A program made the position numbers and the translations under genes. This document shows, in pieces, positions 1 to 64,000 of a stretch of DNA of 64,000 nucleotides. The stretch spans positions 121,492 through 185,491 of the IMG/VR virus record IMGVR_UViG_3300026488_000011. One strand, 5' to 3'. Source of the DNA: a virus. Position 1 is the stretch's first letter. Every line of letters begins with the position of its first letter. The notes beneath the pieces were generated by a model that was not told where the DNA came from, did no database searches, and saw only the letters and a program-made list of their open reading frames with translations.

Positions 1-1
1 T

Positions 2-205
2 GAGACACTTACTTCTATTAGTGAAATAGGTCTATGTTCAGGTATAGACATAGACTATAACGGCTATAAGGAATCTGTAAAGACCCAAATAAACTTCTTT
101 ACTGACATGAATTTGGACTTACAATTATTGGATAATCTAAAAGTAAATAACAGAGTAGAATTTTATTTGGAACTGGGGGGAATGGAACCTCTCTATAAAG
201 GATGA
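2..205 (+). CDS. C-terminal end of an unidentified protein (cut by window edge)
   Basis: An open frame runs in from the left edge and stops with TGA at 203-205, giving 67 visible residues that end in LGGMEPLYKG. I do not recognise the family. The stop lies inside the AAAGGATG leader of the RuvC-like gene that follows, so the two are probably translationally coupled in one plus-strand operon. Its start lies outside the window. Confidence 0.6.
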   Translation, partial: ETLTSISEIGLCSGIDIDYNGYKESVKTQINFFTDMNLDLQLLDNLKVNNRVEFYLELGGMEPLYKG

Positions 206-207
206 TT

Positions 208-756
208 ATGTTTAAGTTACTAGGCATCGACCCAGGTACTAATTTCTGCGGTGTATCTATTTTTACTATAGAGAGTCTAGATAAAATAGTCGATGTAAGG
301 ACAGAGTTAATAGATATCTCTAATCCAATCTACACAGATTTATCAAACGACCTGTTTTATAGATTACACCGACTAGAAGAAGCTATTAAGAAATTATGTT
401 TAACAGAATATCCGTTTATGCCTATAGCCTTAGGAATCGAAGCTGGATTTATAAATAGATTTAGACCGGCAGCATATGGCCCTTTAGCTAAATCAAGTTT
501 TATAATAGAACATGCTTTTAAAGACATAACGGGATCTAATCTAATCGTAGAATATCCTCCTAGTATAATTAAGAAGAGAGTGAGTAGACAGGGGTTAGCT
601 ACTAAATCAGATATGTTAACCGCTGTATTAAACAATGATGAACTTTCGCCATGGTTAATAGGAATGGAAACTGAACATGAAATTGATGCGATAGCTATAG
701 GATATTGCTTACTAGAAGATATTAGAGAAAGACCTGAAATATTGTACAAAGTATAA
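208..756 (+). CDS. RuvC-like Holliday junction resolvase
   Basis: This 182-residue protein has the RNase H-fold signature of RuvC-type resolvases. GIDPGT near the N-terminus carries the first catalytic aspartate, GIEAGF near residue 73 the glutamate, and EHEIDAIAIGYC near residue 150 the C-terminal acidic pair. The length fits RuvC (about 170 residues). It would cut four-way junctions and branches in replicated phage DNA before packaging. I place the start at 208 because AAAGGA then sits at normal spacing. The ATG at 202 is possible but abuts the ribosome binding site. It follows the partial gene with no gap and faces the AAA+ gene across a shared hairpin. Confidence 0.85.
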   Translation: MFKLLGIDPGTNFCGVSIFTIESLDKIVDVRTELIDISNPIYTDLSNDLFYRLHRLEEAIKKLCLTEYPFMPIALGIEAGFINRFRPAAYGPLAKSSFIIEHAFKDITGSNLIVEYPPSIIKKRVSRQGLATKSDMLTAVLNNDELSPWLIGMETEHEIDAIAIGYCLLEDIRERPEILYKV

Positions 757-764
757 AAAAATAA

Positions 765-793
765 AGTTAGTGGAGATTATTTCTCCACTAACT
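765..793 (-). terminator. Rho-independent terminator of the AAA+ gene
   Basis: A perfect 12-bp stem (AGTTAGTGGAGA at 765-776 with its complement at 782-793) has a 5-base loop. Read on the minus strand it is followed by TTTATTTTTTTAT. The TAA stop of the minus-strand gene lies in the loop. Confidence 0.85.
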
Positions 794-1754
794 CATATTC
801 TATTCTTAAAGGCTTAGATTCCAATATTAACTTTTTCCCATCGTATTCTAATATGTCTTGGGAAGTAAAGAAAGTTTGATCGTTATAGTAACCGGACTCT
901 TCCTTGTTATAGAACAAGTCTATGTAGACGTCTCCGGCTTCTATAGCTCCTACGCTAAGAGTAGTAGGTACTACCTTATAGGATTTTTTGTCTAATTCTT
1001 TACCGTCTTTTAATACCCTTTTAATCGCTAGTATCTTTGTAGGTTTCATAAAGTCTACATTTAGAACACTTATAAGAGTATCGAATGGAATTGATGGATC
1101 TTCAAGGTGTTCTTCTACTATTGCTTTTAGGTGGTCAAATGTAAAATCTTTAGTGGATAAGTAAGATTTCAATAATTCGTCTAGGAAACTCTTGTTCACA
1201 CCTTTTTCTTCGCAATATTCTATAATAGTGTTTTTATCTAGCTTATTGAACGTAACAGAGTATTTTAACCTACCTGGTCTGTTCCTGATCAGCTTAGATA
1301 TTTTATAGGGTTCATTCTCTGTTACTAATACTAATCTTCTTCTACCTAATGTGTTGGATAGTAGTGTTAACATTTTCTCTTGTTCTTCAATACTGAATGT
1401 CTTACCGAATTCATCGAAGAATAACACTGCATTGTCTAATGTCTCTAGAAATGAAATTAGATCAGGACTAAACTCTACATTAGTGATTAGATATACACTC
1501 ATGCCGTGATCTATAGCTCTATTAGCTATAGATTTAGCTATCTCTGTCTTACCTGCTCCTTTTAATCCTAATAACATCACACCGCCTATTAAGTTTTTTC
1601 TTTCCAGACCTTTCCATATTACATCCCTGTACCTTCTAGCATCTCCGTACAGCTTTTCCGGTTCTTTAAATTTATGTGTTAAGGTGGTAACATAATAAGA
1701 TTTGGAAAATGGATCTTGCTTTACCTCATAAACCATAGGTATATTCATCCACAT
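777..1754 (-). CDS. AAA+ family ATPase
   Basis: This 325-residue protein has Walker A GLKGAGKTE at residues 63-71 and Walker B VLFFDEF at 110-116, followed by a sensor-like VLVTENEP segment and an arginine pair (IRNRPGR). The ATPase core fills residues 1-220. The last 100 residues are unlike anything I recognise. It resembles the small AAA+ proteins of large phages with roles in replication, remodelling or DNA transactions, but its target cannot be told from sequence. The start is supported by AAAGGAG six bases upstream. It is transcribed divergently from the spanin genes, with a shared promoter region at 1755-1834. Confidence 0.75.
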   Translation of the reverse strand: MWMNIPMVYEVKQDPFSKSYYVTTLTHKFKEPEKLYGDARRYRDVIWKGLERKNLIGGVMLLGLKGAGKTEIAKSIANRAIDHGMSVYLITNVEFSPDLISFLETLDNAVLFFDEFGKTFSIEEQEKMLTLLSNTLGRRRLVLVTENEPYKISKLIRNRPGRLKYSVTFNKLDKNTIIEYCEEKGVNKSFLDELLKSYLSTKDFTFDHLKAIVEEHLEDPSIPFDTLISVLNVDFMKPTKILAIKRVLKDGKELDKKSYKVVPTTLSVGAIEAGDVYIDLFYNKEESGYYNDQTFFTSQDILEYDGKKLILESKPLRIEYELVEK

Positions 1755-1781
1755 GTTTTACTCCTTTATGATTATTACACT

Positions 1782-1796
1782 TAAATAATATATGGT
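1782..1796 (+). promoter_or_regulatory. Candidate late promoter box upstream of the spanin pair
   Basis: TAAATAATATATGG lies 53 bases before the i-spanin start. The boxes at 8018-8033 (minus) and 11190-11204 (plus) match TATAAATWATATAT at almost the same distance from their genes. It resembles the T4 late promoter TATAAATA. Function is inferred. Confidence 0.4.
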
Positions 1797-1834
1797 TTAC
1801 TTTCTCTGAATATAACATTAAGAAAGGAGACGGT

Positions 1835-2320
1835 ATGTTAAGATTTTGGAGTTTTATAAAGACTAAAGAAGGATTACTTTCTATAATAATTTTAACTTTT
1901 GTAGGTGTGCCGTTAGTTCTCTCAATATTTAATGGCATTAAGTCTACCTTTATGGATACTTTTGGTATTAAGACAGATAGCGAAATTAAGGCTGAGCAAA
2001 AAGTGGTGATTGATAAAATAACAGAGGAGAACAGGAACTTAAAGAAAATAAACGAGATTAAAGCTAAGATAGTGAAGATAAACGAAAAGAAAGTGATCGA
2101 CGAAATAAAAGAAGAGAAAAAGATCGATGAGTTTAAAATTAATCTGATTAAAGAAGTAGACAAAGAACCAGACGTTAAGGTTAAAGAACAAGTGAAAGTA
2201 ATAACTAAAAACAAATCTCCGCAAACGGTAATAATAGATAAGAAGAAGTATGAAGAAGAAGGATTGAAAAATATCAATCTTATCTATCAAGCCTATGAAT
2301 TAGTAAAGGATGTAAAATGA
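1835..2320 (+). CDS. Probable i-spanin (Rz-like, inner membrane)
   Basis: This 161-residue protein has one N-terminal membrane segment (about residues 14-33, LLSIIILTFVGVPLVLSIF). A highly charged Lys/Glu-rich coiled coil (residues 50-135) follows and would extend into the periplasm. This is the architecture of Rz-type i-spanins. The next gene, overlapping by ATGA, encodes a lipoprotein with a proline-rich stretch, which is the classic partner. Together they would bridge and fuse inner and outer membranes at lysis, implying a Gram-negative host. No sequence-family match is claimed; the call rests on architecture and pairing. The start follows AAAGGAG. Confidence 0.65.
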   Translation: MLRFWSFIKTKEGLLSIIILTFVGVPLVLSIFNGIKSTFMDTFGIKTDSEIKAEQKVVIDKITEENRNLKKINEIKAKIVKINEKKVIDEIKEEKKIDEFKINLIKEVDKEPDVKVKEQVKVITKNKSPQTVIIDKKKYEEEGLKNINLIYQAYELVKDVK

Positions 2321-2637
2321 TTAGGTGTACGTTGTTATTCGCTTTGTTAGCATTTTTTATAACCGGATGTAGTAAACAACCAGAATATAAAATTATCTAT
2401 AAAGAAAAGATTGTTAGAGTATATCCTCCCGAGTATTTAACCAAGGATAATATTAAACTACCTCCACCGCCTAGCAAATATCGATACATTACAGGAGATC
2501 CTTTTCAAAGAGAGAGGTTACTGACTAAATATGTGATAGAATTATTAATCACTATTAAAAAGTATAAAGTAAAGCTTAAAAATATTAACGACTGGAACAA
2601 GAAGACAAATAAGATATTATCTACTACTGACAAATAG
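2317..2637 (+). CDS. Probable o-spanin (Rz1-like outer-membrane lipoprotein)
   Basis: This 106-residue protein begins with a short signal peptide and the lipobox ITGC, with the lipidated Cys near residue 18. A proline-rich section follows (YPPEY and LPPPP), then a charged helix. A lipoprotein with a proline-rich linker directly after a membrane-anchored coiled-coil protein is the standard Rz/Rz1 arrangement. Its start codon overlaps the i-spanin stop (ATGA), indicating coupled translation. The gene ends in the loop of a strong terminator. Confidence 0.65.
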   Translation: MIRCTLLFALLAFFITGCSKQPEYKIIYKEKIVRVYPPEYLTKDNIKLPPPPSKYRYITGDPFQRERLLTKYVIELLITIKKYKVKLKNINDWNKKTNKILSTTDK

Positions 2638-2653
2638 TCAGTAGTAGTTTTTT
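2621..2653 (+). terminator. Terminator of the spanin operon
   Basis: A perfect 11-bp stem CTACTACTGAC/GTCAGTAGTAG (2621-2631, 2637-2647) has loop AAATA and is followed by six Ts. The TAG stop of the o-spanin gene spans the loop and stem, and the convergent minus-strand gene also ends here. Confidence 0.9.
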
Positions 2654-2832
2654 AATTTAGTTTTATTTCCATATTTATCAACAATTATGATGTCATTGGG
2701 ATCGTAATAATTTTTTAATATACTCAATACTATGTCCATCCTATTTTTATATTTGAAAAAATGTTTTTTAACAATAATGTTGTTTGCCTTTATCTCTACA
2801 GTGTATTCAAATTGTGAAAGATTAATACTCAT
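2638..2832 (-). CDS. Small hypothetical protein
   Basis: This 64-residue, lysine-rich protein has no recognisable domain. It is supported as a real gene by AAAGGAG before its ATG, by tight packing behind the 2842-3354 gene, and by a stop codon placed in the shared terminator hairpin. Its beta-strand-rich N-terminus (FEYTVEIKANNIIVKKHFF) suggests a small folded domain. It is probably the last gene of the baseplate operon; its function is unknown. Confidence 0.55.
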   Translation of the reverse strand: MSINLSQFEYTVEIKANNIIVKKHFFKYKNRMDIVLSILKNYYDPNDIIIVDKYGNKTKLKNYY

Positions 2833-2841
2833 AGGTCTCCT

Positions 2842-3354
2842 TTATAATACTTTAGTTTCGATAGTCTCGCTACAACCCCCGCCGTCTGATTCTTTAACTG
2901 TCCATATAATCTCTCTCACATGTTTAAAAATTATATGGAAGAAATCATAAAAGGGAGGGTAATGTAGTTCTCTATCAATAGCATTTACTAAATCAGTCGC
3001 TATTGGTTCTATTATTTTAATAGCATCATTCTCTACACTGTCTATAGAATCACAGGAAACTGGTTCTCCTGTAGGTTCTATCGTAGTAGACCAATATCTG
3101 GCTATCTCTCTGGCTAATATCCAAGGTACCTCTGATTTAGGCTCTACAGACCTAAGGTCTCCAAAATTTAATGTACCAGCTGGCGTGGTTATATCTATAT
3201 TTGGATTAGTAGGTTCTGCTGATTGAAATTCTTGGTCTAGAATCCTTTCTAACGCTCTAACTGAATCTAGTCCTCCGTCGTAAGGATGTTGAGATAAAAA
3301 GCTATCTAACGCGGTCTTGTAATTCTCAGCTGCTCTGTTTTCATCCATAGCCAT
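2842..3354 (-). CDS. Hypothetical protein next to the baseplate spike
   Basis: This 170-residue acidic protein has no family I recognise. It carries a short Pro/Thr-rich section (NPNIDITTPAGTL) and a helical C-terminal half. It is the immediate downstream partner of the baseplate spike gene, with one intervening base, so a baseplate or tail role is likely by context. No strong ribosome binding site is visible beyond GAGGAC, so translational coupling to the spike gene is plausible. Confidence 0.5.
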   Translation of the reverse strand: MAMDENRAAENYKTALDSFLSQHPYDGGLDSVRALERILDQEFQSAEPTNPNIDITTPAGTLNFGDLRSVEPKSEVPWILAREIARYWSTTIEPTGEPVSCDSIDSVENDAIKIIEPIATDLVNAIDRELHYPPFYDFFHIIFKHVREIIWTVKESDGGGCSETIETKVL

Positions 3355-3355
3355 T

Positions 3356-4318
3356 TTACTGTCCTCTGATTGTATTTATTTTATCAATTATTTCCTGGAA
3401 CATAGATATGGATGTGTCGGTCCATCTGGTTTCATAACCTAGATTACCTATATGTTGTGCTGATATTAATTTGTTTAAAAAGTCTACCAGTGTATCCATT
3501 AACTCAACTCCTCCTCCTGTTATAGTAACGCTACCAGCAGTTAATCCATAGTGATTATCGACATTCTTAGTCTCAGTGCTTGTATGTGTGTCTATGGTCT
3601 CGCTAGCTTCAGTTTTGTGGTGTTTAGTATTAATGGATATTAGGTTTGTTGTCTTAACAGTCATTGCGTTGTTGGTTGAGATGTTTAATGTATCAGTAGG
3701 ACTATCTAGTTCTATATAATTTCCTTTACCATCCAATACTTTTAAATTCCCGTCTTTAGTGTTTAAGATAAAATCGTATGATGTATATTCATTCCACTTA
3801 TCACCCGTATGGAACTTTATTATCTTGTCTCTGGTATTTATTTCTAGATAATATGTATCTTCTAAAAGCTCATCAGGATCTAACTTAGGTTTGTCGGAAA
3901 ATACAAATCTTACTACTTCTTCTTTTCTTAAACTTAAATCATTAAACATTGTTGTCCAGAAGAATAAGTCACTGTTACTATATCTCCATAATAACACCTG
4001 CTCGCCCTTTCTTACATCAGGAGGTGTTAATCTATTATACTGTCCAAAAGAAAACCATTTAGCTCTGATTGTTTTACTTCTGTCTATTTGTAATTTTAAA
4101 GTTTTTATGTCATCATTTTCATGGTCTACTATTTTTACATCAGCTTCTATTTCTTCATCATTCATGTCAGGTCCTACCGTAGGTAATTTCTCTACAGGGT
4201 AAATCTCTACTATATCACTATCCCAGTCTTTATCTCTTACTACAAAACCTACTGAATAAAATATTAAGTTAGAAGGATCTACTTTATGTAGATATAGATC
4301 TTTCTCTAAATTATCCAT
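3356..4318 (-). CDS. Baseplate spike / puncturing protein (gp5/gpV-like)
   Basis: This 320-residue protein has an N-terminal beta-rich OB-like domain (roughly residues 10-130), then short alternating polar/hydrophobic repeats. Examples are DFILNTKDGNLKVLDGKGN, TLNISTNNAMTVKTTN and LISINTKHHKTEASETIDTH. These are typical of the intertwined beta-helix of membrane-piercing spikes (T4 gp5 C-domain, P2 gpV). A DNGHYG-like glycine-rich run and a C-terminal helical tail follow. It would form the central spike under the tail tube. No lysozyme domain is present. It is transcribed with 2842-3354; AAGGAG precedes the ATG. Confidence 0.6.
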   Translation of the reverse strand: MDNLEKDLYLHKVDPSNLIFYSVGFVVRDKDWDSDIVEIYPVEKLPTVGPDMNDEEIEADVKIVDHENDDIKTLKLQIDRSKTIRAKWFSFGQYNRLTPPDVRKGEQVLLWRYSNSDLFFWTTMFNDLSLRKEEVVRFVFSDKPKLDPDELLEDTYYLEINTRDKIIKFHTGDKWNEYTSYDFILNTKDGNLKVLDGKGNYIELDSPTDTLNISTNNAMTVKTTNLISINTKHHKTEASETIDTHTSTETKNVDNHYGLTAGSVTITGGGVELMDTLVDFLNKLISAQHIGNLGYETRWTDTSISMFQEIIDKINTIRGQ

Positions 4319-4380
4319 AAGTACTCCTTTATCTCACTTCTTTTTCAATTAAGCTTCTAATATGAATTTAAGGAGGAGTA

Positions 4381-6807
4381 ATGAAGTTAGTAAAGTTACA
4401 CTTGAAAGATTATAATAGATTATCAGTGTCTGGAATAAGAGAGTTGATTTATAAACCAGAGAAAAAAATACAAGTCATACTCGGTACAAATGGATCAGGT
4501 AAGTCGTCCTTACTAAAAGAGATTCTTCCTAACGTGGATGGATTAAAAGAGGACTATGGAGAAAATGGTTTAAAGAAAGTGACGATAGAGCATAGAGATA
4601 ACATCATAAACATTTCCTATAACAGGAAAACTAATAAACACTCATTTGTTAAGAATGGAGAGGAATTAAATCCGTCCGGATTAATGAAAATACAGAAACA
4701 ATTAATAGATGATGAATTTGGTATCACTAAGGAGATAATGGAAATCTTATTATCTACTAATAGTTTTATACAAATGTCAGTAGGTGAGAGAAAAAAATGG
4801 TTTACAAAAATATTATCGCATGTAGATTATGATTACGCGCTTAGTGTCTATAATAGAGCAAAAGATAGGGTAAAAGAATTACAATCCTTTATAAAATTAA
4901 CACGTAGCAAACTTATCAAAGAGGAAAATGTCTTAAAAGAAGCCAGCAATGGTTATGAAGACAGTCTAAAGGAAAGACTTCAAATCCTAAATTCGTATTT
5001 AGAAAAACTGTTAGAAGCTAAAGAGCCTTACAATCAGTTTGATTTAGATTCCCTTTTATCAGAAATAAATCGATTAACACTAGATACAGAGGTTAAGCTT
5101 AACAAGTTGTTAGAAGCAGCTAGTACATATGGATTAGAATTAAGGAACGTAGATATCAAACTTACGTCTTTAAAGACTAAAAAAGATATGCTAGAGAAGA
5201 ATAAAGAAGATCTAACTTCTAAAATGGAAAAAGCAGAATCTCTAAAAATTGATAAAGGTGACAACCTTGAGCAGATTAAGAGCAGGATTAAAGATCTGGA
5301 AGAGAAGAAAAAGGAAATAGAGAACTTAATTCCTGTACGTGTAGATGATTATGGTTATTTGCTTAGAATATTTAACCAAATCTATATGGAGATAGTTGAA
5401 ACAATAAACCTCTTAGAAGACTATAATTCAGTAGACATTAAAGAAGAGAAGGAACTATTAGAGAAATCTAATAAAATAAAGACCGAATTAGAATTATTAG
5501 GAAAAAAGATTAATAAACTAGAAGCCGAAATAAATCATTTAGAGGAACTTTCTAATCGAGGTAGTACTAAATGTCCTAAATGTGGTTATGAATGGATAGA
5601 GGGCTTCTCAGAGGCTAAATTAAAACTATTAAAAGAATCCTTGAATAAACTAAACGTTAAGAAGCAGATGTTAGAAGAAGAGTATGGTAAGATAGAAGAT
5701 CTGCTGACGAAAATTAAAGAGAAGAAAGATCTTCTTATACGGCTTAAGTCTTATCTTAGTCAATTTGATAAGCCCGTATACGACTACCTACTCCATGATG
5801 GGTTAAAAGGACTGAGAGAAAAACTTACGTCTATGACAATACTAGTAGATAAGATACCTCTACTAAAACAGATAGAAGATGAACTACTGGATTTAACGTA
5901 TAAAAAATCCATTTTAGAAAAAATGGACAATGAGAAACTTAATAAAATTTTAGACAGAGTAGAAGAGATAAAAAACGAATACAGCAAGGTTATTAAAGAG
6001 CTGAATACCGTAACTGAAGAAATAGATAGACTAAAGAAATTCTCTGCAGCGTTAGACACAGTAAACAAGCAAGTAGAAACACTGAAAAGTTTACTTAGGG
6101 AATATAGAAAGAATAGTAAAGAGATAGTAAAACAGTATAAAAATGAATTCATAAGCAAAGTTATTTATGAGCTAAAAAAACTGATAAGCGAAGCTGAATC
6201 AGAGTTAATAGAATTTAAGAATGCTAAGAAAAGATTTATGGCTTTGACAGATGAACTTAAAGAATATGAAGAGCGTCTTAAAATAATGAAAGAAGTAACT
6301 GAACTCCTATCACCTACTAAAGGAATAATTGGTAAGTCAGTAGTGAAGATAATAAACACGGTATTAGAAGAAATGAACGATATTATTAACCGTGTATGGA
6401 GTTATGAAATAAGGATACTTCCTTGTAATATAGAAGAGAATGATCTTAATTTCAGATTCCCTGTCTTAATAAACGGAAACAGAGAGATACCTGATGTTAG
6501 TAAAGGTAGTAGCAGTATTAAAGAGATTATAGACTTAGCGTTTAAAATAGTAGCTATGAAGCACTTAAATATGTTGGATTATCCATTAATACTAGATGAG
6601 TTTGGAAGGACTATGGACGAGACACATAGGATCAGAGCATACGAGTTTATAGAGGATATATCTGAAAAGTATTTTTCTCAGATATACCTAGTGGCGCATT
6701 TTGAATCACTATACAGTAGGTTTACTGATGTGGATTTGGTGGTGTTGAATGACGAAAATCTTACAATAGATACGAAAGATGTAAATAAGGTAATTACTTT
6801 AAAATAA
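4381..6807 (+). CDS. SbcC/Rad50-like recombination ATPase (T4 gp46-like)
   Basis: This 808-residue SMC-type ATPase has Walker A GTNGSGKSS at 35-43, long coiled coils (about 150-390 and 410-640), and a zinc-hook CPKCGYEW at 398-405 at the apex. Near residue 705 it has an ABC signature-like SKGSSS, and near 735-741 Walker B YPLILDEFG. With an SbcD/gp47-type nuclease it would process DNA ends for recombination-dependent replication. No gp47 partner is visible here, so it must lie elsewhere. The length fits SbcC-family phage proteins (560-1000). The ATG follows AAGGAGG. Confidence 0.9.
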   Translation: MKLVKLHLKDYNRLSVSGIRELIYKPEKKIQVILGTNGSGKSSLLKEILPNVDGLKEDYGENGLKKVTIEHRDNIINISYNRKTNKHSFVKNGEELNPSGLMKIQKQLIDDEFGITKEIMEILLSTNSFIQMSVGERKKWFTKILSHVDYDYALSVYNRAKDRVKELQSFIKLTRSKLIKEENVLKEASNGYEDSLKERLQILNSYLEKLLEAKEPYNQFDLDSLLSEINRLTLDTEVKLNKLLEAASTYGLELRNVDIKLTSLKTKKDMLEKNKEDLTSKMEKAESLKIDKGDNLEQIKSRIKDLEEKKKEIENLIPVRVDDYGYLLRIFNQIYMEIVETINLLEDYNSVDIKEEKELLEKSNKIKTELELLGKKINKLEAEINHLEELSNRGSTKCPKCGYEWIEGFSEAKLKLLKESLNKLNVKKQMLEEEYGKIEDLLTKIKEKKDLLIRLKSYLSQFDKPVYDYLLHDGLKGLREKLTSMTILVDKIPLLKQIEDELLDLTYKKSILEKMDNEKLNKILDRVEEIKNEYSKVIKELNTVTEEIDRLKKFSAALDTVNKQVETLKSLLREYRKNSKEIVKQYKNEFISKVIYELKKLISEAESELIEFKNAKKRFMALTDELKEYEERLKIMKEVTELLSPTKGIIGKSVVKIINTVLEEMNDIINRVWSYEIRILPCNIEENDLNFRFPVLINGNREIPDVSKGSSSIKEIIDLAFKIVAMKHLNMLDYPLILDEFGRTMDETHRIRAYEFIEDISEKYFSQIYLVAHFESLYSRFTDVDLVVLNDENLTIDTKDVNKVITLK

Positions 6808-6820
6808 GAAAGGAGATGAA

Positions 6821-7351
6821 ATGGCAATCGTATTTGAGGTAAATCCAGAGAAAATAATGAAAGAATACAGCGAACTAAACTCTTTAGATTTTTACAGTAT
6901 GGATTTAAGAAAAATTAAAAAGACTTATAACAGAATATGTGAGTTAGTAAAAGAGACTAAGAACACCATAAAAGCATTTGATATATTATTACATTCTAAG
7001 TATAACGAGAGGGATAGTTCTTTCAGGAGGAAGAAAAGTATTAAGGAAAGAAAGAAACCAAAACAAGCCCTAACAAAATTACTAGCCGTGTTTAGACCAC
7101 GTGCATTTGATATAAATGAAAACACTATAGATGGTTCGTATATCACATATCATAGTCTTAGGATGTTTGATACTGTCTATGTTAGATACAATGGGGAATA
7201 TGTATCAGATGTAAACGAACTAAAAACTAGATATGTGAAAATTCTAGAAGATCTAAGAACATTAGCTAAATATATACAACAAGAACATCTTAATTCTAGT
7301 AGCAAGTGTAAAAGAGTGTTTCTACAAAGATCGTTACCGTTAGAATATTAA
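6821..7351 (+). CDS. Hypothetical protein downstream of SbcC
   Basis: This 176-residue basic, largely helical protein contains a very Lys/Arg-rich central segment (residues 65-90, RRKKSIKERKKPKQ), suggesting nucleic-acid contact. It is 13 bases behind the SbcC-like gene with its own AAAGGAG, so the two are likely co-transcribed. No family is recognised. The gene ends just before a 12-bp hairpin shared with the convergent gene. Confidence 0.5.
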   Translation: MAIVFEVNPEKIMKEYSELNSLDFYSMDLRKIKKTYNRICELVKETKNTIKAFDILLHSKYNERDSSFRRKKSIKERKKPKQALTKLLAVFRPRAFDINENTIDGSYITYHSLRMFDTVYVRYNGEYVSDVNELKTRYVKILEDLRTLAKYIQQEHLNSSSKCKRVFLQRSLPLEY

Positions 7352-7353
7352 CC

Positions 7354-7380
7354 AGACCAGTAGGAGAATCCTACTGGTCT
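7354..7380. terminator. Intergenic hairpin between convergent genes
   Basis: A perfect 12-bp stem (AGACCAGTAGGA at 7354-7365 and its complement at 7369-7380) has loop GAA. U-tracts are weak on both sides. The TAG stop of the minus-strand gene lies in the right arm. It probably ends transcripts from both directions or protects 3-prime ends. Confidence 0.6.
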
Positions 7381-7976
7381 AATTTCTTCACTAATGTCTC
7401 TATTTTAGTTTTCATCTCTTTTACTAATTTTTCTAGATCTTTCACTATCAGTCTACATGGCTTATTGTTAACGATTTTAGCCTTTCTGTTACTTTCAAAT
7501 GTATTATATTCGTCTACTGTGTATAATAAGGTATTACTTGTGTTTAGTAGTAATACCTCTGGTTCAATACCGTAATATGCTTTTACCAGATCGGATATTT
7601 CTTCTAGTAAGAAATTGAAATCTTGATCATCCGGTACTACTCCTAAATCTACCGCGATTGTTTTCTTCCTAAATGCCTTACCTGTTACGTCTGGTATAGA
7701 TTTTAGATAATTGACAGGTATGTACAGATATTGTCCATCAGGACTCAATAATGTTACTATCGGGATATCATTGTTTACCGCATATTCGTAGTCCTCTTGC
7801 GTGAGACCTAATTTCAGATATATGTCATTCAGCACATCTTCGTTACTAGCTACCATCTCCTTTATAGATCTTACACTTAAGACCTTATAGTTAGTATCAG
7901 GGTTTAAATAATCGGCTATAGGTTCTTTTAGTCTAAACTGACCTATACTGCCTATTACTGGGATTAAGTAGTCCAT
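7371..7976 (-). CDS. Hypothetical protein
   Basis: This 201-residue mixed alpha/beta protein has a lysine-rich helical C-terminus (about residues 175-201). No family is recognised. It stands alone on the minus strand between two plus-strand genes, and its leader carries a TATAAATAATATATA box shared in form with the lysis genes, so it may be a late gene. The start is supported by AAGGAT. The function cannot be inferred. Confidence 0.5.
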   Translation of the reverse strand: MDYLIPVIGSIGQFRLKEPIADYLNPDTNYKVLSVRSIKEMVASNEDVLNDIYLKLGLTQEDYEYAVNNDIPIVTLLSPDGQYLYIPVNYLKSIPDVTGKAFRKKTIAVDLGVVPDDQDFNFLLEEISDLVKAYYGIEPEVLLLNTSNTLLYTVDEYNTFESNRKAKIVNNKPCRLIVKDLEKLVKEMKTKIETLVKKLDQ

Positions 7977-8017
7977 TCCATATCCTTTTTGTTATAACTT
8001 TTTTTATTCAGAGAAAC

Positions 8018-8033
8018 TGTATATATTATTTAT
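8018..8033 (-). promoter_or_regulatory. Candidate late promoter box upstream of 7371-7976
   Basis: On the minus strand this reads TATAAATAATATATACAG, about 50 bases before the start codon. Together with the adjacent TTTCTCTGAAT it is nearly the same as the segment at 1782-1811 in front of the spanin genes. The plus-strand RNase H gene diverges from the same region. Confidence 0.4.
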
Positions 8034-8079
8034 ACCTAACAACATTTTCTGAATAAACATCATATTAGAAAGGTAACCC

Positions 8080-9486
8080 ATGAATACTTTAGTAATTTAT
8101 ACAGACGGTGCATGTAAGAGAAATCCAGGACCAGCGGGATATGGTGCTCATATGTTAGTGACTGATAAGAATATTAAACCTAAGCAAATATTATCCAAGT
8201 ACAAATTAACCAACAAAGGATACATAGCTAAAAATCTTTTAAAAGTTAATAAACCTGATGATGTCGAAGAAGTAGGATTAAGACAAGTAGTTGATATATT
8301 TGGTTATACAAATTCTGATACTAACAATAGAGCAGAACTAGATGGCGTTATCCAGTCTTTACTTTATTTCATAAATGTTAAAGCTATAGATGATACATTT
8401 GAAGATATTACTAAGGTAGTAATCAGGACAGACTCTAATTACGTAATAGGTATGATTGCTAAACTAGAAGATCCTGATCTAGGTATTAACGAGATAGTGG
8501 CTAACCAAGACAAGGCTAAGGAGTTAGATAAGATACTTAGAATCCTTAGGGAGAAAAATATTGAGTTGGAAATGCTGAGAGTAGCTGGTCATTCTGGAGA
8601 CTTAGGGAATGATAGAGCTGATTTATTAGCTAACATGGGTGCTTATGCCAATATTCGTGGTCTGGATGAACAGGTCATCATTTCAGATACCGGAAATAAT
8701 TACTGGAAATTAGAATCTGATAGACCTCCTCTGTTAGACAATAAACTATTATTTAGATACAGCAATGAAGTAAATGATAAAGATCTGTACTATTACGGAT
8801 TAAACTACGATGAAGATGATCAAATAGGTAAAAGAAGTGCTGATGTCATTTACCAAGTTTATCATACTCCTGAACCAGTGGATAAAATAAATGAAATTTC
8901 TACTCTTTTCAATAGCCTAACAGAAAAGCTGGTAATACCTTATACAATAAACTTAGATAATTTATATCATAAGCAAATTTCTAAGAATCTTAATTACTAC
9001 AAAGAATACTATTTGTTAACCGAACATAAAACAAAAAGAAAAGTAGTAACTGTAGACGGAATAGAGTTAGCTTCAGAAGTCTACCCTCCTAGTTTATCTA
9101 TGCTGGCTTTAGAAATCTCTGATTACTTAAAGAACATATTAAAAGACTATATCGAGGATACGTTACGTCCGCATATTACTACGTTAGATATTACTAATGA
9201 GTTCTATAATTTAGGAGATAAGACTACTCTTAAAAAAGAAGTTAAAAATAAAGATGTTATAAAAGTAAAGGTAGGAAAAGGACATGCTAAGATAGTAACA
9301 GGTTTAGACACACCTAAGCGTAACAGTATGAAGAAGATAGAAAAGTTAAATCCTAAAGTAGAGTTAATCCTGATCGATAGAAAGCAGGTGATTGAGTTTT
9401 TCACGATTACTAGCTACGATGGTGAGAATGGTAGAGAATATCTTTTAGTGGATAATCATTATGCTAACATAGTATTAAAACATTGA
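8080..9486 (+). CDS. Ribonuclease H with a long C-terminal extension
   Basis: The N-terminal 195 residues form an RNase HI domain. They show YTDGACKRNPGPAGYGA at 7-23 (first Asp), NRAEL near 85 (Glu), RTDSNYV near 117 (Asp), and AGHSGDLGNDRAD near 169 (His and last Asp). It would remove RNA primers from Okazaki fragments. About 270 further residues, rich in Lys/Asp/Tyr, match nothing I know. A simple RNase HI is about 155 residues, so this is a two-domain protein. An insertion of about 35 residues also separates the first strand from the Glu motif. The start follows AAAGG. Confidence 0.85.
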   Translation: MNTLVIYTDGACKRNPGPAGYGAHMLVTDKNIKPKQILSKYKLTNKGYIAKNLLKVNKPDDVEEVGLRQVVDIFGYTNSDTNNRAELDGVIQSLLYFINVKAIDDTFEDITKVVIRTDSNYVIGMIAKLEDPDLGINEIVANQDKAKELDKILRILREKNIELEMLRVAGHSGDLGNDRADLLANMGAYANIRGLDEQVIISDTGNNYWKLESDRPPLLDNKLLFRYSNEVNDKDLYYYGLNYDEDDQIGKRSADVIYQVYHTPEPVDKINEISTLFNSLTEKLVIPYTINLDNLYHKQISKNLNYYKEYYLLTEHKTKRKVVTVDGIELASEVYPPSLSMLALEISDYLKNILKDYIEDTLRPHITTLDITNEFYNLGDKTTLKKEVKNKDVIKVKVGKGHAKIVTGLDTPKRNSMKKIEKLNPKVELILIDRKQVIEFFTITSYDGENGREYLLVDNHYANIVLKH

Positions 9487-9511
9487 CAGGGTTTTATTTC
9501 CCTGTCAATGT
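9480..9511 (-). terminator. Hairpin between convergent genes
   Basis: A 12-bp perfect stem ACATTGACAGGG/CCCTGTCAATGT has an 8-base loop holding the minus-strand TAA stop. On the minus strand it is followed by TTTTAATA. The TGA of the RNase H gene lies in the left arm. Confidence 0.75.
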
Positions 9512-10420
9512 CATAAATTTCTCTACTAGGTTTGATTTAAAGTCGTTTATTTTCTTAGCTATTTTTTCTAACTCTTTAGGTTCTTGATTTATTATCAAAT
9601 TAGATATCATTACCATAATGTCTACTAGATTTGTATATAGGAAGAATAGTAAACCGATTGCTGTAGAATATTCTGCTAAGGCTAAAAGATATTGACTCAA
9701 TAACTGTGCTGTTTCCTTATCGTCTCTTAGCTTAGGCATCAATCCTTTTACTAAATCAGATAACTCTACTACTCCTTCCATGATTCTTTCTAATTCTTCT
9801 AATCTATAGTTTTTACCTAGTGTAAGTGTTTTATTAATTAGTTCGGGTATACTGCTTACATTACTTACTAATTTTCTTAATTCTACTCTGTCTCTTATTA
9901 CCTTGTCTTCTCTTATCTTTTCTATATCTGTTAAGATTCTCTCCACCCTATTTTTTATCTCTTCTAGTTCCTTAGTATTTCCTATGTCAGTAGATTTTAT
10001 TCTGTTGCTTAGTAGAATATTATCTATTCTGTTTTTTACTTCTTCTAAGACGTTTTTGAAATTCTCTATATCGTTTATATGTAAGATAAGGACATTTACT
10101 AGTTCGTTTAAATTAGCTTTTAATCCAGCTATGGTAGGTACTTTTACACTCAACAGTTCAGGTGTGACAGCTCCATTATTAATAGCTTTTAAAACAGCAG
10201 GCTTTAATTTAGCTAGCTTTTTAACATTACTAGTCCTAGTGTTGTATTTTACCATCTCATCCGCTATTACCTTAGTGGTCTGTATATAACGAATTAGTTT
10301 TACAAATTTGTCGTAAAGCAAAGTATCGAGTTCTTTTATTACATCAATTATACCTTCATTACCCTCTACAATATCTAATTCATTTTTACTATGTTTAATA
10401 AATAAATCCAACGTATCCAT
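9494..10420 (-). CDS. Hypothetical helical protein
   Basis: This 308-residue protein is predicted almost entirely helical from its heptad-like Leu/Ile/Lys/Glu pattern (NELVNVLILHINDIENFKNV, LEEIKNRVERILTDIEKI). A hydrophobic stretch at about 245-270 (LFFLYTNLVDIMVMISNLII) could be a membrane or buried helix. No family is recognised. It could be an internal virion or scaffold-like protein, but nothing decides this. The start follows AAGGAG, and the stop is in the shared hairpin loop. Confidence 0.5.
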   Translation of the reverse strand: MDTLDLFIKHSKNELDIVEGNEGIIDVIKELDTLLYDKFVKLIRYIQTTKVIADEMVKYNTRTSNVKKLAKLKPAVLKAINNGAVTPELLSVKVPTIAGLKANLNELVNVLILHINDIENFKNVLEEVKNRIDNILLSNRIKSTDIGNTKELEEIKNRVERILTDIEKIREDKVIRDRVELRKLVSNVSSIPELINKTLTLGKNYRLEELERIMEGVVELSDLVKGLMPKLRDDKETAQLLSQYLLALAEYSTAIGLLFFLYTNLVDIMVMISNLIINQEPKELEKIAKKINDFKSNLVEKFMTLTGK

Positions 10421-10461
10421 TATTTCTCCTTAATTTTATAATTTCACAAAAAAGAAAATAG

Positions 10462-10489
10462 ATGTACCGGTTTTACTTAACCGGTACAT
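10462..10489 (-). terminator. Terminator of gene 10473-11135
   Basis: An 11-bp stem ATGTACCGGTT/AACCGGTACAT has a 6-base loop containing the TAA stop. On the minus strand it is followed by CTATTTTCTTTTTTG. Confidence 0.85.
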
Positions 10490-11135
10490 ATTTAATTAGT
10501 TGTTTATAAGGGATAGGTTCTGTTAGGTAAATTTCTAGTTGAGGCAATGCGTCACCTAACATGTTCTTATCACCTTTTTCTATTTGGAAGTCTACTAGTT
10601 CTTGTACATCCCAGTTTTGTTCCTCTACATATTTCTTAGCTTCATCTACTGTCATGAAGTAAGGAATACCTAGCTTATCATAAATCTCTCTCATATTCTG
10701 TTCGTAAGCTAGGAAAGCATCATCGATGTTCATTTTTCTAAATTGTTTTCTCCATTTATCAGCTACTTTTTCAGTTTCTAAAATTACTTTTTTAAGTCCT
10801 GATAGATGTACATATTTTACCTTATCTTTGTGTTCTTCTAAGTCGGCCATGTAACTACAAGATTGTCCAATATCAAATTTCCTAAATCCTGCATTTACTA
10901 ATTGTTTAATATGTTCGTCTGTTAACAAGAACGGGAAAACATGCACCACATGAATGTGGATACTTGAGTAATAAATCCCTCTGGTCTTAAACATATTGTC
11001 TACTACCTGTTTATACTTAGGGTCTTCTAGTGCAATAACACTTACCGGTCTGATACTAGGATATCCGCATTTACCGAATAGGTATACAGGAAATCCTCCA
11101 CTGGTCGCTGACGCGTATTTGTCTAAGAAATCCAT
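10473..11135 (-). CDS. Hypothetical protein
   Basis: This 220-residue protein has a beta/alpha-rich first half (GGFPVYLFGKCGYPSIRPVS, IYYSSIHIHVVHVFPFLL) and a charged helical second half. No family is recognised. It contains three cysteines and a HIHVVH cluster but no convincing metal site. It is divergent from the endolysin gene across a 113-base region carrying a TATAAATT-type box on the plus strand. The start follows AAGGAG. Confidence 0.5.
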   Translation of the reverse strand: MDFLDKYASATSGGFPVYLFGKCGYPSIRPVSVIALEDPKYKQVVDNMFKTRGIYYSSIHIHVVHVFPFLLTDEHIKQLVNAGFRKFDIGQSCSYMADLEEHKDKVKYVHLSGLKKVILETEKVADKWRKQFRKMNIDDAFLAYEQNMREIYDKLGIPYFMTVDEAKKYVEEQNWDVQELVDFQIEKGDKNMLGDALPQLEIYLTEPIPYKQLIKYVPVK

Positions 11136-11189
11136 TTTTCTCTCCTTATTAGTTGTTTACATCACTAGATGGTAAATTTACCACCTTCT

Positions 11190-11204
11190 TATAAATTATA
11201 TATG
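11190..11204 (+). promoter_or_regulatory. Candidate late promoter box upstream of the endolysin
   Basis: TATAAATTATATATG lies 59 bases before the endolysin start. It matches the boxes at 1782-1796 (spanins) and 8018-8033 in sequence and in distance to the gene, consistent with common late control of lysis genes. Confidence 0.4.
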
Positions 11205-11248
11205 AGTATTTTATGTTAACTCTAAAGTGATCTGATAAAGGAGAATAG

Positions 11249-12070
11249 ATGGTAAGAAAGTTATTAGTTATAATGTTGTTATTAATAGGTTTATTGTTCG
11301 ACATAAGTCATGCCGGGACTAAATGTTCTGTTAAAGATTACATACCTGAAAAAGCCAAAGAGTTATTACCTACTATTTATAAAGAAGTAAATAGAATCAT
11401 AGGAGAAGACTTTAAATATCCATATTACTTTCCCGCATTAATAGAACATGAAAGTTGTGTCGTTTTGTGTGGTAAAGGTTACTGGGCTAAAAGATGTTGG
11501 TCTCCTAAATCTAGATTAAAAACAAAAAGAGAAGAAGGAGCAGGTTTCTTTCAACTTACTAGGACATTTACCAGAACAGGTAGAGTAAAATGGGATATAA
11601 TTTCCTACTTAAAGAAACTTTATCCCAAAGAGTTAAGCGAACTTAACTGGAATAATGTATATGATAGACCCGATCTACAAATTAAAGCAGGTTTACTATT
11701 ATGGAAGAGAAACTTTGAAAGATTTAGCAAAAATATTCCGTTGGATACTAGATTAGCATTTTCAGATTCTGTATATAACGGTGGTTTTAGATGGTTTAAT
11801 AAAGAGAGGAGTCTTTGTAAAATGAAGAAGGGATGTGATCCTAATAGATGGTTTGGACATGTAGAAAAGATAAAGAGCAAGAGAGCTATTAGAAAACTAT
11901 ATGGTGATAGAACAGCATGGGATATAAATAGACACCATGTAAGAGATGTGATTAAGGTAAGATTACCTAAGTATGAAAAAGACTACGAAGAAAACTTTAA
12001 GAAAGAAAAAGTAAAAACATTGCAAGAGATTTTGGAAGAATTATTGGAAGAAGACAACTGGGACTATTAA
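11249..12070 (+). CDS. Secreted lytic transglycosylase-like endolysin
   Basis: This 273-residue protein has an N-terminal signal sequence (KLLVIMLLLIGLLFDISHAG, cleavage near residues 21-23). A lysozyme/transglycosylase-like domain follows, with IEHESC at 65-70 (catalytic Glu likely 66 or 68) and GAGFFQLT near 98, the GxxQ block of SLT-type enzymes. It would cleave peptidoglycan in the periplasm. The signal peptide means export by the host Sec system, or a signal-anchor release mode, rather than strict holin dependence. Its promoter box matches the spanin operon. The C-terminal 40 residues are a charged helix. The start follows AAAGGAG. Confidence 0.75.
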   Translation: MVRKLLVIMLLLIGLLFDISHAGTKCSVKDYIPEKAKELLPTIYKEVNRIIGEDFKYPYYFPALIEHESCVVLCGKGYWAKRCWSPKSRLKTKREEGAGFFQLTRTFTRTGRVKWDIISYLKKLYPKELSELNWNNVYDRPDLQIKAGLLLWKRNFERFSKNIPLDTRLAFSDSVYNGGFRWFNKERSLCKMKKGCDPNRWFGHVEKIKSKRAIRKLYGDRTAWDINRHHVRDVIKVRLPKYEKDYEENFKKEKVKTLQEILEELLEEDNWDY

Positions 12071-12161
12071 TCTATTGGTTGTCTTTTTCCATGTCATGTC
12101 CAGCTAACCTCGATCTTGAGAATTCTTCTCTTTGAAATTGCTTTAACAAATAATAAAAGTA

Positions 12162-12189
12162 TAGATATGGAGCAACAGCTCCATATCTA
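12162..12189 (-). terminator. Terminator of the 12194-12918 gene pair
   Basis: A 12-bp stem TAGATATGGAGC/GCTCCATATCTA has a 4-base loop and is followed on the minus strand by ATACTTTTATTATTT. The 90 bases between it and the endolysin stop hold nothing I can identify. Confidence 0.75.
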
Positions 12190-12193
12190 GATA

Positions 12194-12526
12194 TTAAATC
12201 ATTTTCATTATAGCGGCAGCTATGATGATAGCCCCAGCTAATAAATTAATGCTTCTGGCTAATAGTGCAATACTGGATGCTTTTGGATCTTGTTTAGCTT
12301 TCTCCACTAGATCTCTAGGCTTTCCGTAGACAGGATCTATAAAGTAATCATATAGCACTTCCAATATCCAGTGTCCTGTAGCTGCTACTACTATCATCCC
12401 AGACGCCAATATCAAAGGCGCTCCAAAAGATATATTTTGGAATAATTTTGTATCTGGATCTGTTCCTAAAAAATATATAGGAAATGCAATTACTACTAGT
12501 AAACCTATTAACGTTCTTTTACTCAT
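12194..12526 (-). CDS. Small membrane protein, possible holin
   Basis: This 110-residue protein has three hydrophobic segments: about 7-22 (IGLLVVIAFPIYFLG), 33-55 (SFGAPLILASGMIVVAAT) and 85-108 (LLARSINLLAGAIIIAAAIM). Size and topology would fit a class I holin, and it converges on the endolysin gene. However, it is transcribed away from the endolysin and is coupled (ATGA overlap) to an unknown gene behind the ribonucleotide reductase genes. The holin role is only a candidate. A GGAAGGAAA ribosome binding site is present. Confidence 0.45.
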   Translation of the reverse strand: MSKRTLIGLLVVIAFPIYFLGTDPDTKLFQNISFGAPLILASGMIVVAATGHWILEVLYDYFIDPVYGKPRDLVEKAKQDPKASSIALLARSINLLAGAIIIAAAIMKMI

Positions 12527-12918
12527 GTTCTATTTCCTTCCTCTAGAGCAATTATTTCTTCACCACATCTCAGAATATCCATTCTCTTCAACTTTCTGTC
12601 CATAATTAATTTAATACCTATTTCTTTTAAAGCATCTTTAATATTGCATATATCTGCTTTTTCATTTACAAAGATCAGTAGGGTATCTTGAGATTCTTTC
12701 TTAAATGCGATTAGATTTGACCATAACTTTAGTTTTTTGTTTTTAAAGTAATTCTCGAACATTTCTCTCACAGTCCTAGGACCTAATCCAGTATCTATAG
12801 TAGTATTTAGCAAATCAGCATATCTAGTACTATCCATTAGTATTCTACAGAACATAATGTCGTTTAGTTTAGTATGTAATCTAACAACAGGTTTGAAGCC
12901 AGCTGGTATCTTCTCCAT
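12523..12918 (-). CDS. Hypothetical protein downstream of NrdB
   Basis: This 131-residue alpha/beta protein has no family I recognise. I start it at 12918 because GGAGG precedes that ATG; an upstream in-frame ATG at 12954 lacks a site. It lies between NrdB and a small membrane protein and overlaps the latter by four bases. It carries two cysteines near its C-terminus and no active-site motif that I can see. Confidence 0.5.
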   Translation of the reverse strand: MEKIPAGFKPVVRLHTKLNDIMFCRILMDSTRYADLLNTTIDTGLGPRTVREMFENYFKNKKLKLWSNLIAFKKESQDTLLIFVNEKADICNIKDALKEIGIKLIMDRKLKRMDILRCGEEIIALEEGNRT

Positions 12919-12965
12919 ATTTCCTCCAATTATTTTAATCATAAAATCGAACAAGTAAAGACGGA

Positions 12966-14006
12966 TTAGAAATCGTTTAGATCTATTCCTCCCTTACTAT
13001 AATTAACCACATTACCTTCAAAGAAGTTTGTTTTTTGTTCGTTAAAGCTACTAAAACTATCAAACCAGGTAATAGGATTTTTGAGACCTACATCCGGGAA
13101 TAACAGTTCTATGCCCATAGCCTGGGCTCTTTTATTTACAAGATATTTTGTAAATCTATCGATAAGTTCCTTACTAGTTCCTAATATTTCATCATTAGTA
13201 ATATACCAACCCCAATCTCTCTCAAGCTCGTATGCTGCGTATAACATATCCTTTATGTTCTTTATAACTTCAGGTGTGAATAAATCAGGATATTCTTTCT
13301 TGATTTCTTTAAATATATTTGCGAATAACGCAGTATGTGTTACTTCATCGCGTTGGATAAATCTGATCATCTGTGAACTACCTATCATCTTACCAGCTCT
13401 TGCTAGTAGGTAGAAAGCACTAAATCCGTTGTAGAAATAAACACCTTCTAAAGCTTGGTTAGCTACAATCATATATATCTTAGCTTCATCATCACCTTCT
13501 AAAGCTTTCTTACCCCATTCCTCATATACGTTACCTATAAATTCATTTTTCTTTCTGAGTTGCTCATCAGCTCTCCACATTTCATAAATACCATCAGTAT
13601 CTAAAGATATACTATCTACCATTACTGCATAACTTTGACTATGCAAAGCTTCTTCGTATGCTTGCCTTACAATACACATATTTACTTCAGGAGCAGTGAT
13701 CCATGGATTTACATTATCAGGTGTGTTATTAGTCTGGATAGAATCCATAAAGATAAGTTGGCTTAATGCCTTATCATACATTCTTTTTTCAGCTGGTGTT
13801 AGTTGCTTATATTGTTTAGCATCCTCTGTTAAATCAACCTCTCTAGGAAACCATGTATTAGCTAACATCACTTCCCATAGGTTGTAGGCCCATGGATAAC
13901 TTAGCTTGTTTAAGTTAATAATCCCCTCTGTACATCCGTTTATAATAGAAGTAGTACTTCCTTTATGCATAGGACAATTATAATTAAATAATTTTTTTGT
14001 GTTCAT
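12966..14006 (-). CDS. nrdB: Ribonucleoside-diphosphate reductase small subunit (class Ia)
   Basis: This 346-residue protein has the di-iron ferritin-like fold of R2 proteins. FMDSIQTNN carries the first acidic ligand, and YEEALHSQSY holds Glu, His and the radical Tyr in the ExxHxxxY spacing of Escherichia coli E115/H118/Y122. LEGVYFYNGF and RDEVTHTALF carry the remaining Glu/His ligands. It supplies the tyrosyl radical to NrdA for dNTP synthesis. The length is normal. It lies 90 bases downstream of NrdA on the same strand with its own AAGGAG. Confidence 0.93.
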   Translation of the reverse strand: MNTKKLFNYNCPMHKGSTTSIINGCTEGIINLNKLSYPWAYNLWEVMLANTWFPREVDLTEDAKQYKQLTPAEKRMYDKALSQLIFMDSIQTNNTPDNVNPWITAPEVNMCIVRQAYEEALHSQSYAVMVDSISLDTDGIYEMWRADEQLRKKNEFIGNVYEEWGKKALEGDDEAKIYMIVANQALEGVYFYNGFSAFYLLARAGKMIGSSQMIRFIQRDEVTHTALFANIFKEIKKEYPDLFTPEVIKNIKDMLYAAYELERDWGWYITNDEILGTSKELIDRFTKYLVNKRAQAMGIELLFPDVGLKNPITWFDSFSSFNEQKTNFFEGNVVNYSKGGIDLNDF

Positions 14007-14063
14007 GTTCTCTCCTTATTCTAATTTTAGTCATGATAGGATAGAGGGATAAAAAATAAATGC

Positions 14064-14091
14064 ACAGAGAGATATTTGAATATCTCTCTGT
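14064..14091 (-). terminator. Hairpin terminator after nrdA
   Basis: A 12-bp stem ACAGAGAGATAT/ATATCTCTCTGT has a TTGA loop and is followed on the minus strand by GCATTTATTTTTTAT. It would end or attenuate transcription between nrdA and nrdB. Confidence 0.85.
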
Positions 14092-14096
14092 ATCTC

Positions 14097-16499
14097 TTAT
14101 TGACATCCAGCGCATTCTATACTTCTATCCATTACTTCATCTTGCTCCGGCGATTTACTTCTTAGGTAGTAGAAACTTTTAATACCTAACTTCCATCCAG
14201 TAGTGTAAATATCATTTAGGTATCTACCGCTTGCTTTTTCTGGGTCGATATAAATGTTTAGACTCTGTGCCTGATCTAACCATTTTTGTCTCACCGCTGC
14301 TGCTTTAACTGGTAGGAGTTGGTTTATCTCATACGCTCCTACGTAGTACATATACGTATCGACGCTCAATTCAGGAACCACCACCGGTATTAAACCAGAC
14401 GCATTTTCTTCAAACCACTTTTTCTTATATACTGGTTCAATTGTAGGAGTAGTCCCTGTTAGTATAGAAATGGAACTCGTAGGCGCTATTGCCATTAAAT
14501 ACCCGTTTCTTATACCTCCCTTTACTTTTTCTTTTAAACTATCCCAGTCTCTTCCATATGTTCTATCTGTAAGTTTTTTAGCCTCAGGATGTTGATGGTC
14601 TACAACCGTAATACCTTTACTCCATTCGCTTCCTTCAAACTCTGGATAGCTACCTTTTTCTCTAGCAAGATCTGCAGATGCATTAATTGCTTCATAGGCT
14701 ATATTTTCATAGATTTCATCTATTAGTTCTAAATGTTCTTTACTTCCATACATAATTTGTTTTTTAGCTAACATATGTGCTTCACCCATAGCACCTAGAC
14801 CTATCGCTCTAGTCTTTAGATTTGTATCTCTTGTAGATTTTGTTACGTATAAGTTTAAATCGATAACGTTATCTAACATTCTTACAGCTATAGGTACTAT
14901 CTTAGTGATTTCTTCTTTGTCATTTACCTTACTTAAGTTAAGACTAGCTAAGTTACATACTAGCGTTCTTCTCTCTTTAGTTTTCTCTCTAGTAGTAAAA
15001 GTAATTTTCTTATTAGGTTTAGTAGCTAATTTATCTTGTGTTGTTAATCTTTTAGCTTTCTTAGTAAACGTCCTGTTGCCTGATATTACCTCTACATCTT
15101 CTTCTTGATCTAAGAAGATTGTTTCTCCGTCTTCAAATATTACTTTAATCTTCCACTCAGCAGGAGCTGTTACCTGACTAATCTCTGTGCATAGGTTAGA
15201 ACTATTGATCGTACCTGCATGTGCATTTTGATTTCTTCTATTATGTTCGTCCTTAAAACATATGAACGGATTTCCAGTCTCGTAATATTCTAATAGGATT
15301 TTCTTCCACAGTTCTTTAGCGCTGATTTTTTCTTTTCTAATTGTTGGATCATTTTCATATTTCTCATATAGTTTCTTAAATTCTTCTCCATACGTAAAAT
15401 GTAAATCTCTTACATCTTTAGGATCAAATAGTGTCCAATCTTCGTCGTTTTGCGCTCTCTCCATAAACAAATCTGGAATCCATAGCGCCGGGAATAAGTC
15501 GTGAGCTCTTCTTCTTTCTTCTCCAGAGTTTTTCTTTAAGTCTAAGAAATCTAAAATATCCATATGCCATGGTTCTAGGTAAGGTGCAATTGCTCCGCGC
15601 CTACTACCTAACTGATCTACCGATATAGCAATATCATTTGTAATCTTCATCCATGGTATTAATCCTCCCGATGCTCCTTTAACAGTGTCTATGATAGAAC
15701 CAGTAGATCTAGGTAGAGTCCAGTCCCATCCAATACCGCCTCCGTATTTACTTAGTAATGCCATTTCCTTATATACGTCGAATATATCTTCTATATTATC
15801 TTCAGTCACTCCTGCAAAGCAAGATGATAATTGATGTCTATTCTTTCTAGCATTACTTAGTGTAGGCGTAGCTACCATTACCTTAAAAGTACTGATTACA
15901 TCATAAAACTGCTTAGCCCAATATGTCGGATCTTTTTCTTCACTAGCTAGCCACATTGCTATTGCCATAAACATGTGTTGCGGTAATTCGAAAAGATTAC
16001 CTTTCTCATCTTTAGATAAATATCTATCATAAGCCATCTTAATACCAAGATAAGTAAACTGTAAATCTCTGTCGGGTTTAATATAGTTACTTAATTCATC
16101 CAGATCAAATTTAGATTCGTCTAATAACTTAGGATGTATTACATCATGATCTACACCATATTCTAAATACGTTCGTAAGCTATGACTATAAGGTTTGCCT
16201 TTTATACCGCCTAACAGTTTACCTACCTTATGATACATATCGTTTAGAAATAGTCTAGCCGCTACAAACGACCAATCAGGTCTATCAATATCTATTTTAT
16301 CTACAGCAGTTTTTATTAACGTAGATTGTATTTCTTCTGTAGTCATTTTGTCTCTGAATTGTAATTTAGCATCTAACTCTAGTTCGCTAAAATCTACATT
16401 ATTTAATCCTTCCGTAGCGCTTAAAGTCTGTTTTCTTATCTTTTTAATATCTAAATCTTCTAGTTTACCATCTCTCTTTATAACCTTAATGCCTTTCAC
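14097..16499 (-). CDS. nrdA: Ribonucleoside-diphosphate reductase large subunit (class Ia)
   Basis: This 800-residue protein has an N-terminal ATP-cone (IKVIKRDGKLEDLD). It also has SSCFAG (first redox Cys), SKYGGGIGWDW, NSSNLCTEI (Cys437, radical site), CNLASLNL (Cys515, second redox Cys) and IAPTSSISILTGTTPTIEP, and it ends in the CAGCQ redox tail. Between Cys437 and Cys515 there are 78 residues, compared with about 23 in E. coli. As I recall, this insertion and the DRSxECxxCQ ending are found in Helicobacter/Campylobacter NrdA. I start it at the GTG at 16499, five bases after AAAGGAG, not at the upstream TTG at 16544. Confidence 0.93.
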   Translation of the reverse strand: MKGIKVIKRDGKLEDLDIKKIRKQTLSATEGLNNVDFSELELDAKLQFRDKMTTEEIQSTLIKTAVDKIDIDRPDWSFVAARLFLNDMYHKVGKLLGGIKGKPYSHSLRTYLEYGVDHDVIHPKLLDESKFDLDELSNYIKPDRDLQFTYLGIKMAYDRYLSKDEKGNLFELPQHMFMAIAMWLASEEKDPTYWAKQFYDVISTFKVMVATPTLSNARKNRHQLSSCFAGVTEDNIEDIFDVYKEMALLSKYGGGIGWDWTLPRSTGSIIDTVKGASGGLIPWMKITNDIAISVDQLGSRRGAIAPYLEPWHMDILDFLDLKKNSGEERRRAHDLFPALWIPDLFMERAQNDEDWTLFDPKDVRDLHFTYGEEFKKLYEKYENDPTIRKEKISAKELWKKILLEYYETGNPFICFKDEHNRRNQNAHAGTINSSNLCTEISQVTAPAEWKIKVIFEDGETIFLDQEEDVEVISGNRTFTKKAKRLTTQDKLATKPNKKITFTTREKTKERRTLVCNLASLNLSKVNDKEEITKIVPIAVRMLDNVIDLNLYVTKSTRDTNLKTRAIGLGAMGEAHMLAKKQIMYGSKEHLELIDEIYENIAYEAINASADLAREKGSYPEFEGSEWSKGITVVDHQHPEAKKLTDRTYGRDWDSLKEKVKGGIRNGYLMAIAPTSSISILTGTTPTIEPVYKKKWFEENASGLIPVVVPELSVDTYMYYVGAYEINQLLPVKAAAVRQKWLDQAQSLNIYIDPEKASGRYLNDIYTTGWKLGIKSFYYLRSKSPEQDEVMDRSIECAGCQ

Positions 16500-16585
16500 A
16501 TTCGCTCCTTTATTAGTTTTATCTAGTCCTCTCTTTTGAGTCAACAGAAGACAGAATAAAATTTTCTAAGAAAGGATACAGGAAA

Positions 16586-17263
16586 ATGAATAAAGCTCTA
16601 CGTGATTTAATGATATTTGCAGATAAAACTTCTTGTTATAAGGTTAAGGTAATGAAAGAGCTTATGAAACGAATTAATCCACGAGAATACGGGTTTACTG
16701 GAAATGAGATACTGACCACTATTAATGGTGATGAAACAGTTCTAACGTACCAGGATAAGATATTGGATTGCGATAGTTTAATAAAGCTTAACTTGGAAAT
16801 AAAATTCTTTCTGAGAAATGATAAGAAGACAGACATAGAGATTAATCTAACAATGTGTGAAGTAGGAAATCTTATTGAGGCAAAATTATATAAGGACGAC
16901 AGGACTGTGAAATTAGTAGAAGAGTTCCTTGATATAGTATTAGAGAGGTTAGAAGATCATTTTGGTAGAATAGAGACTAAAACTATTAGAGATATTAAAA
17001 AACAGTGTTGTTGTGTGATCATTACACAAGGAATCACTATTTCAGATACATACCATCATGCATTTTTTAGATTCCAGGAAGATGTTTTGAAAGCATTAAA
17101 AGAAGGTAACACAAATGAGGTCGATATTACATTACTACACCTCAAAAAGATAATTTTTGACAGATTACGCATGGATAGCGACGTAATCGGTGGAGAAAAA
17201 CAATTGATACGAAAATTAGCGAAATTAAAGAAAGAAATAACAGAGACAGATAGAGAGAATTAA
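16586..17263 (+). CDS. Hypothetical protein
   Basis: This 225-residue charged alpha/beta protein has no family I recognise. It has a CCC triplet near residue 138 (KKQCCCVIIT) followed by a buried strand, and a helical C-terminus. It is divergent from nrdA and convergent with an HNH endonuclease gene, overlapping it by four bases through interlocked stop codons. The start follows AAAGGATAC. Confidence 0.5.
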   Translation: MNKALRDLMIFADKTSCYKVKVMKELMKRINPREYGFTGNEILTTINGDETVLTYQDKILDCDSLIKLNLEIKFFLRNDKKTDIEINLTMCEVGNLIEAKLYKDDRTVKLVEEFLDIVLERLEDHFGRIETKTIRDIKKQCCCVIITQGITISDTYHHAFFRFQEDVLKALKEGNTNEVDITLLHLKKIIFDRLRMDSDVIGGEKQLIRKLAKLKKEITETDREN

Positions 17264-17274
17264 TTCTCTCTATC
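17249..17274. repeat. Perfect 26-base palindrome over convergent stop codons
   Basis: GATAGAGAGAATT followed by its exact complement forms an 11-bp stem with loop TTAA. Both the plus-strand TAA (17261-17263) and the minus-strand stop (17260-17262) sit in the centre. No U-tract is present on either side, so it is a 3-prime hairpin rather than a typical terminator. Confidence 0.7.
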
Positions 17275-17580
17275 CGGGTTTTCATCTTTCCACAATTTTT
17301 TAAAATAATTTACCAAACTTAAAAAATTATTCCAATCGTATTCAGTACACTTCTGTCTATAAGATCTCTTGTAATTATTATGGAAATTCATGTGGCAATT
17401 CGAACACACTGTGACTCCATTATCAATATCAAATCTCTTGTCTTTAAAATAAGTGGCATGATCTTTATGGTGTGCGTGTAGATGTTCCCTAGATCCACAT
17501 ACCTGACATTTACCATCTCTGGCAATTACGGCATCATGCCATTGTTGATACTCTCTACTATTTCTCCAATTTTTCTTCAT
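17260..17580 (-). CDS. HNH endonuclease
   Basis: This 106-residue protein has the zinc-bound HNH fold. Cys25/Cys28 (CQVC) are followed by HLHAHH at 33-38 with the catalytic His, then DNGVTVC with the central Asn, then CSNCHMNFH with Cys59/Cys62 and His63/His67. Free-standing HNH nucleases of this size are common in phages as homing or packaging-associated nickases. No packaging genes are near, and it sits beside the ribonucleotide reductase genes, a frequent homing target. The start follows AAAGGACG. Confidence 0.85.
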   Translation of the reverse strand: MKKNWRNSREYQQWHDAVIARDGKCQVCGSREHLHAHHKDHATYFKDKRFDIDNGVTVCSNCHMNFHNNYKRSYRQKCTEYDWNNFLSLVNYFKKLWKDENPDREN

Positions 17581-17634
17581 TATTTCGTCCTTTAGATTTA
17601 ATCAGGTTAAAGAAAAAAAAAAGAGGAGGAAGAA

Positions 17635-18507
17635 TCAGAGTTGTTTAAGATAATTGATAAGATCGTCTTCTGTTTCAAATACAGCGAAGAATTTACCATT
17701 GTGTATAAAAACCTTACCAGGTACATCTAGATTTTCTAGTGCTCTGTTTCTTCTATCGAAACTATCTGGTTTTACTGGCACGACTTGTGCTTTCCATTTT
17801 TGTTTATTTTCGTCATACCAGTAAACGATGTCTACGTCAGAAAATTCTTGGATAACCGGCAATACATATTGCCAGTTAGGAATAAATCCATTTTCAAATT
17901 TAAGTACTTTCCAACCATCTTTGGTGAGTTCTTCCACTATTTTAACTTCACTCGTTAACCTCCTCTTAGCCTCCTCTAATCTCTCTGCTTTTCTTTTTAA
18001 TCCTTTTAGCATTTTGTAGAGAAACCTTAGTGCTTCGTTAAAAGCGGTATGTTGTTGTTTCCCATATGGATTATCTGTATTAAAGTTAGCAACTATCCAC
18101 GGAAGCTCACCAGGTTGAGCTTTTCTGATACCAATGTCATGCAAGTCAGATATTTCGGTAATTTTGTTTAATTCCCCCATTATAGATTCAGGGATTAGGT
18201 TATTTTCTCTTAACCAGTCATAAACTAATCCACTAGATGCTTTTCTAAATTCTTTAGGATCGAACTGATGGTGATCGAATAGTTTTTTATCTTCATCTAG
18301 TTCTCTACCTACATCTATCACAAACACTACATCATAAAACTTTGTGAAACTTTCTACTAACTCGCTTCCCGTATGATTATTGTGATTGACTCTGATGACG
18401 TCTACATAATCAGCATCTTTCGCATAGAAACATTTTATTAATGCTGTTGCTAGAATTTCATCACAGTGAAATGTTCCCTCGTGTGTAATTATTGCTATTC
18501 TTGCCAT
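17635..18507 (-). CDS. MYG1-like (UPF0160) DHH-type phosphoesterase/exonuclease
   Basis: This 290-residue protein matches the MYG1 family from end to end. It has ITHEGTFHCDEILATA at 7-22 (metal-binding His and Asp), VIDVG near 63, FDHHQFDP near 77, and SSGLVYDW near 91. The C-terminus VPGKVFIHNGKFFAVFET parallels the family's closing segment. MYG1 proteins are metal-dependent 3-prime to 5-prime exonucleases or phosphoesterases in eukaryotes and some bacteria. In a phage it could act on RNA or nucleotides; this is inferred. On the minus strand its stop is followed by CTT-rich sequence and a run of about ten Ts, but I see no clear hairpin. Confidence 0.8.
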   Translation of the reverse strand: MARIAIITHEGTFHCDEILATALIKCFYAKDADYVDVIRVNHNNHTGSELVESFTKFYDVVFVIDVGRELDEDKKLFDHHQFDPKEFRKASSGLVYDWLRENNLIPESIMGELNKITEISDLHDIGIRKAQPGELPWIVANFNTDNPYGKQQHTAFNEALRFLYKMLKGLKRKAERLEEAKRRLTSEVKIVEELTKDGWKVLKFENGFIPNWQYVLPVIQEFSDVDIVYWYDENKQKWKAQVVPVKPDSFDRRNRALENLDVPGKVFIHNGKFFAVFETEDDLINYLKQL

Positions 18508-18569
18508 AATTTCTCCTTTATTTAATTTTGTATTTCTACATAAGTTATATATAAATGAAAAAAGGTAGA

Positions 18570-18599
18570 AACTAGGAGACTATCTCTTGTCTCCTAGTT
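18570..18599 (-). terminator. Terminator of gene 18580-18834
   Basis: An 11-bp stem AACTAGGAGAC/GTCTCCTAGTT has an 8-base loop with the stop codon at its edge and is followed on the minus strand by TCTACCTTTTTTC. The AT-rich stretch beyond it (TTTATATATAACTTATG on the minus strand) probably holds the promoter of the MYG1-like gene. A similar CATATAACTTATAAG precedes the gene at 60756-61262. Confidence 0.75.
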
Positions 18600-18834
18600 C
18601 TTCTAATAACTTTTTATTAAAATTTATAGCATTCACTACATCGTTTAATCTCTCTGTGAGCTCAGTCTTCTTTTCAGGATCTACATTGTTAGAAAAGATA
18701 ATATCACATAACTTTTTCCTCAAATCTTCACCGTCTTTTATTTTCTGCTTTATAGCATCTTCATATATCATTCCTGCGTATTTACTTCCCTTATATCCGT
18801 AAAGATACTCTGACTTCTTAAATTCTTTTTTCAT
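18580..18834 (-). CDS. Small hypothetical protein
   Basis: This 84-residue, highly charged, mostly helical protein has no recognised family. It lies four bases after the membrane-protein gene in the same operon as the ThyX-like gene and ends in a strong terminator, so it is likely the last gene of that operon. The ribosome binding site is weak (AAGGTAG). Confidence 0.5.
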   Translation of the reverse strand: MKKEFKKSEYLYGYKGSKYAGMIYEDAIKQKIKDGEDLRKKLCDIIFSNNVDPEKKTELTERLNDVVNAINFNKKLLEELGDKR

Positions 18835-18838
18835 AACG

Positions 18839-19126
18839 CTACCTTATTTTAGAGATTATTAAATGGACTATCCATACAGGTACTGATAAGAAACACAAAA
18901 CCAAACATATAAAAAAAGTTATAATCGTACCGATAACTGATAATAATCCACCTACTACTACGAAACATATTACTATTAGACCCGCAATTAGGGAAGCCGT
19001 TAGATCCTTAAGCGTTTGAGGAGGTCTTCCTTCTAGTAATGTATATACTAATAAAGACAATCCTAGGTAAAGCCATAACAAAATATACCAGTATGTAGTT
19101 ATTAAATTAACAACTTGTTCCATCAT
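18839..19126 (-). CDS. Small membrane protein
   Basis: This 95-residue protein has about three hydrophobic segments: 8-27 (ITTYWYILLWLYLGLSLLVY), 43-63 (ASLIAGLIVICFVVVGGLL) and 68-92 (ITFFICLVLCFLSVPVWIVHL). No family is recognised. It overlaps the start-proximal ThyX-like gene by 20 bases, so the two are co-translated. It could be an accessory membrane or superinfection protein; nothing in sequence decides this. Confidence 0.5.
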   Translation of the reverse strand: MMEQVVNLITTYWYILLWLYLGLSLLVYTLLEGRPPQTLKDLTASLIAGLIVICFVVVGGLLSVIGTIITFFICLVLCFLSVPVWIVHLIISKIR

Positions 19127-20258
19127 TTTCCTTTCTTCTGTAATCGTTTATTAGGTTTCTCATCTCTTTAGCTACCAACTTAGTTTCTTTTTGTGTCCAC
19201 GTTTTATATAGATTATCGTAGGCTTCTCTTTCTAGTAAGAAATGTCCCCATTGATATGGATTGTCTAAATATCCACCTATAATGAAGGTTTTGAATTTCA
19301 TGTGTTCTGGCCATCTGTTGTATATTTCTTTCTTATAACCAAGGTCTTTAAAAAGTTGTTTGATTCTCAATGGGCTATATTTGAGCAATTCAGTTACTAA
19401 AGATTTTGTAGTCTCTACGTAAAGCTCATTTAGTAATTTCTTATTTTCTATAACATCAATGTCGTTTCTATCTAAAATTGCTGTAGCGTTTTTATTATAT
19501 TCGTCTAATAGATTCTTTACAGATTCTAGGTCTTTTAATAAATCTGGTTTTCCAGAATATTCTGTGTTTAATCTAGATAGAAAGTCATCAGGTATCCAAT
19601 ACTTATCCTCTGTTACTTTTCTCTCGCTTACTGCTACCTGAGTCAGTGCTCCGTGTGTCCTCATCTGCGCAAACACAAAATACGGTACTTCAGCTTCAAT
19701 TATAAAATATGTGGGTACCGACGGGTTATATGGAATGTCTTCTAATTCAAACTCTGCGTTCAGCAGCGTCCTCAGGTTAGTTAATAATAAGTAAGATCTC
19801 TTACCTAATAATTTTTCTAATAACGATATTTCAGAAGTTAAATCATACATGTAAGACCACTTACCTAAGACATTATTAAAATCATCCGGTTTCATAATGA
19901 TTGTACTTTCCTTTAGTCTTATGAAATAGTCCCCTTTTCTAATGTCTACTCTTAGAATCACGGGACAATATTCTAGACTCCTGCCTGCTACTTTTGGTAA
20001 TTTAGCTTCTTTATCTTTCAGAGATAAGTCTTCTAGTTTGTAATAACTAATGTTTGGAGCAGCTTCTCTGGATAGCATTTCAAATAACTTTTTAGGATTT
20101 TTAGATTTCTCTAATCCTCTAGATATAGTAGCAATATTAGCTACCGTGTTTATTCTATTTTCTTCATTGGCATTGATGTTTTTATACTTACATCCAATTC
20201 TATCCTCTACTGTTTTTACATAGCCTCCCGTTATCCATAAATTAGTTTTCATATCCAT
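19107..20258 (-). CDS. ThyX-like (flavin-dependent thymidylate synthase-related) protein
   Basis: This 383-residue protein contains VPYFVFAQ then MRTHGALTQVAVSER at 199-213. The layout parallels the ThyX segment FVARQ-x-RHRxxSxNExSxR, keeping the His, the distal Ser and the Arg in register but replacing the first and third residues of the RHR triplet by Thr and Gly. A second helical part (PLRIKQLFKDLGYKKEIYNRWP, GGYLDNPYQWGHFLLERE) resembles the ThyX C-terminal region. It is about 150 residues longer than usual ThyX. Synthesis of dTMP is likely by context (near nrdAB), but the altered motif makes activity uncertain. Confidence 0.5.
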   Translation of the reverse strand: MDMKTNLWITGGYVKTVEDRIGCKYKNINANEENRINTVANIATISRGLEKSKNPKKLFEMLSREAAPNISYYKLEDLSLKDKEAKLPKVAGRSLEYCPVILRVDIRKGDYFIRLKESTIIMKPDDFNNVLGKWSYMYDLTSEISLLEKLLGKRSYLLLTNLRTLLNAEFELEDIPYNPSVPTYFIIEAEVPYFVFAQMRTHGALTQVAVSERKVTEDKYWIPDDFLSRLNTEYSGKPDLLKDLESVKNLLDEYNKNATAILDRNDIDVIENKKLLNELYVETTKSLVTELLKYSPLRIKQLFKDLGYKKEIYNRWPEHMKFKTFIIGGYLDNPYQWGHFLLEREAYDNLYKTWTQKETKLVAKEMRNLINDYRRKENDGTSC

Positions 20259-20310
20259 TTTCTCTCCTTCAAATTTGTTCTCTACTGAATAAAGCAGGGA
20301 TAAAAAATTA

Positions 20311-20338
20311 TCAGTACTAGGAATATTCCTAGTACTGA
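20311..20338 (-). terminator. Terminator of gene 20329-20736
   Basis: A perfect 28-base palindrome (13-bp stem TCAGTACTAGGAA) is followed on the minus strand by TAATTTTTTATCC. The stop codon lies in one arm. Confidence 0.88.
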
Positions 20339-20736
20339 GAAATAATTTCTTTTATTTTTTCCATAGCGGCTTGTAGTCCAGTAGCGATATCTTTTAGTTT
20401 CACATTTCTGAATACGTTGTCTGCATCTTTCCAAGGAATAGTCTGTTCATATATTAGAGTATAGGCATCTTTAACGTTCATTCCGCTAGCTAATGCTTCA
20501 TTAAACTTAGCACTAGCTATAGCTAGTACTGAAGACATATAGTTAATGCTGCCTTCATCAGCTTGGAACTTGTATCCTCCTACTTCTACAATAGCAGTAA
20601 TCTTGTGAAATTCTTTTTTCGCTTTACGACCTTTAAGAGGAATAGGTTCTAGTATGCTTTCAACTTCAGCACCATTATTATCCAGTTTTAGTTTATATCT
20701 AAAACCTTTGATTTCTTTTTTTGTAAAATACCCCAT
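20329..20736 (-). CDS. DUF4376-like tail-associated protein (copy A)
   Basis: This 135-residue protein is clearly paralogous to its neighbour at 20809-21162. Both carry the pattern F-x-A-(3)-SINYM-x-SV near the centre, then W-K-x-ADNV-x-R-x-V, then an IA-x-x-L-x-AA-x-x-x-I tail. This resembles the DUF4376 region found in phage tail-fibre and assembly proteins. Sitting at the 3-prime end of the fibre block supports a virion or fibre-assembly role. The start follows AAGGAT. Confidence 0.5.
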   Translation of the reverse strand: MGYFTKKEIKGFRYKLKLDNNGAEVESILEPIPLKGRKAKKEFHKITAIVEVGGYKFQADEGSINYMSSVLAIASAKFNEALASGMNVKDAYTLIYEQTIPWKDADNVFRNVKLKDIATGLQAAMEKIKEIISQY

Positions 20737-20793
20737 TCATTATCCTTTATGACTATGTTGATTATTTAGCAATAATCATTTAATTTTAAAAAG

Positions 20794-20826
20794 AACATAG
20801 TAGGAAAATTAAACTCCTACTATGTT
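20794..20826 (-). terminator. Terminator of gene 20809-21162
   Basis: A 12-bp stem AACATAGTAGGA/TCCTACTATGTT has a 9-base loop containing the TAA stop and is followed on the minus strand by CTTTTTAAAATT. Confidence 0.85.
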
Positions 20827-21162
20827 GGCTATTTCTCCTAATGCTGCTTCTAGGGCTTTGGCTATTTGAGACACCGTTACTTCTCTGATTACATTATCAG
20901 CACATTTCCACTTTAAGCTATAATTTAAGTATTTATCTGCATTATCAGGATCCATTAGTGCTTTGTATTGTGCTAGTGATACTACGCTTGTCATATAGTT
21001 AATACTTTCAGCGTTAGCATCAAAAGGTATATTATCTACAGTAACAATTAACTTTTCTTTAGCTTCTTTTTTAAGAGCCTTAGGTCCTTCTACTGGATCA
21101 GGTTTCCATTTGTAATTTTTTGTTATTAGTAGACCTCTTCTCTTTATCTTCTTTTCTAACAT
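20809..21162 (-). CDS. DUF4376-like tail-associated protein (copy B)
   Basis: This 117-residue paralogue of 20329-20736 has FDANAESINYMTSVVSLAQY, WKCADNVIREVTVSQIAKAL and a C-terminal hydrophobic tail. The N-terminal 35 residues are basic and differ from copy A, so the conserved part is the C-terminal 80 residues. It is ten bases downstream of the 261-residue virion-like gene in the fibre operon. The start follows AAGGAG. Confidence 0.5.
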   Translation of the reverse strand: MLEKKIKRRGLLITKNYKWKPDPVEGPKALKKEAKEKLIVTVDNIPFDANAESINYMTSVVSLAQYKALMDPDNADKYLNYSLKWKCADNVIREVTVSQIAKALEAALGEIANIVGV

Positions 21163-21171
21163 TCATACTCC

Positions 21172-21957
21172 TTATTTTATATATTTAGAGAAAACCTCTT
21201 TTAACGTCTCAGGTGTGGTGTCTGTTCCTAGATTTCTAGCTTCTTTAACGGCATTAATAGCATCCATAGGGTTTCTAGTAAACAGTCTATTCACACCCAC
21301 TCTGAAAACATCTATGAGTACATAGAACTGTCTTAATTTTTCTTGCCAATTCTCACCCAAATAAATTATGAGGGCTATTAGATCGTCTCTAGACATTCCT
21401 TCTATAGCTGCAGCTGCTTCCATAGTTTCTAACGCTAGTTCATTTCCTTCTTTTGCGGCTTTAGCGGTCTCGTATTTAGCCAGGTATCTCTCTATCTGTT
21501 CTTGCGTTAAATCTTCTTTATCTGCTAATATCTCTCTAGCTCTTCGATGTGTATAATCTGCTAAGTTTTGTACTAATTCTAGAAAATATGGTCTTATAAA
21601 ATTCATGAACTCCGGATTGGATAACTGTGCTTTTTCCAGCTGTCTTTCTACTTCTTCATTAAGGAATAATTCAAGACTAGGTCTTACCATACCTTTCTCT
21701 ACTAATTCTTTATATTCTGGTTTTAGGACTATATTTCCTTCATCATCCTGTTCGTAGTGATCTCCAGGAAATACTGGTTCACCATTCTCGATCCCTATGT
21801 ATTCTACATAGTTTTCCGGGTACTTTTCTTTATACTTCATTATTGCATCTTCTACTCTAAAGTTAGTAGAGGCAAAAGCCTCTCTAGCTGTGTTTAGAAA
21901 TTGATCTATGTTTCTATTTTTAACAAGTTCTTTTAATTCAGTAACAGTTCTTAACAT
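21172..21957 (-). CDS. Hypothetical protein in the fibre operon
   Basis: This 261-residue acidic, helical protein is rich in Ala/Glu/Leu (AKYETAKAAKEGNELALETM). No family is recognised. It is separated by one base from the 1148-residue fibre gene upstream, so it is probably co-transcribed and could be a fibre chaperone or structural partner. The start follows AGGAG. Confidence 0.5.
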   Translation of the reverse strand: MLRTVTELKELVKNRNIDQFLNTAREAFASTNFRVEDAIMKYKEKYPENYVEYIGIENGEPVFPGDHYEQDDEGNIVLKPEYKELVEKGMVRPSLELFLNEEVERQLEKAQLSNPEFMNFIRPYFLELVQNLADYTHRRAREILADKEDLTQEQIERYLAKYETAKAAKEGNELALETMEAAAAIEGMSRDDLIALIIYLGENWQEKLRQFYVLIDVFRVGVNRLFTRNPMDAINAVKEARNLGTDTTPETLKEVFSKYIK

Positions 21958-21958
21958 T

Positions 21959-24900
21959 TTAAACTCCTGATTTATTTTTAAAATATGGTAGCTTTATTCT
22001 TTTAATACCATATATAACTTCATCGTTGTTATTATTGTAATCCTTATAGATGTAACTCCCATCATAACGTAAACGATTAATGTCTGGTGTAATATTTTCG
22101 TTCAATTGTTCTCTAAAGAGGTAAGATTGATACAATGTCTCATACCTAAGATCTATGTACGGCAGAAACTTAACGGCGTGTCTAGGTCTACCATATGAAT
22201 CATCAAATTCATGGTGTTCTAGCCAATAGCCAGGCCATCTATTTATCACCTCTACACTCGTCTGATTTCTTTTAATACTAGCACCGAGCCCATATTTTCC
22301 ACCGTCTAATTTAGCATCAACAAGAATTCTGGCTAACGCGCCGAAATGATGATTGTATACGGTACTAGATGAATAAACAACATCGTTTACTCTCTTAATC
22401 TCACCCTCTTGTAGAACAGTTAATGGATCGGCAGTACGACTATAAATTACTACTATCTGTCCTTTCGCTATTAACTCTCTAATATCATCTATTTCTCTAC
22501 TCACGTTCTTAATATAAACTACTGATGAATATGAATGACTAAACCATATATGTTCGTCGTCATCACTTTTTAGTGCCTCAATTATTCTGCCATCTGGTAA
22601 TCTTAATAATATTTGGTGTATACTGTCATAGCCGTAAACAACATGATAAGGCATTTCAAACACTAATTCATCCGAGCTAGTATAAGTTATTAATTTTCTT
22701 AGACTATATGCCTCCGTGTTAGCTTTTAATTCGTTCTCTGCTAAATAGATTTCTTCGCCATTATCATTTACTCTATACCAACGCGACGCATTACTATAAT
22801 CTTCTTTCTCAGGATCTAAATCGATGGTAATATCATCAACTATACTCATGTAGTATTCATCACCTACTTTAACCAAATCATTGATTTTTATAGTTACAGT
22901 GTTACTAACACCACTGATTGCTTCATAATCATACGTCTCCTTAAAGCTTGTTAAATTACCTAATAATAGAGCAGTAGTAACTCTTTTATTATAGCCAGTA
23001 GCATCTGTATAATTTGGAATAGGGATCCTTACATGGTAAGCATTTTCAGGAGCCGGTTCTTTTAATATTAGTTCACTTACTGTACCCCTTGCCATGTTAG
23101 CGCATTGTAATTTAGTAAAGCCTAGATAGTTTCCATTTATATCGTAAAAATAGACGGGCTTATTAATATTACTTCCAAACACCGGAAACATATCGTTTAT
23201 TCTATCATTTTCAAGTCTGACAGATCTTGTTCCCAGTTTAACTTTTCTACGACTACTATCTAAATCTACTTTTACCTTAATGTAATCAGAAGGTGTTTCA
23301 TATCCATTTATATTACCATCAGCATGTAGTCTTAATGTTTTAGTCATTATTTCTTCTAGAGTCCTATTTCTACCATCACGTCTTAAGTCCACTATATCTA
23401 TTTCACCAGCACCATCTAACGGCATATTATCTGGTCTTAAAATTGTAGATTTTGTTTCACCAGTCCTGTACCAACCTGTCTTATCGTCTAAACCTAAATA
23501 ATTTGTTTCTGATATAGATTCTCCAGTATCAGGTTTATAATAAGCAACATGATCGGAATTAAAGCAATCTGCTAATCTTTTTATCTTATCGAAGTAACCA
23601 GATAATGATAACGCCTTACCGTTTTCTATATAAGACGCAGTACCGTTAGGATTATGAACAGGATGGTATATACCATTGTTTCTTCTCTGTATTAGAAATA
23701 AAGGAACAGCATGCGTGTCATTATGTCTAGATTTAAAACTACCTGGGTAAAATGATGAAAGATAAACCCCTGTTGATGGGAAGAACGAATCACCTGTCCA
23801 TTTTGTAATATCGTTATCTATATGAGATTTTTCGCCTTTTGGCTTAACATGGTAATATTTATCTGCAAATACAGATAACGGTCCATTATACGCACTTCCT
23901 TCTACTAATGCATCTACTTTCTTAAAGAAGTTACTAACGCCTTTGATTACTCTTATTCTGTATCTAACTTGTTTTAATATACCGTTCTCATCTTTGAAGA
24001 TATTATTTTCTGGATCGCTAATGAATTTGTTTTTTTCTTCATTTGTTAAATAGCTCCATCTATAGCCATATCCTATTAACTCTCCAGAATTTTGCCAATT
24101 TCCAAATAACGAATATTCTTCATATCCTTCAAACCAGTTAGGTTGTACTAGCTTACCGTTATCAAGGATATCTTTACCATACCATTGTACATTTCCTAAA
24201 CGATATACTACATCTTTTTTATCTATGTCTTCGGTCCATACTTCGAGGAAGACTAAATCTTTTCTAGCATTACCATACATGCTTCTTATTAATGCAGTAG
24301 GTCCTCTGGATGGGTCACACATATCAGAATTTACTGATAAGTCATCACCATTGTTTACTACCAGAACATCCTCCAATACTGTTAACCTAGGATTAGTGAA
24401 TTTTACATCTCCTAATGGTTTTTCTGAACTTAATGTATGGACTTGGAATTGTATTATTTCCACATAATTAGTAGCTACGAATTCTACTATCAATTTACCA
24501 TTTGGACCTTCTGTAGCTTTTGGTCTAGTATAATACTCTCCGTTCCTACCACTACTACCTAACCAGACGTATGCCTCATAATTATCAGAATCCATAAAAT
24601 CTACATCTATTTCTACTCTGTATTTAACTCCAGGCATAATACTAACTTTTTGATAAAACCCATGATACATATCCGCATCTTTGACTATTATTGATCCATC
24701 GGTTACTTCTAAAGTGGTACCGGTATATGGTATCCAATTTGTACCTAATTCTTCTTCAAAAGCAGGGTCTTTGAATAAGTTAACACCGTCAGCTTTTACC
24801 AGCACTACATCTCCGTGGTTAATATCTGCTTCTATGTTTCTGAGGTCTGATATTATCTTATCCACACTAACCGCATCAGGAAGTTTTATTCCGAATGTGT

Positions 24901-25405
24901 TTCCATTCCAGGTGTCGTCACCTTTTAAATTCTCATAATTACCACCTGTACCATATAACCTAATAATATGTCCGTCAACGTTAAATTTAGGATTATATCT
25001 TCTAGTATTAAAATGTTCTTCGTGTAATGGAAACGCTAATGAGTTTTTTAAATACCTATCAGAAGGATAGCTTTTGGTATGTATAAATGTTTTAGACCCA
25101 TACGCGTCTTCTTTTAGAAAATTAGTGAAGTCACTTTCTTCATCTATCTGACCTGTACCAGCATATATCTTTTTTCTATCTTCTCTGAGATGATCATATT
25201 CTGTTTTCGACATAGCTTTTACTGTAACTTCTGATAGTTCTTCTTTTATCTTAGCTATATTTGGTAAGGTATACTCCATAACGTTACCCAGTTTGTCTTT
25301 AACAAGCCATCTAATATCTTTTTTCTCTCTAGTGTCTAATAAATCTTGTAAAGTTTCTGAGATATTGATTATGTTCTCTGAAATTATTTTCCAAGGCAAT
25401 CCCAT
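21959..25405 (-). CDS. Giant tail-fibre/adhesin protein with anchor domain and carbohydrate-binding-like module
   Basis: This 1148-residue protein starts with MGLPWKIISENIINIS, the N-terminal anchor domain shared with the proteins at 28434, 37223 and 41394, but only for about 60 residues. At about 215-345 lies a jelly-roll carbohydrate-binding-like segment (LFKDPAFEEELGTNW, then alternating strands around YRVEIDVDFMD). The remaining 800 residues are beta-rich with many Tyr/Asp/Gly and no recognised enzyme motif. It is probably a long fibre or tailspike attached to the baseplate through the common anchor. AAAGGAG precedes the ATG. Confidence 0.65.
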   Translation of the reverse strand: MGLPWKIISENIINISETLQDLLDTREKKDIRWLVKDKLGNVMEYTLPNIAKIKEELSEVTVKAMSKTEYDHLREDRKKIYAGTGQIDEESDFTNFLKEDAYGSKTFIHTKSYPSDRYLKNSLAFPLHEEHFNTRRYNPKFNVDGHIIRLYGTGGNYENLKGDDTWNGNTFGIKLPDAVSVDKIISDLRNIEADINHGDVVLVKADGVNLFKDPAFEEELGTNWIPYTGTTLEVTDGSIIVKDADMYHGFYQKVSIMPGVKYRVEIDVDFMDSDNYEAYVWLGSSGRNGEYYTRPKATEGPNGKLIVEFVATNYVEIIQFQVHTLSSEKPLGDVKFTNPRLTVLEDVLVVNNGDDLSVNSDMCDPSRGPTALIRSMYGNARKDLVFLEVWTEDIDKKDVVYRLGNVQWYGKDILDNGKLVQPNWFEGYEEYSLFGNWQNSGELIGYGYRWSYLTNEEKNKFISDPENNIFKDENGILKQVRYRIRVIKGVSNFFKKVDALVEGSAYNGPLSVFADKYYHVKPKGEKSHIDNDITKWTGDSFFPSTGVYLSSFYPGSFKSRHNDTHAVPLFLIQRRNNGIYHPVHNPNGTASYIENGKALSLSGYFDKIKRLADCFNSDHVAYYKPDTGESISETNYLGLDDKTGWYRTGETKSTILRPDNMPLDGAGEIDIVDLRRDGRNRTLEEIMTKTLRLHADGNINGYETPSDYIKVKVDLDSSRRKVKLGTRSVRLENDRINDMFPVFGSNINKPVYFYDINGNYLGFTKLQCANMARGTVSELILKEPAPENAYHVRIPIPNYTDATGYNKRVTTALLLGNLTSFKETYDYEAISGVSNTVTIKINDLVKVGDEYYMSIVDDITIDLDPEKEDYSNASRWYRVNDNGEEIYLAENELKANTEAYSLRKLITYTSSDELVFEMPYHVVYGYDSIHQILLRLPDGRIIEALKSDDDEHIWFSHSYSSVVYIKNVSREIDDIRELIAKGQIVVIYSRTADPLTVLQEGEIKRVNDVVYSSSTVYNHHFGALARILVDAKLDGGKYGLGASIKRNQTSVEVINRWPGYWLEHHEFDDSYGRPRHAVKFLPYIDLRYETLYQSYLFREQLNENITPDINRLRYDGSYIYKDYNNNNDEVIYGIKRIKLPYFKNKSGV

Positions 25406-25505
25406 TTTTTCTCCTTTATTATAATTATGTACCTATATACTCCAGTTTTGGTAAAATTAGTAAAATAAGTGGTTTAGGATGTATCATGGAATTTAGTTAT
25501 TAATG

Positions 25506-25539
25506 TCATAGACACGTCGATGGATCGACGTGTCTATGA
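25506..25539 (-). terminator. Long hairpin after the first LamG fibre gene
   Basis: A perfect 15-bp stem (TCATAGACACGTCGA at 25506-25520 with its complement at 25525-25539) has a 4-base loop. The stop codon lies in the right arm. No clear U-tract follows on the minus strand, so it may be a processing or stability hairpin inside the fibre operon. The 100 bases beyond it hold only AT-rich leader of the next gene. Confidence 0.7.
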
Positions 25540-28419
25540 TTGTTTCCTTGTTACATTGCTTACAAATGGTTCTATAATCTCTACTTCAGGTTCTTCTATA
25601 ACTAGACCTCGTTGTACTGCCCTATATCCAGCAGGGTCAGTAAAATCTTTAAACGTAACTTCAACAGCGTCTACTGTTTCATCAGAGCTCGCTGGGGTTA
25701 CTTTAACAGGTTTATAATCCAAAGGAAGTAAGGATATACTGTCATTCAGTATTTCTATCTTAGTAATAGCGCTGGTGACTGATTTTGATAACTCTAGTAC
25801 CTGTTTACCTTCTGTAAATAAAGCTCTCACTTCTTCTTCAGTAAGTGCTCTATTAAAAATTCTTACTTGGTCCACAGTTCCGTGTGTGAGTCCGTCTGCA
25901 TCATAGGTAGATTTACCTATAAATGATTTATCAGTTATCGAAGGCGTGCTTTCATCCAAAGATCTCGTTGTTATAGGTAACTTCTTGCCATCTAACCAGA
26001 GACCGTATTTTTCACCATCATATGTCAGAACTAGATGGTATATTCTATTAGCCTCTAGAGTTACTTTAAAGTCGGTCTTATCATCTATTATTCCGGTACC
26101 AGAATAATCATCATTTTTCCTATGGTGTATACCTAGATAGTTAGTATCCGCAGCATGTCCAATAAGTAAATGAGCTCCGAAATCTATTACTCTAGACCAA
26201 AAATCATCAAATTTTTCGAACATAAAGAATGTGCTGATTGTAAAAGGATTTGAACCAGCAAAATTTGATGGATCAATAGGTATTTCTATATAACTCTCTC
26301 CGTCAAACTTAGCTGCTAGGCCACTAAAAACACCTACGTCATATTGTTCATTACCATTCCATGTACCGTTATAATTATTGTTAAGATCATCAGCAGTTTC
26401 ATTATCGAATGTATATGTAGCTATATTTGTTCCATCTCCAAGTAAGTCTGCTGTCCTAGCAGTATCTTCTACTTCCACATCTATTACATCCACTACTTCA
26501 TCATCTAGCAATACCTTAATATTATTGCCTGGTTTAGGATTTTCCATTACCGTTACTTTAGTATCATCTACATTTATTACTTCTAATGTTCTTTTATACG
26601 GTAGATATATTTGTTTAGGTAAAGCCGTTAAATTCAAAGATGTTGTGTCTAGAATGTTTCTTTGTTCGTGATATAATCTATATGCTTCGTCTTCCGTTAT
26701 TGGTCTAGTAAATACACGTACCTGATCGACAAGACCACTAAAATAAAATCTATCTCCTTCTTCTTGTCTACCGATATTCGTATTATAATTTGCTACTTCA
26801 TATCCAGCTTCGATACTGTCTATAAGTTTTCCGTTATACCACATTTTTAAATTTGTTCCATCATAGCTCATTATGACGTGATTCCATTTGTTAGGAATAT
26901 TTTCTACGCTTATCCAATTTCTATTTCCTCCTTTAGCGACAGCACAAGCGATGGTATTTTCTCCAAAGGATCTTATTGAAAATCCGGAATCACCTCCATC
27001 GGACTGATCAAATATAGCAGATTCTGAGTTTATTATATCGTCCACAAAATACCATAAACTAATAGTAAAATTATCGCCTAAGAGGTTTCCTAAGTTTTCT
27101 AAGCGTATATAACTATGTGTAAATTTAGCGGCTAAACCATCGAAAACTCCTGCCTCATATTGTTCGTCACCAGTCCATGTACCATTGTGTCTACTACTCA
27201 GGTCGTTAGCAGTTCGGTCATCAAACGTATAAGTAGCTAAACAACTATCGTCCTTAAATAAATCTAGAACGTTCGTAGTATATACTTTGTCCATTATTTT
27301 AGGTTTTATCAAGTCGCCGTCTATATTTACTACAGGTTCGGATTCTAAGTCTTCAAATACTGCTAATCTATTTTTAGTCAGATCTGTGTTTTCTAAATCT
27401 ATTTTCAAATATCTTCTTAATTTGTTTAGTTCTGTATTATTATCATAACCAGTGCCTAATGTCATATATACATCGGTACCTAAAAATGCTTTATTAACAT
27501 TTGAAATAAAGTTAAGACCACTGACATCAAGCTTTTTAGATTGCTCTGCATAGAGTATTTTTACCTCGTCCTCTGTGAGTGGTCTGTTAAAGATACGTAC
27601 TTGATCGATAAGACCTACTAGTTTATCATTATTACCAGTCCAGCCTATGTAGATATTGTAGTCCTCAGTACCTTCTTGTCCTAAATCACTACTACCTATT
27701 CTGACTCCATTTATATATAGTGTTTGTCTTCCGTCTTCGTATATACCACATATATGTGTCCAATCAGTAATAATATCATTAATTCCAGTATATTTTACAC
27801 AGTAATAATCAGCGCCCCCAGATGATACTAGTTCTAGTCTGTTTTCTGATTTATACCAGAATAAAGACAACGAACTTCTATTATCGGCATTACGATATCC
27901 GAAAAATTCTACATGGTCGTTATTGACACTAGGATCTGCTTTTATCCATAATGAAAACGATTTATTGTTTACAAGCTCATAAGTTTTATAACCAGTATCA
28001 ATATAGCTTTCACCATCGAATTTAGCAGCTTGTCCATATTTACCTGCATCATATTGTTCATTACCATTCCATACACCATTATAATTACCGCTTAAGTCAT
28101 TTGCGTTGCCATCAAACGGATAAGTAATTATACAACTCTTATCTTTAAATACGTCTAAGATAGAGGGTGTATTGAGTTTAACAGTCTTATCATTTACATT
28201 TTCTAATAGACGTCCTTCGCTATTGCTTACTAAGAATAGTTTATTAGGTAACTCTAAATCTTTATCAAAATACACAGCATCTTTAGTTGTAGTCAGTAAT
28301 GGTATCTCTTTTGGTCTAATGTTTACTTTATTGTCTCTTAAACTTATCCAATCAGACTGATCTAATTCCTGTGTTACAGGCTTTTCAATCCACTGAGAGA
28401 ATTTTTTTAAACTTCTCAT
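25534..28419 (-). CDS. Tail-fibre/adhesin with three LamG-like lectin domains
   Basis: This 961-residue protein has three tandem concanavalin/LamG-type domains at about 95-295, 390-600 and 665-875. Each opens with a TYxFDG/DxxANDLxxxxNGTWxGxEQY segment and A-KFDGESYI, and closes with VDQVRIFNRPLTEDE. Linkers between domains carry LDVSGLNF/LDTTSLNL repeats. Domains of this kind bind surface glycans. It is paralogous to 34059-37211, so the phage carries six such domains. There is no anchor domain at its N-terminus; it may join the virion through a partner such as the 283-residue anchor protein encoded just upstream. Confidence 0.75.
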   Translation of the reverse strand: MRSLKKFSQWIEKPVTQELDQSDWISLRDNKVNIRPKEIPLLTTTKDAVYFDKDLELPNKLFLVSNSEGRLLENVNDKTVKLNTPSILDVFKDKSCIITYPFDGNANDLSGNYNGVWNGNEQYDAGKYGQAAKFDGESYIDTGYKTYELVNNKSFSLWIKADPSVNNDHVEFFGYRNADNRSSLSLFWYKSENRLELVSSGGADYYCVKYTGINDIITDWTHICGIYEDGRQTLYINGVRIGSSDLGQEGTEDYNIYIGWTGNNDKLVGLIDQVRIFNRPLTEDEVKILYAEQSKKLDVSGLNFISNVNKAFLGTDVYMTLGTGYDNNTELNKLRRYLKIDLENTDLTKNRLAVFEDLESEPVVNIDGDLIKPKIMDKVYTTNVLDLFKDDSCLATYTFDDRTANDLSSRHNGTWTGDEQYEAGVFDGLAAKFTHSYIRLENLGNLLGDNFTISLWYFVDDIINSESAIFDQSDGGDSGFSIRSFGENTIACAVAKGGNRNWISVENIPNKWNHVIMSYDGTNLKMWYNGKLIDSIEAGYEVANYNTNIGRQEEGDRFYFSGLVDQVRVFTRPITEDEAYRLYHEQRNILDTTSLNLTALPKQIYLPYKRTLEVINVDDTKVTVMENPKPGNNIKVLLDDEVVDVIDVEVEDTARTADLLGDGTNIATYTFDNETADDLNNNYNGTWNGNEQYDVGVFSGLAAKFDGESYIEIPIDPSNFAGSNPFTISTFFMFEKFDDFWSRVIDFGAHLLIGHAADTNYLGIHHRKNDDYSGTGIIDDKTDFKVTLEANRIYHLVLTYDGEKYGLWLDGKKLPITTRSLDESTPSITDKSFIGKSTYDADGLTHGTVDQVRIFNRALTEEEVRALFTEGKQVLELSKSVTSAITKIEILNDSISLLPLDYKPVKVTPASSDETVDAVEVTFKDFTDPAGYRAVQRGLVIEEPEVEIIEPFVSNVTRKQS

Positions 28420-28433
28420 ATATCACTCCTTTA

Positions 28434-29285
28434 TTATGCTATACCGTCAGTTTCCGCAGTATTGTCCGGAATGTTTGAATCTATTATTTGCTGGTCAGCT
28501 TCTTCATTAACGTTTACTATCGTTATGTTTAACACAGCAGGACTACTGGATAATTTACCAGGCGCGCTAGCGGTTACAGTAATTCTATCCGTACTATCTG
28601 CTTCTACTATAGGTGCATTATATATAAAGTAATCACTCCCTGGATTATAATTTATCTTACCGCTCAGTACGTTGATCTCATATATATTATCACTGTCGAA
28701 GTTAGCGATAGTATATTTCTCACTAGTATTTTCTACCGCCGTTGCGGGTCCGCTTATAACTGGTGTTTCTGTAATATACTCTCTAATTGCTCCGTCTACT
28801 AATTCCCACTTAGCAATAGAGCCACCTTCATCGTCTTCAATTACTTTGGTAACTACATAGAGTTTTCTTTCTGAGTAATCTATATATAACGTACCTACCT
28901 CAGCTGTCAATTTTTCATCGGGTGGAGTAGATCCAGCTAAAACAGAAAGATCATTGCTCTTATCAGTACTAGGTAAGATATCTAACCAATTACTACCATC
29001 GAAATAGACCAATCTTTTCTTTCCTAAATCTAAATAATAATCCCCTGGTGCGATTGGAGCAGAGTCAGGTCTAGTTTCAGGAGGAGTATCGTAAGCACCT
29101 AAGTATCGTCTATTAAATATATTCACTATCTTACTTAAATTAGGTATTTCTTTTTCTGTAACGTTACCTAATTGGTCTCTTGTTATCCATAGTATGTCTT
29201 TATCATGTACGGGATCTAGGAAATCATTTAGTACCTTACTAATATTGATTATATTTTCGGATATTGTCCTCCATGGTAATGCCAT
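28434..29285 (-). CDS. Short fibre protein with shared N-terminal anchor domain
   Basis: This 283-residue protein has anchor domain MALPWRTISENIINISKVLN through RRYLGAYDTPP and GDYYLDLGKKRLVYF (residues 1-105), nearly the same as in 37223-37948 and related to 21959 and 41394. A cadherin/Ig-like tail follows (SGPATAVENTSEKY, ITVTASAPGKLSS). The gene immediately upstream of a LamG giant fibre has the same order in both copies of this arrangement (28434 with 25534, 37223 with 34059), suggesting a two-protein fibre unit. The start follows AAGGAG. Confidence 0.65.
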   Translation of the reverse strand: MALPWRTISENIINISKVLNDFLDPVHDKDILWITRDQLGNVTEKEIPNLSKIVNIFNRRYLGAYDTPPETRPDSAPIAPGDYYLDLGKKRLVYFDGSNWLDILPSTDKSNDLSVLAGSTPPDEKLTAEVGTLYIDYSERKLYVVTKVIEDDEGGSIAKWELVDGAIREYITETPVISGPATAVENTSEKYTIANFDSDNIYEINVLSGKINYNPGSDYFIYNAPIVEADSTDRITVTASAPGKLSSSPAVLNITIVNVNEEADQQIIDSNIPDNTAETDGIA

Positions 29286-29286
29286 T

Positions 29287-29616
29287 TTATTCTCCTTTAC
29301 TCTGTTTATGAACTGTTCCTGAAGTAAGTATTCTTATTTCCTGTTTTCTTGCCTCTAGTACCTTATCAATTAACTTTAACATAAAATCTGCTAAACCTAT
29401 GTTTCTTAATGTTCTCTCTAAGAACCAAAATACCACTACTACTGATGTTAGGAAAAACATATATTCCATATCTTTATCAGTAAACTCGTTTCTGTGGAAA
29501 ATCATGTATATGAAAGTAGTTAACAATCCTATCGTAATAATAGGTCTCATAAAACCTTTTATTACTAAGAACCATTTAGGTTCATGTATTTCAGTATGGA
29601 ACGTCTGTTGTGTCAT
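29287..29616 (-). CDS. Small membrane protein, candidate holin
   Basis: This 109-residue protein has an N-terminal amphipathic stretch (HEPKWFLVIKGFMRP) and two membrane segments (about 24-42 IITIGLLTTFIYMIF and 53-72 MFFLTSVVVVFWFLERT), with a charged tail. The RP then ...FWFLERT layout recalls the 3TM holin families found beside phage cell-wall enzymes. It overlaps by 26 bases with the papain-like hydrolase gene upstream, which supports a lysis-type cassette. The match is by pattern only. Confidence 0.45.
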   Translation of the reverse strand: MTQQTFHTEIHEPKWFLVIKGFMRPIITIGLLTTFIYMIFHRNEFTDKDMEYMFFLTSVVVVFWFLERTLRNIGLADFMLKLIDKVLEARKQEIRILTSGTVHKQSKGE

Positions 29617-30118
29617 TGTTACTTCCTTTATTTGTAATAATTCTTTCTTTTACACTTTCGCCGTAGTAATCTATAATTAATTTATACAAACGGTTAGGCG
29701 AAATAGATGAAGGTTCTAAATACCACATTGGTTTAAAACCATCTATCTTCAAGGCATTCGCTACTGTCTCAGAGCAAAACCATCTATCTGATCTATCTTG
29801 TGTAGGTAGAATGAAACCTAATATTCCAAACCAATCATAAGGCTGGCCTTTGATGGATTCGTAAAACTCTATGATTCTATCTAAGTTTTCTACCGGTACC
29901 TTTAAGTAATCCCAGTGGTCTTCATTGTACTTATGTGGTTTACATCTGACATGTCCATCTCTAGGCGATGAACTACACTGCATTAGTACATTATCTATAT
30001 TTAGTAGAATTTCCACATGACTATACTTTCCTTTAGTATACCATGCAATTAATTTATCTATCAGGGTAGCATCTTTACGATCAGCTTTATAAAAAGCTAT
30101 TGTGACATATTTTTTCAT
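29591..30118 (-). CDS. Papain-like (permuted NlpC/P60, YiiX-type) hydrolase
   Basis: This 175-residue protein has YSHVEILL near residue 34 (catalytic His) and WFCSETVA at 113-120 (catalytic Cys), the order expected of circularly permuted NlpC/P60 enzymes such as YiiX. Such enzymes cut peptide or amide bonds, often in cell wall. There is no signal peptide. It lies inside the tail-fibre block beside two membrane proteins, so it could be a tail-associated wall enzyme or part of an alternative lysis cassette. AAGGATAA precedes the ATG. Confidence 0.65.
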   Translation of the reverse strand: MKKYVTIAFYKADRKDATLIDKLIAWYTKGKYSHVEILLNIDNVLMQCSSSPRDGHVRCKPHKYNEDHWDYLKVPVENLDRIIEFYESIKGQPYDWFGILGFILPTQDRSDRWFCSETVANALKIDGFKPMWYLEPSSISPNRLYKLIIDYYGESVKERIITNKGSNNDTTDVPY

Positions 30119-30171
30119 TATTTATCCTTTACCATTAGGTAATTAATAATCACTGAAATGTTAAATAAAGT

Positions 30172-30201
30172 AGACTATCAGGGATTAATCCCTGATAGTC
30201 T
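30172..30201 (-). terminator. Terminator of gene 30185-30847
   Basis: A perfect 13-bp stem AGACTATCAGGGA/TCCCTGATAGTCT has a TTAA loop that is the stop codon. On the minus strand ACTTTATTTAAC follows. Confidence 0.8.
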
Positions 30202-30847
30202 TTAATCTAAACGCCATTGCATTTCTAACAATAGGATATCCCCTATTCTGTATATATTTTCCGGTATACGCATCTAGCAGCTCATCGAAAAACTTGTAGT
30301 AAATATGTCTACCGGAAGTAAGGAATTTATCTAATTCTACTAAATCTGTTAATCTAGGTCCATAGTAAAACGTTAAATATTTTTTACCGAAAGAGATTTT
30401 TATCCATAAGAAATGTTTCTTACTACCGTCTTTTAATACAGCAGTGTACCATTCTTTTTCTATTCTACCTGACTTATACTTTTCTACTTTAAGATCTATT
30501 ATATCTTCTGTTTTTAATCCGGTATTCAGTTCATAATTATGTATAGGGTTTCTCATTATGTTCCAAACAAAGAAGTCTATAAACGTGCCTCTGTACTTCT
30601 TTTTTAACAGATGAGGTTTGGACTTCAATACTAATGGATCGAAGAATATACCGTCTTCATCATTACCGTATATAGGTTTCAAGAAACTTGTGTTAATACT
30701 ATATAGAGTTTGAAACTTATTCCAAATGCTATTATCTCTGTATCTGAATAAGTAAATGAACGGACTAAGTATATAACCCATTAGTATAAGAATTAGTCTA
30801 ATAGGCAATTCAAAAATTAGTTTAATATAAAAAATATACTTACTCAC
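30185..30847 (-). CDS. Membrane-anchored hypothetical protein (RNPxHN motif)
   Basis: This 220-residue protein has an N-terminal hydrophobic hairpin (about 3-34, FYIKLIFELPIRLILILMGY and SPFIYLF). A soluble domain follows with IMRNPIHNYEL near residue 118 and a beta-rich end. The MRNPxHN motif after an N-terminal membrane hairpin is reminiscent of DUF7338-type phage proteins; this is a memory-based pattern match. I use the GTG at 30847, which follows AAGGAGG by five bases and overlaps the upstream stop by eight. An upstream GTG at 30880 has no site. Confidence 0.5.
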   Translation of the reverse strand: MSKYIFYIKLIFELPIRLILILMGYILSPFIYLFRYRDNSIWNKFQTLYSINTSFLKPIYGNDEDGIFFDPLVLKSKPHLLKKKYRGTFIDFFVWNIMRNPIHNYELNTGLKTEDIIDLKVEKYKSGRIEKEWYTAVLKDGSKKHFLWIKISFGKKYLTFYYGPRLTDLVELDKFLTSGRHIYYKFFDELLDAYTGKYIQNRGYPIVRNAMAFRLKTIRD

Positions 30848-31454
30848 TGGTACCTCCTTCGCTAGTACTGGTTGTCTCACTACTGTCGTCTGTTGTATAT
30901 CCTAATGTTTGCTTTATCTGCTCTTTAAAATCGTCAAGACCATCTAGAATAAGTTGTCTTAAATTAACTGCTTCTAAATCTTCCATAGTTTCTGCTGCTT
31001 CTATAAGCTGTTCTGCTTCCCATTGTTTACCAAACGCATATCTTACATATAAAGCTAGTTCAGTGATTAGTGTGTCAGCTTCGTTTATGTCCATTACTAC
31101 CATGTTTTTATCGTAATCTCTAAAAATAGTGTTAGGACTACCTATTTTCTGATCTGTTCTAATACCCCCATCATAGAGCATCACATCTAATGGTGTGGAT
31201 TGTAATTTAATCCCTTTAATACTCTCGTATCCTTCTCCTAGTATTTCATCTAGTTCTTCTTGTATTTCATTTTTCTTATCTTCTTTATCTTGTGTTAAGT
31301 CTGCTATAATAGTATTGGTTTCAGGATCCCATTTCAGAACACTGGCAGTAGGTATTACTCCTGAGTACGCTATGTAGCCAGGAGGAGTTAAATCGCCCTC
31401 CTGCGCAGGTAATATTTCTACTACAAGATCTCCGCTTACTTTAATAAAAACCAT
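30840..31454 (-). CDS. Hypothetical tail-associated protein (DUF4376-like helical core)
   Basis: This 204-residue protein begins with a beta-hairpin-like segment (FIKVSGDLVVEILPAQEG), then has an acidic coiled coil (TQDKEDKKNEIQEELDEILG). A central DUF4376-like part follows (GIKLQSTPLDVMLYDGG, RDYDKNMVVMDINEADTL) with a Ser/Thr/Glu-rich tail. Comparable modular proteins sit at 38478 and 20329. Function is probably fibre assembly or structure, inferred from context. The start follows AAGGAG. Confidence 0.4.
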   Translation of the reverse strand: MVFIKVSGDLVVEILPAQEGDLTPPGYIAYSGVIPTASVLKWDPETNTIIADLTQDKEDKKNEIQEELDEILGEGYESIKGIKLQSTPLDVMLYDGGIRTDQKIGSPNTIFRDYDKNMVVMDINEADTLITELALYVRYAFGKQWEAEQLIEAAETMEDLEAVNLRQLILDGLDDFKEQIKQTLGYTTDDSSETTSTSEGGTSE

Positions 31455-31466
31455 GATTTCTCCTTA

Positions 31467-33287
31467 TTAATAAATATTAGGTAGTTTTATCTTATTAGGA
31501 TAAACAACAGGTACTTTACGATACGGCGATAGTATGTAATCGTCGTTTCCTCCCCAAACATATACTTCGTTGTTATTAGTAACTAAAAAACATGCAAAAC
31601 TATATATGCCAGCAGGTACTTTAGCAAAGAACTTAATCTCATCGCCTCTAACCGGTACAGGTATCTTAACATATTGTAGCATATTGGTATTAACACCTAT
31701 ACCTAATTGGTAACGACCGTTATATCCAGTGCCATATATTCCATCCTTCTTGACGATAAAACTCTGATTAATATGGCATTCCTTAGGATGGTGTTCTTGA
31801 TTGTCTAATATCTTTATTACATCTGTAGCTACAGCTACCGGAGTAAGTTTCTTACCTTTTGATCCGTAACCTACCTGACCGTACCCGGAGTAACCCCATG
31901 AATATAGCACACCATCATCTCTCAGTGCTTTAACACATGAATAACCAGCTAATGCTATGTCTATAAAACGACCTGTCAAATCTAATGGTTCTACAGGTGT
32001 GTGTTGATCTGTGGTATTATTAGTTCCGCAGAAACCTTCTCCATTATAACCAGCTGATAGAATCTTAATTTCTCCTGTATTAGGATTTTCTATTAACATC
32101 GCTACACCGTTTACGGAGTTACCTATCTTATTGTTAAATGCTACTATCTTTTTAACAACAAATCCATCTCTTATCCAGTAGTCTGTTACATCTACGAATG
32201 TAGTAACCAATCCTTTAGTACCGTTACCGAACTGACCATTACCATTAAATCCTGTCATTAGGATTCTACCATCTTTTCTCAAGGCTATAGTAAAACCATA
32301 TCTAGTTCCAATGTTATAAATTTTCTCTACTTCAGTACCTAAATATTCTATTTTTGTAAAACTAGCTCTATCTCTGGTATCGCTTAATCCTAAGGCTCCA
32401 TTATCATTAAAACCTGCTCCATAGATATAACCATCTGATTTCTTAATAAATAGTCTATTATAATCAGGTTCATAGTTCCAGTTAGTAGGATCGTCGAAAA
32501 CATCTACTACATTTGTCGCTACTAATGTAGGAAATCTGATTACATTAGAATGCCCTGCACCGCATTGTCCTCTGGTATTTTTACCCCATGCATATAAGTT
32601 TCCATTCTCTAGTAATACATAGCTATTAGTATAATTATGGTATCCTATCTTTTTGATAGGTACATCTCTTTCAGGTATTAGTAATTGTTGTAGTGCTTTT
32701 ACGCTGATGTCAGCTACTTGATTAGCTGCTCCTCTACCAGAAGTAGGATTCAAAAATCCTGAATTACCGCCAGCTGCTACATATGCCTTACCATTTACTT
32801 TAAAGGTAATACCGTGTATACCGCCTTTTACGTCTTCTATAATATGTTCAGTACCTGTAATTAACCTCTGTAACTCTTTCGGATCAATGTTTTGTAATGC
32901 CTCTATTACAGGATTACCGTCTATTATTTCTTCCTTGGTAAAAACGTTGTCTCCGTTTAATCTATGTAACCTTAATTCTCCAGATTCAAATATTCCTAAA
33001 TAATAGAATCTAGGATCGAGCTCTACTTGATCTACCACATTTATTAGTTCACCATTTAGTAAGATCCTGTAGTCTTTTTTATTTGTCTTAGGTTTTAGTA
33101 AAATATAACTACCATCTTCTTTACTTACCTCTGACAATGTTCTTAGTTCGATTATTGTAGTATCGTCGCTAGTATCGAGTATGGCTTTACCTAATGCTAT
33201 TTCGGTGCTGTCTATAAATCTATCGCCAAACTTTAAAGATTTTTTGTCATCTACAAAGATAGTATTGTTATTAATTCCTAAACTCAT
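31467..33287 (-). CDS. Fibre-block protein with RCC1-type beta-propeller
   Basis: In this 606-residue protein, residues 200-600 contain at least six RCC1-like repeats: LYAWGKNTRGQCGAG, IYGAGFNDNGALG, ILMTGFNGNGQFGNGT, LYSWGYSGYGQVGYG, IYGTGYNGRYQLGIG and VYVWGGNDDYILSP. Each strand pair ends in xWGxNxxGQxG as in RCC1 propellers. The first 190 residues are separate and beta-rich, perhaps for virion attachment. Propellers of this kind bind proteins or glycans; here a receptor-binding or fibre-tip role is inferred from position between fibre genes. Confidence 0.75.
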   Translation of the reverse strand: MSLGINNNTIFVDDKKSLKFGDRFIDSTEIALGKAILDTSDDTTIIELRTLSEVSKEDGSYILLKPKTNKKDYRILLNGELINVVDQVELDPRFYYLGIFESGELRLHRLNGDNVFTKEEIIDGNPVIEALQNIDPKELQRLITGTEHIIEDVKGGIHGITFKVNGKAYVAAGGNSGFLNPTSGRGAANQVADISVKALQQLLIPERDVPIKKIGYHNYTNSYVLLENGNLYAWGKNTRGQCGAGHSNVIRFPTLVATNVVDVFDDPTNWNYEPDYNRLFIKKSDGYIYGAGFNDNGALGLSDTRDRASFTKIEYLGTEVEKIYNIGTRYGFTIALRKDGRILMTGFNGNGQFGNGTKGLVTTFVDVTDYWIRDGFVVKKIVAFNNKIGNSVNGVAMLIENPNTGEIKILSAGYNGEGFCGTNNTTDQHTPVEPLDLTGRFIDIALAGYSCVKALRDDGVLYSWGYSGYGQVGYGSKGKKLTPVAVATDVIKILDNQEHHPKECHINQSFIVKKDGIYGTGYNGRYQLGIGVNTNMLQYVKIPVPVRGDEIKFFAKVPAGIYSFACFLVTNNNEVYVWGGNDDYILSPYRKVPVVYPNKIKLPNIY

Positions 33288-33298
33288 ATTTACTCCTT

Positions 33299-33994
33299 TT
33301 AGATTATTTTAAGATATGCATTATCTGCTACAAATAGACTATCAAACCTAATGGGACCTACTAAGGTTCTATTATATCCCTCTTCTACTCTAATGGTAGA
33401 AAGGTATGCAGGATTAACTACACCAGCGTTGTTTTCATCTATAGCCATTCCTCCCTCTATCCTTATACCATTTTTGAAAATTACAGTATCCTCAAATGTT
33501 TTAATACCTCTAATATCATCGTCTTTATCTATTGTAACAAATTCTTCTCTTCTAATAGAAAAATCGAAGTCGGTAGGGACTATCTGACCTAATATATAAG
33601 GTAGGTCTAACCAGTGGGTAATACCGTCTCCTAACTTAAACCTAATTTGCTCATCGTCCAACTCAATACCTAACTGATTATTACCTAATACAGGATTAGT
33701 AGTTTCCCAAACTTCTCTGGTGTATTTCATTACTTCTAAAGTTAAGGGACTAGGAGATATGATGTATATCTTATTATCACTATTTTCTACGTCTATAGGT
33801 ACCGTATTATCCGTCACAGGTTCTAAGTTTCCTGTTTTTAAGTCATTTTCTAAGTTAGTAGAAACGAAATTTCTTACTACTATATAAAGATCATCTTTTT
33901 CGGAATCAGTAATTATAGTGTCTTTTCTATATGGTGTATTTGGTGCATATACCGGTATACTACTAGTACTACCGGAGTATATGATTTGTGCCAT
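33299..33994 (-). CDS. Tail-fibre-like protein
   Basis: In this 231-residue protein the centre has LGIELDDEQIRFKLGDG followed by ITHWLDLPY, the widely recurring phage-fibre motif LGxExDxxxxKxGDGxxxWxxLPY. An N-terminal VYAPNTPYRKDTIIT segment resembles a carbohydrate-module start, and a beta-rich C-terminus follows. It is probably a short fibre or a fibre-tip adaptor for the propeller protein encoded 12 bases downstream. AAGGAG precedes the ATG. Confidence 0.6.
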   Translation of the reverse strand: MAQIIYSGSTSSIPVYAPNTPYRKDTIITDSEKDDLYIVVRNFVSTNLENDLKTGNLEPVTDNTVPIDVENSDNKIYIISPSPLTLEVMKYTREVWETTNPVLGNNQLGIELDDEQIRFKLGDGITHWLDLPYILGQIVPTDFDFSIRREEFVTIDKDDDIRGIKTFEDTVIFKNGIRIEGGMAIDENNAGVVNPAYLSTIRVEEGYNRTLVGPIRFDSLFVADNAYLKII

Positions 33995-34032
33995 GTCTAC
34001 TCCTTACTATCACTTGTTCAAAAGAACTTATA

Positions 34033-34064
34033 GATTAATAGGAGACTATTGTCTCCTATTAATC
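34033..34064 (-). terminator. Hairpin after the second LamG fibre gene
   Basis: A perfect 14-bp stem GATTAATAGGAGAC/GTCTCCTATTAATC has a TATT loop, with the TAA stop in one arm. On the minus strand TATAAGTTCTTTTG follows, a weak U-tract. Confidence 0.75.
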
Positions 34065-37000
34065 AGATTCTTTAAATAGATTACCGTAAGCGCTTAATAC
34101 ACTAATGTTAGGTTTGTCAATCAGGAAACCTCTCTGTAGTTTTCTAAATCCGTTAACGGACACTACATCGTTAAATTTTACGACTTTTGTAACTGTATTT
34201 ACATCATAATCTGTTAATTCAATATTGTTAGAATCTACTACTTTTATTTTCTTACTAAGTCTTAAAGACTCTGGAACCTGTGAAAGATCATAAGTTAATC
34301 TAATTTTCTTGTATTCTTCTTTAAATAGCTTTTGAATCTCTGAAGGAGATAACGATCTGTTAAAGATTCTTAGCTGGTCTATAGATCCGTTCAAATATGA
34401 ACTTAATGTATCTCCGTAACGATGAACACCTAATAGTCCAGTCATGCCATCGTTAAATATTAAGTCACCTGTATAAGCAACTGTGTATGATTTAACACCA
34501 TTAATCCACAAAGTAATTGTTTTAGCAGTTACATCATGAGTAATTGTTAGCAACTTAGGACTGTTAAAGATGTCTTTAGGAAAATAATATATCTTTTGCT
34601 CATTATCTTCCGTTCCTTTTACGGTAAATTCAAAATATATACTATCGCTACTTCCTACGAGTACGCCTCCCTTGCAATCAGCGCTGCTTCCATCAGTGTC
34701 TAAATTTCTGATATTTAAAAACGTACCAGATCCATCAGATTGGAACCATCCAGAAACGGTGTATGACTTTTGTGTAAACACGTCGTCCAGATTACCTATG
34801 TTGATATAAGTATTTCCATCGAAATAGGCAGCATCGTCGTACTTACCAAGAGTGTAAAGTTCATTTCCGTTCCAAGTAGGATTATAATTGCCTAACTTGT
34901 CCTCTATGTTACCATCCATAGGCATGAATAATACAGCAGAATTATCTCCAAATGGATCAGGGTTATTTACTGTGCTGTCTAGTACTAACTCACCATTACC
35001 AATGCTAGTACCGGCATCTGTAATAATGTTAAAATCTTTATTTGCTATATCCACGATTTCTGGTTCTAAGATTTCTGCTTCGCTATCTGTCTTTGTTAAA
35101 ATGTTTTTAGGCCTATGCATAGGTAGTAAAACCCCTAGTCCTTCTACTGCAATCTCGCTAGGTACTATTATTCTTTTAATTTGTTCCTTGTAGAGACTGT
35201 ATACCTCGTCACTATTTAATACTCTACCAGTAATTCTAATTTGATCAATTTTATCTCCTGCAGATAAGAAATTATTATAGACCGTACTACCGTTATTATC
35301 ATCAATATCAGCGCCGAATACAATTGGTGTATTTATTATACTTCCAGGAATTTCAAAGAGATCCTCTGCTACTAGTTTTCCGTTAATACAAATGTTTCCA
35401 TTGTTGGTAACTACAATGTGATGCCATTTACCAGTAGTGAAATAATCATCCAGACTGGTTATAAATTTAGGATTTTCAGTACCAGCAACTACTGCGTATG
35501 TTGTTCCTACATTCCCGTTATGTGTACTCACTGCTACATTCTTCCATAATTGGAGTGTGTTTGAATTATCTTTACTAATAGTGAATATGGTTGTGTTATC
35601 GTTATTATCAGTAGTATTTTCTAGAGGATCGGTAGCTGGATAATACCAAAAACTTAATGAGAATTCATCTGGTAATGTATCAATATTTGTCTTTAGATAG
35701 CTGCTTCCATCGTATAGCAGTGCCTTGCCTCCGAATACTCCGTCGTCATATTGCTCAGTACCTATTACTTCTGCTGTATGATTTCCTGTAAGATCTTCTG
35801 TAGTAGACTTATCAAATGTAAATACTGCTACAACTTCACTATCTTCATTTTCAAATACATTAGCTTTACTAAGTGTACCTTCTAGGGTAATATCATCTTT
35901 AGTTAGTACCTTAGAACCTTTAGTAGTTAATAATATGTCTTCCTCGTCAACATTTGTAATAGGCAGGGCATTACTCTTAATAACGTTATCAGAACCTAAC
36001 TTCATTTCTACTGGTACAGTCTCAAACGTACTAAATACTTCTTCATCAGTATGGAATGCAAGTTTATCATTGCCTTTAAACGTTATTAATTTTGGTTCTT
36101 CTTCTAAGTTTAGATTTGAAATATCGTACACGTTACACTTCAATGCTTCATTGTACACTATAGAAGCTTCATTATCGTTTAGCACTTTCTTAAACAATCT
36201 TACTTGGTCTATGTAGCCCGTTACTGATATATTATATTTCGCGTCATATCTAGTTAAGATACCTAATTCAATAAGGTAATTGGATTCTTCGTTGCCTCCA
36301 CTATACAACCAGTCTTTGTTACTAGCACTTACAGTGTCCCCGAATACTAATTCGCCATTTATATAAATATTTAGATACCCAGTTGATTTATTGTATCCTG
36401 AAGTAACATGGTACCACTTATCAGGATCAATCTTAAACCCGGTTTTTGTCCATGTCCAGTTATCTTCACCTGCTGCGTATACTAGTTCACCATCACTGTC
36501 GATACCTAATTCATAAAGACGATAACCAGCATTAAGCAATGTGATATCGTATGTAGTGTCTCCGACTGTTGGATAATCGCCATTCCAGTTAAACCAGAAA
36601 CTCACTGTTAATTCATCATCGAGATAATCTGCTAACTTAGTAGATACACCGAATCTATGGTCTGGGTTAACTTTCAAGGCGTACCCGTATTTACCATTAG
36701 TAAACAGCGGGGTCACGTCGGCAGGATCTGGCGTGTCAGTATTATTATACGTGTTACCATCGGTTACTCTACCTGGGATATACTTAAATTCATTATCTAT
36801 GTTACCTTCGAATCTAAATAGTCCTATAGCCGAACGATCGCCTAATATATCTAGATACGTGACTCCTGCGCCATTTATAGTATTATAATCAATAAACGAA
36901 GCCTCTGTTTCCTCCATAGTATTGTCGTTTTTTATTAATAGCAAGTTTTTATTTTTACTTAACTTCATCATTATTTCGTCTATAACGCTTTCATCAGTCA

Positions 37001-37211
37001 CCGGCCTACATATATCACGAACTGCATTATAAGGCAAAACTACCTTGTCTTTTCCATATGGAAATAGTCTAAAACCTTTAGTAGTTAAGCTATTATCTTT
37101 AACACTAGTCCAGTTCTTATCTGTCGCGTCTTGCTCTACATATGTTTCCGCGTAAAACGCCTCTTTTGTTTTATCATAGATCCTGTTTTCAGGTGTAAAT
37201 AAAATATTCAT
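34059..37211 (-). CDS. Second tail-fibre/adhesin with three LamG-like lectin domains
   Basis: This 1050-residue paralogue of 25534-28419 has LamG-like domains at about 125-355, 450-690 and 765-985. Repeat landmarks are DGNIEDKLGNYNPTWNGNE, AAYFDGNTYINIG and SIDQLRIFNRSLSPSE, with diverged versions in the other two (YIDQVRLFKKVLND, KIDQIRITGRVLN). Both proteins share an N-terminal block around SVKDNSLTTKGFRLFP/SLRDNKVNIRPKEIPL and a C-terminal block FRKLQRGFLIDKP/YRAVQRGLVIEEP. Glycan binding at the fibre tip is the likely role. Confidence 0.75.
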   Translation of the reverse strand: MNILFTPENRIYDKTKEAFYAETYVEQDATDKNWTSVKDNSLTTKGFRLFPYGKDKVVLPYNAVRDICRPVTDESVIDEIMMKLSKNKNLLLIKNDNTMEETEASFIDYNTINGAGVTYLDILGDRSAIGLFRFEGNIDNEFKYIPGRVTDGNTYNNTDTPDPADVTPLFTNGKYGYALKVNPDHRFGVSTKLADYLDDELTVSFWFNWNGDYPTVGDTTYDITLLNAGYRLYELGIDSDGELVYAAGEDNWTWTKTGFKIDPDKWYHVTSGYNKSTGYLNIYINGELVFGDTVSASNKDWLYSGGNEESNYLIELGILTRYDAKYNISVTGYIDQVRLFKKVLNDNEASIVYNEALKCNVYDISNLNLEEEPKLITFKGNDKLAFHTDEEVFSTFETVPVEMKLGSDNVIKSNALPITNVDEEDILLTTKGSKVLTKDDITLEGTLSKANVFENEDSEVVAVFTFDKSTTEDLTGNHTAEVIGTEQYDDGVFGGKALLYDGSSYLKTNIDTLPDEFSLSFWYYPATDPLENTTDNNDNTTIFTISKDNSNTLQLWKNVAVSTHNGNVGTTYAVVAGTENPKFITSLDDYFTTGKWHHIVVTNNGNICINGKLVAEDLFEIPGSIINTPIVFGADIDDNNGSTVYNNFLSAGDKIDQIRITGRVLNSDEVYSLYKEQIKRIIVPSEIAVEGLGVLLPMHRPKNILTKTDSEAEILEPEIVDIANKDFNIITDAGTSIGNGELVLDSTVNNPDPFGDNSAVLFMPMDGNIEDKLGNYNPTWNGNELYTLGKYDDAAYFDGNTYINIGNLDDVFTQKSYTVSGWFQSDGSGTFLNIRNLDTDGSSADCKGGVLVGSSDSIYFEFTVKGTEDNEQKIYYFPKDIFNSPKLLTITHDVTAKTITLWINGVKSYTVAYTGDLIFNDGMTGLLGVHRYGDTLSSYLNGSIDQLRIFNRSLSPSEIQKLFKEEYKKIRLTYDLSQVPESLRLSKKIKVVDSNNIELTDYDVNTVTKVVKFNDVVSVNGFRKLQRGFLIDKPNISVLSAYGNLFKESD

Positions 37212-37222
37212 GTTCTCTCCTT

Positions 37223-37948
37223 TTATCTCATTCCGTCTGTATTATCAGAGGTAGTTAAATATTCAAAGTTTACTGAATTATCTCCATCCATATACACAAT
37301 AGGATCATCGTTATTTATTATCTGGTCACTTACTTCAGGAACTAATTCAGCCTTTAAGTAAAATATCACAGGATCACTAATTAAGTAACCCGGCTTAGCT
37401 GCTGCTAATTTAATTTCTATTGTAGTAGATTCTGATATATTCTCCAAATTGATTAGTAGTTTATTATTATTTAAGACAGCTTCACCTGCACTAGTAAAGA
37501 CATAATATATAGATTTAGGATCATAATTTAGAATATTATATTCCGCTACTGTTCCAACGTAGACTTTACTAGGTCCACTGACCTTAGGTGTTTCAGTTAT
37601 ATACTTATCTAAGTTTATTTGTGCTGCTACTTCTGGTAATGTATCTAGCCAACCGCTTCCATCAAAAAACTTGAGTTTTTTATCGTTAATGTCTAAGTAA
37701 TAATCTCCTGGTTGTAATGGAGCTCCATCTGGTCTACTCGAAGGTGTTCCTTCATATGCTCCAATATATCTTTTACCAAATACATTAATCAGTTTACTAA
37801 TATTAGGTATCTTCTTTTCAATAACATTGCCTAATTGGTCTCTTACCACCCACATGATATCTTTATCATTTACTGGGTCTAGGAGATCATTCAGTACTTT
37901 GCTGATGTTTATCACATTCTCGGATATCGTTCTCCATGGTAATGCCAT
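37223..37948 (-). CDS. Short fibre protein with shared N-terminal anchor domain (second copy)
   Basis: In this 241-residue protein, residues 1-105 are nearly the same as in 28434-29285: MALPWRTISENVINISKVLN, KRYIGAYEGTP and GDYYLDINDKKLKFF. The DNA around the two start codons is also closely alike, pointing to recent duplication. The C-terminus is an Ig-like domain (SGPSKVYVGTVAEYNILNYD). As in the other copy, the gene is followed 11 bases later by a LamG giant fibre. The start follows AAGGAG. Confidence 0.65.
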   Translation of the reverse strand: MALPWRTISENVINISKVLNDLLDPVNDKDIMWVVRDQLGNVIEKKIPNISKLINVFGKRYIGAYEGTPSSRPDGAPLQPGDYYLDINDKKLKFFDGSGWLDTLPEVAAQINLDKYITETPKVSGPSKVYVGTVAEYNILNYDPKSIYYVFTSAGEAVLNNNKLLINLENISESTTIEIKLAAAKPGYLISDPVIFYLKAELVPEVSDQIINNDDPIVYMDGDNSVNFEYLTTSDNTDGMR

Positions 37949-37958
37949 TTTATTCTCC

Positions 37959-38435
37959 TTAAATTGTTTTAGCTGTACTGTATATAATAGTAGCTACAGT
38001 GTTAGTTAATAATTCATTAGCCACATCATGTACCTCTTCTAAACTATCATTTAGCTCTAATACGTAATTTTCAGATAGTACTGGTTCTAACTCATTGGCA
38101 GTAGTTTTATCAGCTACGTATGGTAAACTATTTAATCTAAACTGTACAGGATTACCATCTGCATCTTCGAAATTAAGTGTAACCATTACATTATATTCTA
38201 CACCTACTCTGAAAAGTGATTTATCGACGTATAGTACAGTTAAGTTGTCTGTATCGTTAGGTCTATCTATTACAGGATTATTATTTTCATCTTCTACATA
38301 CCAACTAGTAGAAGTATGAGTGTATCCGTCTTTTACATCCAGGTTTAATATTTTATATTTGAATTTTCCTTCAGGAATACCTGGATCAGTAGTGTTAACC
38401 TCTATATAAGGTATGCCATTTACTGGTATTAACAT
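37959..38435 (-). CDS. Small Fn3-like fibre-block protein
   Basis: This 158-residue beta-sandwich-like protein has the segment TSTSWYVEDENNNPVIDR. It echoes ATDWIIEDSEGTVIWER in 42305-43093 and VTNWIIEDSNNNVVWSS in 62897-63820, so the three probably share a fold. I start it at 38435, where AAGGAG precedes ATG, rather than at 38459. It lies between an anchor protein and a DUF4376-like protein in the fibre operon. The exact role is unknown. Confidence 0.5.
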   Translation of the reverse strand: MLIPVNGIPYIEVNTTDPGIPEGKFKYKILNLDVKDGYTHTSTSWYVEDENNNPVIDRPNDTDNLTVLYVDKSLFRVGVEYNVMVTLNFEDADGNPVQFRLNSLPYVADKTTANELEPVLSENYVLELNDSLEEVHDVANELLTNTVATIIYSTAKTI

Positions 38436-38462
38436 ATTATCTCCTTTATTAGAATTCAAGTT

Positions 38463-38495
38463 AAGACGACAGGAGCACTAGCTCTCTGCCGTCTT
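38463..38495 (-). terminator. Imperfect hairpin after gene 38478-39035
   Basis: A 13-base stem (AAGACGACAGGAG with TCTCTGCCGTCTT) has one mismatch and one G-U pair. Its loop contains the stop codon. On the minus strand AACTTGAATTCT follows, so termination is probably weak. Confidence 0.5.
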
Positions 38496-39035
38496 TATAA
38501 CTAATGTTTTATTATCAAAATCTATACTAGCGTTAATGGCTTTTTCTAAATCAGTCAATGCATTAATCTGTTCTTCAATAGTCCATTTAGTTTTATATAC
38601 TTCCTGACCTGCTAAAATGATTTCTTTTTTAATAGCTTTTAAATCAGCTTTAGTTACAGTAACGAATGTGTTATCGGCTAATCTGAATTCCACTGTATCG
38701 GTATCATCTTCTAAAATAGATAAGAGTCCGTCAATATTTGTAAGGGCTTTATAACCCGCATCTATATCTTTATCTATAGTAGTAGAATGAATTGTCGATT
38801 TTTGTAATCTATTCTCTGTAATAGTTTTAAGTTTATTTAATAATTTGTTTTTAAAGTACTCTAATCTTTCTTCGTTTGTAAAGGCAGGTTCAGGTATATT
38901 ACCTGCCTCGATCCATTTTTGAATTAGTCTGTAAATCTCATTGTTAGTGTCCAGCGGTACAAACATGCTGTTGTACATATAACCAGTCAAGTCTCCTGTT
39001 TCTATGTTCCTGATTTCTTTAATCCTACCAATCAT
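38478..39035 (-). CDS. DUF4376-like tail-fibre assembly protein
   Basis: In this 185-residue protein, residues 85-185 have the DUF4376 look: GYKALTNIDGLLSILE, VEFRLADNTFVTVTKADLKA and KTKWTIEEQINALTDLEKAI. The N-terminal part (SMFVPLDTNNEIYRLIQKWI) reads like the XPxdxxNxxYxxxxxWixxGN region that begins many tail-fibre assembly proteins. It is encoded directly downstream of the receptor-binding-like 39047-40150 gene, as expected for a fibre chaperone. AAGGAT is the ribosome binding site. Confidence 0.6.
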   Translation of the reverse strand: MIGRIKEIRNIETGDLTGYMYNSMFVPLDTNNEIYRLIQKWIEAGNIPEPAFTNEERLEYFKNKLLNKLKTITENRLQKSTIHSTTIDKDIDAGYKALTNIDGLLSILEDDTDTVEFRLADNTFVTVTKADLKAIKKEIILAGQEVYKTKWTIEEQINALTDLEKAINASIDFDNKTLVIKTAES

Positions 39036-39046
39036 TCTTTATCCTT

Positions 39047-40150
39047 CTAAAAATGTGTTGTTACTGTATTCACATCTGTCTCATTATAGATTTCCGAGTC
39101 GATATAAACAATAGTGTAACCCATAGCATCATTTGTTGCAAAGTTGCCTTCAGAATCTCTAGGGATATACGCTTTATTACCTATCAAGACGCATTGACGT
39201 GTATCTATGAAGTTAATCTCATTCATAGAGACTACATATACATCAACATCCGCAAAAGCTTGCGTGTCATTAGTCCAATACGCCATTTTTCCTCTAGCGC
39301 CTGTTTCAGGAGATTTAAAGCCTATTATTGGATGATTTCTTTTTACCTGTTTGAAATAAACTATACCGAATGTATCGTCATCAAAATCAGCTTTTAATAC
39401 CGCTGTGGATATTTTCTCGAAATATCTCATGCATCTATTTAGTTCTACATCAAAAGGTATGGCTTCTGGTGCAGATGCTTCAGTACCTGGTTCTAACTGA
39501 ACATATTTAAAACTAACCTTTAACCCACTGCTAGGCGTTAAGGCGCTATCGCACCATTTATCAGTATTATCCCAGTTTTCTGCTTTGCCGCCTATGAATT
39601 TGCTTCTTGCCTCAGAAATAATGAAGTTTACTCTTCCTCCTTCGTCTATAGCCGATACTCCATCCTCATACTGTTTATCAACGCGCGGTATCTTTAATAC
39701 TATCTTATTATCTGTATTTGCTTTTAGATAAAATTCCTTATAGTATATGTATTCGCCGTCTACTTCCGTGCCTTTAGTAGTTAAACTTACGAAGACAGAA
39801 ATCTTTATATCTCTATTTGGATTAATTAATGCTGATAGAACAGAATCCTCTGTACTATACGGTAAAAACCATCTTTCTATTCTTTGCATTAAATTTATGT
39901 AATCAGTATCGGCAGTGTAGTCATCGTTTAACGTAATTGTTAGACCTGACTCATTAGTCACTAGTGCTGCTTTATCCGATCCATTTTTGCTATCGTATAC
40001 TATCCATCTATCAGCGGTTACTACTTTATTTTGCTGGAATTGCAGTCCTCTCTGCCAAACATTAAATCTACCGTTTATTATTCTATTCTTAAATCCCGTA
40101 AAAGACGGGATTAAGTTAGGGACTTGAGAGTTTTGAAGTGCTTTGCTCAT
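39047..40150 (-). CDS. Tail-fibre / receptor-binding protein
   Basis: This 367-residue protein opens with FKNRIINGRFNVWQRG and TADRWIVYDS, a common phage-fibre module (IINGxFxxWQRGxxF...ADRW). It has a jelly-roll core to about residue 210 and YVQLEPGTEASAPEAIPFD then ELNRCMRYFEK, the typical end of that module. About 120 variable residues remain at the C-terminus. Proteins with this module are often receptor-binding subunits in marine and other phages. The DUF4376-like gene that follows may be its chaperone. Confidence 0.7.
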   Translation of the reverse strand: MSKALQNSQVPNLIPSFTGFKNRIINGRFNVWQRGLQFQQNKVVTADRWIVYDSKNGSDKAALVTNESGLTITLNDDYTADTDYINLMQRIERWFLPYSTEDSVLSALINPNRDIKISVFVSLTTKGTEVDGEYIYYKEFYLKANTDNKIVLKIPRVDKQYEDGVSAIDEGGRVNFIISEARSKFIGGKAENWDNTDKWCDSALTPSSGLKVSFKYVQLEPGTEASAPEAIPFDVELNRCMRYFEKISTAVLKADFDDDTFGIVYFKQVKRNHPIIGFKSPETGARGKMAYWTNDTQAFADVDVYVVSMNEINFIDTRQCVLIGNKAYIPRDSEGNFATNDAMGYTIVYIDSEIYNETDVNTVTTHF

Positions 40151-40160
40151 TATCTTCTCC

Positions 40161-40604
40161 TTACTTTATCTTCTCTAATATATTAATTAAATCACTAACA
40201 GATTCAGCATTATTAACTTCTGATATTAATAACTCTGAATTATTCAAAGCTTCTAAAACTAATTCAGTGGTATTTAAAGCTAGATTGCTGTCAGAATAAC
40301 CATTTTCGCTCATAGTCAATAAGTTAGTAAATATATTTTTCTCTGTCTCTGTTAGGATGTTTAAGTCAGGATTCAAATCGTTTATCAATTTAGCCAACAG
40401 GGAAATCAATTTACTATTTACAGCACTTAATTTAGTGTTCCCGCCTATATTGTTTTTTATGTAATCACCTGTTCTCCAGTTTATAGTATTTAATACTAAG
40501 ATTTTGGCTCTATCTAGATCTTCTCCTAGTAGTTTTAAAGCTCGATCCTCAGTTATATTATTATAAATCGCGTTTTTATCTACCCATAAATATCTAATCA
40601 TCAT
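40161..40604 (-). CDS. Hypothetical helical protein in the fibre block
   Basis: This 147-residue, predominantly helical, Asn/Leu-rich protein has no family recognised. It is eight to ten bases from both neighbours in the fibre operon, so it is clearly co-transcribed and perhaps a fibre accessory protein. AAAGGACG is the ribosome binding site. A repetitive LNTTELVLEALNNSELLISE stretch is the only notable feature. Confidence 0.45.
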   Translation of the reverse strand: MMIRYLWVDKNAIYNNITEDRALKLLGEDLDRAKILVLNTINWRTGDYIKNNIGGNTKLSAVNSKLISLLAKLINDLNPDLNILTETEKNIFTNLLTMSENGYSDSNLALNTTELVLEALNNSELLISEVNNAESVSDLINILEKIK

Positions 40605-40612
40605 GCGTCCTT

Positions 40613-41383
40613 TTACCAGTCTAATTTAGCATCATTACTATTATCTATATCTATTAGAGCATTCTGATATGCTCCGTTAGAGTCTGTCTTCACACCATAA
40701 ACTTTGTATATAGTATCAGTATCAAAACCATTGCTATATCCTGATAGTCTGGCAGTAGAAAAATTGATATCAACTAAGGCTAACGTGTCTATTGCCTTAA
40801 TACCGCAATTGTTAAACACTACGTCGCCAGACGAATCATCTCTTATAGAAACTACGCAATGTGATCCTGATTCTATTCTACAGTTTTGAAACATGACTCC
40901 GGTTGCACCAAAAACATCTATAAGAGAGAAATGATTACTCTTACTATAATTAGTGTCGCCTTGCTCTCCGTAAAGAAATACATTGTAAAAATATGTAAAT
41001 ATATTGTTAGCACCAGGTGATAACGAGTACGCTAAACGGTGACCATCTGCTACCTTTGAAGCAATCTCTATCCTAGGCTGTTCACTCGCCGATAAAGCCG
41101 TGTCAGATAGAGCGGTTATGTGTAAAATAGGCGTCCTTATGATAGGATTCCAATCACCTTCTGTAGCTGTATCGACCCTGTATGTCTTACCAGGAAGAAG
41201 ATATATTACGCCATGCACGCAATGACTGTCGTTAAGAAAGTCTAGAGCATGAGGTATTGTATCTATTGGTCTATTTTCAGTACCGTCGCCGTCAGGACTA
41301 CCGTTGTCCGGATCCACTATCACTGTTTTGAATCTAGTATCAACTGTTTGAGTTGTTAAAATATCAGAAAATTTTCTATACAT
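40613..41383 (-). CDS. Beta-helix (pectate-lyase-like) fibre protein
   Basis: This 256-residue protein starts its main domain with VIVDPDNGSPDGDGTENRP and IDTIPHAL, the classic entry of parallel beta-helix proteins (V-D-xxxG-x-D-xDGT-xxxPF-xTIxxAL). It continues with short rungs such as FSLIDVFGATGVMFQNCRIE and CVVSIRDDSSGDVVFNNCGI. No catalytic triad of a known depolymerase is evident, so it may be structural or a glycan-binding tailspike. AAGGAGTGA precedes the ATG. Confidence 0.65.
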   Translation of the reverse strand: MYRKFSDILTTQTVDTRFKTVIVDPDNGSPDGDGTENRPIDTIPHALDFLNDSHCVHGVIYLLPGKTYRVDTATEGDWNPIIRTPILHITALSDTALSASEQPRIEIASKVADGHRLAYSLSPGANNIFTYFYNVFLYGEQGDTNYSKSNHFSLIDVFGATGVMFQNCRIESGSHCVVSIRDDSSGDVVFNNCGIKAIDTLALVDINFSTARLSGYSNGFDTDTIYKVYGVKTDSNGAYQNALIDIDNSNDAKLDW

Positions 41384-41393
41384 ACATCACTCC

Positions 41394-42278
41394 TTATTGA
41401 CTAATTAGCCATTTATCTATATCTGCAAAATAAACTAATTCAAATTTACCGTATTTGATATCCAAAACAATACCATCACTGTCATTTATTTGTTTACCAT
41501 TGCCCTCTAGATGCACATTATTTACATCAAAATTCCCTGCATAATCATGGACACACAATCTTGCTCCGTCAGCAGGATTTGATGGTAGTTTTAAGTTAAC
41601 TTCACCATCAGTAGTATCTACTAGTAAATACATACCGTTCTCTAGTACAATACTATTAGCATTGTCTGGATTTACTGTAGTTGTTTTATTAACTACCAAT
41701 CTATCTATTGTATCTTTGTCATATGTGTCAGCTACACTAAAGCTACCTAGAGCCATTACATAGATTTCATCATTTTCAGCAGGAGCTTCTTTAAACTTAA
41801 TAGTAGTGAAATCATCTGCAGTAACATCGTTAGTTACATTTACCCCGTTTAAGTAAACTTGAATATTTCCTACATTATAGCCTCCATCTACAGTAAAGAC
41901 AGTAGTTTGTCCATCCCCTACAAACGTTTGAGACTTACTAATAGCATCTACATATCCTACAGCAATTTCCCAACCGTTACTAGTATACACATACATCTTA
42001 TTATCTGTAGTATTGAAATACAGGTCTCCTAATTGTAGAGCGGTACCATCTGGCTTAGTAACTGGATCTTTGTCATATGCTCCTAAATACTTTTTACCAT
42101 ATATTTCAAATAACTTAGCTACATTGGGTACGTTAACTTCTATAATATTACCTTCCTCATCCTTTACTACCCAAGAGACATCTTTAGGTGTCTCCATATC
42201 CAATAGGTCATTGAGGACCTCAGAAACATTTATCACGTTTTCAGTTATTACTTCCCATGGAAGAATAGGTGCTGCCAT
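41394..42278 (-). CDS. Anchor-domain fibre protein with fibre-repeat modules
   Basis: In this 294-residue protein, residues 1-110 are the fourth copy of the shared anchor domain (LPWEVITENVINVSEVLNDL, KKYLGAYDKDP, GDLYFNTTDNKMYVY). A common phage-fibre module follows (FVGDGQTTVFTVDGGYNVG, IQVYLNGVNV, FKEAPAENDEIYVMALG), then a C-terminal LEGNGKQIN/FELVYFADIDKWLISQ segment similar to tail-protein beta-rolls. It is likely the virion-proximal element for the beta-helix fibre that follows. AAGGAG precedes the ATG. Confidence 0.65.
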   Translation of the reverse strand: MAAPILPWEVITENVINVSEVLNDLLDMETPKDVSWVVKDEEGNIIEVNVPNVAKLFEIYGKKYLGAYDKDPVTKPDGTALQLGDLYFNTTDNKMYVYTSNGWEIAVGYVDAISKSQTFVGDGQTTVFTVDGGYNVGNIQVYLNGVNVTNDVTADDFTTIKFKEAPAENDEIYVMALGSFSVADTYDKDTIDRLVVNKTTTVNPDNANSIVLENGMYLLVDTTDGEVNLKLPSNPADGARLCVHDYAGNFDVNNVHLEGNGKQINDSDGIVLDIKYGKFELVYFADIDKWLISQ

Positions 42279-42304
42279 AAATTCTCCTTATAAATTATTA
42301 TCTA

Positions 42305-43093
42305 TTAATTGTTTTCAGTATCATCATTCTCTTCAGTATCATAGCAAAGGCTACTACCAATCGTACATGCAACTAATTTACTTAAAGTCTCGTTTAGTTG
42401 TTCTTCTAAGTATCTTACTCTGTCTAATAATTCAGCATTTTGTTGTAATAAAGTATCATCAGTTGTACCGCTAACAACTGAAGATGGTGAAAGTTTAGGA
42501 TCCGTAATTATTAACAATTTACCATAGTTACTTACAGAGTTAGTATCAGATATATGTCTTACTTTTAAGTAATAAGCTTTACCAGGTTTTAATATATCTG
42601 CTGGTAATCTGATTCCGGTAAGATTATGTTTATCTCTTAATCTTTCCCAAATAACGGTACCTTCACTGTCTTCAATAATCCAATCAGTAGCTAAATGATT
42701 ACCTACACCCATGAAAAGTGTAAAGTCGCTAGTCTTAATCTTGAACCCGCCTAATGGTGTGTTTACATTACTAATATCGTCTAACCATACTTTAGGCGTG
42801 ATAATTATTGTGTTATTAAAACTAAATCCATCACCGTTTTTAGTAACCACTGAAGGTCTGCTCCAATCTGTTTCTCGACCATCGCTAAAATGTAATTTAT
42901 GTCTTACATAGTAGACATCATCCTTAGTAAGAGGTAAATCTACTCTAAGACTGAGTAGATTCTCTTTATCCTCTTGATCATCTATTAATAATTCGCTAAA
43001 ATCCGGCTTTTCAGATATCTGCCAGCTAGTAGCAGTATGTTCTAAGTTATTTTGGGTAATTACCGGTGTAATATATATCGTAAATCCTGCCAT
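42305..43093 (-). CDS. Fn3-like tail protein (paralogue of 62897-63820)
   Basis: In this 262-residue protein, two fibronectin-III-like repeats occupy residues 1-100 and 105-215. Landmarks are HTATSWQISEKPDF, YYVRHKLHFSDGRETDWS, HLATDWIIEDSEGTVIWER and YYLKVRHISDTNSVSNYG. The protein at 62897-63820 shares all of these in order (ATDWQVAEDPDF, YFIKVSHVASSND). A C-terminal coiled coil (LLDRVRYLEEQLNETLSKL) suggests trimerisation. It is the first gene of the fibre operon, transcribed divergently from the ATP-grasp-like gene. Confidence 0.6.
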   Translation of the reverse strand: MAGFTIYITPVITQNNLEHTATSWQISEKPDFSELLIDDQEDKENLLSLRVDLPLTKDDVYYVRHKLHFSDGRETDWSRPSVVTKNGDGFSFNNTIIITPKVWLDDISNVNTPLGGFKIKTSDFTLFMGVGNHLATDWIIEDSEGTVIWERLRDKHNLTGIRLPADILKPGKAYYLKVRHISDTNSVSNYGKLLIITDPKLSPSSVVSGTTDDTLLQQNAELLDRVRYLEEQLNETLSKLVACTIGSSLCYDTEENDDTENN

Positions 43094-43181
43094 TTCTTAT
43101 TCCTTATTGTAAATTCCTAAAATCATTCATAGAAACTTTTACCCCGGGCTAATAGATGAAATAAACAATAAAGGAGAAATA

Positions 43182-44222
43182 ATGAAGCCAGTGATATTTA
43201 CCGATATATTTGAACAAAACAGATTATTAATAAGTCTACCTAACACTACAGTAATTTATGTAAGAGATTGGACTAATGTAAAGATGATAAGTAGTCTTGA
43301 TGACAATGATAATGGTATTAGAAGATTAGGTTATTTTGGAGCTAAGTTTAATCCTAAGACTATTGAGGAGATAATATTGTTTAAAGAAATATCAGGATCT
43401 TATTTAGATATTCTTCCTGATTACGTGGAAATGTTAAGGAGACTGAAGAAACATTTTAATATTCCAAAAACGTATGTAGCGCATGACATACATCATTACC
43501 TTAACTCGATGGATGAGAAAAAGAAATACATTATTAAAATAAAAAACCAAGCTAGGGGTGTAGGAAAGCACTTTGTAACTAAAGATGAATTTAGACAAAT
43601 GCTATTTGAAACAGCATATATGGATAGCGAACAACATAGAGATCATGAGGCATTTATAAAAAAGTATAAAGTGGATACAGGTCTGACTAGATCAGAAACA
43701 GAAAAAAGAGTATTATATAAAGCTATAAAAGCATTAAGCGGAGAATGTCTAGTAATGCAAGAAGAAACGATGTTTACTCATGAGTTTAGAATTTTAATGT
43801 TCAAAAACGTAATGAAAAATAATAAGCCCTTACTAATAGTGGAAAAAAGAAAAGGATATAGACCCGGTTCTGAAGAAGAAAGAAAACACGAAGTAATAGA
43901 TTTTGATAGATTTATACTAGAGGAATTTAAGTCAGAAACATTATTAACAGACATATATGAAAAGTTAATAGAATTTAACAAAGATATGCCTCATTGTGCT
44001 GTATCACTGGATTTATGGATAAACGGAGACGAAATAACGAAAGATCACATTTATAACCCTAAGTGCTGGGGAATGTTTGAATACTCAAATGAGTTTGGCA
44101 TAGATTATCCTAGTAACATCTTATCTCAAATTACTGACCTATATAGCCTAGGTATGCTCAATTACTTAAACCTAGGTGACTGTGAAGACAGAAAATTATT
44201 AGAAGGAAAAATATATGGCTGA
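43182..44222 (+). CDS. ATP-grasp-like protein upstream of DNA polymerase
   Basis: This 346-residue protein has KYIIKIKNQARGVGKHFVT near residue 115, which resembles the phosphate-binding loop of ATP-grasp enzymes. ECLVMQEETMFTHEFRILMF near 188 fits the central strand with purine-contacting residues. AVSLDLWINGD then NPKCWGMFEYS near 267-290 fits the paired acidic/Asn metal site. ATP-grasp enzymes join a carboxylate to an amine or thiol. The substrate is unknown. The gene overlaps the polymerase gene by eight bases, so the two are co-expressed. The fold call needs a profile search. Confidence 0.45.
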   Translation: MKPVIFTDIFEQNRLLISLPNTTVIYVRDWTNVKMISSLDDNDNGIRRLGYFGAKFNPKTIEEIILFKEISGSYLDILPDYVEMLRRLKKHFNIPKTYVAHDIHHYLNSMDEKKKYIIKIKNQARGVGKHFVTKDEFRQMLFETAYMDSEQHRDHEAFIKKYKVDTGLTRSETEKRVLYKAIKALSGECLVMQEETMFTHEFRILMFKNVMKNNKPLLIVEKRKGYRPGSEEERKHEVIDFDRFILEEFKSETLLTDIYEKLIEFNKDMPHCAVSLDLWINGDEITKDHIYNPKCWGMFEYSNEFGIDYPSNILSQITDLYSLGMLNYLNLGDCEDRKLLEGKIYG

Positions 44223-45879
44223 GTTAAACTTACCTATAGAAGAAGGAGATATTGTAGAACCTCGCTTCATAACACACCTCTCTAAGAAAGAAGTAGGTGA
44301 AGACGTGCATATCGTAAGAGAACTTATTACTAAAAAAGACGGAAGAAAGATAGACAACATTAGGATAATTAAAAACTATAGGAGACCATTTTGGGTAACT
44401 AAACCAATATACAGAGACCATGATGAAAAGAAAGAATCCGAAGAATTAGCTAAAGTGGATATGTTTCTATCTACTGAGTCTGATTTAGCTAAAAACATAG
44501 CTCCTAGATTAGGAGATAGATATCAGGGAATTACTGACTTAGGTAGACTGAAAGATTCTCCTTATCTATATGGTATAGACGTAGACAGCAGGACATTTCT
44601 TAAATACAGTTATATAAAGAAATATGGAGGACATGTTACTCCGTACAGAGTGGGTACATTCGATATTGAGGTAAATGTAAAAACTAATGAAATTATTGTA
44701 GCTACTTTCGCTACACCGAAAAAAGTATCTACTTATCTATTAAAAAGTTTTATTAAAGGGATTCCTAATCCTGTAGAGAGGATAAAAGATACATATGACA
44801 AACATATTCCAGAACACAGTCTAGGTAATCCTGAATTAGATATAAGAATTTTCGATAACGAAGTAGACTTACTCAAAGCCATCTTTAAAACAGCAAACGA
44901 AGCTGATGTAGATTTTATGGCTATTTGGAACCTAGATTACGATATCCCTACTATTGTAGAGAGGTTAGAACATTTTGGAGTAAAACCAGAAGATGTATTC
45001 CATTATGAAAAGATTCCTGAGAAATATAAATTCTTTAAATATAAACAAGGTAAGAAACAGAAAGTAACAGAATCCGGTAAAGTCATTCCTATTAACCCAG
45101 AAGAACAATGGCATACCGTTAAGACTACATCCAATTTCTACATAATAGATGCTATGTCAGCTCATAGATATGTGAGGGTAGGAGGCAAGAATGTACCAGG
45201 AGGATACAGTTTAGACAATATTCTAAAATACGAAGGAGTAGCTAAGAAACTAAAATTCGATACAGACGAAGGCGTGAAAGGTATCGAGTGGCATATACAC
45301 ATGGTAGAAAATAAACCCATAGAGTATGTAGTCTACAACATCTGGGACGCTATGTCTATGCTAGAGTTAGATAAGAAAACAAAAGATTTGGAACTAGCTG
45401 TGCCTATCTTATGCGATATCAGTCATTTTGATGTATTTAACTCAGGTCCTAAAAAGTTAGTAGATGGATTAGAATTCTTTTATTTAACTAGAAAACGTGA
45501 TAAAAGAGTGCTAGGTGTAAGACCTAACAAAGTGGACAGTGATAAATTACTAGGTCTAGGAGACTGGATAGTCACAATGCCTGGTTATAGAATTAGAGAG
45601 AACGGGTTGAAAGTATTAGAAGAAGCAGAACATATACATACAAATATACGTAGTTTCGTATACGATAGTGATGCTGTATCTTCATATCCGTCAGCGACTA
45701 AAGCTGCTAATGTATCCAAGGATACTACACACAGAGAAATAATAGCAATAGAAGGTATTGAAATACCTGAACTAAAGAAACAGAATATCAATATGTTATA
45801 TGGAAAAACAAATGCAGTAGAATGGTGTAGCACGATGTTAAACTTCCCTAGCCTATACGAATTAGAAGTAGCAGTATAA
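44215..45879 (+). CDS. Family B DNA polymerase, exonuclease domain plus motif A only (split or truncated)
   Basis: This 554-residue protein has Exo I GTFDIEV near 147-153, Exo II IWNLDYDIP near 237-245, Exo III YNIWDAMSM near 374-382, and polymerase motif A DSDAVSSYPS near 484-493. It then ends about 60 residues later. Motif B (KxxxNSxYG) and motif C (DTDS) are missing here and in every other frame of the window. A strong hairpin follows the stop at once, so the ending looks genuine. The rest of the palm, fingers and thumb may be encoded by a separate gene outside the window, or this may be an exonuclease-only derivative. Confidence 0.75.
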   Translation: MAELNLPIEEGDIVEPRFITHLSKKEVGEDVHIVRELITKKDGRKIDNIRIIKNYRRPFWVTKPIYRDHDEKKESEELAKVDMFLSTESDLAKNIAPRLGDRYQGITDLGRLKDSPYLYGIDVDSRTFLKYSYIKKYGGHVTPYRVGTFDIEVNVKTNEIIVATFATPKKVSTYLLKSFIKGIPNPVERIKDTYDKHIPEHSLGNPELDIRIFDNEVDLLKAIFKTANEADVDFMAIWNLDYDIPTIVERLEHFGVKPEDVFHYEKIPEKYKFFKYKQGKKQKVTESGKVIPINPEEQWHTVKTTSNFYIIDAMSAHRYVRVGGKNVPGGYSLDNILKYEGVAKKLKFDTDEGVKGIEWHIHMVENKPIEYVVYNIWDAMSMLELDKKTKDLELAVPILCDISHFDVFNSGPKKLVDGLEFFYLTRKRDKRVLGVRPNKVDSDKLLGLGDWIVTMPGYRIRENGLKVLEEAEHIHTNIRSFVYDSDAVSSYPSATKAANVSKDTTHREIIAIEGIEIPELKKQNINMLYGKTNAVEWCSTMLNFPSLYELEVAV

Positions 45880-45890
45880 AGCCACATACC

Positions 45891-45920
45891 ACCATACAGG
45901 GCTATCTTGCCCTGTATGGT
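45891..45920 (+). terminator. Terminator after the DNA polymerase gene
   Basis: A 12-bp perfect stem ACCATACAGGGC/GCCCTGTATGGT has loop TATCTT and is followed by TTTGG. The convergent minus-strand gene has its TAG in the loop. Confidence 0.75.
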
Positions 45921-46207
45921 TTTGGTATCATGTTGGCGTCTATAATTTCACTTAGGTCATCGAAGACACTAATCAGTTCCTCTTTAATATTATTGTCAAT
46001 AATAGATGGGTCTAATGTATCCAGTCTTAATGATAAATCACTAAGATACGTCCAAATAGACTCATCTATTATCACAGTATGCGTGTTATTCTTTATCTTA
46101 GTATATCTAAGTTTGATGTTTAATAACAATTCAGTTAGTTCTTGTTGTATGGTTTCAGTAATCTTACCAGGATCAAGGAATTCGTAATCAAAGTCCAAGT
46201 ATTCCAT
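45902..46207 (-). CDS. Small hypothetical protein
   Basis: This 101-residue acidic, helical protein has no family recognised. It is the last gene of a minus-strand group and converges on the DNA polymerase gene. I start it at the ATG at 46207, six bases from GAGGAG; a GTG codon directly before it is too close to the site. Confidence 0.5.
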   Translation of the reverse strand: MEYLDFDYEFLDPGKITETIQQELTELLLNIKLRYTKIKNNTHTVIIDESIWTYLSDLSLRLDTLDPSIIDNNIKEELISVFDDLSEIIDANMIPKPYRAR

Positions 46208-46267
46208 CACATTCTCCTCTTTTACCGTGCTACACGTGTATTAATCACATAATAATAAAAATATACG

Positions 46268-46295
46268 GTAATAGCTCGTTTAAACGAGCTATTAC
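46268..46295 (-). terminator. Terminator of gene 46292-47056
   Basis: A perfect 28-base palindrome (stem GTAATAGCTCGTT) has the TAA stop in one arm and is followed on the minus strand by CGTATATTTTTATTATT. Confidence 0.8.
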
Positions 46296-47056
46296 TTCAG
46301 TAATTTTACCAGGCTATAGTAATCTTCATCTTTAGCTAAATTATAAACAGACACACCTACATCTTTTAATTTCTTAGGGAACCAGTACCAGAAAGCCGTA
46401 TCCTTAGATTTACTAAAATCTATTTTCTTACCGTCGTAGTACGGGTCATAAACGATTGCCATCTCTAAAGCATCATCGTTCTTAGGTCCTAGTAATACAG
46501 TCATCAATGCGCTGTTAATGAACTTAACGGCTGTAGGTAGTTTGTCAAACTTAGGATAATAATAAGATGCTGTTTTGATATTATCATCGGTAGGAAACAG
46601 CTTCTTATACTTACCGGATTTACAAAACTTATCCCAAGGCTTGACTACCTCCACTTTATCCTCATCTATTGCTTTAGGCAGTATATCTAAAATAGGATTT
46701 ACGGTATTACATAAGAACCTTACTCTGTAATTAGCCATATCTAACAATTTTAGAATATTCCAAAACTTTTTCTTTTCCTCATCAGTAATTTCAAAGTTTT
46801 TATCAGGAAACACGATTGTGACAACTTTTCCTACTTTTAATTTATCAAGATCTAGAGGTTCAGCAGGTACTGGTTCTTTTTTGAACAAATCAATTTCGTT
46901 TAATCTCTTCTTCTTTTTCCAGTTGTTATTATCTTTAGATCTCCAGCTGTTTTTGCTAGGTGTATTATCCGACTTCTTTTCAAAAGTAGTCTCTGTGTAA
47001 TCTTTCTCAAATGTTCCTTCTTTTTCTTCCTCGAAAGAAAAATCAAAATCATCCAT
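46292..47056 (-). CDS. Hypothetical protein, possible SLOG/Rossmann-like nucleotide-binding domain
   Basis: In this 254-residue protein the first 65 residues are a disordered, charged tail (EEEKEG, KDNNNWKKKKR). Residues 75-254 alternate strands and helices (VVTIVFPD, YRVRFLCN, VEVVKPWD, FINSALMTVLLGP, MAIVYDPY, VGVSVYNLAKDED) in the manner of SLOG-type nucleotide-binding folds. The family is not firmly recognised. It is positioned downstream of the RNA-polymerase-like genes. I start it at 47056, where AAGGAG is correctly spaced. Confidence 0.4.
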   Translation of the reverse strand: MDDFDFSFEEEKEGTFEKDYTETTFEKKSDNTPSKNSWRSKDNNNWKKKKRLNEIDLFKKEPVPAEPLDLDKLKVGKVVTIVFPDKNFEITDEEKKKFWNILKLLDMANYRVRFLCNTVNPILDILPKAIDEDKVEVVKPWDKFCKSGKYKKLFPTDDNIKTASYYYPKFDKLPTAVKFINSALMTVLLGPKNDDALEMAIVYDPYYDGKKIDFSKSKDTAFWYWFPKKLKDVGVSVYNLAKDEDYYSLVKLLK

Positions 47057-47102
47057 TTTCACTCCTTAAATTTTATCTCATAGTAGGGTAAATAGTAAAT
47101 TA

Positions 47103-47129
47103 AGATCAGCTAGAATCACTAGCTGATCT
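47103..47129 (-). terminator. Hairpin after the beta-prime-like gene
   Basis: An 11-bp perfect stem AGATCAGCTAG/CTAGCTGATCT has a 5-base loop; the TAG stop starts the right arm. On the minus strand TAATTTACTATTT follows. Confidence 0.7.
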
Positions 47130-48402
47130 CATCATAGATATCGAACTCTGTTAGTTCTACAGAACCCGACTTATGCATCTTCTTAAGGGATTCATTTAGA
47201 ATAGCCCCGGATGTCTCAGTTACTAATAACGCAATAGCATTCTCTTTACCTTTTAATTTAGAAGAAGTACAGTAAACGCAATAATGATGTTCTAAGTTGC
47301 AATACATAGGTGTTCTCAATTTTATTGTTTTACCTATCAGGTTCTTTACATTTTCCTCAGTTATTTCTACTGTTTTTCCATTATTGTCGAAGTAATATCT
47401 ATATAAGTAGTTCTTATAATTGTCTTCAGTTATGAGTGTAGGGATATAAAATTTAGTTCCACAATCTTTATCTAATATTTTTATATCGTTAGTAGCTCTT
47501 AAGGATACCTTTGCAGCTACTCCTCCTTTTTGTGTCTCAGCTCCCCTACTGTACGATGCTAATCTACTATCGTTAAACAATAACGCTAGTTTCTCTGGAT
47601 CTTTAGGATATCCTTCGTATAGAGATGTTTCTAACAGTTTAGCTTTATTACTAGGCGTAAACTCCATAGCTGTACCATACATTATAAACATTTTCTTTCT
47701 AGCACCTACTACTTTACCAGAGATAAGTTTACCATACGCAGGATCTCCCTCTAACCACTCCCTGTCGTATTCTAATAATTTCTTTTCAAGCTCTGCTACC
47801 ACTTTCTTATCTTCTAGAGCATGTGGTCCATACTTCTTCTTTAGCTCTTCGATTAACTGCTTTTTATACTCTTCAATTCCTTCGGGAGGCAGAGACGATT
47901 TCTCGGTAATTGACACCGAAAATACTCTATTAAAATTCATTATGTATAATCCTGTATCCATATACTTTTTATACTCGGATACCGTAATCTTCTTATCTGC
48001 TTCAGGATCATCGTCGTTTACTAAGTTTTTCTCTATAATAGATTCGATGTCTGAGAACTTCATCTCTTTATTCATATACGGTATCTTATTTCCAAAGCAT
48101 TCCGCTAGAAGTAGATAATTCATTATTAGTCTACCTATAGTGGTTTCAATATCTTCAGTAAGATTAGTTATCAAGCCTTTAGGAGCCTTAATTTTTTGCT
48201 TAGGAGTTAGGAAAGGTTTATTACTCTCTATGGGTATCTCAACCTCTTTATCGTTTACCTTTAAAAATAATTTGCCTTTTTCTTTTCTAATATAATTGTC
48301 CTCATGCCCGTCTACTACAATTGTAAACATATCTGTAATCCAGGTAAGGTCGTTAGGCAGACCATTATCAAATGCATATTTTAAATAATCAATTAGTTTC
48401 AT
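47119..48402 (-). CDS. RNA polymerase beta-prime-like subunit (bridge-helix, zinc and trigger-helix region)
   Basis: This 427-residue protein aligns by eye with bacterial beta-prime from just after the catalytic NADFDGD onward. TTIGRLIMNY parallels TTVGRAILWM, and YMDTGLYIMNF parallels the IMYTGFAYAAR rim region. SRGAETQKGGVAAKV (285-299) matches the bridge helix, and DCGT (313-316) is identical. The zinc cysteines are 314, 368, 375 and 378, with CxxxxxxCxxC spacing identical to E. coli C888/C895/C898. SLKKMHKSG (405-413) parallels the trigger-helix TMRTFHIGG, keeping the His. It ends there. It is likely one subunit of a split phage RNA polymerase. It overlaps the upstream gene by 14 bases. 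Confidence 0.75.
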   Translation of the reverse strand: MKLIDYLKYAFDNGLPNDLTWITDMFTIVVDGHEDNYIRKEKGKLFLKVNDKEVEIPIESNKPFLTPKQKIKAPKGLITNLTEDIETTIGRLIMNYLLLAECFGNKIPYMNKEMKFSDIESIIEKNLVNDDDPEADKKITVSEYKKYMDTGLYIMNFNRVFSVSITEKSSLPPEGIEEYKKQLIEELKKKYGPHALEDKKVVAELEKKLLEYDREWLEGDPAYGKLISGKVVGARKKMFIMYGTAMEFTPSNKAKLLETSLYEGYPKDPEKLALLFNDSRLASYSRGAETQKGGVAAKVSLRATNDIKILDKDCGTKFYIPTLITEDNYKNYLYRYYFDNNGKTVEITEENVKNLIGKTIKLRTPMYCNLEHHYCVYCTSSKLKGKENAIALLVTETSGAILNESLKKMHKSGSVELTEFDIYDEIS

Positions 48403-49408
48403 CTTCTTCTCCGTAAACTATTTTTTCCAATCTGTCGAATAATTTCCTAAACTCTTCATTTTCTAAAATATCTGATCTAATCTTGTTGTTAATATCTTGT
48501 AACAATTGTTTAAGTTTATAAAATTCCAGACCAGAGATTATAGAAGATACTTGTTCTGGTAAATCTTCATAATCTTTGTTAATAATAGCTAATATGTAAA
48601 GGTCTACTAAAACGTCCTTTATAAGACTAATGATAGGGTTATCATTTGTAACACTATCTTCGTTTTCTAACTCAGATATCAAATATTTGAATTTCTTTAA
48701 TAAACCGCTTCTTAAGCTGTCATAGTTGTTCTTCATACCTACAATATAGTAAGGATCATTTATTATAAGTTCTAGAGTCTCTGGTAAAGTTTTTAAACCT
48801 AGTTTAATAAACCTATCCACTATCTTGCTTACTACGTCTGATGTCTTAGATGCTTCTGTAATACCGTCCATCGTAATATCAGATTTTGTAAGTATGGCTG
48901 TTACAGCATTTCTTATTTTCTCGATAAGTGCGTCCGGTACATCTTCTACATACTCCATGAGGTCAGTAGTATTAATATTAGGGTTAAAATAAAATAGTAT
49001 CAAGTATAACTTATCCAGGTTACTGTTATCGATACAATCATTCAGAATACCTTCTATATATAAAGCATCACCTATGTCCATGTTTAATAAACCATCAGAA
49101 GCTATTAGTATATCTACTATAAATCTTACTGGTATCATTGGTAACTTTTCGTTATCCAATATAATACCCCTTCTCTTTAATAATTGTAATGCATATTTCT
49201 TAGCTATATTAATCACAGCATCATGTCTCTGAATAGGATCGATGTTTACCTCATCCACGTCTGTCCAGTTTTCTAATTCTTCTATATAATCTTTAACGCC
49301 GTTAACGTCTAATTGCGTATAGATATAACTTATAGACTGTGCTAAATCGTCACTACCATATTTCTTAACAAGCTTATATATCTCATTGTCTAAAGGTATA
49401 AATTCCAT
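48389..49408 (-). CDS. Hypothetical protein coupled to the beta-prime-like gene
   Basis: This 339-residue, acidic, mostly helical protein has Ile/Leu/Asp-rich repeats (LDKLYLILFYFNPNINTTDL, ELIINDPYYIVGMKNNYDSL). No family is recognised. Its stop lies 14 bases inside the beta-prime-like gene, so the two are translationally coupled and may act together. It could be a polymerase accessory subunit, but nothing in sequence proves that. The start follows AAGGAG. It is divergent from 49508. Confidence 0.5.
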   Translation of the reverse strand: MEFIPLDNEIYKLVKKYGSDDLAQSISYIYTQLDVNGVKDYIEELENWTDVDEVNIDPIQRHDAVINIAKKYALQLLKRRGIILDNEKLPMIPVRFIVDILIASDGLLNMDIGDALYIEGILNDCIDNSNLDKLYLILFYFNPNINTTDLMEYVEDVPDALIEKIRNAVTAILTKSDITMDGITEASKTSDVVSKIVDRFIKLGLKTLPETLELIINDPYYIVGMKNNYDSLRSGLLKKFKYLISELENEDSVTNDNPIISLIKDVLVDLYILAIINKDYEDLPEQVSSIISGLEFYKLKQLLQDINNKIRSDILENEEFRKLFDRLEKIVYGEEDETN

Positions 49409-49507
49409 AACATCTCCTTAATATTTTTTATCATCCGTGTGTATCATATGATGTAGGGCCTACTAGGCTTTCTATAATAAAACTAAAAACAAGATTAAGG
49501 AGCACAC

Positions 49508-49951
49508 ATGAGTAAAAAGAAAAAAATAAAAGTAGAAGATAATGAGAGATTAAAATGGGAAGATCTAGCAGATACTAGCCTAGCACTTAGACAGTCGTTA
49601 GGAGAAATCAACGCCAGTATTATGAAGTTATCAGAAAACCTAAAAGACGTGATTGACAGTAATCCTGATGTACAGCAAGTTTACAATGGAGTAGTTAAAT
49701 CTCTAGAAGATTTAGTTAATAAATGGGTCGAATTAAAAAAACTACACTCTACTGAAAAAGATGGGAAATACTATTACTGGATGGGTGAGTTAGATATAAA
49801 TAACGATAAAATGGTAGACCACTACATGAACTTATCATTAGCCTATGGAGGACTGACTAATGAGGTAGTTACACTAGCTAACACATCAATAGCAGCCCTA
49901 GCAGCTGAGATAGAAAAACATATGGATACAGGAGAAAAAGATGGAGAATGA
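49508..49951 (+). CDS. Hypothetical protein, first gene of the frameshift operon
   Basis: This 147-residue helical protein has a basic N-terminus (MSKKKKIKVEDN) and a coiled-coil-like body with no recognised family. It overlaps the next gene by 11 bases and is probably a structural or assembly partner of the frameshifted product. It follows TTAAGGAGC and a leader (49409-49507) that separates it from the divergent 48389-49408 gene. Confidence 0.5.
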   Translation: MSKKKKIKVEDNERLKWEDLADTSLALRQSLGEINASIMKLSENLKDVIDSNPDVQQVYNGVVKSLEDLVNKWVELKKLHSTEKDGKYYYWMGELDINNDKMVDHYMNLSLAYGGLTNEVVTLANTSIAALAAEIEKHMDTGEKDGE

Positions 49952-51365
49952 TAAAAAGTTTTACGAGAATATTAAGGAGCTAGATCTAGAGAAAATTAGG
50001 AAGAAAGAAATAAAAATCATTCTTCCTGTTTCTAAATATTCAGACCTAGATAAATTCGTAAAAGAGTTATTAGAGAATGAAAACATTTTAGAAGACTTAA
50101 GTACTGACGATAAAGTAACAGTAGAATTGGTATTAGAGTCTATGGATAAAACAAATCCTGATGATATAGGAGCAAGAGATAGCATAGAAGATCTTAATGT
50201 CGAACCTGTCGTTAATGATAAAAAACTAGTCTTAAAAAATGTATCTACTAAACAAACGAGCAATAGTACTCTAGCTAAGCTTAAACTAGCAGAAGCATTA
50301 GGTATAGGAATGTTATCTCATGTACCGCTATGGCATAGCGGCTTCTGGGTAACATTAAAACCTCTTACTAAACAAGAGAAAATAAACTTGATGTTAAAAC
50401 TGTCTGAAGAATTTGGTAGAATAGGTAGACAAACCAACGGACTAGTCTTTAGTAATCACTCAGTTGTTTTTAACAAGATAATTATAAATAAAGTAAAAGA
50501 ACAAATCATTGACACTAGTCTATCCTTACCAGAGGGTGAAGATATCATGGATTATGTCAAACTACAAGATCTTTATCCTCTAATCTTAGGTTTACTTAAA
50601 ACAATGTATCCTAAAGGGGTGAATTATATCCTACAGTGTAAAAATAGTGCAGTGTTAGAAAACGACGTTCCTAAGTGCACATACAAAGCTGAGATAAATT
50701 TAGATCTAAGTAAGACCCTATGGGTGGATATGAATAAACTATCTACCGAGCATAAATCTCAAATGACTAAAAGAGCTAGTAAATCAGTCTCGATTGATGA
50801 GGTTAAGAAATATCAAGAAACATTAGATGGTAATGGAGAACTACCTATTAATATTAACTTAGAAGATACATCTGTAAGTATTGTTGTAGAAACTCCTAGT
50901 GTAAACAAATACTTAATGCATGGAGAATATTTTATTACCCTGCTACATGAAAAGGTTAATGAAATAATCAGGAGTAGTAAAGCATTTGAAGACGAGAAGG
51001 AAGCAGAGATTCTTATTCTAAATACGATGTACCTATCTACATACATTCACTATGTGAAACGAATAGTAGTAAACGGAAAAATTATGGATGACGTAGGAGA
51101 TCTACATAAGTCCCTAGAAATGTTATCTAACCAGCCTAAGATTAGAAAGAATATCAAATCTAAGATTACTGATTACATAGACAATAGTTTAGTAAGTATT
51201 GTAGGGATACCTGACTTTATGTGTCCTATTTGTGGATCTACACAAAAATCAGAAGAAGACAAGAGTAATTTCAAATCCTTTATACCATTAAACATGTTAG
51301 ACTATTTTTTTACCCATCTCGGGTACCAATATCAGATGTTATTGAAGGAATTGACAGAGAGCTAG
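49941..51365 (+). CDS. Short product of a probable programmed-frameshift gene (tail-assembly-like)
   Basis: This 474-residue protein has a long central alpha/beta region and a C-terminal CPICG zinc-ribbon half-site near residue 432, followed by IPLNMLDYFF. The frame then meets a run of seven Ts (51305-51311) and ends 17 codons later. An ending of the type zinc-finger, LNxLxxFF resembles the gp26-type baseplate-hub/assembly proteins of some large myophages (memory-based). A -1 shift at the T run would give a 638-residue product sharing residues 1-457. It is coupled to 49508-49951 by an 11-base overlap. AGGAGAAAAAG precedes the ATG. Confidence 0.6.
   Translation: MENDKKFYENIKELDLEKIRKKEIKIILPVSKYSDLDKFVKELLENENILEDLSTDDKVTVELVLESMDKTNPDDIGARDSIEDLNVEPVVNDKKLVLKNVSTKQTSNSTLAKLKLAEALGIGMLSHVPLWHSGFWVTLKPLTKQEKINLMLKLSEEFGRIGRQTNGLVFSNHSVVFNKIIINKVKEQIIDTSLSLPEGEDIMDYVKLQDLYPLILGLLKTMYPKGVNYILQCKNSAVLENDVPKCTYKAEINLDLSKTLWVDMNKLSTEHKSQMTKRASKSVSIDEVKKYQETLDGNGELPININLEDTSVSIVVETPSVNKYLMHGEYFITLLHEKVNEIIRSSKAFEDEKEAEILILNTMYLSTYIHYVKRIVVNGKIMDDVGDLHKSLEMLSNQPKIRKNIKSKITDYIDNSLVSIVGIPDFMCPICGSTQKSEEDKSNFKSFIPLNMLDYFFTHLGYQYQMLLKELTES
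51305..51311 (+). promoter_or_regulatory. Candidate -1 ribosomal slippery site (T TTT TTT)
   Basis: Seven consecutive Ts are read in the zero frame as TAT TTT TTT ACC, a perfect X XXY YYZ heptamer. Slipping back one base continues into an open frame of 181 codons that has no usable start of its own. A small TACCC/GGGTA hairpin follows immediately; its spacing is too short for a classical stimulator. Confidence 0.65.
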
Positions 51366-51856
51366 TCGATTACATCCTAGAGAAGTACGAATCGGACTAT
51401 CACGTAACAGATAAATACATAGATCTGATTCGTCTTCCGTTGGTATCCGAGAAAGACAAAATAGGTCTAATAAATTTAGTATTACAGACAGTAAAAAAAT
51501 TTAGTCCTAAGACTATACTCAACTTTCCTGAATCCGATGTAATTAAGAATATCGCCTATGACAATATGATGAAATTACCGCAGCATATAGATAAACCTAG
51601 CTTAGCGACTGTAGAGTATAAAAAAGAAGAAGATCCGTTTCTAACTACGGATTATAATCAAACTGTATTAGAATACTTAGAGTTAGAAATCTATAAAAAT
51701 ACAGGATTGAGTCTAAATGAGTATATGAGACTAACGGAATACGAAATAGGCGTATTGAAGGACATGTTAGCTGTTAGAAACAGTAAGTTAAAACTTGAGA
51801 CAGAAGATTCTAAACGCGATTCGGGAAACTGGATAGACGAGACATTTGATCTATGA
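51311..51856 (+). CDS. Frameshift extension (C-terminal 181 codons of the long product)
   Basis: After the T run the -1 frame reads YPSRVPISDVIEGIDRELVD and continues without a stop to 51856. The first possible internal start, TTG at 51440, has no ribosome binding site, and the conserved-looking acidic sequence (LVDYILEKYESDYHV) begins well before it. The extension is helical and charged with no recognised domain. Long/short product pairs made by -1 slippage are a hallmark of phage tail-assembly chaperones, which is the most likely role. A strong hairpin follows the stop. Confidence 0.6.
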   Translation, partial: YPSRVPISDVIEGIDRELVDYILEKYESDYHVTDKYIDLIRLPLVSEKDKIGLINLVLQTVKKFSPKTILNFPESDVIKNIAYDNMMKLPQHIDKPSLATVEYKKEEDPFLTTDYNQTVLEYLELEIYKNTGLSLNEYMRLTEYEIGVLKDMLAVRNSKLKLETEDSKRDSGNWIDETFDL

Positions 51857-51881
51857 GTATAGCGGGACTCCTGCTATACTC
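51855..51881 (+). terminator. Terminator of the frameshift operon
   Basis: A 9-bp stem GAGTATAGC/GCTATACTC is extended by weaker pairs and followed by TTTAATG. The TGA stop overlaps the start of the left arm. Confidence 0.7.
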
Positions 51882-51909
51882 TTTAATGTATATTTAATAA
51901 GGAGATATC

Positions 51910-52599
51910 GTGGAAGTAAAGTTACCATTTAAGATATATGTAGATGTTGATTCTTTACTGGATACTAGGTTTGCTTTACTTAGTTTTCTAGATAGCGAAT
52001 TAGCTGGTAAAGCGTTATTGAAAGATTATTACCACAGTAGGTTAGTAGATAGTTTTGGGTTAATAGATTTTTATAGGTTTAAAGAATTTTATCGTTTTAG
52101 AAATAAGAAGTTGTTACCATTATCGGTAAAGACAAAGATTACAGATATCATAATACAAGAAATAAGTTATGTGACTCTAAACCCACATATTCGTGAAGTA
52201 GTGAAGATACCGACTCTAACTATTAATACGTTTCCTTATAGATTAACAGAATCTGAAAAAGAGAACTTAGTTAAAGCTATTAGTTCCACGCTACCTAACT
52301 TAGAATACAAAATAGAAGTAACTTATTTTAATCCGTATAAAGACTTAACTGATTTTGACGATTATTATTCTATTATTATGTATGATGGAATAGAGTGGTT
52401 AGAGAATCACATAGTGGTCAGTAACATGAAAGAAAAAAATAAACCTGATACCAGATTATACATACCAGCGTTATTAAGATCGTTTGTGCCTGATGATGAA
52501 AAGCTAATAAAACAAACCTTCGAAGACTTAAAAAATTATATGTCGTATTTCATAGATCTTAAACCTATAAACGTGGATTATTTTTGCTTACCAAAATAA
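51910..52599 (+). CDS. Hypothetical protein
   Basis: This 229-residue mixed alpha/beta protein is rich in Tyr/Phe/Asp (FYRFKEFYRFRNKK, YFNPYKDLTDFDDYY). No family is recognised. It uses GTG as start (51910), seven bases after AAGGAG. It sits between the frameshift operon terminator and the convergent beta-like gene. It may be a virion or tail protein by neighbourhood; the evidence is weak. Confidence 0.5.
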   Translation: MEVKLPFKIYVDVDSLLDTRFALLSFLDSELAGKALLKDYYHSRLVDSFGLIDFYRFKEFYRFRNKKLLPLSVKTKITDIIIQEISYVTLNPHIREVVKIPTLTINTFPYRLTESEKENLVKAISSTLPNLEYKIEVTYFNPYKDLTDFDDYYSIIMYDGIEWLENHIVVSNMKEKNKPDTRLYIPALLRSFVPDDEKLIKQTFEDLKNYMSYFIDLKPINVDYFCLPK

Positions 52600-52606
52600 A
52601 AAAAGA

Positions 52607-52634
52607 ATACAGACCTAAATGTCTAGGTCTGTAT
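52607..52634 (-). terminator. Terminator of gene 52615-54288
   Basis: An 11-bp perfect stem ATACAGACCTA/TAGGTCTGTAT has loop AATGTC and is followed on the minus strand by TCTTTTTTTATTTTG. The TAG stop lies in the left arm. Confidence 0.88.
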
Positions 52635-54288
52635 CTAAAACTTCTTTTTCTAAGATGTTATCGTCTTGGAATTTTCCTTCTAACATTGTTTCTAATAACG
52701 TCAATCTTTCTTTCATTTCATCATCTAGTAGAATTTTACCGGATTCTATGTCGACTTTTACAAACGGATTAATTCTAAATCTCGGTGAAGGCGACTTTTT
52801 CGTAAGATATAGAATGTTTCCAATGTAAAGATCCTCGGCATGCAAGTTTCTACTAAACGCAGGGAATGAAGCATTCTTATCTCTCTCTACTCCTCTACCT
52901 CTATTCTGGTCTTCTAGTATAGACGTAATCTTAAACGCATAGTTATCTCCAGAATAATCTACCGGCATTAATGCTATATTAGTACTGCCACCTTTAATAC
53001 TGCTAAAAAACTTTTTAGGAGTGAATTGTTTGTTGAAGACGTTTTCCACGTCTCTAGTAGTTATTCTTTCTCCTTTCTTGTTATACTCCTTTATAATTCC
53101 ATAGAGAGATTTGTTTATACTGGAGATTGTTTCAAACATTAGGTAATATAGTACGTCGATATACTTATTGTCTATCTGCGTAGATCTCTTTTCATAATTA
53201 AGAATTAACTTATCATAGTTCTTAATTATGTAGAAAATCAAATCATAAAAGTCATCAACATAGACGCCATTTTCTCTTAATTTTGACTCTATGATAGGAT
53301 CGATGTAGCTGTCGATCAAAGATAGATATTCCTCCATACTGGATAATATTTTTTCCTGTCTATAGTTGTTTCTGAAAATAGTCTTACCTAATAACATCAT
53401 CCAGAATTCTTTTTCAGGCATTTTACTTCTACCGCTTAAAATATCCGGTAAGAAATTACTGAACTGATTTAGTAGGTCAAATGTAGTAATTAAACTACCT
53501 ACAATGGTATCTACAACAGGACTTACTTTGTCTTTAGGTACTAGGATCTTAATATCATGTGGTGTGTAGTTATCATCATTTAGGATTCTAGGTTTCTTTC
53601 CTACTGTTTCATAGACCGTATAATCTTTTTTCATATCTTCAGGCACTATACCTTTTATAATTTTAGGTTTAAATCCTAGATATTTTTCAAATGCTCCATA
53701 AAAGCCATGCTTTACAAATAGATATAATGCCATAGGTACTTTCTGATTCGTACCTTCCACTATTTTGTAAGCATGAGCTGTTATTATGGATACAGGAGTC
53801 TTGAGTCCATCTTTTATAACGTTCTTCTCTATCCTTTTAAAGATTAATTTGTCTTTAAGTAATCTTAAGAATACTTCTTTAGTAGTAGGAGATATTACGT
53901 AGTCGGTCAATACAGGCACAATGCTGTATACCGCATCAGAAAGACTAATGATGGCACCTCTCTCCGTATACGGTAGATAAAGTACTCTATTAATGTCTTC
54001 TCCCCTGAAGTTAAAGCTGAATACCACCTTATAGAGAGTAGATTTAGACGTATCAAGAGTAGTCTTACCACTCCCTTTAAACTGCTCGTTGTAAGACTCA
54101 TATGGAGAAAGCATTCTCCAACCATTATAACTAAGACCTATTTCTGGTGGTAAGGTAGCTACTCCTGATTTTATAATGCTGTCTAGATAGTATGGTATTT
54201 TTTCCACCAATGGTCTTACTAGGCCATCCATTGCTTTGTGGTTGATAGGCTTTCTGACTTTATCTACGGTCTTTTTATTTAAAGACAT
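52615..54288 (-). CDS. Candidate RNA polymerase beta N-terminal-like subunit
   Basis: This 557-residue protein's C-terminal RNLHAEDLYIGNILYL (480-495) and FRINPFVKVDIESGKI (504-519) parallel beta RDVHPTHYG...IGLINSLSVYA and FLETPYRKVTDGVV. RVLYLPYTERGAII with YSIVPVL (101-127) recalls the GTFIINGTERVIVSQL stretch, and KVPMALYLFVKHGF (183-196) recalls KLPATIILRALNY. Each match is weak alone, but they occur in the same order. Size and order fit the beta N-terminal subunit of split phiKZ/AR9-type polymerases. The alternative is an unknown virion protein near the capsid gene. Confidence 0.4.
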   Translation of the reverse strand: MSLNKKTVDKVRKPINHKAMDGLVRPLVEKIPYYLDSIIKSGVATLPPEIGLSYNGWRMLSPYESYNEQFKGSGKTTLDTSKSTLYKVVFSFNFRGEDINRVLYLPYTERGAIISLSDAVYSIVPVLTDYVISPTTKEVFLRLLKDKLIFKRIEKNVIKDGLKTPVSIITAHAYKIVEGTNQKVPMALYLFVKHGFYGAFEKYLGFKPKIIKGIVPEDMKKDYTVYETVGKKPRILNDDNYTPHDIKILVPKDKVSPVVDTIVGSLITTFDLLNQFSNFLPDILSGRSKMPEKEFWMMLLGKTIFRNNYRQEKILSSMEEYLSLIDSYIDPIIESKLRENGVYVDDFYDLIFYIIKNYDKLILNYEKRSTQIDNKYIDVLYYLMFETISSINKSLYGIIKEYNKKGERITTRDVENVFNKQFTPKKFFSSIKGGSTNIALMPVDYSGDNYAFKITSILEDQNRGRGVERDKNASFPAFSRNLHAEDLYIGNILYLTKKSPSPRFRINPFVKVDIESGKILLDDEMKERLTLLETMLEGKFQDDNILEKEVLDTDLDI

Positions 54289-54330
54289 TGCTCCTCCTTT
54301 TGTTTATTAAAATTTAATCGTTTGTATATG

Positions 54331-54356
54331 ACTTGGACATATTAATAATGTCCAGT
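54331..54356 (-). terminator. Weak hairpin after gene 54363-55448
   Basis: The stem ACT[T]GGACAT/ATGTCCAGT has one bulge and a 7-base loop. There is no U-tract on the minus strand (CATATACAAACG). It may act as a 3-prime end hairpin. Confidence 0.4.
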
Positions 54357-54362
54357 TAAAAA

Positions 54363-55448
54363 TTAGAAGATACCCTTTAATGTCTTAAAGACATCTAGGA
54401 TATCTCTAAACTCAGCTTTTTCAAGCTGACGTAGACTAAGCTCATGTCTAGCCAGACTATCCATTAGCTTTATGAACAGAGTCTCATTCTTCACAAGCAA
54501 CTCTCTTATGCTTACTAGAGACTCTACTCTAGTAGTTAACAGATTAAGATTATCTAAACACTCTGCCTTCAGAGTGTTTAGAATTGTTTCTTCTGTTAGT
54601 GAACTAATGGCGTCTTTATATACATGTTTAAATAGGTCTTCTTTTTCATCATCCACATACACATGTTTCTCTTTGGAAAGATATCCGTTTGTATAAGTCT
54701 TTATAGTAATAAAGTCTTTACTAGTATCTGTCTTCTTAGACACTAAGGGGATGACTTCTCCTAGGATGTTGACAAATCTTTTATGTGTAATATCGTTAGA
54801 TTCTAATCCTATTTCTATCACCACTTTACCGTTAGCGTCTAGTAGTAGTTTTCCTCCCTCTGTCTGTATATCGTCCAGTAAGAATTCGGATAGCGCTTCT
54901 ATGTTATTACTGAAATACATATTGAGTTTTCTATACTCCAGTACATTTGCTTCTCTAAGTAATTTCTCGTCTATGAAATCGACTAGTCTAATATCTATAT
55001 AACCAGATCTAAAGTGAGATTGCTTGTCTAGTATTTCTGATATCTCTTTTCTCACGTCCTCTGGTAAGTGTAGTGATTTATATTTGTAAACAAACTGTAA
55101 AGCTTCTAAATCAGCTTTATTATCTATATAGATGGTATAATATCTGATTATTACAATGCCTTTCGCATCAGGCTTTCCTTCTATTATCTTAGTAAGATAA
55201 GAGTTATATTCTACTGGCAGTATTATACCATCTCTACTATAGAATGCTTTTAGTCCATAGACATTAGTATACACATGCATTCTATGGTGTGGTCTTTTAT
55301 AATAAAAGTTCATGTTAGGTTTATCCATTGGACTGGATAACTTTAATCGACTAAATCTCCCTGAGTCTACATGACTTATATATGGAAAATAATCGTCATA
55401 GTCTTTTTCCGGGTCTACCCCGGTCAATACTTTATCATCAATTACCAT
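54363..55448 (-). CDS. Hypothetical protein upstream of the beta-like gene
   Basis: In this 361-residue protein, residues 1-250 are mixed alpha/beta (YISHVDSGRFSRLKLSSPMD, MHVYTNVYGLKAFYSRDGII). The C-terminal 80 residues form a leucine-rich coiled coil (LLTTRVESLVSIRELLVKN). No family is recognised. I start it at 55448, where AAAGGAG is five bases away; the upstream ATG at 55529 has no site. It is cotranscribed with 52615-54288 and may be virion-associated or a polymerase partner. Confidence 0.5.
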   Translation of the reverse strand: MVIDDKVLTGVDPEKDYDDYFPYISHVDSGRFSRLKLSSPMDKPNMNFYYKRPHHRMHVYTNVYGLKAFYSRDGIILPVEYNSYLTKIIEGKPDAKGIVIIRYYTIYIDNKADLEALQFVYKYKSLHLPEDVRKEISEILDKQSHFRSGYIDIRLVDFIDEKLLREANVLEYRKLNMYFSNNIEALSEFLLDDIQTEGGKLLLDANGKVVIEIGLESNDITHKRFVNILGEVIPLVSKKTDTSKDFITIKTYTNGYLSKEKHVYVDDEKEDLFKHVYKDAISSLTEETILNTLKAECLDNLNLLTTRVESLVSIRELLVKNETLFIKLMDSLARHELSLRQLEKAEFRDILDVFKTLKGIF

Positions 55449-55511
55449 CTCTTCTCCTTTATCCACTAGACGCACTATCCGAATTCCGGCTCTAATGTAG
55501 TAGTACTGTCT

Positions 55512-55579
55512 AAATGATATATAGATCATTTAGATTCTATGTTCGTTCTTTATCAGTAGTCTACCTTAATGATATATAG
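55512..55579. repeat. Duplicated AATGATATATAG element in the 55449-55624 leader
   Basis: AATGATATATAG occurs at 55513-55524 and 55568-55579, 55 bases apart. The first copy is part of an inverted repeat AAATGAT-ATATAG-ATCATTT (55512-55531). This is the largest gene-free stretch in the window (176 bases) and precedes the 54363-55448 gene, so it may hold promoters or an operator. Function unproven. Confidence 0.5.
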
Positions 55580-55594
55580 AGGAAACGAGATAGA

Positions 55595-55622
55595 CACTAG
55601 AGGTCTAAATAGACCTCTAGTG
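55595..55622 (-). terminator. Hairpin after gene 55625-56347
   Basis: A 12-bp perfect stem CACTAGAGGTCT/AGACCTCTAGTG has loop AAAT. The stop codon lies just outside it. A weak U-tract (TCTATCTCGTTT) follows on the minus strand. Confidence 0.7.
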
Positions 55623-55624
55623 AA

Positions 55625-56347
55625 TTAATTTGTGCCTTGATAAAATCTGATAATATTGTGTTTAGCTTTTTCTGGTAAACCATCTACTGCTTTTTCTAGA
55701 CTGATTGTTTTACCAATTTGTTTTCTATTTCCAGGATGAGCTAATGTAGAAATTAGTTCTACTAGTCTCTCATAGTTCTTTTTGGATTTTACACCCCATC
55801 TCCATTCATAATCGTATCTGGATAGATTAATAGGAGAGAATGCTCCGTTCTTGCCTAGTAAAAATACCTTATTTAGTACTTTAAACAATAATTGGAATTT
55901 AGATATGTCATCAGTGTTAGCTATATTAATAATAGCTAAATATAGATCATAATTTTTACCTGCACCATACTTAGCATCCATTACCCTTTTAGGATCCATT
56001 TCTTTCTTGTAAGTAGCCAGTCTGGTCGCTAATGATCTAGTTAAAGGGGATTTTTTAAGATTCTCTAATAACTCGTCTAAATCTTTGCTACTTCTCAATA
56101 CTTCTTCTACGTATTGCGGAGTGTTCACATCCAGTTGTGTAACGTCAACTTTCTTTTTAGTTTGTTTAGGTTTTACAACTTTAGTTTCTTCAGTATTTAC
56201 AACTTTAGTTTCTTCGGCAGGTGCTTCCTCTTCTACTTTTGGAGGAAGTTCTTCAATTTCTTCTGGTTTTGTGATATTCTCTTCTACCTGCTTTACTTCC
56301 TCTTCTACTTTTTTTGTTCTTCTAGTCCTAGTAGTTCTTTTGGCCAT
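55625..56347 (-). CDS. Hypothetical virion-associated protein downstream of the capsid gene
   Basis: In this 240-residue protein the N-terminal 75 residues are a low-complexity Lys/Glu/Pro tail with a duplicated EETKVV unit, encoded by a 20-base direct repeat (56172-56191 and 56196-56215). The C-terminal 160 residues are a compact helical domain (YVEEVLRSSKDLDELLENLK, NYERLVELISTLAHPGNRKQ). No family is recognised. Its place directly after the major capsid gene suggests a head-related role such as decoration, scaffold or internal protein. AAGGAG precedes the ATG. Confidence 0.5.
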   Translation of the reverse strand: MAKRTTRTRRTKKVEEEVKQVEENITKPEEIEELPPKVEEEAPAEETKVVNTEETKVVKPKQTKKKVDVTQLDVNTPQYVEEVLRSSKDLDELLENLKKSPLTRSLATRLATYKKEMDPKRVMDAKYGAGKNYDLYLAIINIANTDDISKFQLLFKVLNKVFLLGKNGAFSPINLSRYDYEWRWGVKSKKNYERLVELISTLAHPGNRKQIGKTISLEKAVDGLPEKAKHNIIRFYQGTN

Positions 56348-56404
56348 ATAAACTCCTTAATATTATTGTATAATGTTTCAAAGTAAACAAAGATAAAAAT
56401 AATG

Positions 56405-56430
56405 CAGTAGGAGGCCAAGCCTCGCTACTG
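56405..56430 (-). terminator. Terminator of the major capsid gene
   Basis: An 11-bp stem CAGTAGGAGGC/GCCTC-CTACTG has one bulged base and loop CAA. It is GC-rich for this genome and is followed on the minus strand by CATTATTTTTATC. Confidence 0.88.
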
Positions 56431-56449
56431 ATTATATGTTTTGTTACTA

Positions 56450-58561
56450 TTAAACAGTTTTCATTTGTACTGGAACTTTTCCAAGCACTGCATCGATATT
56501 TGTGATGTTGAATACACCTATTACTGGTAGGTTAGGTACATGTCTATATCTTGGCATAGTTGTAAGTTCAGTTCTTGTTGCACCGTTTACAGTTTTAAGA
56601 ACGTTAATTACTAACTCTGGGCTCCAGAAGCATTGACCGAAGTTTAATGGATTTGGTTCTTTATTTCTTGCATCGTCAAATACACCGAATGAGAATACTA
56701 CTTTACCTCTGATTAGTGGGTTAGCAGATGTTCTAATTTCATAGTTGAATTGTGCATCGTTTGCAATTCCACCATCTTCTAGTAAGAATTGACCAATTAC
56801 TGGATCTGTACCAATAATAATTGTAGGTTTAAGATCTGGTCTAAGTGTGCTTAATGCAATTCCATAGTTAGATTCTAGGAATGCTCTAGTAGCTGCATTT
56901 TTGATTTTTAATACAAGAGCTTTTCTAATGTCTTCATCTCTAGTATTGCTGTTAATAGAATCTACTAGTTGAGTTAAGTCTAATGTTTGTTCATCGAACC
57001 ATTTATTAACTAGTTTATCAGAAACACCAGTCATTTTCACGTCGATTGTTTTAGCTGTTCTTAGGTAATCGATAAGACCAGTTAATACTTTAAATCCGCT
57101 CATGTTCATTTTCGCTCTAGTAGCGTTGATTTGTGTATTTAAATATGTTGCGTCACCATCGTCACCATTTATTACTACTGGCAATTGTACAGTAATACCA
57201 GTTCTATAAGGTACTGTAAATACTTCTGTGTAAACATCAGCTGTTACCAATAGACCTCTCATTCTTGCGTTTGTGTTTGTTAGGTAAGCTTCTACTTCAA
57301 AACCTTCCGCTTTAAGAGTTTTGAACACATCTTCAAATTGTCCGTAAACTTCAGTTGTAGGATCTACAATGTTTCCTGCTGCATCAATAACTTGTACTAA
57401 TCTGAATTCGTTTACGTATACTGAAATGTCTCCGTATTGAGTGTTTCCACTACCGCTCATTACTAGTTTAAGTTTAGCTGTATAACCTTCTGGTAATCCA
57501 CCTAAGATTTGTGAATCAGCACCAGTAGCTGTTTTAGTCTCACCAGCGATCATTGCAAGATCTTCACTACTAAATGTAAGGATTAAATCTTTGCTATGGT
57601 CTCTTGTGCTGTATGTAAAGAATGCTGGTAATTGACTTAGATCATGTTTGAAGTATTCTGTAACTTCATTACCTTCACTATCTTTACCAGTTAGGCTGCT
57701 GTAAAGTGCAGTGATTTTCACATTAGCATCAAGTGCATCAGTTTCATCCATAGTTCCTCTAGCTAACATGCTATCAGTTTGAGAAATACCTAATAGGTTT
57801 ACTTCTTGACCAACTTTAAGAGGTGCTGTAGTTACGCTCTCACCATTATAGTTAACTACTGTTCTAAGTGCATCTACAAATTTGTCTGCTGATTGAGTTC
57901 TATAAACAGGAACTAATCTGTTTTTATCCACATCAATTTTCTCAGGATCATTTACAATTTTAACCAATGGTGTTTTATCAAACATAGTTTTGTTTACTGC
58001 ACCATCAATACTTCTTGTAACCTCTTTGATTACGCTGTCAATAACTGCTGTTACAGTAGCACCTGCTGATTTAGGGTCTACAGGAATGATTGGGAAGAAT
58101 AGTTCTACTACAGGGTCTTGTTGCATTACCATTGTGTTATATAGTACTGTGAAGAATACTGATGGTTTTACATTCTGACCATCGAATGCTTCAAAACCTG
58201 CACTAATATCATCTCCATCGAAAATTGTAGCATCAATTACTACAGCTTCGTTACCTACTTCTGGTAGGCTTCTGTTCTTAACGATTGTTTTAATTACTTC
58301 AGGTGTAGCTGTTGCGTATAGAGCTGCTTTTTTAGCTGCTTCTGCTACGTGTTCAGGAATTTTACCACCTTCAAGTTCGATTGTTTCAAAAGCTGCTTCA
58401 ATAGCGCTTTCTACAGTCGATGCTGATTCTCTAGCTGCTTCTGCAGTAACTGCATCAACGCCTTCAAATCCAGTTAAAGCTAATGCTGCATTTTTATTAG
58501 CTGATCCAGCCACAGCATCAAGTTCTCTCTTTAATACTTCTCCAAGTTTTCTAATGTTCAT
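56450..58561 (-). CDS. Probable major capsid protein (jumbo-phage type)
   Basis: In this 703-residue protein, an Ala/Glu-rich helical N-terminal region (residues 1-100) looks like a cleavable delta domain. The body is beta-rich, and a C-terminal segment FGQCFWSPELVINV, GATRTELTTMPRYRH, NLPVIGVFNITNI resembles the capsid proteins of large myophages (about 700-750 residues in phiKZ-type phages). Codon use is notably more Gly/Ala/Val-rich and regular than its neighbours, as expected for the most abundant virion protein. It has its own leader and a strong terminator. The prohead protease gene at 61356 would process it. Confidence 0.7.
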   Translation of the reverse strand: MNIRKLGEVLKRELDAVAGSANKNAALALTGFEGVDAVTAEAARESASTVESAIEAAFETIELEGGKIPEHVAEAAKKAALYATATPEVIKTIVKNRSLPEVGNEAVVIDATIFDGDDISAGFEAFDGQNVKPSVFFTVLYNTMVMQQDPVVELFFPIIPVDPKSAGATVTAVIDSVIKEVTRSIDGAVNKTMFDKTPLVKIVNDPEKIDVDKNRLVPVYRTQSADKFVDALRTVVNYNGESVTTAPLKVGQEVNLLGISQTDSMLARGTMDETDALDANVKITALYSSLTGKDSEGNEVTEYFKHDLSQLPAFFTYSTRDHSKDLILTFSSEDLAMIAGETKTATGADSQILGGLPEGYTAKLKLVMSGSGNTQYGDISVYVNEFRLVQVIDAAGNIVDPTTEVYGQFEDVFKTLKAEGFEVEAYLTNTNARMRGLLVTADVYTEVFTVPYRTGITVQLPVVINGDDGDATYLNTQINATRAKMNMSGFKVLTGLIDYLRTAKTIDVKMTGVSDKLVNKWFDEQTLDLTQLVDSINSNTRDEDIRKALVLKIKNAATRAFLESNYGIALSTLRPDLKPTIIIGTDPVIGQFLLEDGGIANDAQFNYEIRTSANPLIRGKVVFSFGVFDDARNKEPNPLNFGQCFWSPELVINVLKTVNGATRTELTTMPRYRHVPNLPVIGVFNITNIDAVLGKVPVQMKTV

Positions 58562-58619
58562 TTGTTCTCCTTATATAGATTTGGATATCATAAAATAGCT
58601 ACAATAGCATACATGTATA

Positions 58620-59195
58620 CTACCTATTCATAGCGAGATAGGCATTGAATTGTCTTAACAGTAAGTATCTGTATAGTTCATTATCTCTTACGGTCGGTAA
58701 GAGCCTGTTCAGTATTTGTTCTAGTAACTCACCGTAAATAGTATCTGGAATATCTCCATTACTAGATAATAATGTCATAGTATATTTATCGACTACTACG
58801 TATTTGCTATTCATGTGTTCTATCACTTCCACATCTAATGGAAGTACTTCTCGTAACGCTTCAGTTAAAGAAGGTAAAACTACCTGAAAATCATCCACAT
58901 TCCCCAGGAAGTTATTCATGAATTTTCTGTCTAAAATTAAGCCACTCAAGTCTCTTCTTAAATAAAAGAGCGAATTAAACGTAGCAATCAATCCTAATTC
59001 TGTCGGAGTTAACATAGATAGAGCTCTCGCTAAACTTCCGCTGTCGATAACACTATAGGTACTATCTTTATGCAAAATATAATTAGCGTGTTTAGAAAAC
59101 AGATCTAAAACTTCTGTATTATTTTTTAAATCTTCCGGTATGAAAAGTATCGGAATAGGTGATTTCTTAACACCATGTTGTACTGTGTATTTCAT
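58620..59195 (-). CDS. Hypothetical protein upstream of the capsid gene
   Basis: In this 191-residue, largely helical protein the most regular part is residues 120-190 (EVIEHMNSKYVVVDKYTMTL, GELLEQILNRLLPTVRDNEL). No family is recognised. It is the gene before the capsid gene and divergent from the helicase; a head or assembly role is possible by context only. AAGGAT precedes the ATG. Confidence 0.5.
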   Translation of the reverse strand: MKYTVQHGVKKSPIPILFIPEDLKNNTEVLDLFSKHANYILHKDSTYSVIDSGSLARALSMLTPTELGLIATFNSLFYLRRDLSGLILDRKFMNNFLGNVDDFQVVLPSLTEALREVLPLDVEVIEHMNSKYVVVDKYTMTLLSSNGDIPDTIYGELLEQILNRLLPTVRDNELYRYLLLRQFNAYLAMNR

Positions 59196-59262
59196 TTCTT
59201 ATCCTTCATACTTTTATAGATAGGCATGTTTTGAATCATTTAAAGCTAAGCAAAGGAGAATC

Positions 59263-60738
59263 ATGAACGCAATAGAAGCATTAGTAAAGACCATACTACT
59301 TTTAGCTACAGAGAAAAAACTATACAATGGACTAAAATCTGAGTATATTGGACGTGAAATAATTAAACACATTATGTTAAATAAAGGTAAGTATTTTAAC
59401 GGCGACGCAGAATTATTGAACAATCTGTTAAATATCTTAAATAATATTCTAGAGGAAGGAATAGAAGATCCGAGTAGTTTAGCAAGCAGTTTAGCTACAG
59501 CGTTAATAGATAGACCGACTCTTTCTACGTTAGTATTACAGGAGATAAGTAACAAGGTAGATGCCACTGCCTATAGAGTAAAAAAGAATGAGTTAATAAA
59601 CTTTCTAGCTATGTTACAAGTTAAAGACATCCTGGACGGTACCAGAAGGAAATTAAAAGGCAACGTGAACGTCAAAAAACTAGTAAGTGAATTAGTAGAG
59701 AAGATACATGAAATAGTAGACTTTGAAGAGATACAGGACGATAGCATAATATCTGAAGTAGATTTTGATAACGACGATAAGCTCCATAAAGCAGTAGAAG
59801 ACTCAGCAGCATTATTAGAATCAAATACGGTATTCAGCACGGGATGGAGCTGTATAAATGAAATGTTACAAGGAGGATTACGTAAAGGAGAATTTGTATT
59901 AATCTCGGCATTACCGCATAATTATAAGTCTGGATTTACGAAATCATTATTCTTGCAAATAGCTAGATTAAATAAACCTCAACTAGAAGACAAAGATAAA
60001 AAACCACTGATGATATTTTTCAGTTTTGAAGAAGATATGAATGTAGTACTCATGTTCTTCTATAGTTATTTTAAATTTCTAAAAGAAGGTGTAGCAGTAG
60101 ACCCATCAAAGGACAAAATAGACAGGGACGAAATGAAAAACGTGCTTAAGAAATATATGAAAGAAGAATCAAATTTTGATTTAAAAATATTGCGAATGGA
60201 CCCGTCTAAAACAACATACATGAAAATGGTAGACATAATAGATAAGTACAATAAGAATGGTTACGAAGTTCAAGCAGTATTTGCAGATTACTTATCCCAA
60301 ATAAGTACAGAAGGCTGTGTGCAAAAAGGACCTGCAGGTACAGAGTATAAAGATTTGTTTAAGAGAATGAGAAACGAAATGACAAAAAGAAAAATACTAT
60401 TTGTAACACCACACCAGATTTCTACAGAGGCTAAAAGATTAATTAAGAATGGTATTCCTGCTATTGAGTTTGTTAAACATTTACCTGGTAAAGGTTATTA
60501 CGCACATAGTAGTCAATTAGATCAAGAAGTAGATTTAGAGATATTTCTACATAAGGCTACTGTAAATAGAAAACCAGTGTTAACGGTACAAAGAGGTAAA
60601 CATAGGATACCTACTATAGTAGACGAAGACAAATTATTCACCATGTTACAATTCCCTAAGAAAGCACCAATACCAGAAGACTGCGAGCATTTTAAACCTT
60701 GTCAGAACACTAATCTAGATGAAGACTTCGGATTTTAA
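59263..60738 (+). CDS. DnaB-like replicative helicase with variant Walker A
   Basis: This 491-residue protein has a RecA/DnaB-type core. FSTGWSCINEMLQGGLRKGE leads into ISALPHNYKSGFTKS at 214-228, where canonical GxxGxGKT/S is replaced by ALPHNYKSG but Lys222 and Ser223 remain. IFFSFEE near 248 is the Glu-containing strand, VFADYLSQ near 339-346 is Walker B, and LFVTPHQ near 380 is the sensor His/Gln loop. The N-terminal 190 residues are a helical domain. It would unwind the phage replication fork. Large phages commonly encode DnaB-type helicases. AAAGGAG precedes the ATG. Confidence 0.8.
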   Translation: MNAIEALVKTILLLATEKKLYNGLKSEYIGREIIKHIMLNKGKYFNGDAELLNNLLNILNNILEEGIEDPSSLASSLATALIDRPTLSTLVLQEISNKVDATAYRVKKNELINFLAMLQVKDILDGTRRKLKGNVNVKKLVSELVEKIHEIVDFEEIQDDSIISEVDFDNDDKLHKAVEDSAALLESNTVFSTGWSCINEMLQGGLRKGEFVLISALPHNYKSGFTKSLFLQIARLNKPQLEDKDKKPLMIFFSFEEDMNVVLMFFYSYFKFLKEGVAVDPSKDKIDRDEMKNVLKKYMKEESNFDLKILRMDPSKTTYMKMVDIIDKYNKNGYEVQAVFADYLSQISTEGCVQKGPAGTEYKDLFKRMRNEMTKRKILFVTPHQISTEAKRLIKNGIPAIEFVKHLPGKGYYAHSSQLDQEVDLEIFLHKATVNRKPVLTVQRGKHRIPTIVDEDKLFTMLQFPKKAPIPEDCEHFKPCQNTNLDEDFGF

Positions 60739-60750
60739 TAAAAAAGAAAA

Positions 60751-60778
60751 GAGAGTTAGGCAATTTCACCTAACTCTC
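60751..60778 (-). terminator. Terminator of gene 60756-61262
   Basis: A 10-bp stem GAGAGTTAGG/CCTAACTCTC has an 8-base loop and is followed on the minus strand by TTTTCTTTTTTATT. The stop codon is in the left arm. Confidence 0.88.
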
Positions 60779-61262
60779 TCAATAACTTTCTCTTTCTTCT
60801 TCTATAAATTGTGTATAATCTCAACATTAGTTCCATGAACTCAATGTTGAGACATATTTCAGGATCGCCTCCGTCTGTTGACGATCCTAAGAGAGACGCT
60901 AGTAGTCTCACATCTCTTTCATAGACGAAATTGTCTATGTTTACTACCCATTGAAGTTTTTCTAGCAGAGTTTCTTTTAGATGGGTATTGAGATTTTCTA
61001 TAATTTTGTATATAACGACGAAATCGCGCTCACTGTCTAAAATTATTTCTTCGAACCATTGCAGGGGTACGAAGAAAAACACGTTATCAGCATGGTTTGT
61101 AACTACTGCCTCAAACACTTCATTGGGCAGTAGTTCCTTGAAAAAGGGTAATCTATTGTCGTGGTAACCTGGCTTACCTTTGCCAGGCCCAAGCATAAAC
61201 GTAGTGAACCCGTTTTCTCTTTTAAGAACGGTTATGTTCTTTAAATTTCTAAAATTACTCAT
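60756..61262 (-). CDS. Hypothetical protein
   Basis: This 168-residue alpha/beta protein has a Gly/Pro-rich loop near residue 25 (LGPGKGKPGYHDNRLPF) and an Arg/Lys-rich C-terminal helix (YRRRKRKLLREL), possibly for nucleic-acid or head binding. No family is recognised. The leader contains CATATAACTTATAAG on the minus strand, similar to the leader of the MYG1-like gene. AAAGGAG precedes the ATG. Confidence 0.5.
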   Translation of the reverse strand: MSNFRNLKNITVLKRENGFTTFMLGPGKGKPGYHDNRLPFFKELLPNEVFEAVVTNHADNVFFFVPLQWFEEIILDSERDFVVIYKIIENLNTHLKETLLEKLQWVVNIDNFVYERDVRLLASLLGSSTDGGDPEICLNIEFMELMLRLYTIYRRRKRKLLRELGEIA

Positions 61263-61326
61263 TTCTACTCCTTTTTTGGTTTTGCTTTGTCTTATAAGTT
61301 ATATGTTAGTAAGAAATAATGGAAGT

Positions 61327-61355
61327 CATTCATCAGGAATAGATCCTGATGAATG
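61327..61355 (-). terminator. Hairpin after the prohead protease gene
   Basis: A 12-bp perfect stem CATTCATCAGGA/TCCTGATGAATG has a 5-base loop directly after the stop codon. On the minus strand ACTTCCATTATTTC follows. Confidence 0.7.
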
Positions 61356-62093
61356 TTAAAAGTTGAGTATGATGTTTTCAGTAGTTTTAGGTAAATTACA
61401 TTTTATACAATCTATCACGCATTTACCATCTTCACAATTTCCTTCAAAACCAGATACTAGTTTTTCCGCAGATGCTGGATCAAGATCTACAGTAAGATCA
61501 ATGTCTTCCACGCCAGCAGCATTCCACTGTGAAGCATTCGCTATGCCGCCTTCATAGACATAATCCCACGTAGAGATAAGAATAAATGTCCTGATTATTA
61601 TATTACCTACACGTCTTTGGTTTACTAAAGATCTTATAGAGAAATATACATTTTCATCAGGATTTTCTAACGCCTCCTGTAGGATTTCTTTATGAGGTCC
61701 TTCTGGCTTTACCCAGCCATAGATTCTATATACAGGATATTTAAAACCAGGTTCTACTTTACCTAGATTTTTAATCTCAATAGCTTTGATATGTGCTATT
61801 TTGTTTTCAGGTCTTAGTTTAATTACTTCCCTAGATAGTTCAGCTCTGTCTTTAATATTAGAGACATCAGGATGTCCGTTCTCGGCTATCAAGATTCCAT
61901 TCTCTATTCTTCTATGTACTAGCGTACCGGGTCCTAAAACTTTCACAGGATCAGGTACTTCATAGTAGATTCCAGATCTGTTAAATGTATTAAACTCTCC
62001 TAGCACTACTTTATAGTATCCGTTCTCATCTTTTATAATAGGCTGTTTAATCCCTTTTTTATCTTTTTTACTTTCCAGCTTTAAGACTGTCAT
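61356..62093 (-). CDS. Prohead maturation protease
   Basis: In this 245-residue protein, GEFNTFNRSGIYYEV near 32-46 opens the domain. RRIENGILIAENGHP near 62-76 carries the catalytic His, IYGWVKPEGPHKEILQEAL lies at about 128-146, and VYFSIRSL near 153-160 carries the catalytic Ser. This is the layout of the T4 gp21/jumbo-phage prohead proteases that remove scaffold and capsid N-termini. An unusual C-terminal tail has four cysteines (CEDGKCVIDCIKC), perhaps a metal site or a region removed by autoprocessing. AAGGAG precedes the ATG. Confidence 0.75.
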   Translation of the reverse strand: MTVLKLESKKDKKGIKQPIIKDENGYYKVVLGEFNTFNRSGIYYEVPDPVKVLGPGTLVHRRIENGILIAENGHPDVSNIKDRAELSREVIKLRPENKIAHIKAIEIKNLGKVEPGFKYPVYRIYGWVKPEGPHKEILQEALENPDENVYFSIRSLVNQRRVGNIIIRTFILISTWDYVYEGGIANASQWNAAGVEDIDLTVDLDPASAEKLVSGFEGNCEDGKCVIDCIKCNLPKTTENIILNF

Positions 62094-62141
62094 AACTTCT
62101 CCTTAATTTCACCAATTCTATAATCAACAAAAGAAAACACA

Positions 62142-62164
62142 TGAGAGAGTACTTTACTCTCTCA
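62142..62164 (-). terminator. Terminator of gene 62154-62888
   Basis: A 10-bp stem TGAGAGAGTA/TACTCTCTCA has a 3-base loop and is followed on the minus strand by TGTGTTTTCTTTTG. The TAA stop spans loop and stem. Confidence 0.8.
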
Positions 62165-62888
62165 CTACGTGTTCTAAGTCTGAAATTTCTTTTTCTGGAT
62201 CTAATATAGCAGATACTATACCTAGCTCCATATATGCTCCAGCTACTTTAGATAGCGTAGAGTTAAAAGAATAGAAAATATTCTCTAGTCCTACCCAAGC
62301 CAGTGATTCCGGAATTTCTTTCCCCGCTTCATTTACATAGTTTCTGTATTGTATTTTTTTATTATCCTTATACCTAGCAATAATAGAAGTGAGTAATTCA
62401 AACGTCATTCTGTTATTTGCTGCTTTTGTACCGGTATATTTTTTCATCTTAGCAAACACATCTACTGGATCTCTATAATTCAAATACCAAGGCATTTTTC
62501 CTTTAATAAGTAATGTGTCAAATATATCAAACATAAAATCTACTTCTTTCACCACTCTAGCATCTGAGATAAGATCAGTATTTGCTTCAAACTCTAACAT
62601 CACATATTCAGTGTCATCTATTAAGACTTTTTCTATCTCCATAGGCATCATTTGTAATCTACCTGGTATTTTTAATACTGTATATTTTTCTGTATCAGGA
62701 TCCACTATTGCTATAATGCCTAGGACATATGATTCTACGCCTAAGTCTGTCAATCCTTTGTCAACAAACTTTTGAGGAAATAGGACTATTAAATCTTTCT
62801 TGGTAACTACCTTGTTATCAGATTGTTTTAGTATAGTCTTAAAATATTCAGGATCACGTTTAAATCCTGAGATGTCTATGCTAATCAT
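62154..62888 (-). CDS. Hypothetical virion-block protein
   Basis: This 244-residue protein is beta-rich in the first half (VLGIIAIVDPDTEKYTVLKI, GRLQMMPMEIEKVLIDDTEY) and helical in the second (KAANNRMTFELLTSIIARYK). No family is recognised. It lies between the prohead protease and an Fn3-like tail protein in one minus-strand run, so a structural or assembly role is likely. AGGAGTCAGT precedes the ATG. Confidence 0.5.
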   Translation of the reverse strand: MISIDISGFKRDPEYFKTILKQSDNKVVTKKDLIVLFPQKFVDKGLTDLGVESYVLGIIAIVDPDTEKYTVLKIPGRLQMMPMEIEKVLIDDTEYVMLEFEANTDLISDARVVKEVDFMFDIFDTLLIKGKMPWYLNYRDPVDVFAKMKKYTGTKAANNRMTFELLTSIIARYKDNKKIQYRNYVNEAGKEIPESLAWVGLENIFYSFNSTLSKVAGAYMELGIVSAILDPEKEISDLEHVVRE

Positions 62889-62896
62889 ACTGACTC

Positions 62897-63820
62897 CTAG
62901 CTTTCAGCTGTGTTTTCTATATCGTTATATGTAGTTTGCTGCACTGTTACTGGATAATATTTAGGGCCTAATTTAGTTCCATCATCAAGTTCAGCAATAA
63001 GTTCTAATATATAAGTCCTTAGCGGGTTTGTAAAGTTTTTGTTATCTATTATAAACGTAGTCGTATCTGTGCTATCATTAGCCAATAAACTAATAGTATT
63101 TAACCCAGCTGCATAAAATCTCCATTCTAGTGTCTTAAGATTCTCAATAGGCGATAGTTTCACTACTAAATCCTCATCTCCCGGTATATCTGTTAGATTA
63201 GATAATACTTCAATCTCTGGAATCTTAGGCACTGTAAACGTAAGTATTCCTAGAGGCGATACATCATTACTGCTAGCTACATGAGATACTTTTATAAAGT
63301 AAGTTTCTCCTTCTTTTAAAATTGGATAACTCACAAATATATCTGTAAGATTCTCACCATCATTTAACGAACTCCATACTACGTTATTATTGCTATCTTC
63401 AATAATCCAATTAGTGACAATATGTTTTACATTGGTAGATGCGTTTAATGGTGTAGTACTGATCGTAAATAGACCTCCTGGAACATTATTAGGATCAAAA
63501 TTTAATTTTATCTCAGGTGTAGCTAATAGAGTAGGTAAATCCAGAGTAACTTTTATAGGATCCAAATCCTCAAACTTCACTATGTCTACATTAGACCATT
63601 CTGATAGACCTTTATTAAATACAACCCTGGCTCTAGCATAGTAACTCTTACTATAATCCAAATCACTATCGTCGAATATCTTAACTAACTTGTTTTTAGT
63701 GTCTCCCAGCGATTCCTTTACAATGTTTTTAAAGTCGGGATCTTCTGCTACCTGCCAGTCTGTTGCGTCATGAGTCCAACCAGGACTTAGTACAGGTGGG
63801 GTTATAAATAATGCTAACAT
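62897..63820 (-). CDS. Fn3-like tail protein (paralogue of 42305-43093)
   Basis: This 307-residue protein has three beta-sandwich repeats. The first carries HDATDWQVAEDPDF and YYARARVVFNKGLSEWS, and the second HIVTNWIIEDSNNNVVWSS and YFIKVSHVASSNDVSPLG, both matching 42305-43093 in order. A third, different sandwich replaces the coiled coil (KTLEWRFYAAGLNTISLL). It is likely a virion surface or tail-fibre component, placed about 20 kb from its paralogue. AAGGAG precedes the ATG. Confidence 0.55.
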   Translation of the reverse strand: MLALFITPPVLSPGWTHDATDWQVAEDPDFKNIVKESLGDTKNKLVKIFDDSDLDYSKSYYARARVVFNKGLSEWSNVDIVKFEDLDPIKVTLDLPTLLATPEIKLNFDPNNVPGGLFTISTTPLNASTNVKHIVTNWIIEDSNNNVVWSSLNDGENLTDIFVSYPILKEGETYFIKVSHVASSNDVSPLGILTFTVPKIPEIEVLSNLTDIPGDEDLVVKLSPIENLKTLEWRFYAAGLNTISLLANDSTDTTTFIIDNKNFTNPLRTYILELIAELDDGTKLGPKYYPVTVQQTTYNDIENTAES

Positions 63821-63884
63821 ATTTTCTCCTTATTATACTGTATTATTCATGGGAAGTTCAAAAGAGAGTAAAGAAAAAAAAAAG

Positions 63885-63908
63885 ATCAGGAGACTCAATC
63901 CTCCTGAT
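63885..63908 (-). terminator. Terminator of the right-edge gene
   Basis: An 8-bp stem ATCAGGAG/CTCCTGAT has an 8-base loop that holds the TGA stop. On the minus strand C and ten Ts follow, the strongest U-tract in the window. Confidence 0.9.
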
Positions 63909-64000
63909 AAAAGATTATATAGTCTAAATTATCGGGATCTCCATCTAATCCCATATCTTTCCACATCCTTAGTAATGTTTCCTTATCAATGTCGTCTACA
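63895..64000 (-). CDS. C-terminal end of an unidentified protein (cut by window edge)
   Basis: The last 34 codons of a minus-strand gene end in PDNLDYIIFYQED and TGA. The start lies beyond the window. It is too short to identify; acidic and followed by a very strong terminator. Confidence 0.6.
   Translation of the reverse strand, partial: VDDIDKETLLRMWKDMGLDGDPDNLDYIIFYQED

Follow-up and report, generated by a model that had tools for sequence, protein, structure and literature searches.

In phages of the phiKZ type, the virion RNA polymerase (vRNAP) has been described as an assembly of five parts: N-terminal, Mid and C-terminal fragments of beta', together with N- and C-terminal fragments of beta (PMC7598289). 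In phiKZ, gp80 co-precipitates with gp180, gp178 and gp149 (PMC10612078). The 431-aa gp42 of phage SPN3US is listed as the Mid fragment, beta'M, and is a head protein that is lost together with the betaN subunit (PMC5105663). Packaging and injection of the vRNAP are known from phiKZ and SPN3US (PMC10612078, PMC5105663). The split was placed at the boundary of conserved regions a16 and a17, the beta'In6 insertion site following a16 directly, and the missing regions a17-a20 were assigned to SPN3US gp244 and phiKZ gp176 (Thomas 2016), from which the beta'C role of these proteins derives (PMC5105663). A split phage polymerase with a Mid-beta' subunit has therefore been described before (Thomas 2016; Sokolova 2020).

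The locus described here lies in a 64,000-nucleotide stretch of viral DNA (the window), corresponding to positions 121492-185491 of a 185,491-bp virus record, G000; positions refer to the window unless given as G000. An open reading frame on the minus strand (47119..48402) starts with ATG and encodes a 427-aa protein orthologous to phiKZ gp80 and SPN3US gp42. It is almost certainly the beta'M subunit of the vRNAP of a phiKZ-type nucleus-forming phage. The basis computed here comprises homology, conserved motifs, the presence of all parts, synteny and a promoter-like motif. The sequence-only reading of this DNA had favored a phiKZ/AR9-type multisubunit polymerase in split form, with the protein as one of its subunits, and was correct, as the partner fragments are all encoded in the same genome. 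It had also suspected a "differently cut" enzyme. This holds relative to the non-virion polymerase only, while the cut itself is the published vRNAP division into N-, Mid- and C-beta' (PMC5105663, PMC7598289).

Residues 1-426 of the protein match positions 1-432/433 of phrog_2962 ("RNA polymerase beta subunit") with an E-value of 5.4e-112. A tblastn search recovered 297 phage records, 280 of them covering at least 80% of the query, and one related record is annotated as "putative virion-associated RNA polymerase beta' subunit". PHIKZ080 (phiKZ gp80) is 28% identical across 100% of the length, and the protein of a sibling phage is 59% identical over the whole length (E 5e-164). A scan of viral contigs yielded a single locus when the protein alone served as the query and 45 loci with an alignment. 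The protein is a divergent new member of a family that is known and already annotated; it does not represent a new kind of enzyme. It shares full-length homology, motif order and chain ends with phiKZ gp80, 201phi2-1 gp139 and SPN3US gp42 (all phrog_2962), from which it differs by its identity of about 28-30%.

The fragment carries a bridge helix, a four-cysteine zinc site and a first trigger helix, at the position and on the strand proposed earlier. The bridge helix (47491..47598, minus strand; residues 269-304) is built around an SxSRGAxT core, and R286, G287, T290 and G294 of this region are invariant in 34 aligned sequences. Equally invariant among the 34 aligned relatives are D313, C314, R363, C368, C375, C378 and H410. 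Four of these form the zinc site (47269..47463, minus strand), where C314 of a DCGT motif joins the triad C368-x6-C375-x2-C378. All four align with the zinc cysteines of AR9, phiKZ and bacterial beta' in profile comparison with the PDB. The site had been thought to repeat the E. coli spacing. The triad does reproduce that of C888/C895/C898 (7, 3), but the DCGT cysteine is separated from it by 54 residues, not 74. In phiKZ gp74 the spacing is 53/9/3 (PMC8287921), and in phiKZ gp80 the first gap of the triad is longer than in the C-x6-C-x2-C arrangement found here. The first trigger helix (TH1; 47164..47238, minus strand; residues 389-413) contains the expected conserved histidine, H410, in the last helix of the chain. 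The bridge helix, the DCGT motif, the four-Cys zinc site and the trigger-helix histidine are in common with E. coli RpoC (about residues 735-940). Compared with bacterial beta', this protein stands alone, has its own N-terminal segment of about 160 residues and a shorter zinc loop, lacks DFDGD, and has no known alpha or omega partners.

Structural comparison supports the same assignment. A Pfam scan of the ORF returned no family, and a single-sequence phmmer search found no match in the PDB. Beta' chains were reached only with the 34-sequence profile (AR9 gp154, 6e-8; phiKZ gp74, 8e-7; bacterial beta', 1e-6), its E-values for the non-virion polymerases of AR9 and phiKZ and for bacterial beta' spanning 6e-8 to 6e-4. 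In an AlphaFold model with a mean pLDDT of 84, the bridge helix is a single 36-residue helix (269-304) and residues 389-413 form the terminal, first trigger helix. The pLDDT drops to about 50 in the middle of the bridge helix, which fits a helix modelled apart from its partners. Foldseek against the PDB gave a best E-value of 3.2e-9 with a probability of 1.00. RNA polymerase structures made up all of the best 50 matches listed, the AR9 non-virion polymerase among them. The low TM-scores (0.33-0.42) and high rmsd (about 18 Å) arise because domain placement is not fixed in the isolated chain. The model, Foldseek and the PDB profile searches thus all lead to RNA polymerase beta' chains, the structural match to the bridge-helix and zinc region that the sequence-only reading had anticipated. 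Together with the PHROG and sibling matches, they exclude chance resemblance.

The core shared with bacterial beta' is also shared with the second, non-virion (late) polymerase of these phages, whose C-terminal beta' fragment is gp74 in phiKZ and gp154 in AR9; bridge helix, zinc site and first trigger helix are common to all. The ORF might on this ground be a gp74-type beta'C of the late enzyme: the gp74 family, phrog_3015, is its second-best PHROG (E 9e-14), and hhalign against that family gives 98.2% (E 6e-14). That reading is nevertheless very improbable. The phrog_3015 match is confined to residues 308-379, and the score is 52 bits to the gp74 family versus 376 bits to phrog_2962, the gp80 family. 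A separate gp74 orthologue exists in the same record (G000 9383-11401; phrog_3015, E 6e-119). The gene, moreover, sits in a gp79-gp82 neighborhood, and its product is without the C-terminal part that gp74 keeps.

This neighborhood follows that of phiKZ, where gp79 shares 14 bp with gp80 just ahead of gp81 and the DNA polymerase gp82. Here, too, the upstream gene (48389..49408, minus strand) overlaps the beta'M gene by 14 bp. It is the positional counterpart of gp79, a structural head protein, to whose family it shows a weak profile match (E 0.001, probability 22%) in addition to synteny. Close downstream of the beta'M gene, as in phiKZ, lies a gp82-like DNA polymerase gene (44215-45879). A 256-aa ORF (46292-47062, minus strand) occupies the gp81 position and has a weak match to a DprA-like PHROG (E 0.017).

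The source genome is a divergent phiKZ-type nucleus-forming phage. It encodes a chimallin-like protein (phrog_4795, E 4e-24), a PhuZ-like tubulin (phrog_4733, E 9e-41) and a large terminase of the phiKZ type, found by search with phiKZ proteins. A phiKZ-type major capsid protein was located at 56450-58561 of the Pfam-scanned window. The two ends of the record carry a common 127-bp direct repeat, so the genome, of about 185.4 kb, is probably represented in full. This size is not unusual, as chimallin phages span 167-322 kb (PMC10299810). Elsewhere in the window, large ORFs at 21959-37211 (minus strand; 1148, 961, 606 and 1050 aa) mostly lack a clear counterpart in a sibling phage, and the genes flanking them are mostly 40-70% identical to it. 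This is likely a variable region, possibly one of tail or host-recognition genes.

If the ORF encodes one part of a vRNAP, the other parts are expected in the same genome. Polymerase subunits were located by searches with phiKZ proteins, ORF reading and PHROGs. They comprise a gp180-like beta'N carrying GADFDGD (G000 110278-111903; E 1e-94), a gp178-like betaN (G000 105985-110199; E 1e-118), a gp149-like betaC (G000 61371-62045; E 2e-36) and a beta'C candidate. The latter (62154..62888, minus strand; 244 aa) is the orthologue of phiKZ gp176 and SPN3US gp244 (tblastn with gp176, 26% over 241 aa, E 1e-28; phrog_2926, E 7e-57). It is present on 25 of 28 contigs bearing the beta'M gene. Next to it, as in phiKZ, lies a head maturation protease gene of the gp175 type (61356-62093, minus strand; phrog_3014, E 2e-45). 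The full set that the sequence-only reading had proposed to look for is therefore encoded, although beta' is complete only if the published assignment of gp244/gp176 is right. The catalytic motif, already noted as absent from the ORF, was found only in the gp180-like gene.

A beta' fragment devoid of the catalytic DFDGD could instead be a regulatory mimic that binds the host polymerase and redirects it, the alternative offered by the sequence-only reading. The partner fragments, all encoded by the phage itself, speak against such a role, as does the invariance of the bridge helix, zinc site and trigger-helix histidine, expected of catalytic parts. Co-precipitation identifies orthologues of the protein as vRNAP subunits, and phiKZ develops independently of the host RNA polymerase (PMC10612078, PMC7598289). 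A host beta' mimic is thus not supported, and we give it next to no credence.

Alongside the vRNAP genes, the genome holds a non-virion set of gp55-, gp68-, fused gp71/73-, gp74- and gp123-like genes. The gp123-like betaN (52615..54288, minus strand; tblastn E 1e-22; phrog_2943, E 3e-85) lies within the window and belongs to this second set, not to the vRNAP. The C-terminal part of the non-virion beta, interrupted in phiKZ (gp71 and gp73), is encoded here by one continuous 746-aa ORF (G000 11394-13634, minus strand). In the gp55-like gene for the non-virion beta'N (G000 99546-102964, minus strand), two group-I-like introns appear to cut the catalytic motif. Between them lies a 9-nt micro-exon, TTCGACGGT (Phe-Asp-Gly), and predicted splicing would yield KAPNGDFDGDEMN. 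The first intron holds an HNH endonuclease ORF (G000 100384-101673), and an HNH gene interrupts phiKZ gp55 near the same site. The sibling phage, G001, has the same layout (G001 178650-182090, minus strand). Rfam returned no group I match for these introns, the first of which straddled the two stretches searched.

The C-terminal end of beta'M, recognized in the sequence-only reading as a stop after the first trigger helix, falls 17 residues past H410. The end is nearly invariant: 44 of 45 relatives terminate 16-17 residues past this histidine, and one has an extension. The length is conserved as well, at about 424-472 aa among relatives. Both ends of a normal beta' are missing, which might suggest the decaying remnant of a once larger gene. 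Both, however, match published vRNAP split sites, and the sibling phage retains 59% identity over the entire protein; given also the conserved length and chain end, decay has hardly any probability.

The profile alignment of beta'M to phiKZ gp74 extends to gp74 residue 395, and the trigger-loop insertion of gp74 comprises residues 396-533 (PMC7618050). The virion enzyme is therefore cut where the non-virion enzyme has its insertion. While gp74 and gp154 run through the insertion domain to the beta' C terminus in one chain, beta'M ends at the start of the insertion. The published a16/a17 split and beta'In6 site (Thomas 2016) imply that two chains contribute to the trigger loop, the element that moves during nucleotide addition; no statement to this effect was found in the literature that could be searched. 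In the vRNAP of phiKZ-type phages, the first helix of the loop would end beta'M and the remainder would start, or lie within, beta'C, a proposition to which we assign even chances. As part of the same reading, and with its prospects just as evenly balanced, the loop would be cut at its tip, the site of the E. coli SI3 insertion.

A second trigger helix was sought in the beta'C candidate. An AlphaFold model of the 62154-62888 product has a pLDDT of 81, with an unreliable C-terminal segment of about 40 residues. Neither the PDB profile search nor the Foldseek matches listed contained an RNA polymerase. Its hhalign comparison with gp74 570-656 was weak (E 0.015), a control region giving 0.076. 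In view of the hhalign result and the lack of RNA polymerase matches, trigger helix 2 is not claimed for beta'C.

In the enzyme proposed here, the bridge helix, zinc site and TH1 come from beta'M and the DFDGD magnesium site from beta'N (gp180-like). The gp178-like betaN and gp149-like betaC would form the other half, and the gp176-like beta'C would presumably contribute the clamp hinge. With no alpha or omega subunit, these chains would come together, pass into the head and be injected with the DNA. From AT-rich early promoters, the injected vRNAP would then transcribe early genes, those for chimallin and the non-virion polymerase included. For the phage described here, packaging, injection, assembly and activity are inferred from the orthologues.

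A candidate for these promoters is an AT-rich 11-base motif, TATATTACTAA, with 45 occurrences in G000 at up to one mismatch. Eighteen of the 45 are intergenic, against an expectation of 7.4% intergenic DNA (p about 1e-9). Examples on the minus strand lie at G000 52047, 52158, 56274, 8390, 17463 and 99280. Two sites are upstream of the chimallin-like gene, and the gp71/73-like gene is preceded, at 52 bp, by a related sequence. In phiKZ, the identical 11-mer occurs 80 bp upstream of gp54 (chimallin) and 41 bp upstream of gp68. The intergenic sites fall nearly all outside the window, and the intergenic enrichment lies outside the structural region. Inside the window, the motif shows no enrichment, which fits late genes, and its relaxed form has no match in the 300 bp preceding any of the vRNAP genes tested. 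Motifs of about 10 nt, likewise AT-rich, were described as vRNAP promoters (PMC7598289), and TATATTACTAA may represent the early (vRNAP) promoter of the phiKZ type.

This phage extends the vRNAP family to a lineage that is about 28% identical to the cultured members and carries full virion and non-virion polymerase sets. The invariant chain end of beta'M at the first trigger helix also raises the question of whether the catalytic cycle of a multisubunit RNA polymerase can proceed when its trigger loop is divided between two chains.

Follow-up and report, generated by a model that had tools for sequence, protein, structure and literature searches.

Evidence for a -1 programmed ribosomal frameshift in the phiKZ gp77 family of jumbo phages, with a candidate tail or hub assembly chaperone pair as its product

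The window analyzed in this study is a stretch of 64,000 nucleotides comprising positions 121492-185491 of a virus record (IMGVR_UViG_3300026488_000011) that is 185,491 bases long, and its source is a phiKZ-like jumbo phage. The 474-codon gene that forms the subject of this analysis is, judged by sequence similarity, a homologue of phiKZ gp77. The ORF matched the profile phrog_4585 (E 1.6e-66), which was also matched by 16 of the 16 members of A1, and tblastn with the 474-aa protein retrieved 209 phage records, PHIKZ077 of phiKZ among them. When the window protein served as the single query against viral contigs, no relatives were returned. Two GenBank records give the gp77-family gene a name: one calls it a putative baseplate hub assembly protein, from T4 gp26 similarity, and the second a baseplate protein. 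Structure prediction drew on 39 rows (the window and viral-contig loci only), and the 474-aa form was modelled with pLDDT 87 and pTM 0.88. In a comparison with solved structures (VIA-align), a single helical stretch at most was aligned, the best Z being 5.6 across 46 residues. A guess from the neighbouring genes, that the product is a sigma-like subunit of a phage RNA polymerase, was rejected: no meaningful sequence match to a solved structure was obtained and the homologue is gp77.

The features of the locus are collected in the table below. The small plus-strand ORF upstream of the gene, which could be placed in no family, occupies the position of phiKZ gp78, as does such an ORF in 27 of the 28 annotated relatives, the exception (L070) being cut at the start of its record. 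The order of the gp79 and gp78 genes is the same as at the phiKZ gp77 locus, and the RNA polymerase beta-subunit family gene is likewise a conserved neighbour. Two ORFs on either side, one of a DNA polymerase family and one of a family named only polymerase, are possibly the parts of a split DNA polymerase. No tRNA or tmRNA genes were found within positions 1-64000. Elsewhere in the window, the minus strand carries genes for the large subunit of ribonucleotide reductase with an ATP cone (14097-16544), for a 606-aa RCC1-repeat protein that also matched tail proteins (31467-33287), and for two large proteins in which Laminin_G_3 (ConA-like lectin) domains recur (25534-28419 and 34059-37211), which are perhaps tail fibres.

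Features at and around the gp77-like gene (positions are those of the window)
Feature	Position	Strand	Basis
DNA polymerase family ORF	44215-45879	+	phrog_3011, E 1.4e-153
RNA polymerase beta-subunit family, conserved gp77-locus neighbour	47119-48402	-	phrog_2962, E 5.4e-112
Upstream gene, 147 aa, at the phiKZ gp78 position	49508..49951	+	ORF
0-frame gene, phiKZ gp77 homologue by sequence, 474 aa, predicted short product	49941..51365	+	phrog_4585, tblastn, model
Codons Cys233 to Cys246, first pair of the four-Cys site	50637..50678	+	
Codons Cys428 to Cys431 (CPIC), second pair	51222..51233	+	
Slippery heptamer T TTT TTT, Phe in both P and A sites	51305..51311	+	sequence; relatives
Extension in the -1 frame (181 codons and a stop), C-terminus of the predicted 638-aa long product	51311..51856	+	
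138-aa TTG ORF that ORF callers would list as a gene in its own right	51440..51856	+	
ORF of a family named only polymerase	52615-54288	-	phrog_2943, E 3.3e-85

Near its end the gene contains a run of seven T residues. Frame 0 reads TAT TTT TTT ACC at this point, and the heptamer T TTT TTT therefore lies in the exact X XXY YYZ register of a -1 slippery site. From the last base of the run 181 codons are open in the -1 frame, so that a slip would add a long C-terminal part and the locus would yield products of 474 and 638 aa. The original prediction, made from the letters of this DNA alone, had described the run, its reading and the lengths of the two predicted products in these terms, and all of this was confirmed in the sequence. 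Its further statement that the extension has no start of its own applies to the first 43 codons only, after which comes the TTG at 51440; the first ATG is codon 85. No Shine-Dalgarno-like sequence was found at this TTG or at the codon-85 ATG, and the TTG ORF is most likely not a gene.

In the mechanism that we propose, two Phe tRNAs would slip back by one base on U UUU UUU near the end of the gp77-like gene. Most ribosomes would keep to frame 0 for 17 more codons before the stop, releasing the 474-aa short form, while a fraction would enter the -1 frame and produce the 638-aa long form with its extra, mostly helical C-terminal domain. The slip would thus set the ratio of short to long product. 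One partner may be bound by the common part, while a second may be recruited through the additional domain that only the less abundant long form carries.

To compare the site between phages, 78 loci were assembled, comprising the window and 77 relatives (L002-L078), of which 28 were named GenBank loci and 49 viral-contig loci. Removal of duplicates at 90% identity dropped 12, leaving 66 non-redundant loci with a median pairwise protein identity of 0.23. Slip positions came from a motif search reaching no more than 45 codons from the stop; in four loci (L034, L040, L051 and L070) homology guided a manual placement, and for L024, which offers two candidate registers, the first one was taken. The part of the protein common to both forms is 474-720 aa long across the 66 loci, and 462 aa in L070, which begins at the start of its record.

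The original prediction had proposed comparing homologues for a conserved slippery heptamer, as opposed to a single uninterrupted frame. The results showed that the open -1 frame passes the 0-frame stop in all 78 loci, with its end within the locus each time, and that an N TTT TTN heptamer stands in the slippery register in 75 of them; not one has an uninterrupted frame. This outcome supports the central claim of a programmed -1 frameshift at the seven-T site. Measured from the slip in the 66 loci, the open stretch is 131-195 codons long (median 165) in the -1 frame, compared with 1-102 codons (median 10) in the +1 frame. One ordinary gene could also have been split by an indel that arose in the T run during sequencing or assembly, since homopolymer runs are error-prone in principle. 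A continuous frame is, however, missing from all 78 loci, isolates and metagenomes included; we regard the probability of such an error as negligible, and as an explanation it was ruled out.

The most frequent heptamer in the 78 loci is that of the window, T TTT TTT (44), followed by T TTT TTC (16), G TTT TTT (7) and T TTT TTG (4); A TTT TTT, G TTT TTC, C TTT TTT and A TTT TTC were each seen once. The first base is not T in 11 of the 75 loci with N TTT TTN, which is a departure from strict X XXY YYZ. The three loci that lack the heptamer, L034 and L040 (both CTT TTT ATT) and L051 (GTT TTT TCC), all retain the open -1 frame. L034 (site L034:4012-4020) and L040 are two related contigs that share their slip-site variant.

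Among the 66 non-redundant loci, the first Phe codon of the site is TTT in every one, against 24.7 expected from the share of TTT among the remaining Phe codons in these genes (log10 P -35.9, a value that overstates independence because the loci are related). The wobble base before this codon is T in 56 of the 66. Base Z of the heptamer may be T, C or G, and the XXY and YY positions are nearly invariant. In an alignment built without using the motif, the first-Phe positions of all 66 loci share one column, and elsewhere in the same genes an in-register T TTT TTN occurs at only 1 of 35,193 codon positions. As read from these comparisons, the base constraints are those of the X XXY YYZ rule and go beyond a conserved Phe-Phe. 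A tandem slip of two Phe tRNAs fits the constraints of the site.

The T run itself could also induce slippage of the RNA polymerase, in which case the long form would be made from altered transcripts. In favour of this, the run has seven T in 31 of 66 loci and eight in 14. In the remaining 21, however, it consists of only five or six T, which makes transcriptional slippage less likely, and the constraint tracks the codon register, with T, C or G at Z next to nearly fixed XXY and YY positions. We consider this explanation very unlikely. For the translational slip, a downstream stimulatory RNA structure is common at -1 sites, though optional. Pseudoknot-free folding of the sequence downstream of the site detected neither a conserved structure nor an excess of structure in the 66 loci: the mean z was -0.38 for 45 nt and -0.26 for 70 nt, compared with -0.16 and -0.39 for the gene controls.

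The stretch beyond the 0-frame stop behaves as coding sequence. Of 23 pairs of relatives, 11 were saturated and 12 were computable, and these gave dN/dS values of 0.08-0.37 for the extension past the 0-frame stop, a range like that of the 0-frame part; the values are rough because dS is mostly above 1. By this comparison the extension is under purifying selection in the relatives. Residues 121-170 of the extension were modelled at a pLDDT of about 95-97. The extension matched no named family, and a fold search with it gave no hits at E <= 0.001.

In all 28 annotated GenBank loci, the equivalent of the TTG ORF of the window has its own CDS entry, whose end coincides precisely with the -1 stop each time. 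These annotations speak for two separate genes, the downstream one having its own start or being re-initiated at the 0-frame stop. Yet the starts chosen in these annotations vary widely, lying anywhere from -28 to +85 codons when counted from the slip, and between the slip and 15 nt beyond the 0-frame stop a start codon of any kind occurs in only 7 of the 66 loci, an ATG in only one. In 48 of the 66 loci no start in the extension is accompanied by an SD-like sequence. On these counts a conserved start is absent from the extension, and two genes would in addition leave the TTT TTN codons unexplained. Such an arrangement seems to us even less probable than transcriptional slippage.

A -1 programmed ribosomal frameshift very likely operates at the gp77-like gene, judging from the conservation of frame and site, and would give a short product (474 aa in the window) and a long one (638 aa). 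The PHROG library divides the extension among several families (phrog_12109, phrog_7580, phrog_13274 and phrog_34704), and production of the long form by a slip would explain this scatter of the C-terminal domain across several orphan protein families.

The window protein contains four Cys residues in total, at positions 233, 246, 428 and 431. The original prediction had placed a zinc ribbon just before the slip; the CPIC knuckle is indeed there, but it is a single knuckle, and the other Cys pair is distant. Both pairs were present in 37 of the 66 loci and neither in 12, the remaining 17 being unplaced or odd, so the pairs are mostly kept or lost together. It should be noted that a rough regular expression served to find where the first pair lies, and that on inspection by eye it had mis-hit L077. 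This pattern suggests that the two pairs form one putative metal site that closes directly before the slip. Across the loci compared, the four-Cys site is dispensable for the frameshift arrangement.

Frameshifts to -1 are well known in tail assembly chaperone genes, e.g., lambda G/GT (PMC5009743). As far as that system is described there, it resembles the one proposed here: the slip lies close to the end of the first frame and gives a short form and a -1-extended long form. The phiKZ-like gene differs from G/GT in that it does not lie by a recognized tape-measure gene and matches no named chaperone family; the families named for tail assembly chaperones in Pfam, PHROG and NCBIfam were all unmatched. 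Lambda-type chaperones are also smaller than the common part of the phiKZ-like gene. In another phage family, the Adele-type (Vandenendeviridae) chaperone locus is described with an invariant GTTTTT motif and a poly-T slip site; as at our loci, its -1 frame is open in all genomes and the downstream part is annotated as a separate hypothetical gene (in the account of PMC12846349). The large phage 0305phi8-36 has a short/long chaperone pair too, gp143/gp144, which according to the description in PMC2147016 is encoded by two genes without a frameshift, close to the tape-measure gene. In the open-access literature that was searched, we found neither an earlier report of such a frameshift in phiKZ-like phages nor any named tail chaperones of these nucleus-forming jumbo phages. 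The slip would be a known trick in an unusually large, T4-hub-like protein and in a different gene neighbourhood.

With respect to function, the original prediction had drawn a comparison with tail assembly chaperones. It is plausible, with some support from the fold and a parallel to T4 gp26/gp51, and stops short of proof. In a Foldseek search of the short form against predicted viral structures, the best named matches were phiKZ-like and other large-phage proteins. Lower matches included two T4-like baseplate hub assembly proteins (E 2.1e-4 and 2.7e-4; target TM 0.56 and 0.48; rmsd 7.9 and 8.6), followed by a named baseplate protein (3.4e-4) and a baseplate hub subunit (1.1e-3).

The Pfam family PF12322 includes both T4 gp26 (208 aa) and gp51 (249 aa), whose genes are adjacent; genes 27 and 28 separate gene 51 from the tail-length gene 29. 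The C-terminus of gp26, CPECG...EFFELL, has the layout of the short form, a Cys knuckle and then FF, and gp51 is longer by about 48 residues. As predicted for the phiKZ-like gene, T4 has a short and a long form, perhaps of similar fold to judge from Foldseek, but it uses two genes for them; this layout suggests that T4 holds in two genes what phiKZ-like phages appear to make by a slip from one. As described in PMC3004832, gp51 is required for T4 tail assembly but is absent from the final particle. The sequence link to T4 is weak. The family profile aligned with T4 gp26 (hhalign) at E 9e-4 and a probability of 23%, the aligned part being confined to the Cys knuckle and FF, and PF12322 matched none of five phiKZ-like records (G000, the record of L022, phiKZ, RAY and EL), while the T4 control was matched twice. 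The C-terminus of gp51 was considered as a relative of the extension, and this was unsupported, the extension and gp51 giving no match.

The more distant jumbo phage phiR1-37 has a 475-aa ORF with a sub-threshold match to PF12322 (E 0.007). This gp26-like ORF is preceded by a gp25-like wedge gene, an arrangement that recalls T4, where genes 25 and 26 are neighbours. It ends soon after CTT TTT ACC, and the -1 frame is open there for 91 codons; this extension scored 10.7 bits against gp51, a weak value, the best of 2000 shuffled decoys reaching 8.1. By eye, a GroEL-like ORF lies next at this locus (L094:180-2405). Matches to the 475-aa protein were found in AR9, PBS1 and Staphylococcus jumbo phages.

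The frameshift may also be real and the pair something other than a tail or hub chaperone, e.g., a component of the virion or a protein that acts together with the phage RNA polymerase. The neighbourhood agrees with this: at phiKZ-type loci the gene adjoins an RNA polymerase subunit gene, gp79 and genes of unknown function, with no tail genes, and no recognized tape-measure gene stands beside the gp77-type gene among the loci examined. A tape-measure candidate of phiKZ, a frame of 2243 codons that includes an SLT domain, lies at about 195 kb and gp77 at 72 kb. The faint likeness to T4 gp26 and an extension outside the named families point the same way. Against it, the short form is placed near T4-type baseplate hub assembly proteins by the fold search, and the T4 order of wedge gp25 and gp26-like gene is retained in phiR1-37. 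On balance, a role other than chaperone appears unlikely, though well worth keeping in mind.

Given the weak link to T4, the extension unlike gp51 and the lack of a tape-measure neighbour, the gp77-type products probably work like a chaperone pair, while their membership in that group is unproven. We favour, as a probable reading of the whole, a slip-made short/long pair that acts as a tail or baseplate hub assembly chaperone. By analogy with the systems above, the description of the pair as an oversized chaperone of this kind is somewhat less secure and may be taken as modestly favoured. The chances seem about even that T4 gp26/gp51 is the same system, with a gene duplication replacing the slip, and that phiKZ-like phages make their oversized pair from one gene; in that case the slip ratio would help to set tail or hub assembly in giant virions.

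If the frameshift interpretation is true, the family of phiKZ, PhiPA3 and Goslar gains a protein form that was missed in 28 annotated loci. If the chaperone role holds as well, the phiKZ family would have a testable candidate for its tail/hub assembly chaperone. The frameshift pairs of many tailed phages would then be joined to the two-gene pair of T4. As for gp51 itself, the row of the T4-like contig L088 was left out owing to stops in its frame; the gp51 gene seems interrupted there (L088:2001-2746), with 120 codons open compared with a protein match of 247 residues.
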